From: Fidelibacterota bacterium CG1_02_48_14
Lineage (GTDB): Bacteria; Fidelibacterota; UBA8477
NCBI GenBank assembly: GCA_001872685.1
Contig: MNWS01000226.1
Coordinates: 1-33,743, forward strand
Reading direction: 5' to 3'
Length of the DNA stretch: 33,743 nucleotides
Shown: piece after piece, positions 1-33,743 of the stretch
How the letters are laid out: each line of letters starts with the position of its first letter
How positions within the stretch are numbered: the first letter of the stretch is position 1
The notes under the pieces: generated by a model
What the model saw: only the letters and a program-made list of their open reading frames with translations
The model's database searches: none
What the model was told of the DNA's origin: nothing
Program-made: the position numbers and the translations under genes

Positions 1-258
1 GAAATTGTCATTACGCTCCCTGCAGATACCAAGGAATCTGCCAAAGCCGACGATATTTCAGCCGGAGTCAGTGATGGTTCACTGGTTCGTGTCATCCGGG
101 CGCCCTATTTCGGGCGATTGGGACGGATAAAAAGTTTGCCGCCGGAATTGCAGCAGATGGAATCCGAAACCATGGTTCGGATTGCCGTGATCGAGTTTGA
201 AAAGGGTGATGTAAAAACGGTTCCACGCGCTAATTTGGAGATGGTCGAGACCGACTAA
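1..258 (+). CDS. 3' end of a truncated hypothetical protein with a small beta-rich, KOW-like C-terminus (...DGSLVRVIRAPYFGRLGRIKSLPPELQQMESETMVRIAVIEFEKGDVKTVPRANLEMVETD*)
   Basis: Frame 1 is open from base 1 to TAA at 256-258. It is missing from the ORF track because the start lies outside the window. Confidence 0.65.
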   Translation, partial: EIVITLPADTKESAKADDISAGVSDGSLVRVIRAPYFGRLGRIKSLPPELQQMESETMVRIAVIEFEKGDVKTVPRANLEMVETD

Positions 259-274
259 GATCAAAAAACATGTC

Positions 275-631
275 ATGCTAGGATTTAATGATAAAGTTTT
301 GCCAGCGCCCGACCCGGCTATTTTAACCCGGGTTGCACAGAAAATTGTGGATCGGGGTATGATGGTGCCTGCGATTTTGGCATTAGAGATGATGAAGCCA
401 TTGTCATTTATCGGTAGTCAGGCATTGGTGTTTGTAGGACCGATTTTGACTGCCTTTGTTCGGGCACAGACCTATTACGAATTGACGGAATTATTGGAGG
501 ATTACCACAATGTGGAGTTCCTCGTTTGCGAAATAGAACGCCTTGATCGGGAAGCCGGGGGTAAAAATCCTGAGGAAACCGATGCGCGGATTGAAAATGC
601 GTCGGTGCCCCGGAGTGATTCCGGCAGATAA
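275..631 (+). CDS. conserved hypothetical protein, 118 aa
   Basis: Complete ORF, collinear with the upstream partial CDS and the downstream membrane cassette; hydrophobic central segment. Confidence 0.65.
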   Translation: MLGFNDKVLPAPDPAILTRVAQKIVDRGMMVPAILALEMMKPLSFIGSQALVFVGPILTAFVRAQTYYELTELLEDYHNVEFLVCEIERLDREAGGKNPEETDARIENASVPRSDSGR

Positions 632-707
632 TAATTTGTTTCACCGCTGATTGCTTATTCATGAGCAATTGTAGCCAGATCGACCAATTTGACCTTTTGG
701 AGGGTGT

Positions 708-1574
708 ATGAAATCTGGGAAAAAAGTCCTGATGTATGCCGGAATCTTTGCGGTTCTGTTCATCATCTATTACGCGTTTGGTCATCCCTTTTTCAATGGG
801 AATCGGCTAACCATGTTTGTTTGTGTGATGGCTTTGTCTGTCACGATCTTGTACTACATCGCCAGGGCTAATGGTGGCGCAAAAATTTACCTCCGAACCA
901 TCCCGGGCTTAAAAGCCTTTGATGAAGCGGTTGGTCGTGCGACCGAAATGGGTAAATCGGTACTCTATGTTCCGGGCATTATGGACATGGACCAGGTCGA
1001 AACCGTAGCCGGTGTCATTATTTTGGGTCATGTGGCCAAGATGACCGCTTCCTATGAAACCAATCTGAATGTTCCGGTTTCCCGCTCCATCGTGATGGAA
1101 GCAAGTCGTGAAATTGTGAAGGAATCCTATATGTCGGTTGGTCGACCGGACCTGTTTAATGATGACATGGTGCATTATCTGACCGATGAGCAATTTGCCT
1201 ATGCCGCCGGCGTGGATGGCATCATGCTGCGAGAAAAACCAGCAGCCTGCTTTTACCAGGGGAAATTCTACGCGGAGTCCCTGATTCTGGCGGAAACGGG
1301 CAATAGCATCGGGGCGATTCAGATTGCCGGAACCGCATCGCCATCGCAGATTCCATTTTTCGTAACCGCCTGTGATTACACACTGATCGGTGAAGAATTT
1401 TTAACAGCGTCCGCCTATTTATCGCAAAAACCAGCGTTACTGGGGAGTGTAAAGGGGCAGGACATGGGTAAGTTTATTGTCATGATCGCCATCGTTCTGA
1501 TTTTCATTCTGAATGGTTTTCATGATTTGGGCTGGATAGATATTGATTTTCAAGAACTTTTAAGGGTGCAATAG
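708..1574 (+). CDS. DUF6754-like membrane protein
   Basis: ATG preceded by GGAGG. N-terminal TM helices and one C-terminal TM helix. Contains GAIQIAGTASPSQIPFFVTACDYTLIGEEFLTASAYLS, which I associate with DUF6754. Confidence 0.7.
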   Translation: MKSGKKVLMYAGIFAVLFIIYYAFGHPFFNGNRLTMFVCVMALSVTILYYIARANGGAKIYLRTIPGLKAFDEAVGRATEMGKSVLYVPGIMDMDQVETVAGVIILGHVAKMTASYETNLNVPVSRSIVMEASREIVKESYMSVGRPDLFNDDMVHYLTDEQFAYAAGVDGIMLREKPAACFYQGKFYAESLILAETGNSIGAIQIAGTASPSQIPFFVTACDYTLIGEEFLTASAYLSQKPALLGSVKGQDMGKFIVMIAIVLIFILNGFHDLGWIDIDFQELLRVQ

Positions 1575-1583
1575 GAGGCCGGT

Positions 1584-2606
1584 ATGTTCTGGAAACGACA
1601 AGTTCCCATTGCGATTGTTTTTATTACGGGTATCCTGACCCTGTTTGGATGGTTTGTAGACTCCCCGAGATTTGAGGGTTTTGTGAATGACGATGCCACA
1701 CAGTGGTACGACATTATCGCGAGCTTTGCCATTATCCTGGGCGCATTGAATTTGCTGAAGCTTCAGTTTCTGAAGATCGTTAAGCAGAAAAAGGATTGGC
1801 AGTACAGTATTCTGGCAGTGGTAGGATTTTTCTTCGCCATTACCGCCGGATTTTTCTGGAAAGGCGCTAATTATATTCACATTAACAATGTGACTGCCAA
1901 TGTGTCTACGGTAGCACCGGTGATTGCAGAGATGGAGCAAAAAACGATTGAACAGGTACTGCCGCTGCTGGAAGGGGCCGATACTTACGATGTCGGGCAT
2001 ATCTTTATAATTAAAGGCAGCGCGAAAAAATATTTTGATGAGTTGACAGCCAGTGGCGTCAATGCTGAGATGAAAGAAAAATCCTGGGGGGAGCACCTTC
2101 TGGAGGAAGGCACCGTTTTCAATTGGTTGTTTAAATACCTCTTCACACCCATGTCAGCAACCATGTTCGCCCTCCTGGCGTTTTTCGTTGCGTCAGCGTC
2201 CTATCGCGCTTTCCGTATTCGCAATTTCGAGGCGACACTACTCCTGCTTTCAGGAATCATCATCATGCTGGGGCGCGTTCCACTTGGTTCGAGTATATCA
2301 GCCTGGTTTATCGCTTACATCATCGTCTTGTCTGCCGGAATGGGCGCGAATATCATTTGGAAGAATCGGATGACCACCTTCGCTGTGGTGACCGGCGGCA
2401 TTTTGCTGGTGACGATCCTGGGCTGGATCAGTGGTTGGCCGGTGGATAAGCCGGGCTTCCTATACCTGCCGGTTTTGCAGGAATGGATTTACACGGTACC
2501 CAATATCGCTGGCGCTCGTGCCATTATGATTGGGATTGCGTTGGGAATGATCGGCACGAGTTTGCGGATTATTCTTGGAATCGAAAAATCCTTCATGGGG
2601 GAATAG
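1584..2606 (+). CDS. polytopic membrane protein of unknown function, 340 aa
   Basis: Multiple hydrophobic helices at both ends flanking a soluble segment; 10-bp gap after the previous gene. Confidence 0.7.
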   Translation: MFWKRQVPIAIVFITGILTLFGWFVDSPRFEGFVNDDATQWYDIIASFAIILGALNLLKLQFLKIVKQKKDWQYSILAVVGFFFAITAGFFWKGANYIHINNVTANVSTVAPVIAEMEQKTIEQVLPLLEGADTYDVGHIFIIKGSAKKYFDELTASGVNAEMKEKSWGEHLLEEGTVFNWLFKYLFTPMSATMFALLAFFVASASYRAFRIRNFEATLLLLSGIIIMLGRVPLGSSISAWFIAYIIVLSAGMGANIIWKNRMTTFAVVTGGILLVTILGWISGWPVDKPGFLYLPVLQEWIYTVPNIAGARAIMIGIALGMIGTSLRIILGIEKSFMGE

Positions 2607-2610
2607 CACC

Positions 2611-3462
2611 GTGGATAAAAATAATTTCATCAGTATTGTAATAAAGCTGGGGAAGGTTGACCGTCGGGTCATTTTCCTCCTGATTGCGGTGGTCGTCTTG
2701 CTGCCACTCCTTTTTCCAATCGGGTTGCCCATTCGGGCTACCGACACAACGCAAAGGTCGTTTAACGCTGTGGATGCGTTAGGGCAGGGCGACAAACTAC
2801 TACTCTCCTTTGAATATGGTCCCAGTACGAAACCTGAAATTCATCCCATGGCTGAGGCGGTGTTACATCACGCATTCAGCAAAGGGATGAAGGTTTACAT
2901 CGTCTGTCTGTGGCCGGATGGACAGTTTATGGCCATTGATGCCCTGAACGCCATCGCTCCGCAATACAACGCTGTTTACGGAGAAGATTATGTCCTGCTT
3001 GGATTCCGCCCGGGTGGGGAAGCGGTGGTGAAAGGAATTACGAGCAATTTGCGTAAACTCTATACTGTGGATTATCAAAATACACTCGTGGAGTCCATCC
3101 CCATGATGCAGGGCGTGAATAGTCTGGCTGATTTCAAATTGATCTTCAGCTTTTCGGCTGGCTATCCGGGAACCGTTGAATGGGTGCAGTACGGAAGTGA
3201 TCCAACGGGCGTTCCTATGTCCACCGGAACCGCCTCGATCCAGGTCAACGAGATTATCCCTTACGAAAATGCCGGTCAATTACGCGGAGTAATCGCGGGA
3301 ATGCCTGGTGCTGCCGAGTATGAGGCGTTGATAGGGAAGAAGGGATTGGGGACTTCCGGAATGGATGCTCAGTCCATAGCGCATCTGGTCATCGTTTTGT
3401 TCATTATCTTTGGCAACATCACCTATTTTCTGGAACGTAGACGTTCCGAAAAGAAATATTAA
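2611..3462 (+). CDS. membrane-anchored, probably extracytoplasmic protein of unknown function
   Basis: In-frame GTG at 2611 follows the previous stop, so it is preferred to the ORF-track start at 2575. One TM helix at each end around a ~220-aa soluble domain. Confidence 0.65.
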   Translation: MDKNNFISIVIKLGKVDRRVIFLLIAVVVLLPLLFPIGLPIRATDTTQRSFNAVDALGQGDKLLLSFEYGPSTKPEIHPMAEAVLHHAFSKGMKVYIVCLWPDGQFMAIDALNAIAPQYNAVYGEDYVLLGFRPGGEAVVKGITSNLRKLYTVDYQNTLVESIPMMQGVNSLADFKLIFSFSAGYPGTVEWVQYGSDPTGVPMSTGTASIQVNEIIPYENAGQLRGVIAGMPGAAEYEALIGKKGLGTSGMDAQSIAHLVIVLFIIFGNITYFLERRRSEKKY

Positions 3463-3481
3463 TCAGGAGGATAGATAGAGC

Positions 3482-4303
3482 ATGTATACCACTGAAATCA
3501 TTGGTGCCTGGTTCGCAGTCTTCCTGACCCTGGCCATATTTAGTTTTCTCTACAAAGACAATCCATTTTACAAAGCTGCCGAACACCTTTTTGTGGGTGT
3601 TTCTGCCGGATATTGGGCCAGTACCTTTTTCTGGACTCAAATCCAACCGAACCTGTTTGGACGGTTGTGGCCCAAACTCACTGAGGAACCATCGGGGATA
3701 AAAGCAGCATGGTACGGGATTTATGACTTCTTTGGGTGGTTTCACGAAGGGATTTTCCCGGGTGGCGGGATCGACAAGGGTCACGAATTGAATCTGTTTT
3801 ACCTCATCCCATTTTTACTGGGAATTTTCATGTTGCTGAGACTGTCCCGAAAACTGGGGTGGCTGGCTCGATGGTCAATGGCTTACGTCGTAGGTTTGGC
3901 AGCAGGATTACGACTTTATGGTTTTCTTAATTCCAATATCCTGGCCCAGGTGCGTGGGTCAGCGCTTTCATTGTTCGATGGATGGGGTACGGCAATTAAT
4001 TCCATCATCATTATCGTTGGTACACTGACCGGTCTGTTTTACTTCTTCTTCTCCAAGGAGCATACTGGTGTTTTTGGGAAAATCAGCCGCGTCGGAATTT
4101 GGTTTTTAATGGTTTCATTCGGTGCCGCGTTTGGCTTTGCGGTGATGGGACGAATTTCACTCTTGATTGGACGGTTTTACGACCTGATCCAATTCAGTGG
4201 TTCCCAATACTATCACGCGACTTACTGGCTGTTGGCTTTGATCGTCATTATTTTGGGCTTTCAGGCATTCCGGGAGCGTGGAAGATCAACCGAGGAAGCT
4301 TAA
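3482..4303 (+). CDS. polytopic membrane protein of unknown function, 273 aa
   Basis: ATG preceded by AGGAGG; several predicted TM helices; collinear cassette. Confidence 0.7.
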   Translation: MYTTEIIGAWFAVFLTLAIFSFLYKDNPFYKAAEHLFVGVSAGYWASTFFWTQIQPNLFGRLWPKLTEEPSGIKAAWYGIYDFFGWFHEGIFPGGGIDKGHELNLFYLIPFLLGIFMLLRLSRKLGWLARWSMAYVVGLAAGLRLYGFLNSNILAQVRGSALSLFDGWGTAINSIIIIVGTLTGLFYFFFSKEHTGVFGKISRVGIWFLMVSFGAAFGFAVMGRISLLIGRFYDLIQFSGSQYYHATYWLLALIVIILGFQAFRERGRSTEEA

Positions 4304-4339
4304 AATATTTCAGATTGTCGGGCAAGATAAGGAGTCATT

Positions 4340-5371
4340 TTGACTGATCGATTGCTGGATGTTGAGAATCTTAAAACCTACTTCTCCACAGAAGAGGGGC
4401 TGGCTAAAGCGGTCGATGATGTGACTTTTCATGTTGATCGCGGAGAGACTCTGGGAATCGTGGGGGAATCTGGCTGTGGAAAATCGGTTACAGCATTATC
4501 GGTGATGCGATTGATTCCAACGCCTCCGGGTGAGATTGTTAATGGCAAAATCCATTTCGATGGAATTGATGTCCGGTCATTACCTGAAGATGAGATGCGT
4601 CGGATTCGTGGCAACGAAATATCCATGATTTTCCAGGAACCCATGACATCTTTGAATCCGGTGTTTACCTGTGGCGACCAAATTATGGAAGCCATTCGAC
4701 TGCATCAAAAGGTTGACAAAACTGAAGCCCGAATACGTGCGATTGACATGCTGAAATTGGTGGGAATCTCCGACCCGGATCAACGGGTGGACGAGTATCC
4801 GCACCAGCTTTCCGGTGGTATGCGTCAACGGGTGATGATCGCCATGGCATTATCCTGTAATCCAAAATTACTCATCGCGGATGAACCGACGACTGCCTTG
4901 GATGTGACTGTCCAGGCTCAAATTCTTGAACTGATTGCCAGCCTTCAGAAAAAGCTGAACATGTCGGTCATCATTATTACGCATGATTTGGGTGTGGTGG
5001 CAGAAGTCACGAAGCGCGTCATTGTCATGTATGCAGGTAAAATTGTTGAGGAGGGGGATATTCGCACCATTTTCAAATCTCCCAAACATCCTTACACCCA
5101 GGGATTACTCAAGTCGATTCCCAACCCCGCGAAGAAGGTTGACCGGCTGGCGGTGATTGAAGGGGTTGTTCCCGTTCCGACTGAATTTCCTGCCGGATGT
5201 AAATTTCATCCGCGCTGTGAATTTGTGGAAGATCGGTGTCGTCAGCATGAACCCCCCTTGGTCTTTTATGATGCGGAAAAAGGGTTAAATGTGCGGTGCT
5301 GGGTTGCTTTTGACAAACTGGGGTTGGAAGTACCTCTGGATACTCAGGACAATCAGAGCACAAAAATTTAA
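4340..5371 (+). CDS. OppD/DppD-type ABC transporter ATP-binding protein
   Basis: Walker A GESGCGKS, signature LSGGMRQR, Walker B LLIADEPT, and an oligopeptide/dipeptide C-terminal cysteine region ([14 protein letters not shown]). TTG start with upstream AAGGAG. Confidence 0.92.
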
Positions 5372-5420
5372 CCAGAGTATAAACACATTATCAGCTAGAG
5401 AGAGTAAAGGCTATTCGGGT

Positions 5421-6353
5421 ATGGCAGTTTCGATTACCCTGCGAAATATAACGAAAAAATTTGGAGCAGTGACTGCCGTGAACAACCTCTCATTCGGGGT
5501 GGAACACGGGACGATTTTCGCCATTGTTGGTCCCTCCGGTTGCGGGAAGAGTACTTTGTTAAAAATCATGGCGACCATGTTAGCGCCATCCCAGGGTTCA
5601 GGCTACATCAATGGCCAGAATCTGATTGCCCGACCCTGGCAGATCCGGCAGCAAATCGGGTATATGGGACAACGGGTGATTCTGGATGAACAACTCACCA
5701 TACTGGAGAATTTCGTTTTCCATTGCAAACTCCATGGATTGGATGACCAGGAAGCCGAAGCGAGAATTCTGGGTTTGGCTGAACGGTTTGATTTAATGGA
5801 CATTTTGCATGAGTTACCTGAAAGTCTTGCCTATGGTGTCCGCCGAAAAATCCAATTGGTTCGGACGCTTCTGACGCAACCCAAAATATTGCTTCTGGAT
5901 GAACCCACGCGCTCCCTCGACCGTCAGACAGCATTAAAAATTTGGGATTACCTGAAAGAGCACCGGTCCAGTCTTACCATCGTGATGATCACGAGCAGCA
6001 TGGCTGAAGTAGAACATGTGGCTGACCGATTGATTATCATGAATCGCGGGCACATTTTGGTGGATGGATCGGTTGATGAAATTCTGTATGCTCAACAACC
6101 GAACCTCGTGTTAGAGGCCACCGTTAGGGACTACGATGAGGAAGAATATCGGACCATTCGGGATGCTGAGTTTGTTTTGGGGATTTCGCGTAACGAAAAT
6201 GTCTATGAAATTATCACCAAATCACCGGCCGCCCAGGCACAGATCATTCAGCTATTTAAACCCGGGAATCTGGTTGCCTTCATTCCCAGACGGACTCGAC
6301 TGGCAGATGCATTTATTCACACGCTAACACAGGAGCAGATGATTGATGAATAA
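5421..6353 (+). CDS. ABC transporter ATP-binding protein (ABC-2/drug-export type)
   Basis: In-frame ATG at 5421 (MAVSITLRNITKKFGAV) is preferred to 5289. Walker A GPSGCGKS, Walker B ILLLDEPT. The signature region is divergent (LAYGVRRKIQL). Confidence 0.88.
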   Translation: MAVSITLRNITKKFGAVTAVNNLSFGVEHGTIFAIVGPSGCGKSTLLKIMATMLAPSQGSGYINGQNLIARPWQIRQQIGYMGQRVILDEQLTILENFVFHCKLHGLDDQEAEARILGLAERFDLMDILHELPESLAYGVRRKIQLVRTLLTQPKILLLDEPTRSLDRQTALKIWDYLKEHRSSLTIVMITSSMAEVEHVADRLIIMNRGHILVDGSVDEILYAQQPNLVLEATVRDYDEEEYRTIRDAEFVLGISRNENVYEIITKSPAAQAQIIQLFKPGNLVAFIPRRTRLADAFIHTLTQEQMIDE

Positions 6354-7104
6354 TGCATACCGTGCGCTCTGGTGGCGCGAATTCGTTCTTTATCGGCGGA
6401 ATTTTATCGGTGAGGGGGTTTTAAATCTTCTGTTACCGTTGATCTTTTTCTTGTTCTTAGGAATGGGTTTTCAACAAATCGTAGGCAAGATTGATGGCGT
6501 TGCCTATTTCGAGTTTCTCATTCCCGGCATGGTCTTACTCACCATAGCGCTTTCAGCTTTCGAGACGACCTCCTGGTTTTATGCCACGAATCGTCGGAAT
6601 CAACAGTGGCAGGAAGTTATTCTGATGGGGGACTTCCCGAATAAACGCAGTTTATTCTTATCGCAAATCCTGATCGGAATCGTGAAAAGTCTATTCCATG
6701 GGTTGGTTATCTTCCTCATCACCGTATTTCTCTCCGGTGCTTCTGTGTCTCAAATCAATATCCAGGCATTTTTAGCCTTTGTCCTGTTTACCGCCATACA
6801 ATTTTCAGCTTTGGGGCACATCGTCGGATTGTATGTCAAGCCGGGTCCGCTTCTGGGGCGTTTGGTGATTTTCCTGATTTTCCCATTGTTCATTGTCTCC
6901 GGAATTGGCTGGAATATTTCACAGTACACGCCGGTATTTGAGAAAATAATCTATTGGTTGCCTACCTATACACTCATGCATGGCACCCAGTCCGCCTTTC
7001 TAAAAGGCGTCATCCAAAATTTTGCCCTGATTGTCACGATTGTGGAAACAGGTGTTATCGTAGGGGTTGCACAACTGCTAACCGGCACCCGGGACGACGT
7101 GTGA
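6346..7104 (+). CDS. ABC-2 type permease
   Basis: About six TM helices; overlaps the upstream ATPase ORF; typical ABC-2 pattern (LIPGMVLLTIALSAF...). Confidence 0.85.
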   Translation: MNNAYRALWWREFVLYRRNFIGEGVLNLLLPLIFFLFLGMGFQQIVGKIDGVAYFEFLIPGMVLLTIALSAFETTSWFYATNRRNQQWQEVILMGDFPNKRSLFLSQILIGIVKSLFHGLVIFLITVFLSGASVSQINIQAFLAFVLFTAIQFSALGHIVGLYVKPGPLLGRLVIFLIFPLFIVSGIGWNISQYTPVFEKIIYWLPTYTLMHGTQSAFLKGVIQNFALIVTIVETGVIVGVAQLLTGTRDDV

Positions 7105-7589
7105 AAGTCTATCTCGCTGGGGCAATTGAAGCGGCACCGGATGGTGGCAGACGCTGGCGCGATGACCTCAGACCTTTTCTGGAGAATGAACTGGGATTTA
7201 CGGTTCATGACCCGACAAAGTTAGAGTTTAATGTCGTGCCCCCTGATGAATATGCGTTATTCCGGGAGTGGCGTGAAACCGATTTTACCAGGTTTCAGGA
7301 GACCATGCATCGTATTATAAAACAAGACCTTAGAACGATTATATTTGATACGGATTATATCATCTGTAATTGGGATCAGTATGTGGAAAAGGGTGGTGGT
7401 ACACAAGGGGAGCTAACGCTGGCTTTTGTGTACAGGATTCCGGTGTTCATGGTAACACAAATTCCGGTCACTCAAATCTCTTCCTGGATTTTGGGCTGTG
7501 CGACTCAAATATTTAGTAGTTATGAGTCATTAAAAAGCCACTTGAAAATACTTGAAAATGTCCGCAAAGCTAAGCTGGGTACGGCTTAA
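7101..7589 (+). CDS. nucleoside 2-deoxyribosyltransferase-like protein
   Basis: GTG at 7101 overlaps the permease stop (GTGA) and gives MKVYLAGAIEAAPDGGRRWRDDL...; later DTDYIICNWDQYVEKGGGTQGELTLAFVYRIPVFMV is NDT-like. The ORF-track start at 6954 lies inside the permease gene. Confidence 0.72.
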   Translation: MKVYLAGAIEAAPDGGRRWRDDLRPFLENELGFTVHDPTKLEFNVVPPDEYALFREWRETDFTRFQETMHRIIKQDLRTIIFDTDYIICNWDQYVEKGGGTQGELTLAFVYRIPVFMVTQIPVTQISSWILGCATQIFSSYESLKSHLKILENVRKAKLGTA

Positions 7590-7765
7590 TATAAATCTTG
7601 ACTTTAATTGTTATTGCTTTAACTTGCGCCAAAATCGATGCTTTCAATACCTAGGATGTGCATTGAAAAAAGTGCTAAAATGGAGAGAATCCGAAGATTG
7701 GGCTTTCAGTTTTAGCAAACATGGTCTTGGGCAAAAACGATAAACCACAATGAGGAGGATAACTT

Positions 7766-8038
7766 ATGAAAAAACAAGAATTGGTAGCAAAAATTGCTAC
7801 TGACGCTGGGATTAGTAAAGCACAGGCCGAACGCGCATTGGGTGCTTTCACAGATGCTGTTACAGCAACATTGAAAAGCAATGACAAGCTGACGTTGGTT
7901 GGTTTCGGTACATTCGAAGCCTCCAAACGGAATGCTCGCACAGCTCGCAACCCACGCACGGGTGCCAGCATCAATGTTCCTGCAAGCACGGTTCCTCGTT
8001 TTAAAGCTGGCAAAGCCCTGAAAAGCGCTGTCAACTAA
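7766..8038 (+). CDS. hup: HU family DNA-binding protein
   Basis: 90 aa with GFGTFEASKRNARTARNPRTGASINVPASTVPRFKAGKALK; strong AGGAGG upstream. Confidence 0.96.
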   Translation: MKKQELVAKIATDAGISKAQAERALGAFTDAVTATLKSNDKLTLVGFGTFEASKRNARTARNPRTGASINVPASTVPRFKAGKALKSAVN

Positions 8039-8050
8039 GCATAGCTACTA

Positions 8051-8090
8051 AAGGGACGCATACTGATCAAGCATGCGTCCCTTGTTTTAT
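8051..8090 (+). terminator. Probable intrinsic terminator after HU
   Basis: AAGGGACGCAT (8051-8061) pairs with ATGCGTCCCTT (8073-8083), followed by GTTTTAT. Confidence 0.75.
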
Positions 8091-8236
8091 ACGCCCGTCC
8101 CTCTATACAATTGGAATGTACCATTAACGCGAAGACCTCGTTTTAATTGGTGATTACAGATCGTCACGAAAGTGCATATAATGGACGGGATTTCTCTCTT
8201 GAAGAATTTGCCTCTTAGAATTCCGGGGACAGGCGC

Positions 8237-9322
8237 GTGAAAACCCTGTGCCACGTTTCCCAATCTGCTCTGATTAACAACTTTACCGTGTTCCAAGCCC
8301 TGATGGGTCATGCCCAAGTGATTCCGGTGGTAAAAGCCAACGCTTACGGCCATGGCGCTGTTGCGGTAACCCGAATTCTCCGTGACCAGTTTAATTGTAA
8401 AATGGTCGCCGTAGCGACACTGGAAGAAGCGCAGGAGCTTGGTCAATTTTTTCCCGACTTGGATGTCTTGATGTTCACCCGGATTTTTCCATCTGAACTA
8501 GCACAACTCCCCTCAAATGCCATTATCTCCGTTACGGGGTGGGACGATTTCCTCACTTTAAAGTCCTGTGCAAGCCGTGCATTACGGCTACACATTAATA
8601 TCAATACGGGCATGAATCGGTTGGGTATGCGCCCCGAAAGAGTATTGGAGGCAATTAAAAATCCGAACCGGTATTTACAAATTGAAGGTGTCTACTCGCA
8701 TTTCTCCTCTTCAGATACGGCGGACCAGACCGTCATGAGAAAACAAAAAGAAAGTTTCCAACAGGTGTGTTCAGCATTGGACGATATAGGGTTTTCCGGA
8801 CTGAAACATTTGTCAAATTCAGCCGGCATTTTGAATGATCCTGAGCTTGCTTGTGATGCTATGAGACTGGGCATCAGCTTGTATGGCTATGATACCACAC
8901 CCGGGCAGCGCTTCAGCGAACAACTTTCACCAGTGATGACCGTTTTAGCGCCGCTCGTGCGTGTTTCAAGCATTTCCACCGGCGAGTCTGTGAGTTATGG
9001 TGAAACCTGGACCGCCAGTACCAAGACACGGGTAGGAACATTACGCATAGGGTACGCTGACGGTTACCGCCGGAGTTTATCGAATCGAGGGATCGTAGAG
9101 TTTGAAAATCGGTCATTCCCGGTGATCGGCACCGTAACGATGGACCATATCATGGTGGATCTGAAGGATGCAAAAATCCCCACAGGTGAATATTTCACAG
9201 TCTTGGGTGGCGGTGAAAAGACAAACGCGATCGCGCGTGTTGCAAATCAGCTCGGCACGATCCCATACGAAATTTGTTGTGGCATTTCCCCACGAGTTGA
9301 GAGAGTCATTATCGCAGAATGA
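8237..9322 (+). CDS. alr: alanine racemase
   Basis: PLP-lysine motif VIPVVKANAYGHGA, LSNSAGIL, and catalytic tyrosine region RIGYADGYRRSLSN; GTG start. Confidence 0.95.
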   Translation: MKTLCHVSQSALINNFTVFQALMGHAQVIPVVKANAYGHGAVAVTRILRDQFNCKMVAVATLEEAQELGQFFPDLDVLMFTRIFPSELAQLPSNAIISVTGWDDFLTLKSCASRALRLHININTGMNRLGMRPERVLEAIKNPNRYLQIEGVYSHFSSSDTADQTVMRKQKESFQQVCSALDDIGFSGLKHLSNSAGILNDPELACDAMRLGISLYGYDTTPGQRFSEQLSPVMTVLAPLVRVSSISTGESVSYGETWTASTKTRVGTLRIGYADGYRRSLSNRGIVEFENRSFPVIGTVTMDHIMVDLKDAKIPTGEYFTVLGGGEKTNAIARVANQLGTIPYEICCGISPRVERVIIAE

Positions 9323-9482
9323 ACTTCGTATAAAAGTGAATACAAACTGAAAATATATTGATGTTTAAAGAAAAATATTTATTGTGCTCTCGTCCTTGAA
9401 AAAATGACGATTCTATCTGAAACAGGAGCAGTGATCTGAGCAAAATTCTGCAAACAAGTTCCAGCGAAAGGAAAGACGACTA

Positions 9483-10949
9483 ATGGCAAACCAACTCAAT
9501 GTAGTGGTGCTGTACAATGCTTCACGATTGGATATTAATCCACTCCTCAGCCAACTTGATGGCCACAAAGTGGTAACTCTGGCCACAGAAAATCTCACGA
9601 TGCAGGAATTTAGCGTTGCGATTAAAAATTGTGAGTCTGAGTCAATTCTCTTTATCAATGCCTCCCAATATTCCATTTCCCTGAAAAAAAGCGCGATTAC
9701 GCTATTCGAAATGGTCGCTAAAACTGAACTCAACTGGTCTTTGATTTACTCGGATTACAGTATGCTGTCAGGGACTGAGTTACAAGAAGAACATCTTCTG
9801 GATCACCATGCCGGACGGCTGCGGGATGATACCGATTATGGATTTGTCTGGCTTCTGAATCGTTCGAAGTTTTTAGCCTGTCTGCCAATGGATCAGGAAA
9901 ACCAATCAAGTATTCTGTATGAATTGCGACTAAGAATGAGTGAATATGGTCGCCTGGTGCACGTCGCCAATCGTTACTCAGGTTCTTTGTACACAGTGAC
10001 AAAGGCCGCCGACACCCAAAATGTCTTTGCCTACCTCATGGCTGGGAAAGCGTTGCAATTGGAGCGAGAGCGGGTTTTGACCGAGCACCTAAAGCGACTG
10101 GGGACCTATCTTTCTCCCGGTCAAAACTATAAAACCGTGCCCTATCATGATAAAAGCTATGAACTGAGCGCTTCAGTCATCATTCCGGTGAATAATCGCC
10201 CGAAATTCATTGGCGCAGCGATTGAATCAGTTTTCAATCAAACGGTGTCTGATGTGGAGGTGATAATCGTCGTAAATGGGGGCGAAGCTGATCCGACAAT
10301 TCCGGCAGTTCAAGCCTTTCTGCCGGGTGGTTCCAGGTACGATGCGTCCAAACCACCCGTTAACCTCATCGTGCATGACATTAACAACATTGGCTTTTGT
10401 TTGAACAGTGGGCTGGAAATCGCGAAGGGTAAATTTTATGTCCAATTGGATTCGGATGACCAGCTTATTCCGGATTGTATCGAGAAAATTATCAAAGTTT
10501 ATGAGGAAGATGACACCATCGGCATGGTTATCGGCTCGTACGAGGTTTGGGAATTGAAGGATTCGGGGGAACTCATCCGCATGGAAAGTATCCCAGTTGT
10601 GACGCATGATGAATGGACTGAAGAGAATGGACGGAACAATCTACTACGCATTAATGGGGCAGGGGCACCGCGTTCCTTCTATATTGACCTGGCGAAAGAT
10701 TTAGGTTTATTGGATATGAATACCTCTCCCTATGCTCGTAATTACGGCGAAGATTACCATTTCGTATTGCGCATGTGCGAGCAGTACCGAATGGGTCGCG
10801 TGTGGGAGCCCGTGTACAAAGTTGTTCGACATTCCGGGGGGACGGATCACAGTATTAATCGCCAGGCGGTTGATCGTAATAATGATGCGAAAGATGCCAT
10901 GCGGCTGGAAGCTCTGCAGCGTCGGAAAAAAATGAATAGGAAGACCTGA
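9483..10949 (+). CDS. GT2 family glycosyltransferase with a divergent N-terminal GT-A-like half
   Basis: C-terminal half has SVIIPVNNRPKFIGAAIESVFNQTVSDVEVIIVVNG, FYVQLDSDDQLIP and NYGEDYHFVLRM. Confidence 0.88.
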   Translation: MANQLNVVVLYNASRLDINPLLSQLDGHKVVTLATENLTMQEFSVAIKNCESESILFINASQYSISLKKSAITLFEMVAKTELNWSLIYSDYSMLSGTELQEEHLLDHHAGRLRDDTDYGFVWLLNRSKFLACLPMDQENQSSILYELRLRMSEYGRLVHVANRYSGSLYTVTKAADTQNVFAYLMAGKALQLERERVLTEHLKRLGTYLSPGQNYKTVPYHDKSYELSASVIIPVNNRPKFIGAAIESVFNQTVSDVEVIIVVNGGEADPTIPAVQAFLPGGSRYDASKPPVNLIVHDINNIGFCLNSGLEIAKGKFYVQLDSDDQLIPDCIEKIIKVYEEDDTIGMVIGSYEVWELKDSGELIRMESIPVVTHDEWTEENGRNNLLRINGAGAPRSFYIDLAKDLGLLDMNTSPYARNYGEDYHFVLRMCEQYRMGRVWEPVYKVVRHSGGTDHSINRQAVDRNNDAKDAMRLEALQRRKKMNRKT

Positions 10950-10951
10950 CG

Positions 10952-12145
10952 ATGGATAATTTGATTTTATTGGGAATTGATGGCGGCGCCTCCAAGGTGT
11001 TGATTAACCGGGTGATTTTGCATACAGATCCGATTCGTTTTTCAGCAGTTAAACCACGCATCGAAGTCAGCTATAGTTCCTCTGAATATTTCAAATCCGG
11101 TTTTAAGCCGGTCGCGCTCAAAACACAATTAAAAGAACGCAATGATGATGCTCTAAACCAAACGCCGGGTGAGAAAAATCAGGAACTTGCGATCATTGAC
11201 ACCTTCCAGCGTGCAATCAAGGCGATACTGCCTCCTAATTGTAACCAAAAACAAATTCTCATCGGTATTGGTCTGCCAGGACTGAAAACCAGTGACAAAA
11301 GGGGCATTAACGCCATGGCCAATGGTCCCAGAATGCCGCAATTTCTGACCAATCTCGAAAATGCATTGCGGGCAGCGGGATTAACCAGCCTGGATGCTAT
11401 TCACGATCTCGGTAGTGACGCTGATTATTGCGGCTTGGGTGAAAGATGGGGAGATCATGGCGCATTTCGGGATGTCTCGGATGCTTATTATATTGGGGTG
11501 GGAACCGGCGTGGCTGACGCCCTGTTATTAGACGGCCATTTGGTTCCGTTTGATGACATTAAACCATGGATGGCAAAATCCTGGGAAATTGTGCGTGAAG
11601 ATGGGGCAACCTACGAATCCATTATCTCCGCCAAAGGTATCCAGCAACAGTATGCTGATTTAACTGAGCAGAACGTCGAAACGCTAATCAGTAATAATAT
11701 TTTTCCCTGGCAAATTTATGAATTCGCTATGGACGGGGACGAACATGCAAAAGCAATCGTCACGACGGTTGCGAATGCATTTGCCGAGTTATTCTTTAAT
11801 CGGATTAAAGCTCTGGCAGTAGGTGACCCCAGTCAAAAACTCATACAAACCGGCCGCAAGTTGGAAGATAATCATCCTTTTCTGGGTAAAGTTTTAAAGC
11901 GAATTGTGATTGGTCAGCGTCTGGGTGACATTTGGCAATTCCCAGATTTTGCCCCTCTTTTTAAAGACCCGGTGTTTGCTCAACTGAGCGGTCTGATTCA
12001 CCAATCCGATTTACCTCAGGTAATAAAAAATGGTTACCTGACTCAAACAAAGCGATTGGATGATGAGTTCATCATTGGCAGCGAACTTCGTCATGCACCA
12101 GCTTTGGGAGCCGCCGTAGATGCCTACTTCAACTGGGCTAAATAG
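10952..12145 (+). CDS. BadF/BadG/NAGK-like ATPase, putative amino-sugar kinase
   Basis: N-terminal GIDGGASKVL, LIGIGLPGLKTSD, YYIGVGTGVADALLLDG; begins 3 bp after the GT2 stop codon. Confidence 0.7.
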   Translation: MDNLILLGIDGGASKVLINRVILHTDPIRFSAVKPRIEVSYSSSEYFKSGFKPVALKTQLKERNDDALNQTPGEKNQELAIIDTFQRAIKAILPPNCNQKQILIGIGLPGLKTSDKRGINAMANGPRMPQFLTNLENALRAAGLTSLDAIHDLGSDADYCGLGERWGDHGAFRDVSDAYYIGVGTGVADALLLDGHLVPFDDIKPWMAKSWEIVREDGATYESIISAKGIQQQYADLTEQNVETLISNNIFPWQIYEFAMDGDEHAKAIVTTVANAFAELFFNRIKALAVGDPSQKLIQTGRKLEDNHPFLGKVLKRIVIGQRLGDIWQFPDFAPLFKDPVFAQLSGLIHQSDLPQVIKNGYLTQTKRLDDEFIIGSELRHAPALGAAVDAYFNWAK

Positions 12146-13436
12146 CCGAACAATTCGTGTCGGAATCATATTACCCGAAGATAACTCTCAGGAAATCTCC
12201 CTATCCTGGCCGCCTGATTTAATCGTAGCCAGCTCCCAGGATTTCGACGATCAATTAAACGAAATCACGATTCGGGTTGACCAGGGTAAACTGAGTGTCA
12301 GCCTGGGTGAATTGACCGTATTTGTGGACCATTTCTTACTCGCTTCCGGTGACCATCTCTCAGGTTTATCCGCTGAACGCGGGGTAAAAATTGATTCCGT
12401 TGTGGCCGGTCGGGGATTCCATTGGGAGAAGAAAATTCAACCGATATTGCCGGGACGGTTGCTTTTTTCCGTGGAAAATAACAGCCTGTTACTGATTAAT
12501 GAACTCTCTGTAGAAGCGTATGTCGCCTGCGTCGCCACAAGTGAGATGGGTGCTTCTGCACCAGATGCCCTGCTTGCGGCGCAAACCATCGTTGCGCGAT
12601 GCTGGGCTTTGGCCAGCGTGGAGCGTAAACACGTCGCTCTAAATTTTGATGTATGTAATGACGATTGTTGCCAACGCTACCAGGGCACAACCTATCTCAC
12701 TGATTACGCATTAGCCTCCGCGGTTGCCACTCAAAATGAAGTTCTGGTCTATAATAACAAGGTCATTGATGCCCGTTATTCAAAGTGCTGCGGTGGAATC
12801 GTTGAGGATTACACCACTGTATGGCAGGGCAAAAAAGTGCCCTATTTGATTCCGCTCTGGGACGGACCCAATCATCCTGAGGAGATGGCATTTGACGATC
12901 TCAAACCTCTTTTAGCCTATTCGGAAGCCTATTGCTCCAGTGCCAGATTTAAAGAAGTTGACCTTTTGGCGATGCTAGGGAAAGTTGATGTAACCGGAAG
13001 TTATTATCGATGGAAGCATGCTCTAAAAAAACAAGTTATCCTCGATAACTTAAAGAAACACTTTAAGGTACTATGGTCTGAAATATTTGAAATCATCGTG
13101 TTAAAACGCGGGGCCAGCGGACGGATTTCTCATCTGCGTTTAGCTGGCGTTAATCAGGAAAGTGATCAGGTTACCTTCGATCTGAAAAACGAATATGATA
13201 TTCGCCGGACATTCAATGAATCGTTTCTTTACTCCAGTGCTTTTATCATCGAAAATGCCACGACTCTGGAAGATGATACCACTGTCTATCTGTCGGGTGC
13301 CGGCTGGGGACATGGTGTCGGGTTGTGCCAGATTGGTGCCTTGGGAATGGCGCTTGAGGGCAGCTCCTACTCCGAAATATTAAGTCATTATTACCCGGAT
13401 ACCGCGTTGATGAAACTGGCTGAAGATACCTTTTAA
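12120..13436 (+). CDS. SpoIID/LytB domain protein
   Basis: LSVEAYVACVATSEMGASAPDALLAAQTIVARCWAL, YSKCCGGIVEDY, and GWGHGVGLCQIGALGMALEGSSYSEILSHYYP. Confidence 0.9.
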   Translation: MPTSTGLNSRTIRVGIILPEDNSQEISLSWPPDLIVASSQDFDDQLNEITIRVDQGKLSVSLGELTVFVDHFLLASGDHLSGLSAERGVKIDSVVAGRGFHWEKKIQPILPGRLLFSVENNSLLLINELSVEAYVACVATSEMGASAPDALLAAQTIVARCWALASVERKHVALNFDVCNDDCCQRYQGTTYLTDYALASAVATQNEVLVYNNKVIDARYSKCCGGIVEDYTTVWQGKKVPYLIPLWDGPNHPEEMAFDDLKPLLAYSEAYCSSARFKEVDLLAMLGKVDVTGSYYRWKHALKKQVILDNLKKHFKVLWSEIFEIIVLKRGASGRISHLRLAGVNQESDQVTFDLKNEYDIRRTFNESFLYSSAFIIENATTLEDDTTVYLSGAGWGHGVGLCQIGALGMALEGSSYSEILSHYYPDTALMKLAEDTF

Positions 13437-13458
13437 GAGTAATCCGGCGAGGTTAAAA

Positions 13459-14724
13459 ATGCGACGCAATATCATCCCGGAAATTACCACCTTTCTACTC
13501 CTGTCAGGTTGTTCCTTTTTTCAGCCGCAGGTGACCTTCATTGTCCCGATCCCTGAACCAACAATCCTTCCCGAACGAGCACCAGTCGTCACTGGACTCG
13601 AAGTTTTTCTCTCTACCCCTCATGATTCTGCTTTTCGTTACGGATTAATGACCAACCAAACCGGCATTGATTCAAAACTGAATTCCAATATCGTCTTACT
13701 GAACGATGCGATGACGCTGACAGCACTGTATTCACCTGAACACGGGATTTATGGCGCTGAGTTCGCCGGTGATAAGGTCGGTAAAGAGATTGATCCCCAG
13801 ACCGGCATTCCAGCGTTCAGCACCTATGGTAAAAAACCGGCTGACATTGTCCCGTTACTCGCCGGAGTGGATGGTGTTATCATTGACATTCAGGATATTG
13901 GCGTTCGGGGGTATACCTACATTTATTCCATGGCCTACATGATGGAAGCCGCGAAAATTGCAGGTAAGAAAATTATCGTCCTGGATCGTCCGAATCCCAT
14001 CAACGGGCATATCGTGGAAGGAAATGTCCTTGATCCGGCCGTGGCCTCTTTCGTCGGACTTTACCCAATTCCGTATCGTTATGGCATGACCATTGGTGAG
14101 CTGGCCTGGCTTTTCAATGAAGCATTCGGTATCCGTTGTAGCCTTGAAATTGTCCGCATGACCGGCTGGACCCGTGACATGTGGTTTGATGAAACCGGTC
14201 TGCCATGGATTCCCACATCGCCGCATGTGCCGCACCCGACAACCATTCTAAACATGATCGCCACAGGGGTTTACGGTGAACTGGGGGTCTTGTCAGAAGG
14301 CGTCGGCACCACGTTGCCCTTCGAATACATTGGTGGACCCTGGATCAAGGATCCGCATCGATTTGCCGAGGTCCTGCAAAGCCGCATTGGAGGTGGCGTG
14401 AAACTGCGACCTTGTTTTTTCAAACCCTATTATGGCCGACACCAGGGTAAGGTTTGTGGCGGTGTCCAGCTCTATATCACGGACAGAAATGCTTTCCGAC
14501 CTTATATAACAGGGTTGATCGTGGTTGCCGTTACTCGGGAGCTTTATCCTGAAATTGATTTGTTTGGCAACGAGGATCGCTGGAAAATGTTTGATCAGGT
14601 GAGCGGTGGAACCTGGATCAGAGAAGCGCTTCAGGACGGCGTTAATCCACTGACATTTGAACAGAAATGGTCGGACGAGTTAGCAGATTTTATGGCATTA
14701 AGACAAAATTATCTGCTTTACTAA
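13459..14724 (+). CDS. DUF1343 lipoprotein, NamZ-like putative exo-N-acetylmuramidase (copy 1)
   Basis: Lipobox-like LLSGC; LYSPEHGIYG, IDIQDIGVRGYTYIYSM, VLDRPNPINGHIVEG. Confidence 0.88.
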   Translation: MRRNIIPEITTFLLLSGCSFFQPQVTFIVPIPEPTILPERAPVVTGLEVFLSTPHDSAFRYGLMTNQTGIDSKLNSNIVLLNDAMTLTALYSPEHGIYGAEFAGDKVGKEIDPQTGIPAFSTYGKKPADIVPLLAGVDGVIIDIQDIGVRGYTYIYSMAYMMEAAKIAGKKIIVLDRPNPINGHIVEGNVLDPAVASFVGLYPIPYRYGMTIGELAWLFNEAFGIRCSLEIVRMTGWTRDMWFDETGLPWIPTSPHVPHPTTILNMIATGVYGELGVLSEGVGTTLPFEYIGGPWIKDPHRFAEVLQSRIGGGVKLRPCFFKPYYGRHQGKVCGGVQLYITDRNAFRPYITGLIVVAVTRELYPEIDLFGNEDRWKMFDQVSGGTWIREALQDGVNPLTFEQKWSDELADFMALRQNYLLY

Positions 14725-14763
14725 TTGGAGTAGACCGACCACAAATCAGGAGTTTATGACATT

Positions 14764-17244
14764 TTGAATCATATAAAATTTTTCTATAAATCCGGTGGGC
14801 TGGCAACCCTGTTAATCATCCTAATCGTGGGATTATTGCCGACCCAAACAATCAACGCACAGGATGACAGTAGGATGGGACCCCATGAAGTGGAGTGGCT
14901 TGCTCACCAGGGTGAGGCTGATCCGATTCTGGATTTAACACCCGATGCACCGATTCAACCGCTGGTTTCATTACGCCGGGACCCTTCCCATGTCATTTTT
15001 GGTTATCACCCTTATTGGAATGGGACCTCCTATACCTCCTACAATTATGATTTACTGACTCACCTTGCCTATTTTGGCGTCGAGATGAACAGTTCCGGTC
15101 AAATCACCAATTCCCACTCCTGGCCGGTGACGAGTCTGATAAATCTCGCCCATAGTAATGGTGTGAAAGTGATTCTAACCGTGACCTTGTTTGATAACGC
15201 AGATATTGGGACGCTGGTAGGTAATGCCAGCTATCGACAGGCTGCTATTGATAATCTGATTACCAGGGTCATACAGGGAAATGCCGACGGCGTGAATATT
15301 GATTTTGAATCGGTTCCGGCTGGGTCCAAAACCAATTTTAATATTTTCATCCATGATCTCACCCAGGCTTTCCACGATCAAATCCCAGGATCAGAAACCA
15401 GCATTGCCATGCCATCTGTTGATTGGTCCAGTTCCTATGATTATGAATATTTAAATGAGAACTGCGACGGTCTTATGATCATGGCCTATGCCTATTACTG
15501 GGGTGGCAGTTCGTCGGCCGGACCGGTTGCGCCATTGTACAATGGCGGCATGGCCAGTTATAACATTGATCGGACGGTCAATTCCTACCTGACAGCCACA
15601 TCAAACGATGGCAGCAATATTTTTCTCGGCTTACCATGGTATGGTTACAATTGGCCGGTCTCAAGCACCGCACAAAATGCCACCACTACCGGGACGGGAA
15701 GTTCGATTGTCTATTCGGTCGCAGAACCGGCGGCAAATTCCTACGGCAAGCATTATAACACGGATGTCCACAGCGCCTGGTACAATTATACCGCCAGCGG
15801 TCAGCAGCGTCAGGTTTGGTACGATGACAGCCTGAGTCTGGTCACGAAATACAACTACGCCAAAACCCGGCAACTGGCCGGGATCGGCATTTGGGCATTG
15901 GGTTATGACGGGAATCGTCCCGAAATATGGGGTGGATTAAATGACGCCTTTGGTGCGTCAACGCCACCACTTTCACCAGGCTGGTTTTATGTGAAAAATA
16001 TCGGTGATGGCAATGTATTGGTCCATGCAGCGAACAGCGCTAATGCTGAGAGTTATCAATTATACCGGAGCCAGGATGCTCAAAATTTCGAATTGTTTCG
16101 TGAAGCGCCATCCCCGGCATTTCTGATTGACTCGCTTCCCATTGATACGATCCAATATTTCAAACTGAAAGCCCTCAACACTTTCGGCGCATCCGATTTT
16201 ACTGAAGTCCTGGCCGTCTCGCCATTTGTGGGTCAGTCAGAAGTGCTCATTGTGAATGGCTTTGAGCGCGTTTCCGGCACCACCAATACCTTCGATTTTG
16301 TGAAAGAACACGGACCGGCAATCTTTGCCGCCGGGTACCATTTCGATTCTGCCAGCAATGATGCCATTCCGCCTGATGTCATTTCTTTGACGGATTACGA
16401 TTTTGTTGATTGGATTTCCGGTGAGGAAGCCACCAGCAATACAGCCTTCAGTGGTAGCGAGATGGATGCCATTTCTGTCTATCTGGAAAGCGGCGGTCGT
16501 CTGATTATCTCCGGTTCCGAAATTGGATGGGATTTAGAAGCAGTGGGTGCGCCACAGGAGATTGATTTTTACCATAACTATTTTAAGGCAGATTATTTCG
16601 TAGACGATGCTGGTTCGTACGAAGTTCAGGCTATGGCTTCCGGACTGTTCAACGGCATACCGAATTTTCATTTCGACGATGGCACCCATGGCACCTATGA
16701 TGTTGATTATCCGGATGGAATCAAACCCTACGGTGGCTCAATCTCCAACCTCCATTTTGCAGGAATAGACTACACCGCCAGTGGTGGTGCCGGAATACAG
16801 TATCGGGGTCCATTCGGAACGAGTAATATTGACGGCGGACTGGTTTACCTGTCTTTTGGTTTTGAAACGATCTACCCGGCCAGCGTGCGGGAAAATGTCA
16901 TGAGCCGGATGCTGGAATATCTGGCGCCCGGGGTTTCAATTGAGAACGAGCAGACAACCACGATACCGATTTCGTTCACTCTGGGAAACGCCTACCCGAA
17001 TCCGTTCAATGGCGCGGTATCTGTTCCTTTCACGCTTCATCAATCCGGCCATTTGAATTTTGCAGTGTATGATATTAGAGGCGCGTTGGTTTTCTCAACA
17101 AACGGCATGTATGGGCCGGGAGAAAGTGTGTGGCATTGGAACGGGCAGTCCCAGTCGGGAGCTGGTCTAAGCTCTGGAACCTATTGGATTGTCGCGTGGA
17201 ATGAGATGACGCTGCAACGATCCAAAGTGACATTTCTGAAGTAG
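14764..17244 (+). CDS. Secreted GH18-like glycoside hydrolase with C-terminal sorting/FlgD-Ig-like domain
   Basis: Signal peptide; GH18 catalytic motif DGVNIDFE; C-terminal LGNAYPNPFNGAVSVPFTL...SGTYWIVAWNE. TTG start with upstream AGGAG. Confidence 0.88.
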   Translation: MNHIKFFYKSGGLATLLIILIVGLLPTQTINAQDDSRMGPHEVEWLAHQGEADPILDLTPDAPIQPLVSLRRDPSHVIFGYHPYWNGTSYTSYNYDLLTHLAYFGVEMNSSGQITNSHSWPVTSLINLAHSNGVKVILTVTLFDNADIGTLVGNASYRQAAIDNLITRVIQGNADGVNIDFESVPAGSKTNFNIFIHDLTQAFHDQIPGSETSIAMPSVDWSSSYDYEYLNENCDGLMIMAYAYYWGGSSSAGPVAPLYNGGMASYNIDRTVNSYLTATSNDGSNIFLGLPWYGYNWPVSSTAQNATTTGTGSSIVYSVAEPAANSYGKHYNTDVHSAWYNYTASGQQRQVWYDDSLSLVTKYNYAKTRQLAGIGIWALGYDGNRPEIWGGLNDAFGASTPPLSPGWFYVKNIGDGNVLVHAANSANAESYQLYRSQDAQNFELFREAPSPAFLIDSLPIDTIQYFKLKALNTFGASDFTEVLAVSPFVGQSEVLIVNGFERVSGTTNTFDFVKEHGPAIFAAGYHFDSASNDAIPPDVISLTDYDFVDWISGEEATSNTAFSGSEMDAISVYLESGGRLIISGSEIGWDLEAVGAPQEIDFYHNYFKADYFVDDAGSYEVQAMASGLFNGIPNFHFDDGTHGTYDVDYPDGIKPYGGSISNLHFAGIDYTASGGAGIQYRGPFGTSNIDGGLVYLSFGFETIYPASVRENVMSRMLEYLAPGVSIENEQTTTIPISFTLGNAYPNPFNGAVSVPFTLHQSGHLNFAVYDIRGALVFSTNGMYGPGESVWHWNGQSQSGAGLSSGTYWIVAWNEMTLQRSKVTFLK

Positions 17245-17296
17245 AAGTACCCGTTTCGCGGATGAAAAATTATCAGTCAGGCGGAGAGGAAATTTC

Positions 17297-18637
17297 ATGA
17301 ATCATTCATCAGTCTTTCTGAAATTCAGCGTTGGTCTGAACTTACTGTTGCTATTGGCCTGTACCGGGAATCAGCCGGATGTAAAACCACACGCGCACCA
17401 GCAACAAGAGATGGTCGCAGTCCAGAAACCAATTGAAATTTTACCAGTACTCACGGGAATTGATGTTCTGGAGAGGATTAATTTCGCTCCGATTCAGGGC
17501 AAAACCGTAGCTGTCGTGTGCAACCATACCGCCCTGGATAAGCAGGGTCGGCATTTAGTGGATATTTTGTACGAATCACCGGATGTCACCTTGAAAGCCA
17601 TTTTCGCACCCGAACATGGTTTTCGCGGCGTGACCGAGGGGGGATTTGATATAAATGACTCGCTGGATCAGAAGACCGGCGCCATGATTTACAGCATTTA
17701 TGGTGACATTCGCAAACCGACCGCGCAGATGCTTAATGGTGTTGACATGATTATTTTTGACATTCAGGATGTGGGCGCACGGTTTTACACCTATATCTCC
17801 ACTATGGGGAATGTGATGGAAGCGGGTGCGGAACTCGGCATTCCGGTGATGATTCTTGATCGCCCCAATCCAATTTCTGGTTTTACGGATGGCAATATTC
17901 TGGACCTCAAATTCCAGAGTTTTGTAGGGATGTTTCCAATTCCGATTCAGCACGGCATGACAGTTGGGGAATTGGCTCGAATGATTCAAGGCGAGGGCTG
18001 GATCAATCAAGCCGCCGATTTAGATTTGCGCATCGTGAAAAATGAGGGCTGGAGTCGCGATCTGTTTTTCAACGAAACTGACTTGAAATGGGTTGATCCG
18101 TCACCCAACATGCGCAACCTGAATGAAGCGCTGATTTACCCCGGAATGTGCCTCCTCGAAGCCAATATCTGCGCTGAAGGTCGGGGGACTGACAAGCCTT
18201 TTGAGTGGGTCGGCGCACCGTTCATCGATGGGAAACAATTGGCCACCGCCTTGTACGCCGGCGGCTTGGAAGGTGCTACCGTCGAGCCTATCTCATTTGT
18301 ACCCAGGGATATGCCCGGTCGTGCTGTGAACCCGAAATTTGAAGGCCAAAAAGTTAATGGCATCCAAATCCGGGTGACCGAGCCCATGGAATTTCAGCCG
18401 GTTCAGTTCGGCGTGAAATTCCTGGTAACGGTCAAACGGCTTTATCCCAGAGATTTTAAGTGGGTAAGTGAGAGCCGCGCTGCAAGATTGTGGGGCAGCG
18501 AAACACTGGTGCAGATGATCGCTGCCGGGAAATCTGCGGATGACATTATCGCAAGTTATCAACCGGAACTTGACCAATTCAAACTTAGGCAGCAGCGATA
18601 TTTGCTCTATCCGAGCAGTCGGGCGGGCAATTTATAG
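17297..18637 (+). CDS. DUF1343 lipoprotein, NamZ-like putative exo-N-acetylmuramidase (copy 2)
   Basis: Lipobox-like LLLAC; FAPEHGFRG, FDIQDVGARFYTYISTM, ILDRPNPISGF. Confidence 0.9.
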   Translation: MNHSSVFLKFSVGLNLLLLLACTGNQPDVKPHAHQQQEMVAVQKPIEILPVLTGIDVLERINFAPIQGKTVAVVCNHTALDKQGRHLVDILYESPDVTLKAIFAPEHGFRGVTEGGFDINDSLDQKTGAMIYSIYGDIRKPTAQMLNGVDMIIFDIQDVGARFYTYISTMGNVMEAGAELGIPVMILDRPNPISGFTDGNILDLKFQSFVGMFPIPIQHGMTVGELARMIQGEGWINQAADLDLRIVKNEGWSRDLFFNETDLKWVDPSPNMRNLNEALIYPGMCLLEANICAEGRGTDKPFEWVGAPFIDGKQLATALYAGGLEGATVEPISFVPRDMPGRAVNPKFEGQKVNGIQIRVTEPMEFQPVQFGVKFLVTVKRLYPRDFKWVSESRAARLWGSETLVQMIAAGKSADDIIASYQPELDQFKLRQQRYLLYPSSRAGNL

Positions 18638-18736
18638 TCAGAGCATGATGCTGATTACGAATTCTTCAATGTCAAATGACGAATGTCAAAGCTCAAAGCT
18701 CCAAGCTCCAAGCTCCAAGCTCGAATAACGATTTTC

Positions 18737-18773
18737 CCGCTCGCCCTTCGACGCCGCTCAGGGTGACGAGCGG
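18737..18773. repeat. Imperfect palindrome, unit 1 (CCGCTCG-CCCT...AGGG-TGA-CGAGCGG)
   Basis: Complementary arms read directly; identical copies at 18956-18992 and 19175-19211. Confidence 0.88.
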
Positions 18774-18837
18774 TGAATGTCCAATGTCTAATGCCAATGT
18801 CAAAGCTCGAATACTAACCCACCCCCGGCGACTGCCG

Positions 18838-18883
18838 AGCCACCCCGCCTCCCTGGGGGATCCCTTCGGGGCAAGCGGGGGCT
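18838..18883. repeat. Second stem-loop type in the array (agccaCCCCGC...GCGGGGgct)
   Basis: Complementary arms around ctccctgggggatcccttcggggcaa; second copy at 19057-19102. Confidence 0.8.
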
Positions 18884-19287
18884 AAGACTACCAATGACGA
18901 ATGTCCAATGTCAAGGCTCAAGGCTCAAGGCTCCAAGCTCAAATATCCGATGAACCCGCTCGCCCTTCGACGCCGCTCAGGGTGACGAGCGGTGAATGTC
19001 CAATGTCTAATGCCAATGTCAAAGCTCGAATACTAACCCACCCCCGGCGACTGCCGAGCCACCCCGCCTCCCTGGGGGATCCCTTCGGGGCAAGCGGGGG
19101 CTAAGACTACCAATGACGAATGTCCAATGTCAAGGCTCAAGGCTCAAGGCTCCAAGCTCAAATATCCGATGAACCCGCTCGCCCTTCGACGCCGCTCAGG
19201 GTGACGAGCGGTGAATGTCCAATGTCCAATGTCAAATGTCTAAGCACAAGGCTCCAAGCTCAATTATCGATGAACCCGCTCACCCGC

Positions 19288-22200
19288 TCACCAGACATCC
19301 GGCACGGTGTCAAGCACAATCCGGAGTTTACTGGCAAGCGCTTGCACGGTGAATGGTTTTTGGATGAAATTAACGCCGTCATCCAGCACCCCGCGATGCG
19401 CAATGACATTAGCAGGATAGCCTGACATGAAAACGACTTTGATGCGCGGGTACAACTCCTGAACGCTGGTGGAAAACTCACGACCATTCATCTCAGGCAT
19501 CACCACATCTGTCAGTAGCAGATCAATTTTGTGCTGTTTCTCAGTTTCCAATAGCGACAACGCGTCCCGGGGTCTTCCCACTGCAATAACCCGATATCCC
19601 AGACTCGTCAGGATCGCCTTGGTCATTTCAAGAACTTCCCGCTCATCTTCTACAATCAGGATCGTCTCACCCTGGCTGCTACGAACTGTCCCGGAGTCCT
19701 GCAACATCTGTTTAGCGGTCAATCCCTTGAATCGAGGTAAATAAATGGTGAATGTGGTTCCAAAACCGGGTTCGCTGTCCACGGTGATAAAGCCATCGTT
19801 TTGTTTCACTATTCCGTAAACTGTCGCCAGGCCTAACCCTGTTCCCTTACCAACTTCCTTGGTCGTGAAAAATGGTTCAAAAATTTGTTCGGCAGTCGCC
19901 GTATCCATGCCAATACCATTATCACTGACGGAAATGGAGACATAATCACCCGGGCTTGAGCCTGGGTGTTCAGCACAAAATGACTCGTCAGAGACAATGT
20001 TACGGGTAGAAATTTTGATCTGACCCACACCGGAAATGGCATCCCGGGCGTTCACACATAGGTTGGTCAAAATTTGGTCTATCTGTGATGGATCAATTTT
20101 TACCGACCAAATCTCTTCACCGGGATTCCACTCCAGATCAATTTCTTCATTGATCAGCCGGTGTAACATTTCCACCGATTGTTCAATGGCATAGTTCAGT
20201 TCCAGTGACTGTGGGTGAATGGCTTGTTGCCGGGCAAAGGTCAAAAGTTGCCGGGTAATCTCAGCCGAGCGGTAGGTTGCCCGGAGGATGCCCTTTAAAT
20301 CGGCTTCCACTGTTTGTTTCTGTTCCAACCTTTCAAGCGCCATTTCGGCGTGTCCGCTGATGACGCTTAACATGTTGTTATAGTCATGAGCAACACCGCC
20401 AGCCAACCGTCCCACCGCTTCCAACTTTTGTGACTGCGCCAATTGATCCTGGAGTTTATCATGCTCCGCCTCAGCCAGTTTGCGATCAGTGATGTCCTGA
20501 AAAGATCCAATCATGTGGGTACATCGCCCGGTAATACTAAATACCGGGGAGACACTAACCACGCCCGATTTCTGACCAACACGCAGGTTGAAATTTTCTT
20601 CCCAGGTCACGGTCTGTTTTTCCTCAATTGCGCGTTCAAGATTCGCACGGAATTGATTTAGAGAGGCTTGGGGAATGACATTTGCCAGCGTTTGGCCGAG
20701 GACTTCTTCAGAGTGCGCACCGGTCATTTTCAGGAATGCAGGATTGACGGATTCGAACCTGAACCTGGGACCGGCTTCCACCGTCAGAGAGAAAATTCCG
20801 TCTGCTACTGAGCTATAAATCAGATCGAGTTGCTGATTTTGTAGTTGTAATGCTGCTTCAGATTTTTTCCGGGCAGAAATATCCCGGACGATGACCTGCA
20901 CACCCACCTCCCTGTCGAGACTGATCGATGTTGTCGCGACTTCGGCGTCAAAAACCCGTCCCTTGCGTGAGATCATTTTTTCCTCAATGAGGGGGACTTG
21001 TCTTTTGTGTTTTGTAATATTTTCAACCCGTTCTCTCATAAGATGGTGGAAATCGGGATGGATAAGATCCATCACCGGCGTATTTATAAAATCCTTTAGA
21101 TCCGATACTTCAAACAATTTCAGCGCAGCGGCATTGGCATACTGAATGAATCCGTTGATCTGAATGTATAATGCGTCTGGTGATGCCTCTACCAGATTAC
21201 GGAATTTCTCTTCACTCTCCTCTATACGCCGCGCAGCATTCACCTGGGTCGTAATATCGGAAATGACATGTACCGCCCCCGTCAATTCGCCGTCATCACT
21301 CCAAATCGGATCGGCAACAACTCTGAATATCCGGTCGTTCATCTCCATCTCTATGCTTTCGCGTTGATTTGACGCTTGCATTTCTATAAATGGGCAATAA
21401 GAAAGTGGTTCGTCACAAGCATGCACGATATGGTAGCAATAATGAAAATTGATCTCTTGATCGGTTTTGTTAAACAGCTTTTTGAACGCCTCGTTGCTTT
21501 GCTGGATTTTCTGGTCGCTGTCCAGTAAAGCAATGGCATCATCACTGGCATCAAAAGTTTTTGACCAATTATTAGCGAAATTACGAATCCGCGAATCAGC
21601 TCGTTTTTGCGCAATGATGTTCCAGGTGATGTCCCCCAGATAACCAATACTCTCTAAATCGTCCTCCGAATATTCAGTCTCACGATTCCCGATTCCAAAC
21701 ACAGCCACCACATGATCGTTGCGAATAATGGGGATCACCATTTCACGAGTTAACTCGGCGTGTCCTTCGGGCAACCCTTTCTTATTCGGCAGCGATGCAT
21801 AATCATTGTGAATAATGGGTCGTTTTTGTCGGATACTATCCGCCCAAATGCCTGCTGAGGATACGGGATAGTGAATTTGTTCGCCTTCGGCGTGACAATA
21901 GATTGCGCGAGTCTGGGTAGACCACTGTTGCAGCAGAATGGTTTCCTGATCCTCCTCCACAAAATGGTAAAAGCCGATGGGGCTGTCCGTATAGGCGCAC
22001 ATTTCATCCAATGTTTTTACCAATAATTCATCAATGGTGTGTGTGGTGGCGTAATCGTGAAGTAAAACGCGCAGTTGCAGCAACAAATGGGAACGTTGAT
22101 CCTCCGTCCGATCCCGGAAGGAAAGCACCGCACCAATAATTTTACCCGAATTATCAAAAATTGGTGCTGCATTGTCGGTAATGGGAATTTCCCGGCCATC

Positions 22201-23589
22201 GCGAGTCAGGAGTAAAGGATATTCAACGGCAGTGACAGGTTTTTTGTCATCCAGCGCCAGGAGTACAGGATGAGGTGGCGACTCACGTGTGTCCCGGTTA
22301 ATGATTTTGTACACCTCCGTGACTGACTTACCCAGGGCATCCGGTCCTTTCCAGCCCGTAAGCACCTCTGCAGCCGGGTTCATAAATTCAATGAACCCTT
22401 TCGTATCGGTGGAAATCACCCCATCACCAATGGCGTGCATCATCACACTATGGCGTTCTGATTCGGTGCTGTAGGCTAGTTCCGACTCGTAGAGATTTTG
22501 GAAGTGTTTTTTCAGCTTTATTTGCCAGAGCATGAATCCGCCAACGACACCCAACCCAAACAACACCGCAATCAAAACCAGGATAAATCCGGAATGTTTA
22601 TGCCAGTGTGCATAAATTTCGTCCGAATCGATTTTGGAAATCAGGAGCATTTCGGAATTTGGAACCGGTAGGATATAGGCTGTGGTAAGGACATTTCGAT
22701 AATCAAGACCCGTTACAATTCCCCTCTGACCATTGATGGCTTTAACAGCGACGTGTTCTGATTTGGCAACATCCATTTTAAAAGTAAGTGCTGTCTTGGG
22801 ACGGTGTCGCAAATCATTCAGATATTCCGCTTTTTGGCTGGATTTCCGTATGAGCAGCGTTTCGGCAGATTTGCTGGATGTTGGCCAGGATTGGATCAGT
22901 GGATAGAGAAATTGCTCAGGATTCAGGACAATAACCAGTGCGCCCATGAGATTAGAATCTGTGTCAATGTCTTGATACACCGGCGCAACAACACCCAACT
23001 CGGGTGAAAGCGTATCCATATCCTGTAAATGCAGCGTGATAATTTCCGGTCGGTGATTTTGCAGTACTGCATGGAAAGCGGTGCGGAAGGCATTGTCGTT
23101 CTCCGTGTGACCATTCAAACTGAGAAGTTGCTCTCCAACGGAAGACATCAATACGACATCAATGGATTCATTTTGTCTGACGATACTCTTGAAATGGAGT
23201 AGCAGATCGCCACGGTTGGCGGCAGAAGGATCGCCCATATATCGCAACAAGCTCTGTCTTAATGGCGAATCAGCGGCGTAATCGGTCGCGTCTTCCATCT
23301 GATCTTCAATCCAAAGCGAAATTTGGCTGACTTTAATCTGGGCGATGGATGCCAGTTCATCTTCTGCATTTTTTTGCATCATCCTGGCTTGTGCGTGGTA
23401 AAAAGCGAACCCGCCCGTTACAATTCCCGCCAGAATGAGCAGGAATATCGTGCGCAGCCATCCCGGAAAGACCTGCCTTTGGATTTGATTGATTCTGGAA
23501 ATGGTTACCGTCAAACTTTCCCCCCGGGGTCGGGCGATCTTCAAACCCGCCTGAATGAACCTGATGCGGCGACTTGAATCTAAGACCAA
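19288..23589 (-). CDS. Hybrid sensor histidine kinase (TM/extracytoplasmic sensor, PAS, GAF, PAS x3, HisKA, HATPase, receiver)
   Basis: [16 protein letters not shown]-box, [11 protein letters not shown]-box, [21 protein letters not shown], then receiver ILIVEDE...[13 protein letters not shown]...FMSGYP...QKPF. Two N-terminal TM helices flank an external sensor domain. Confidence 0.95.
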
Positions 23590-23817
23590 TGCCGGATCAT
23601 CACATAAAGGTCGCCTTCTGAATTATCCATTCCGGTGGTGGATTAAGTTATGAATCCGCAAAAACAATCCTATCAAATTTCCTTAATGTGGAATCCGCAA
23701 CGGTATCGTGACCCTTTCAGGGCACCATTTTTTAACGGGAAATCGTGACAAATGGACCAATTAACCGAATCAAGACTATTAATGTTTCAATAGTTGGTTA
23801 ATAGATTACCTTTGCCG

Positions 23818-24174
23818 ATGAATATGCCAGACAAACTCAATATTTTGAATGAGTCGATCCGCGCGTTTATTGAGGAGCGGGATTGGGAACAATTCCATTC
23901 ACCCAAAAATTTGGCCATGGCACTGAGTGTGGAGGCTGGTGAGTTACAGGAACATTTTCTGTGGCTGACACAGGCTGAGAGTCGAGAATTGACACCGGGT
24001 AACCTTTCTGAAGTCGAAGATGAAATTGGCGATGTCATGGTATATTTATTGCGGTTGTGCGATGTATTGGGAGTTGATCCCATTCGGGCGGCAACCCAAA
24101 AAATGGTGAAAAACGGAGTGAAATACCCAGTTGAGAAGTCTCGTGGAAACGCCAAAAAATACACCGATTTGTGA
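23818..24174 (+). CDS. MazG-like nucleotide pyrophosphohydrolase
   Basis: HSPKNLAMALSVEAGELQEHFLW...EVEDEIGDVMVYLLRLCDVLGVDP matches the MazG/dCTPase EExxE...ExxD pattern. ATG at 23818 is preferred to TTG at 23794. Confidence 0.9.
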   Translation: MNMPDKLNILNESIRAFIEERDWEQFHSPKNLAMALSVEAGELQEHFLWLTQAESRELTPGNLSEVEDEIGDVMVYLLRLCDVLGVDPIRAATQKMVKNGVKYPVEKSRGNAKKYTDL

Positions 24175-24291
24175 CGACAGAATCGCTTCGACTTCGCCGG
24201 ATTTGACTGGAATTTTTCGACATACTATTGATTTTAATTCCATATATTTATTTGAGTTGTGGGGTAGGAACATAACGGGAGCACCTGAAAG

Positions 24292-24696
24292 ATGAATCAA
24301 ACAGAAAAAACGTTTGCAGATTATAAAGGGACTGAAAATGTTCTGGTTGTGGAGGACGAAGAGATGACCAGAAATATGGTAACAGAGATATTGGAAGGAT
24401 TGGGCTACACAGTTCTGAATGCTCCGAATGCCGAGACTGCCATCGAAATTTCTGACGATTTTGAGGACGATATTCACCTCCTGCTCTCGGATGTCATCAT
24501 GCCACTCATGAATGGTAAACAATTGTCTAATCAACTAGCCATGTCCCGCCCCACCATGAAAGTGCTGTTTATGTCCGGCTATACCGACAACATGCTGGCG
24601 CCTTACGGCATTCTCGAGGAAAATATTCACTTCCTGCAAAAGCCATTTTCTGTCAAGATTCTGACCCAAAAAGTACGCGAGACGCTTGATAGCTAG
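24292..24696 (+). CDS. Stand-alone response regulator receiver protein
   Basis: VLVVEDEEMTRN, LLLSDVIMPLMNGKQ, VLFMSGYTDN, FLQKPFS; no output domain. Confidence 0.92.
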   Translation: MNQTEKTFADYKGTENVLVVEDEEMTRNMVTEILEGLGYTVLNAPNAETAIEISDDFEDDIHLLLSDVIMPLMNGKQLSNQLAMSRPTMKVLFMSGYTDNMLAPYGILEENIHFLQKPFSVKILTQKVRETLDS

Positions 24697-24879
24697 ATCA
24701 TAACTGAATTCGCCATCCCAGCCATTTACCTGACTCTGTTCATTATTCTCCTCTGATGAGGCTCGGTTTTCATATCGCTCCGGTTTCTGTAATTATTCGC
24801 TGCAATCCCAAAGAACCCATCTAAATTCCCCACCGCTATGCAAAGAAAGACAGTTTCTAACAGGACAAGGTAAACTCAC

Positions 24880-27800
24880 ATGGCTCATGCGAATAAATTT
24901 GGCACTTTCAGCGGCGTTTTCACACCCGCGATCCTGACAATTCTGGGCGTCATCATGTACATGCGTCTGCCGTCAATCGTGGGTCAGGTTGGTCTGATTG
25001 CCACCCTGGGTATTATCCTCTTGGCGCACGTCATTTCGGTGACAACCGGACTCAGCGTCTCCTCTATTGCAACGGATAAAAAGGTGAAAGCCGGCGGCAC
25101 CTATTACATGATTTCCCGGAGTTTGGGATTGCCCATTGGTGGTACGCTTGGTTTAGCGCTCTTCGTCGGTCTCTCCTTCAGTGTCAGTTTGTACATCATC
25201 GGATTTTCTGAAAGCTTCATCAATTTTTGGGGTTGGAGCATCAATAAGAATACGATTCGACTGGTGGGTTCCGGTGTTTTGGTTCTGGTCACGACCGTAA
25301 CCTTTATCAGTACCGCTCTGGCGATCAAAACCCAGTATTTCATCATGGCTGCAATTGTTCTGTCATTGGCATCGATATTTCTGGGGTCACACGGAACCAC
25401 ATCAGTGCCGCACATTGCCCTGCCAACGACCGCGGTACCACTTGTGGTTCTTTTCGCGATTTACTTTCCGGCGGTCACCGGTTTTGAAGCCGGTGTTTCC
25501 ATGTCCGGTGATCTGAAAGATCCGAAACGCTCAATCCCAATCGGCACGATCACCGCTATTTCGGTTGGGCTGGTTGTCTATGTTACCATGGCAATCTTTT
25601 TTGCTTACCGTGTAGACCCGGACGAGTTGGTAAACAATCCAAACGTGTTGTTGGAGATTTCACTTTTTCCCCCACTGGTTCTGGCGGGCATTTGGGGCGC
25701 TACGATTTCATCGGCATTGGGAAGTATTCTGGGGGCACCGCGCATTCTCCAGGCGATTTCAGCCGATCGCATTACACCCCGGATTTTTGCCACCGGTGTT
25801 GGGAAGGAAAACGAACCCCGGAACGCACTGCTCCTGACTTTCATGATCGCTGAAGTCGGAATCTTAATCGGAGAATTGGATGTTATCGCCCGGGTTGTGA
25901 CCATGTTTTTCATCATGACCTATGGATTTTTGAATACCAGTTGCGCGATTGAAAGCTGGGCTAGTCCTGATTTCCGGCCCGATTTTAAAATCCCAAAAAC
26001 GGTGAGCATTATTGGCGCATTAGCAGCGTTTTTGGTGATGATTCAATTGGACTTTGTGGCCATGATCGGCGCAACATTGATTCTGGGAGCGCTCTTTTTT
26101 TACCTCAAACGCCGTGAATTGACGCTGGAATCCGGTGATACCTGGGAGGGTGTCTGGTCATCACTCGTACGAACTGCACTGCACCGCTTGAGCAAAGGTG
26201 AGGTTCATCAGCGTAACTGGCGACCCAATCTGATCTTATTCAGTGGCGGTAAAGGAGCTCGACCACATCTGGTTGAATTGGGACGGTGGTTGGTCGCCCG
26301 GCGTGGCATATTGTCCGATTTTCAGCTCATCGAAAATCCCAAAGTTTCGAGTCTGGTGATCCGGAACCGTAAGGAAATTGAGCTCGCAAATGCCGCGATT
26401 CCGGAAGAGGAGAATTTTACGGGTCGCTTCGTCCGCCGGGCTGAAACGAACGACATCTATGCCACGATGCAGGAAATCGTCAAATTCTATGGTTTTGCCG
26501 GGGTGGAGCCGAATTCTGTTTTATTGGGCTGGGGGCGGAATAGTCGTGAACCAAAAAAGTTCGTGGACGTTTTGGCGACCTTGCAACAGATGGATTATAA
26601 TGTTTTACTGCTGGATCATGATGATGTACGCGGCTTCGGTGACCACGCCAGCGTTGACATCTGGTGGCGGGGTGGCGGAAATAATATTAGTCTGGCGTTA
26701 GCGCTCATTCGTTTTCTGGCTTCAAGTGACGATTGGCGGGAAGCCAACATCCGACTTCTCATCGTGAATGATGATGAAAGTGCGTTGCGGGAAACCATTC
26801 TCAAACATGCCAACAACATTTTGGAAGAGTACCGCCTGGACGCCGATGTCAAAGTCATCAATAATGCCATTGAGCAGAAAAATTTCCAGGAAATTATTCG
26901 GGTTGAGTCGGCCCATTCAGATTTTACAATCATCGGAATCCCACCGCTGAACACTCGGGATCCACTGAGTTATGTGGATTTCGTGAATCAGATCGCCAAC
27001 GACCTGGGATCGGTTCTCTTGATCCATGCCTCGTCATTTTTTGAAGAATTGTATGTGGGCATTAATCAGGAAAGTACCGCCGCGCCGGATGAAATCAACA
27101 TTCTGGCGATGGAATCGTCCAACCTGCCGGTGGTTGTTCCGCCCCGGGCTGAGTTGACAGCCAGCGCCATTGAACGGCTCACCGCGGCTCTGGACCAAAT
27201 GAACATCAGGTTGACCGATCAGCATCTGTACAAGGTCATTTCACAACAACTGGCTTTGATCGGGCAATTCCAGGATTTAACTGAACGAAGTTTTGATGCC
27301 TTAGAGCGCAATTTCACCAAAGATGCCAGGCTTCGTAATCGTCGGGCTTTGCTCCGGGTAAACAGCGATTTTCTTTTCCAGGCTCAACGGCTGCTCACCG
27401 AATTCCGTCAGACGGATTTGCCGCTTCAGAAAGCAGCTTTGACGGATGGTGTCGAACATCACCGCAGCCAGATAAAAGAGCTGATTGCAGCCCAGCCCGG
27501 ATCCATCACCCTTGCCTTTACCCGAAGTGAGTACAGGAGCGCAAAGGAAAGCGGTTACCTGATGCGGCAGTATCAATTCTGGAAAAGATTCAGCGCTAAA
27601 CTTTCACGCAAAAATGTCATTTCTCACCAGGTAAAATTCCGGGAATTGGTTGCCGGGCAACTCGCCAACAAATACGATCCGATGTTGTTGAGCGTCCTTG
27701 AGCGATTCGGCATTTACAGCTATCAAACCGTTGCCGACCTCCAAAAGGCGATCAGTTTAGTCCGGGAAAGCTTTGGCATATTGGAAAATCGCATTCTTGC

Positions 27801-30051
27801 GGGGGAAGGTTTCCCCATCGAACAATTGTATGCTCAGCGCAAGCAGGTTTTGGCGGGGACGGAGAGAATTGCAGAGGTTCTAAAAGAACGTCAGGCGCAA
27901 CTGCGGCATATTCTGCTGAAAGAGACCCGGGAAATTCTCATACAACTCAGCCATACGGCCGATCATATAGATTCGAATCATTGGGTTCCGAAGGAATTCA
28001 AACCCAATAAGCAGTCCATGACGGTTTCTGACACTCTCACGGAATTGTCGGAACGCTGGTTCGGGAATCAGGCTGATTTCCTGGAAATGGCCGTCCTGGA
28101 TGTCCAATTATTAGCGTTACAAAATCGGCTGGGAACGATTGTCGAGCGGATGAAAGATGACGTAACCCTTCGCATCCAAAATACGGTTTTGGGTGAGTTG
28201 GCCGGTTTGCGGGACGAGCTGAATACCCTCAAAGCGAGCGCATCGAAAAATTCACCGGTTCGAAACAACCATTTCACCTACGATGCTCCGGTCCCGCTGG
28301 ACCCCATCGCTGTCATGAACGAATTGTTAGTGGAAGTACATGCCGCTACCAGGGATTTACCCGAGAATGTTGATGTCATCAGCGAAGCGGCCATGAATGA
28401 TCTGGAAGCTCATCAGTTCGAGGAACAGGAGGTTCTGACAATCGCTTTGCGACGCCTGGCTGAATACATTGTGGAATCAGAATTCCTGGGACCCCTCCAG
28501 GAACGGATGAATCAATTACCAAATATTTTTCAGGGAGCACAGACTGTCGCTCAGGATGTCTTGCGCTTGACGACATTCGATTTGATTGAGACCGAAAGCA
28601 ATGAGACGCTCACCGATTTCGCACAGCATGAGACGCGGCAGAAAATTCTCATCAACGGTGATAATCGACTCGCAGAGGAACTAACCCGGATACAGCAGGT
28701 ACAGGATGATTTGGGAACCTTCATTCAGCAGCAGTTCAGGAAAACCAAAGATCAATTGAATCCGTATAGTATTGTTCATTCAGCGGACACTTACCAGCAA
28801 TACATTCGCGGCCGCCGAACCCGGGGTGTGGTCACACGTTTTCAGCGCACCCGCCTGCAAGTGGAGCGCTTCACCACTGAAAAATTTGTGCAATTGCTGT
28901 ATCGGCGGAGTGAAGGCGTTCTTTTCGCGCGCCGACTCCAGGCCGACAAACAATCGTCACAAACGATTACTGATAAAATGCTGAATTTGTTGGATCAGGT
29001 GACACCGAAGCCGGAAATCGTTGAGAATTTGCCTTTTTACTACAAACAACTCTTTTTGGGCAAACCGACTATAACGAACGATTTTTGGATAGGTCGCGAG
29101 CACGAATTAGAGCTCGCCGATAAGGCGGTTGGCCGATTCAACCGGGGCTATGGTGGTGCTCTGTTCATTATTGGTGAAGAGCACATGGGCAAATCGGCGT
29201 TGGCACAATTCATCGCCTCCCGGCATTATGAAAAGCATCGTATTTTCACCATCAACCCGCCGGACAGCGGTAGTACATCGCTGGAAGAATTCACCCGGCG
29301 GCTGCAACAAGCGGTTGAGATGACCAGTGGACCGGATGAAATATTGGGTCAGTTGACCAATAGGAATGTGGTGGTTTTTAATGATGTTGAATTGTGGTGG
29401 GAGCGGAGTGATTCAGGTTGGGCGGTGTTGCAGGAGCTACTAAATCTTATTCGACAATACAGTCGCCAAACACTGATGATCCTGAACCTGAATCAGTACA
29501 CCTACAATTTTCTGGCACCCATGTGTGACTTTCAGGAATTAGCCTTAAGTGTCATCGAATGTGAGCCCTATGACGCTGAGGAGCTGAAAAATATCATTCT
29601 GTTACGTCATCGTTCCACGGGTCTGCGATTCGAATGGGATGGCATTGAGGATGCAGATATTTCCGAATGGAAGTTGGCTAAGTTGTTCACGGGACTCTTT
29701 GACTATTCCCGGGGCAATGTAGGTGCTGCCTTGCGTGCCTGGATAGCGGCTATTCATAAAAATACCAAGGGGAAACTAATTCTAAAATTGCGGCCCTATC
29801 CGGATACCAGCGCTCTGCGTGGACTGGATGTGGAATCAATCACGCTAATGCTCCAATTCGTCCTGCATAAGCGCATGAATCGAGAGAAAATTGCCCGCAT
29901 TACGAGGTGGTCAACAGATCAGATTGAGAATCAAATCCAGTTCCTGCAAAACACCGGATTGATAACGACCCAGGCGCAGGAAGTCCTGATTATCAACCCC
30001 TACCTGGAGTCTTTCCTCATTCGTAATCTGAAAGAGCGGGGGTACCTGTAA
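24880..30051 (+). CDS. SLC12/cation-chloride-cotransporter-like transporter fused to a long helical region, a STAND/AAA-like ATPase and a winged-helix-like tail (1723 aa)
   Basis: Single uninterrupted ORF. N-terminus [19 protein letters not shown] and [41 protein letters not shown] and [16 protein letters not shown] match SLC12 C-terminal domain hallmarks; then WIGREHEL, Walker A [9 protein letters not shown], Walker B-like VVVFNDVEL. Confidence 0.9.
   Translation: [1723 protein letters not shown]
29086..29700 (+). other. STAND/AAA-like NTPase domain inside the 1723-aa fusion
   Basis: WIGREHEL at 29086-29109, Walker A [9 protein letters not shown] at 29173-29199, Walker B-like [10 protein letters not shown] at 29365-29394. 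The right boundary is approximate. Confidence 0.75.
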
Positions 30052-30785
30052 TGGATATGCTCTCCTTTGATGTCTCTGAATATCTCATCGTGAAATATGT
30101 GCTGCTGGGGTTGTTACTGGTGGGTGTATTGATTGGACTGCGGAAGGGTTTGCATCTGATCCAACTGAAGCCAACGACGCGTGAACGCATTGATCGCTCG
30201 TTGCCTCTGGTGGAAGCACTGATGGGATTGATTTTCATCGTCCTCGCGGCTCACTCGATTTTTCAAAACCAACCAACTTATTTCATGGTGCTATTTAGCG
30301 CGATTCTTGTCATTCTGGTTTGGAGCTTTTGGTTCGCCATTCAGGATTTTGTCAGTGGTCTGATTTTGAAATGGGAGGACACTTACACGGTAGGTGATCT
30401 GCTCACAGTCGAATCGGAGACGGGTCGGGTAATCCGGGTCGGGTACCGTTCCTTGATGATTGAAACAGCGGATGGTCAACGCATCAAGTTCCCCTATTCG
30501 CATTTGACCCGAACCCAGGTTCACAAGCTGGATGCAGATGAAGTGGTCTGGGCACACACATTCCAAATGGCGGTTCCATTAATGGATGCTCCCGAAGTAA
30601 TGATGAAGCGAATCATTCTGGCTGCGACTAATGTCGTTTGGTCGGCGGTCAATCGGGTTCCACAGGTCGTCTTCCAGGGGGTTCAGAATGGTGTGCAACT
30701 ATTTGAAATTACAGTATATGTGCTGGATCCTAACCGCCGCAGTACCATCGAGTCGCGTATACGGGAATCGCTGGGTAACACATAA
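30051..30785 (+). CDS. MscS-like mechanosensitive channel family protein
   Basis: TM helices followed by FAIQDFVSGLILKWEDTYTVGDLLTVESETGRVIRVGYRSLMIETADGQRIKFPYSHL, the MscS pore/beta-domain pattern. The start overlaps the upstream stop (TAATG). Confidence 0.87.
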   Translation: MDMLSFDVSEYLIVKYVLLGLLLVGVLIGLRKGLHLIQLKPTTRERIDRSLPLVEALMGLIFIVLAAHSIFQNQPTYFMVLFSAILVILVWSFWFAIQDFVSGLILKWEDTYTVGDLLTVESETGRVIRVGYRSLMIETADGQRIKFPYSHLTRTQVHKLDADEVVWAHTFQMAVPLMDAPEVMMKRIILAATNVVWSAVNRVPQVVFQGVQNGVQLFEITVYVLDPNRRSTIESRIRESLGNT

Positions 30786-30804
30786 AATTACCGGCTTACA
30801 AATA

Positions 30805-30840
30805 AAAAAATGCCGACGCAAAGGTCGGCATTTTTTATTT
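30805..30840. terminator. Bidirectional intrinsic terminator between the convergent MscS-like and M56-TonB genes
   Basis: AAAAAATGCCGAC (30805-30817) pairs with GTCGGCATTTTTT (30824-30836); the stem is flanked by an A-tract and a T-tract. Confidence 0.93.
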
Positions 30841-30863
30841 CATTCAGGGTGTCGTTGTTACGG

Positions 30864-31322
30864 TTATTTATTTTTAAAATCGGTCTTTTCTGGCGAGAGT
30901 CTAAAGACGACCGGAATGGTAATCACAGCCTCAACGGGTTGGTTGTGCAGCATCGCCGGATTCCAGGTAACTTTCTCGATTGCCGCCACAGCAGCTTCAT
31001 TCAATCCACCTTCCGGGATACCCCTGACCACCTGCGATTGAACGGCTGCGCCAGTAATGGAAATTTTTGTCTGAACAATGACGGTTCCTTGAATGCCGGC
31101 TTTTCTCGCCAAATCCGGATATTGAACCGCTCTTTGAATCGCACCGTAACCACCCAATGGCTCCGGTGGCGTATCGAAGTTCACTGCGATGCTATCTTCC
31201 ATTGTCTTGGCAAGTGAATGATCCGACTCCGAATGCGCGGTGAGGCGATCATCCTTACCCATGTTACAACTCACAACCAATGCCAATACAACGACCATTC
31301 CCATGAGCATTTTATGATACAT
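30864..31322 (-). CDS. Putative internally initiated TonB-domain lipoprotein, in frame within the M56-TonB ORF (152 aa)
   Basis: On the minus strand GGAGGAGGG-ACTTAAG-ATG (SD complement at 31330-31338, ATG at 31322-31320) starts MYHKMLMGMVVVLALVVSCNMGKDD, which carries a lipobox-like LVVSC. Confidence 0.5.
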   Translation of the reverse strand: MYHKMLMGMVVVLALVVSCNMGKDDRLTAHSESDHSLAKTMEDSIAVNFDTPPEPLGGYGAIQRAVQYPDLARKAGIQGTVIVQTKISITGAAVQSQVVRGIPEGGLNEAAVAAIEKVTWNPAMLHNQPVEAVITIPVVFRLSPEKTDFKNK

Positions 31323-32216
31323 CTTAAGTCCCTCCTCCAAATCTGATTGTTTGCGGACGATATATTCAAACCGCCTTACCAGGCTGTGTTTGGTGAAAAA
31401 AAATCCACTGGCTAACACGGCATGGTGGACATGATTGGTGGATCGTTCAAGCTGATTCAGCAAATTCCGACCGTAGCCTTTGCGATCCGCATTAGTCGCG
31501 CGGATGGCAGCGTCGTCACAAATGCGCTCGCGTTCCAAATCCATCTGGTCATTCAACAACCAAATGGCAGGATGAAACCAATAGATCATTTTAACGATGG
31601 CTTGCAGATGAATCACCGCGAGATCCAGTCGTCTGATGTGAGCCATTTCATGGGCGATGACGCTGAGTATTTCGGAATCTGACCAATTTACAACGGTGTC
31701 TGGCAGGTAAATCCGGGGTCTTAATAATCCCAGTGAGAATGGATTTTGAACGTCCGGCGAAATCAGGATGAAGGGCGTTCGGGAAAGCTTCTGACTGGTG
31801 AGAAAGGCGTTGATGCGAGTCGGGACGATCCAAGGTGTTGCATCTCCAAGGGTCTTTCGGAATCGGATGTCATTCACCACCAATCTGACCAGGAAAAACA
31901 TCGCACCACCTAACCACAGACTGACGATCAATAGTGCTATAGTTATCGTTGAGTTACTGCCACCGCCTAAAGTAACCTGGGGAAGTTGGGTGATAAAATT
32001 CGCTGACTGACGCTGAATGGTTGTATTTACAAGTTCTATTGGCAGGTTGAAGGGCAACAGTGCCTTAAGAAGCAAAATACTCCATAATCCGTAAGCAAAT
32101 TCAGGATGCGAATTTCTGCTGATTCTTGAAATTGGCCAGATAAGGAGTGTCAGAAATGCCAGTTGCCAGGATGATTGCCAAAGCATGGATAACACAGTGG
32201 AGAAAAAATCAACCAT
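30864..32216 (-). CDS. M56 family (BlaR1-like) membrane metallopeptidase with C-terminal TonB-like domain
   Basis: HEXXH in VIAHEMAHIRRLDL; four predicted TM helices; C-terminal YPDLARKAGIQGTVIVQTKIS...ITIPVVFRL is TonB_C-like. Overlaps the BlaI-like gene by 8 bp. Confidence 0.92.
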   Translation of the reverse strand: MVDFFSTVLSMLWQSSWQLAFLTLLIWPISRISRNSHPEFAYGLWSILLLKALLPFNLPIELVNTTIQRQSANFITQLPQVTLGGGSNSTITIALLIVSLWLGGAMFFLVRLVVNDIRFRKTLGDATPWIVPTRINAFLTSQKLSRTPFILISPDVQNPFSLGLLRPRIYLPDTVVNWSDSEILSVIAHEMAHIRRLDLAVIHLQAIVKMIYWFHPAIWLLNDQMDLERERICDDAAIRATNADRKGYGRNLLNQLERSTNHVHHAVLASGFFFTKHSLVRRFEYIVRKQSDLEEGLKMYHKMLMGMVVVLALVVSCNMGKDDRLTAHSESDHSLAKTMEDSIAVNFDTPPEPLGGYGAIQRAVQYPDLARKAGIQGTVIVQTKISITGAAVQSQVVRGIPEGGLNEAAVAAIEKVTWNPAMLHNQPVEAVITIPVVFRLSPEKTDFKNK

Positions 32217-32604
32217 TTTGATCCTCCGCTTCCTTCAGCATTTGCCGGATGACTAGAATATCCTCCGGTTGCAAATTGATATTAGGCAGAAGAAAAGCGG
32301 CCAGCCGGCTGGCAGATCCACCAAAAACCTGGTTTACGAAGTGGCTTGTCGCGCCTTCGACGACGCTGGAACGGTTCACCGTGGCGGTATAGAAATTCAC
32401 CAGCCCAAGTTTTTCCTTTTGCAGGTAACCCTTTTCCACGAGACGCTCCAAATAGGTCTGAATGGTTGTATAAGCGCGCCGGTGTTCAACCGGTAAAGCC
32501 TCCATGACCTCTCTGGCGGTCTGTCGACTCTTCTCCCAAATTCGATTCATGATAGTCCACTCGAATTTACTCAACGGTTCAAGATTTTTCTGCCTGTGGC
32601 CCAT
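32209..32604 (-). CDS. BlaI/MecI/CopY family transcriptional repressor
   Basis: LSKFEWTIMNRIWEKSRQTAREVMEAL...AYTTIQTYLERLVEKGYLQKEK winged-helix pattern. Confidence 0.93.
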   Translation of the reverse strand: MGHRQKNLEPLSKFEWTIMNRIWEKSRQTAREVMEALPVEHRRAYTTIQTYLERLVEKGYLQKEKLGLVNFYTATVNRSSVVEGATSHFVNQVFGGSASRLAAFLLPNINLQPEDILVIRQMLKEAEDQNG

Positions 32605-32616
32605 GCGACTACTCTC

Positions 32617-32658
32617 CTACAGTTGTAGTATAATAGCGACATCTTTCGGAGGATGCAA
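32617..32658 (-). promoter_or_regulatory. Promoter and BlaI-type operator upstream of the BlaI-like gene
   Basis: Minus strand: TTGCAT (32658-32653), 17-bp spacer, TATTAT (32635-32630), then dyad CTACAACTGTAG (32628-32617), which contains the TACAnnTGTA core. Confidence 0.72.
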
Positions 32659-32751
32659 AACAATTTTTGGTGTTCGGCCCATCAGGGGTCGATTTTTTTA
32701 AAATCAATTCCAGTCTTTGACCAAAGTGGCTGATTTTAAAAATATCGAATA

Positions 32752-33636
32752 TCAGCCAGGAAGGTGGGCGAGCAGTTCGCGGATTTTCTTTATCGTGATT
32801 GGCGCGGAACCTTCGTAGTGATTGTTGATGTTGAGGAATACATTGACGCGATTTTGACGCAAATGCTGGATCATCTTCACAATGGTTTCCAGCTCATCAT
32901 CCTTAGGCCGTAACACCCGGCTCCAGTCTCCGCCACTTTCATTTTCAATGCCACTCCGATCGGGACCGTGCAATCGAATGACCACATTCCCCGCCAATGA
33001 CGGATAAATCTTCCGGTAGGTCTCTACAATATTCGGCATGTAGTACCCATGCAGCAATACAGGTGTAAGGTTGAGTTCCCTGAGCCAGTCAAAGAATCGG
33101 CGGTTCAAATAGTTGGGATTACGAATTTCCACGGCGTGGATCAGGTTCGGGGGCAGGTGTTCGGCAAATGTTTGAAACCGGCGTTGGAAGTCTGTCTGAC
33201 TTGGCATTTTATGCTTATTCAAATATTCAAATTGATACAGCAACGCGCCGATTTTCGTGCCAAAAGGTTCGAGCTGATGCAGCGTCGTTTTAAGTAAGTC
33301 GGGTGACAGAAAGTGCGGATTGGTTTCCAATTCGTCTGAGGGCTTTTTTCGATAAAAGTGTGTCAGCGTCAGGCTGTTTGGCATTTTGATCGTGAACCGA
33401 AAATTGTCCGGAACGCTGGCGGCGTAATCTTCGACAATCTGTGGATCCGGCAACACCACCTTATCCGTTCCAAATAGCGACCAAAACCATTGGTCAATCT
33501 CAACGGTATCGAAAATCTGGGAATATGCCGTCAGGTAATCCCGGTTTTTGATCGTTTCGTCCGAATAAACCAATCCACGCCAGGAATCATATTTCCAGCT
33601 ACAGGTGCCTATTCGTAGTGTCCCGAGTTCAGGCAT
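32752..33636 (-). CDS. DUF72 domain-containing protein
   Basis: LRIGTCSWKYDSWRGLVYSDETIKNRDYLTAYSQIFDTVEID at the N-terminus, then HAVEIRNPNYLNRRFFDWL and VFLNINNHYEGSAPITIKKI. Confidence 0.9.
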   Translation of the reverse strand: MPELGTLRIGTCSWKYDSWRGLVYSDETIKNRDYLTAYSQIFDTVEIDQWFWSLFGTDKVVLPDPQIVEDYAASVPDNFRFTIKMPNSLTLTHFYRKKPSDELETNPHFLSPDLLKTTLHQLEPFGTKIGALLYQFEYLNKHKMPSQTDFQRRFQTFAEHLPPNLIHAVEIRNPNYLNRRFFDWLRELNLTPVLLHGYYMPNIVETYRKIYPSLAGNVVIRLHGPDRSGIENESGGDWSRVLRPKDDELETIVKMIQHLRQNRVNVFLNINNHYEGSAPITIKKIRELLAHLPG

Positions 33637-33680
33637 GGGGAAAAATAGGAATTATGGGGCGGGGGAGAAATACGGAATCA

Positions 33681-33727
33681 GTAGAAAAGTAGGAAAGTAG
33701 GGAAGTAGGAAAGTGGAAACTGGAAAA
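33681..33727. repeat. Degenerate 8-bp AG-rich tandem repeat
   Basis: gtagaaaagtaggaaagtagggaagtaggaaagtggaaactgg: period-8 iterations of (g/a)gaaagtag. Confidence 0.7.
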
Positions 33728-33743
33728 GGGGGGAGTTGTGAAA

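Follow-up and report, generated by a model that had tools for sequence, protein, structure and literature searches.

A bacterial cation-chloride cotransporter of the CCC/SLC12 family, fused in one polypeptide to an AAA+ ATPase and encoded in overlap with an MscS-family gene, was identified in the window, the whole 33,743-nucleotide stretch of DNA analysed here. The fusion, its MscS-family partner and its relatives point to an undescribed bacterial coupling of salt uptake and release. This reading draws on the architecture of the fusion, the conservation of its ion-site and Walker A residues, the pairing of the ATPase with MscS genes and the repeated fusion of the ATPase to ion-transport domains, all of which were observed directly. 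The window is part of a 3.0 Mb MAG whose genome is approximately 89 % complete, and same-genus records belong to Candidatus Neomarinimicrobiota, the phylum used in the counts below.

Architecture and conservation of the fusion gene

The fusion gene occupies positions 24880..30051 of the forward strand as a single ORF of 1,723 codons that starts at ATG and is free of internal stops, so that the open frame described in the initial annotation is intact. Its domain order is CCC/SLC12 with the matching cytosolic domain, a long-helix region, P-loop ATPase and winged-helix tail. The contig comes from a MAG and the ATPase half exists elsewhere as a free-standing gene, both of which would fit an assembly or annotation artefact that merged two separate genes. 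However, single-frame ORFs of 1,701–1,724 aa with identical domain order were found in eight genomes, which belong to at least four phyla. Two further genomes of the same genus carry the fusion at approximately 70 % identity, and a member of another family of Neomarinimicrobiota (G236) carries it as a 1,707-aa ORF with 44 % identity overall. Outside this phylum, profile searches detected the fusion in G347, G390, G321 and G397, again as stop-free ORFs of 1,701–1,724 aa. A frame break between the transporter and the ATPase was looked for and was absent from all eight independent genomes, which have an identical junction.

The eight fusions formed a single clade in both the CCC tree and the ATPase tree (100/100 in each), most simply read as one fusion that arose once and then spread or was anciently inherited. 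Within the genus, dN/dS was approximately 0.03–0.15 for every domain and for the junction, wherever both rates were computable, indicating purifying selection on all parts of the fusion, junction included. The CCC membrane domain was the most conserved part in this comparison. Because the single-frame ORFs recur in eight genomes and dN/dS is low, the fusion is not a product of chance or misassembly; artefactual joining was ruled out on these grounds, together with the single clades, and its probability is negligible. The distribution is patchy, with the ATPase half as query finding matches in 8 of 245 Neomarinimicrobiota genomes.

The transmembrane domain (residues ~1–415; 24880..26124, forward strand) and the cytosolic C-terminal domain (residues ~416–730; 26125..27069, forward strand) both belong to the SLC12/CCC family by homology, in agreement with the first description of this gene. 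Pfam AA_permease matched residues 13–450 with 154 bits (cut-off 24.6), and a PDB sequence search matched KCC and NKCC chains (best E ~1e-79), with KCC chain matches continuing through residue 661. In the G236 orthologue the SLC12 Pfam domain was above its cut-off. The NCBIfam model for K-Cl cotransporters, TIGR00930, scored 391 bits, under its curated cut-off of 953. In the tree, the CCC half of the fusion grouped with bacterial CCCs. Stand-alone bacterial relatives are approximately 730 aa long and share both domains and the Na+ and K+ site residues with the fusion, whereas the fusion adds approximately 990 C-terminal residues, including the AAA+ ATPase.

In NKCC1, the K+ site consists of Tyr383, Pro496 and Thr499 and the Na+ site of Ala610, Ser613 and Ser614, in each case together with main-chain atoms (PMC7035313). 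The fusion residues at the K+ site (Y105, P197 and T200) and the Na+ site (A274, S277 and S278) are invariant across 8/8 fusions and 30 stand-alone CCCs. The latter three lie in the TM8 motif ATISS (25699..25713, forward strand), which aligns to ATLSS of NKCC1 (SLC12A2), while the positions of the main-chain contributors Asn298 and Trp300 are T20 and L22 in the fusion. In the alignments, the serine pair is matched by NKCC1 but not by KCC, so Na+ dependence is predicted. From these conserved ion-site residues the CCC half looks functional, transport itself being a prediction. The window's own genome, approximately 89 % complete, yielded no second CCC. Among the plasmid matches listed for the full-length protein, the CCC part alone was covered, and no plasmid-borne homologues of the stand-alone ATPase were found. 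A CCC on a Bernardetia plasmid (L049:5929-8708) is followed 2 nt on by a gene annotated as a TRAP transporter small permease subunit.

The helix-rich stretch that had been noted between transporter and ATPase is approximately 650 residues of long helices (residues ~731–1383; 27070..29028, forward strand) in an AlphaFold2 model with a mean pLDDT of 79 and a pTM of 0.68. A fold search of residues 731–1383 against the PDB gave no match with E <0.001, and a sequence search of the helical and ATPase half against the PDB gave no match. A Pfam OPA1_C match at residues 1233–1285 (17.9 bits, below cut-off) was dismissed as coiled-coil noise.

Residues ~1384–1723 (29029..30048, forward strand) form a P-loop AAA+ module with a C-terminal winged helix. 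A P-loop NTPase after residue 1400 is supported both by profile and by fold: Pfam AAA_16 matched residues 1403–1476 with 27.8 bits, below its cut-off of 32.6, relatives of the ATPase exceed the cut-offs of AAA_22, AAA or nSTAND1, and Foldseek on the AlphaFold2 model returned ORC2/Cdc6 AAA+ structures as best matches (E 2.7e-7, probability 1.00). The model of residues 731–1723 has a mean pLDDT of 66.9 and is weak in parts, so only its ATPase match was used; on this model, the ATPase appears nearest by fold to ORC/Cdc6-type AAA+ proteins. Like these (1w5t, 2qby, 1fnn), it has an AAA+ core followed by a winged helix in the fold match. However, its identity to the PDB members is 10–16 %, its Walker B is atypical, and it is attached to a transporter and paired with MscS in a gene context that offers no hint of a role at replication origins. 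None of the profile libraries searched names this ATPase family. The ATPase had been called STAND/AAA-like, and of this label the AAA+ part stands while STAND membership was not established. nSTAND1 exceeded its cut-off in G008 only (31.5 versus 27.1) and was sub-threshold elsewhere. The C-terminal superstructure-forming sensor repeats of STAND proteins are absent from the fusion, which stops at the winged helix, and its helical region precedes the NTPase, unlike STAND repeats, which are placed after it.

In the family alignment, the Walker A motif GEEHMGKS spans residues 1432–1439 (29173..29196, forward strand) and the Walker-B-like motif VVVFND residues 1497–1502 (29368..29385, forward strand), in the same polypeptide as the transporter, as had been reported. 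The Walker A Lys1438 is retained in 8/8 CCC fusions; in three stand-alone ATPases this Lys is replaced by Arg (GxxGSGR[ST]; L042:6545-9565, L043:3472-6489 and L037:215-2797). The first acidic position of Walker B is N, D, E or H across the fusions. Since this motif is atypical and degenerate, hydrolysis may be weak or absent.

The MscS-family partner and the surrounding genes

The initial annotation overlooked an MscS-family gene of 244 aa that overlaps the end of the fusion (30051..30785, forward strand), and with it the pairing seen across the family. The gene contains the MS_channel_2nd beta domain (PF00924, 44 bits versus a cut-off of 20.2) and shares 1 nt with the fusion stop codon (TAATG), so the two genes are probably translationally coupled. 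The same 1-nt overlap was present in all four Neomarinimicrobiota fusions; elsewhere the spacing was a 4-nt overlap in G347 and G397 and a 145-nt gap in G321, and the two genes were divergent in G390.

No feature of the ATPase family is more constant than its pairing with MscS. Twenty-eight ATPase loci were examined, one of which (G062) lay at a contig end, and 26 of the 27 informative loci had an adjacent MscS gene; the remaining locus, on contig 169 of G347, had no MscS neighbour in the stretch examined. Twenty-five of the 26 neighbours were directly downstream on the same strand, at −23 to +145 nt, and 12 of the 26 had not contributed to the MscS profile. The window's own genome has just three MscS-family genes, which puts chance adjacency at an estimated ~0.2 % per locus. 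The ATPase loci share descent, so the 27 do not count as independent trials, yet they span at least six phyla; genome sampling followed kinship rather than a random scheme. In contrast, an MscS-like gene was present in the short flanks of 2/27 stand-alone CCC loci of Neomarinimicrobiota.

The partners of the CCC fusions share the PF00924 beta domain with the MscS family but differ in the pore helix. In the alignment, the pore helix encoded in the window reads ILVILVWSFWFAIQDFVSGL where canonical relatives show ASAGIAVGFASQDILKNIFGG, with bulky residues in place of the Gly/Ala pattern of TM3. MscS proteins at CCC-fusion loci are short (201–256 aa), have a bulky, aromatic-rich pore helix and are without the PN motif of canonical relatives, whereas the partners of free-standing ATPases mostly retain the canonical Gly/Ala pore-helix pattern. 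This suggests that the MscS partner of CCC fusions may not be a normal channel.

A receiver-only response regulator (24292..24696, forward strand; PF00072, 65 bits) lies just upstream of the fusion and neighbours it in 3/3 genomes of the genus (loci L045 and L046 for the other two). Next to the other fusions, the larger ORFs did not include such a gene, which is therefore an uncertain part of the system. Near it, the reverse strand (19288-23589) encodes a large hybrid histidine kinase that contains several PAS domains, a GAF and a receiver domain and matches Cache weakly. Positions 30864-32604, between mscS and a DUF72 gene, encode a BlaR1-type M56 peptidase with a C-terminal TonB domain and a penicillinase-repressor-type regulator; in both same-genus genomes a DUF72-like gene directly follows mscS. 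At 14764-18637, a GH18 glycosidase gene with a secretion tail adjoins a gene for the exo-beta-N-acetylmuramidase NamZ.

Other architectures of the ATPase family

The ATPase also occurs alone and in other fusions. In the stand-alone class, an ATPase of approximately 1,000 aa is followed by an MscS gene. In class K (G420, G422, G423, G426 and G454), the ATPase is preceded by an S1–S4 voltage-sensor-like region with no pore; the Ion_trans profile is covered at positions 3–111 of 241, and the membrane region has a weak PDB match to KCNQ1. The exchanger class consists of a Na_H_Exchanger domain fused to the ATPase (85 bits in G655 and 77 bits in G659) within operons of the order trkA – trkH – exchanger/ATPase – mscS (L132:1990-9789 in G655 and L133:6489-14209 in G659). 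These represent two genera of another phylum, and trkA and trkH were assigned by Pfam in G655 and by position and sequence similarity in G659. A third ATPase-family gene of G347, on contig 169 (L100:6729-11363), is fused to a membrane domain of approximately 12 TM segments; an exchanger had been suspected by eye, and no Pfam match to this domain was found. A gyrase-A-like gene follows it. The class K cluster of G422 (L102:3760-12956), likewise those at L103, L106 and L107, opens with RimK, an AstE/AspA-like gene, the voltage-sensor-like/ATPase fusion and mscS, and continues beyond mscS with a Castor/Pollux-like channel and two further mscS-like genes. In G008 (L042), similar-looking RimK, deacylase and mscS-like genes lie upstream of a stand-alone ATPase.

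Animal CCC transporters set cell volume under kinase control, and the ATPase of the fusion had been interpreted as a replacement for that control. Its occurrence alone, or fused to an exchanger or a voltage-sensor-like domain, shows that it is not a CCC-specific replacement.

Three further accounts of the family were weighed. The near-universal MscS pairing, maintained while the N-terminal domain varies (CCC, exchanger, voltage-sensor-like or none), could mean that the ATPase works for the MscS-type channel, with the CCC no more than a membrane tether or stoichiometry keeper and the two activities uncoupled. However, the identifiable domains fused to the ATPase are all related to ion transport and are not arbitrary membrane domains, the CCC ion sites are invariant and its membrane domain is the best-conserved part, so this account is improbable. 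Still less probable is an anti-phage or cell-death module in which a STAND-like NTPase fires the MscS-type pore as an effector. The nSTAND1 and NB-ARC profile similarity of relatives and the patchy distribution would suit such a module, but the pair is kept, with overlapping sets of neighbours (response regulator and DUF72 gene), in 3/3 genomes of the genus and the exchanger-type members are located in trkA–trkH potassium operons. A known defence system was rejected on the absence of a PADLOC match at 0.01 and on the osmotic and ion context.

The main rival to a nucleotide switch is a transceptor, in which the CCC would be a sensor and the helical/ATPase part would read its ion occupancy or flux and signal to the MscS-type channel or, via the winged helix, to DNA. 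A precedent is the transceptor CbrA, which joins an SLC5 transporter to a histidine kinase (PMC13022988, PMC7096432). CbrA shares with the fusion the combination of a secondary transporter and a signalling module in one polypeptide; it differs in its transporter family and in acting from kinase to response regulator, as opposed to the AAA+ switch and channel partner proposed here. In class K, the pore-less voltage-sensor-like domain that takes the place of the CCC resembles an input and not a transporter. The presence of a winged-helix tail also fits, but ORC and STAND NTPases likewise contain winged helices with a structural role, and any DNA target would be hypothetical. Moreover, ATPases without a membrane domain still pair with MscS, so transporter input is not obligatory. 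A transceptor is thus an unlikely reading, if one to be taken seriously.

Proposed coupling of salt uptake and release

The preferred reading is a two-gene osmotic ion-flux module, made up of the CCC–AAA+ fusion and a divergent MscS-type channel subunit. The first gene would encode a Na+-dependent cation-chloride cotransporter, a long helical region and an ORC/Cdc6-like AAA+ nucleotide switch, whose nucleotide state would be set by ATP/ADP, ion concentration or crowding. The switch would bind the MscS-type channel at its cytosolic part and the transporter at its cytosolic domain, so that a single element would choose between salt uptake through the CCC and salt release through MscS and thereby set cell volume. 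We infer the physical complex, the nucleotide gating, the direction of control and the actual substrates in this scheme. A nucleotide switch that acts on both the MscS-type channel and an ion transporter, and so couples uptake to release, has in our estimate an even chance of being the correct explanation. Since one ATPase family is repeatedly fused to unrelated ion-transport domains, the coupling idea is directly testable.

All parts of the module come from known superfamilies, and cytosolic subunits that control ion transport through nucleotides are a known kind of regulator. TrkA closes TrkH with ADP and opens it with ATP (PMC6987127), which establishes that such control exists, using a different nucleotide-binding fold. 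The inferred likeness to TrkH–TrkA and KtrAB K+ uptake lies in a cytosolic nucleotide-binding subunit gating an ion-transport protein (PMC6987127); TrkA and KtrA differ in being RCK (Rossmann-type) rings and not AAA+ P-loops, and they have neither an MscS partner nor a CCC fusion. The view that no bacterial CCC of this architecture had been described agrees with a limited search of the open-access literature. In open-access papers, no description was found of an AAA+ family paired with MscS and fused to three unrelated ion-transport domains, or of a dedicated nucleotide-dependent regulator of MscS-type channels, and these papers yielded no experiment on a family member.

More broadly, the ATPase could be central to a class of osmotic ion machines, nucleotide-switched, spread over several phyla and so far undescribed, as an AAA+ family dedicated to gating MscS-type channels and repeatedly recombined with CCC, exchanger and voltage-sensor-like inputs or outputs, placing uptake and mechanosensitive release under one ATP-dependent element. 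We put this forward tentatively, at a little short of an even chance. MscS-type channels act as a release valve in cell-volume physiology, and in the window the gene that overlaps an MscS-type channel gene encodes a bacterial CCC with a putative nucleotide switch of its own. Were this switch to control transporter and channel alike, ATP status would be linked to salt uptake and mechanosensitive release in one complex, and MscS-type channels would gain a dedicated nucleotide-dependent regulator. If the coupling is real, AAA+/MscS/transporter systems would form a class of their own.

Follow-up and report, generated by a model that had tools for sequence, protein, structure and literature searches.

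The locus described here raises the question of why a gene for a 1723-aa protein, in which an NKCC-like cation-chloride cotransporter (CCC) is continued by a long stretch of helices and then by an AAA+ ATPase of the ORC/STAND type that includes a winged helix, runs directly into a gene for an MscS-like membrane protein. Both genes lie in the window, that is, the whole 33,743-nt stretch of Fidelibacterota bacterium CG1_02_48_14 that was analyzed (Table 1). A sequence-only reading had interpreted them as an influx/efflux pair, i.e., CCC-like uptake under ATPase control plus MscS-like release. The coordinates of the two ORFs confirmed that they share TAATG, the last A of the fusion TAA being the A of the MscS-like ATG (local sequence CTGTAATGGATATG). 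This overlap is not due to chance, since TAATG is kept in all three members of the genus and in G220, which belongs to a different family of the phylum, and ATGA or a similar overlap is found at three further fusion loci. Further, the genome of the window has only three MscS genes, so that a random gene would have a ~0.1% chance of finding one directly downstream. Such an overlap might hold the fusion and MscS-like products in a fixed ratio. The view that the two genes form a closed transcription unit held in part: no promoter-like match was found at the start of the MscS-like gene and a bidirectional terminator does follow, although it ends at 30836 (not at 30840, as first read) and is common to the MscS-like gene and a convergent M56/TonB_C gene, and an upstream response-regulator gene might belong to the same unit. 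The latter gene lies 184 bp upstream of the fusion and is conserved in the genus.

Table 1. Features of the fusion locus (positions are those of the window)
Feature	Position	Strand	Basis
CCC-ATPase fusion gene, 1723 aa	24880..30051	+	ATG start, TAA stop; same architecture at 7 further loci
APC-fold transmembrane domain, cation-chloride cotransporter family (about aa 1-415)	24880..26124	+	Pfam AA_permease 7.5e-45; KCC/NKCC structures
Y75-Y76	25102..25107	+	aligned to K+-site tyrosine region of KCC4
S277-S278 of TM8 (ATISSALGS)	25708..25713	+	aligned to Na+-site serines of NKCC1
CCC-type cytosolic C-terminal domain (about aa 416-720)	26125..27039	+	KCC4 PDB alignments reach aa 661
Long, mainly helical linker region (about aa 721-1375)	27040..29004	+	alignments; poorly conserved between forms
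AAA+ ATPase domain, ORC/STAND type (about aa 1376-1639)	29005..29796	+	alignment and fold search
Walker A GEEHMGKS	29173..29196	+	sequence motif
C-terminal winged-helix-like domain	29797..30048	+	model secondary structure, whole-length ORC/Cdc6 fold matches, alignment
MscS-like gene, 244 aa	30051..30785	+	start overlaps fusion stop by 1 base (TAATG)
TM3 region (about aa 76-105), bulky, Gly/Ala-poor	30276..30365	+	model helix 76-109
MscS beta-domain (aa 97-158)	30339..30524	+	Pfam PF00924 (MS_channel_2nd) 1.9e-11; 9.6e-12 in genome search
Bidirectional intrinsic terminator	30805..30836	both	perfect inverted repeat, T-runs on either side, terminator score on both strands

The sequence-only reading had staked itself on the MscS-like gene being conserved beside other fusions, and it withstood this check: all CCC-ATPase fusion homologues that were found (8/8, from four groups at the phylum level) had an MscS-like neighbor, seven of them overlapping the MscS gene by 1-4 bp and one being divergent from it. 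The N-terminus of the ATPase is modular, however: elsewhere, in place of the NKCC-like carrier of the window, there is either a voltage-sensor-like domain or a multi-TM region, or nothing that can be recognized. MscS was found downstream of the standalone ATPase at 7/7 loci, adjacent to the ATPase with a voltage-sensor-like domain (Ion_trans) at 7/7 loci, and with the ATPase alone on named alphaproteobacterial plasmids (Novosphingobium, Caulobacter) in 3/3 cases. On the Novosphingobium records, separate searches with the ATPase core of the window and with a distant MscS matched neighboring coordinates; when plasmids were searched with one of the standalone ATPases, no match was obtained. Cyanobacteria carry a shorter ATPase-like version without Walker A, with MscS adjacent at 20/22 loci (no MscS lies near the ATPase-like gene of G509), and in the cyanobacterial G660 the ATPase-like and MscS parts form a single 711-aa ORF. 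One locus, G348 C169, has the ATPase core and no MscS; the N-terminus of its 1544-aa protein had been taken by eye for a CPA/Kef antiporter (10 hydrophobic segments), which Pfam, NCBIfam, PDB and plasmid matches did not support, and is called multi-TM here. A match in G227 was set aside as an unrelated cyclase-STAND protein. Ion genes also occur among the neighbors of ATPase-MscS loci, namely RimK with TrkA_C (near one standalone-ATPase locus) and CASTOR/POLLUX-type genes. The genetic linkage between ATPase and MscS is strong, and we favor, as somewhat probable, the explanation that the ATPase, switched by ATP, controls an MscS-type channel of its own and is built, in the window, onto a carrier that takes up Na+/K+/Cl- and serves volume control.

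The 244-aa product was correctly recognized as MscS-like: it scored 44.4 bits against PF00924 (cut-off 20.2), its best match in a PDB sequence search was MscM (E about 1e-8), and all 22 PDB matches at E <= 1e-3 in a fold search with its model belong to the MscS family, MscK and MscS being the best, with TM-scores so low (0.2-0.3) that the domain orientation of the model is unreliable. The model (mean pLDDT 63.8) places helices at 8-36, 41-73 and 76-109, followed by strands, that is, the three-TM core and beta-domain topology common to E. coli MscS, MscK and MscM, from which the window protein differs in an atypical TM3 (YFMVLFSAILVILVWSFWFAIQDFVSGLI). This helix is not the Gly/Ala-rich, pore-lining type (6/29 G+A+S and 8/29 aromatic residues), as opposed to the Gly/Ala-rich TM3 of the standalone-ATPase partners (11-12/29 and 2-3/29, respectively). 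Because the pore helix is bulky and lacks the Gly/Ala pattern, conduction in the window is uncertain and the protein may be non-conducting; hence, the proposed MscS-like release is weakened in the window genus. Alternatively, the short MscS-like protein of fusion loci might be a membrane-anchored subunit, i.e., a beta/cage scaffold that docks or oligomerizes the ATPase, rather than a channel. The bulky TM3 shared by the window genus and G220 would fit such a role, as would the G431 partner, a protein of 177 aa reduced to one TM plus the beta and C-terminal parts. However, the window protein appears from its model to keep three TM helices and the full MscS topology, the fusion partner in G348 keeps several glycines in TM3, and the partners of the other ATPase forms have a canonical TM3. 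We therefore consider the scaffold role doubtful.

The carrier part, for its part, has both the APC-fold TM domain and the C-terminal domain of SLC12 proteins (NKCC1, KCC4 and the prokaryotic MaCCC), with KCC/NKCC structures matching at E down to 6e-79 (KCC4: 5.8e-79 over aa 174-661). TIGR00930 (K-Cl cotransporter subfamily) scored 391.5 bits against a curated cut-off of 953.4; judged by its sequence, the carrier is thus a relative of the cation-chloride cotransporter family and not a member of that subfamily. Solo CCC proteins are about 710-755 aa long, and the window protein differs from SLC12 carriers in its further 1000-aa ATPase at the C-terminus. The tyrosine of the aligned KCC4 region has a K+-site role (PMC7200160), and the TM8 serines of NKCC1 constitute its Na+ site, with Gly-Ala at the same place in KCCs (PMC7200160, PMC9784483). 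The window carrier has both the tyrosine and the di-serine of Na+-coupled members, and NKCC-type Na+ and K+ site residues are conserved in 8/8 fusions (the K+-site position being Y[YF] in all eight). CCC-like uptake is a fair, sequence-based expectation because these residues are kept. The fused carriers form one branch separate from solo bacterial CCCs (SH-aLRT 100).

If the essential link were between CCC uptake and MscS release, with the ATPase regulating the carrier only, the MscS neighbor of every fusion would be accounted for, and two of 26 solo CCC genes used as a control are indeed located near, and divergent from, an MscS gene. Yet the flanks of the other 24 contain no MscS, which leads us to reject CCC-MscS linkage as a general rule, while MscS stays with the ATPase at 17 loci without a CCC and lies beside the Walker-A-less cyanobacterial relatives as well. 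That is, the conserved pair is ATPase-MscS, and MscS has its constant partner in the ATPase rather than in the transporter. Since the ATPase keeps MscS without a CCC and solo CCCs are rarely near MscS, the system is broader than an influx/efflux pair, and we regard the pair, as originally proposed, as improbable.

To return to the ATPase as controller, its best fold matches were to Cdc6/Orc1, and NLR (resistosomes) and Avs4 were also matched, based on a structure model of low confidence (mean pLDDT 53.9; AAA core mostly 60-80) that is too weak for contacts. The protein shares with ORC/Cdc6 and STAND (NLR, Avs) ATPases a P-loop AAA+ domain, here with Walker A GEEHMGKS, followed by a winged helix. 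It differs from them in being attached to membrane transporters and MscS and in lacking sensor repeats: no Pfam repeat family was found in the ATPase, and the protein ends after the winged helix. Sequence matches to the named Pfam STAND families are mostly below their cut-offs (nSTAND3 at 13.8 bits vs. 27.2 for the window), with a relative in L006 reaching 30.9 bits for nSTAND1 (cut-off 27.1). These weak matches and the NLR and Avs4 fold neighbors could suggest an immune system, with the STAND ATPase as the sensor of an invader and the MscS-like protein as an effector that damages the membrane. We find this highly improbable given that PADLOC and PHROGs gave no convincing match (defense-model matches being only weak fragments, E 3e-4 or worse), that no repeat sensor domain of Pfam was found in the ATPase, that ion carriers and voltage sensors are what the ATPase is joined to at its N-terminus, and that the neighbors include the ion genes mentioned above.

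The two partners also co-vary. Partnered MscS proteins form two clades (support 100/100 and 96/96) that are separate from the other MscS proteins of the same genomes, and ATPase and MscS distances correlate at r=0.81 (17 pairs), or at r=0.68 (14 pairs) without near copies (0/5000 permutations). G348 holds both fused and standalone ATPase forms, each with its own MscS type. Although the ORC/Cdc6-type fold with its winged helix would allow the genes to be co-transcribed for dosage only, the ATPase acting elsewhere (e.g., as a DNA-binding ORC-like factor) without touching MscS, this is scarcely credible for an ATPase that is fused to different membrane domains, co-varies with its MscS partner clades, and, in its ATPase-like version, shares a single ORF with MscS at one locus.

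Our results thus show a genetic coupling between an AAA+ ATPase of the ORC/STAND type, which has both a winged helix and a long helical arm, and MscS-family clades of its own; gating by ATP, transport and the formation of a complex are what we infer. Under the favored controller model, the ATPase would be an ATP/ADP-state switch, possibly oligomeric, at the cytosolic face of the membrane, which would bind the beta/cage part of MscS and set its gating or assembly, and solute loss would then be governed not by tension alone but also by the energy or ionic state. In the window, the Na+/K+/Cl- uptake carrier is part of the same polypeptide, so that the switch could match the uptake of salt, which increases volume, to release through MscS, which decreases it. 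ATP hydrolysis cannot be essential everywhere, given the cyanobacterial proteins without Walker A. The K+ channels and carriers Trk, Ktr and Kef, whose regulation is by RCK/TrkA domains that bind nucleotides, resemble this system in their way of working, with ion flux placed under a cytosolic nucleotide-sensing domain, although the controller here is an AAA+/STAND ATPase as opposed to a Rossmann RCK domain.

MscS channels are textbook tension-gated valves, and we know of no dedicated ATPase partner for them; searches of the full text of open-access papers were likewise empty and found no described ATPase-MscS or CCC-ATPase system. The ATPase-MscS system therefore appears to be new, its component families being already known. 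More broadly, and tentatively, it is possible that there is a widespread, undescribed class of ATP-switched MscS systems, in which dedicated MscS channels are gated by an ORC/STAND-type ATPase whose front ends are interchangeable and either sense or transport ions; in the window lineage, one machine for volume control would unite the NKCC-like carrier with an exit of the MscS type. The idea is testable now, since the system occurs in cultured organisms (Novosphingobium pentaromativorans US6-1, Caulobacter sp. NIBR2454, and cyanobacteria). The ATPase-MscS pair was found in uncultured Neomarinimicrobiota as well as in Cyanobacteria and in Alphaproteobacteria and, if the model is true, a channel for solute release would in many bacteria be under the control of ATP (or of a degenerate ATPase switch). 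NKCC-based volume control is known from animals, and the CCC-fused form would then be its ATPase-controlled bacterial counterpart.

What is conserved across genomes is an AAA+ ATPase together with an MscS-family protein, and it is the ATPase, not the carrier, to which MscS is linked. In the window, which is one contig from a draft genome of 3.0 Mb, a cation-chloride cotransporter (CCC) is fused to the ATPase, and the stop codon of this fusion shares one base with the start codon of the MscS-like gene (TAATG). Both this overlap and the bidirectional terminator after the pair, as proposed in the sequence-only reading, were borne out (see table). Neither the fusion/MscS junction nor the stretch directly before the fusion gave a promoter-like match, in a scan of limited weight for an uncultured phylum. 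A MazG-like and a response-regulator gene precede the fusion in 3/3 genus members (the other two at loci L009 and L010), and the latter gene may form one transcription unit with the fusion. Convergent to the pair lies a gene for a BlaR1-type M56 peptidase, overlapped by that of a penicillinase-repressor-like regulator; a DUF72 gene takes the place of these two in the window's two relatives.

Coordinates of the features in the window and at loci (L-numbers) of other genomes (G-numbers)
Feature	Sequence	Position	Strand	Details
MazG-like gene	window	23794-24174		
Response-regulator gene	window	24292-24696		
CCC-ATPase fusion ORF	window	24880-30051		1723 aa
MscS-like ORF	window	30051-30785		244 aa
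Inverted repeat	window	30805-30836	both scored as terminator	13 pairs, T-runs on either side
M56 peptidase gene	window	30864-32216		with TonB_C domain
Penicillinase-repressor-like gene	window	32209-32604		
RimK-Zn_protease-deacylase cluster	L011	1874-3136	-	
MscS frame behind fusion	L080 (G322)	11012-11766		apparent frameshift near residue 75
NB-ARC/TPR protein	L097 (G392)	9914-12811		966 aa
Multi-TM-ATPase protein	L098 (G348)	6729-11363	-	1544 aa
RimK-Zn_protease-deacylase cluster	L102	3259-5622	+	
MscS, CASTOR/POLLUX-type channel, MscS, MscS	L102	8270-12956		after voltage-sensor-ATPase gene
ATPase-like-MscS ORF	L136 (G660)	55-2190	-	711 aa

The CCC part of the fusion (residues 1 to ~720) matches AA_permease in Pfam (7.5e-45) and, over aa 174-661, KCC4 in the PDB (E 5.8e-79). 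A 15-residue stretch of its TM8 aligns with ATLSSALASLVSAPK of NKCC1 and STCGAGLQSLTGAPR of KCC4; two serines of TM8 are Na+ ligands kept in Na+-transporting CCCs, with Gly-Ala instead in KCCs (PMC7200160, PMC9784483). A further 12 residues align with the K+-site tyrosine region of KCC4. The di-serine and tyrosine motifs (the latter as Y[YF]) are conserved in 8/8 fusions, and we infer Na+/K+/Cl- uptake for the CCC part. After ~650 mostly helical residues, the C-terminal 350 comprise an AAA+ ATPase domain, its Walker A being GEEHMGKS, and a winged helix. A profile built from 17 relatives matched AAA+ chaperones best (6e-8) and ORC/Cdc6 more weakly, while the best fold match of a low-confidence structure model was Cdc6/Orc1, followed by NLR and Avs4 proteins.

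The nearest named relatives, two Candidatus Neomarinimicrobiota MAGs (Tobar14m), carry the same fusion, TAATG and a 250-aa MscS-like protein, and the arrangement, TAATG included, recurs in a different family of the phylum (G220). Sampling each family across the domain by a single genome, and then searching the phyla with matches, added G322, G348, G392 and G399. In trees, the CCC domains of the fusions group on a single branch (SH-aLRT 100), as do their ATPase cores (100/100); a single origin of the fusion, with later spread or retention, is thus probable. In G392, a gene for an NB-ARC/TPR protein follows the MscS gene.

ATPase relatives without a transporter (~1000-1060 aa where complete; contig ends cut the gene in G013 and G399) are directly followed by MscS in G008, G013, G056, G348, G388, G399 and G431. 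The phylum of G388 also has an 820-860-aa form with an N-terminal voltage-sensor-like domain (Ion_trans 1.7e-7 in G424, profile positions 3-112, and 0.003 in G455; KCNQ1 1e-3), which MscS follows in seven genomes, including two where a contig end truncates the locus; in G424 and G422 it is also followed by a CASTOR/POLLUX-type channel and two more MscS genes. On Novosphingobium plasmids, the window ATPase core matches (7e-4 to 7e-3) immediately before the coordinates where the G008 MscS matches; in the record, an AAA family ATPase is annotated with a mechanosensitive channel family protein 2 bp after it, and the ATPase-core profile confirmed the relation (1e-38). Caulobacter sp. NIBR2454 has the pair too, with an ATGA overlap. 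MscS was not found at one ATPase locus, that of a G348 protein whose N-terminal part, with ~10 hydrophobic segments and CPA/Kef-like by eye yet matched by no family model, is fused to the ATPase core; it adjoins a gyrase-like gene. In two phyla the ATPase-MscS pair has a RimK-Zn_protease-deacylase cluster close by, and the RimK of G008 has a TrkA_C domain.

A weak profile match in G291 is a ~400-aa ATPase relative without Walker A that overlaps an MscS gene. We take the group of G291 to be Cyanobacteria because PsaA/PsaB were found in 2/2 of its genomes tested and, among control genomes, only Synechococcus matched. Such a Walker-A-less protein was detected in 20/291 genomes. MscS adjoins it at 20 of 22 loci; in G506 it is one gene away, and in G509 the flanks lack it. 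A single ORF spans the two parts in G660; as its genus relatives have two genes overlapping by ATGA, either a recent frameshift fusion or an error in sequencing may account for this. That Walker-A-less relatives exist suggests that contact with MscS can outlast ATP binding.

Beyond domain identities and conserved coupling, the data establish that the pairing is clade-specific. The window genome has three MscS genes; partners of the fused form make up one MscS clade (100/100) and partners of the remaining ATPase forms, Alphaproteobacteria included, a second (96/96), each apart from the unpartnered MscS that the same genomes carry, in a tree with several long branches. In G348 and G399, with two ATPase forms each, MscS cluster by form, not genome. 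Distances among the ATPases track those among their MscS partners (r=0.81, 17 pairs; 0.68 with near copies removed; 0/5000 permutations as high), which is partly due to shared descent. The earlier proposal of an influx/efflux module of CCC-like uptake and MscS-like release stands only in part: an MscS-like gene does adjoin 8/8 fusions (seven downstream with 1-4 bp overlap, one divergent, in G392), but solo CCC genes, common in the phylum (match in 49/244 genomes), had MscS in their flanks at only 2/26 loci inspected. Both of these (L035 in G007, L054 in G005) are divergent, a hint of a second, weaker CCC-MscS link.

The window's 244-aa protein belongs to the MscS superfamily in domain content (Pfam beta-domain 44.4 bits, cut-off 20.2; MscM in the PDB, ~1e-8) and topology, with three TM helices, a beta part and an alpha/beta part in a moderate-confidence model whose significant PDB fold matches were MscS-family structures only. 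Its pore function is in doubt because TM3 is bulky in the window's genus and G220 (6/29 small residues, 7-8 aromatic). TM3 is intermediate in the partner of the G348 fusion. Where the ATPase is standalone or carries the voltage sensor, its partner has a canonical, Gly/Ala-rich TM3 (10-12/29 small); the exception is G431, with a reduced partner of 177 aa.

Full-text searches of open-access papers turned up no description of such an ATPase-MscS system, whose novelty is thus provisional. The ATPase and its partner would form a physical complex in which MscS is gated ATP-dependently, and the system may act in volume control. Most likely, the ATPase serves ionic/osmotic balance by controlling a dedicated MscS partner and, in the window, an NKCC-like carrier as well.
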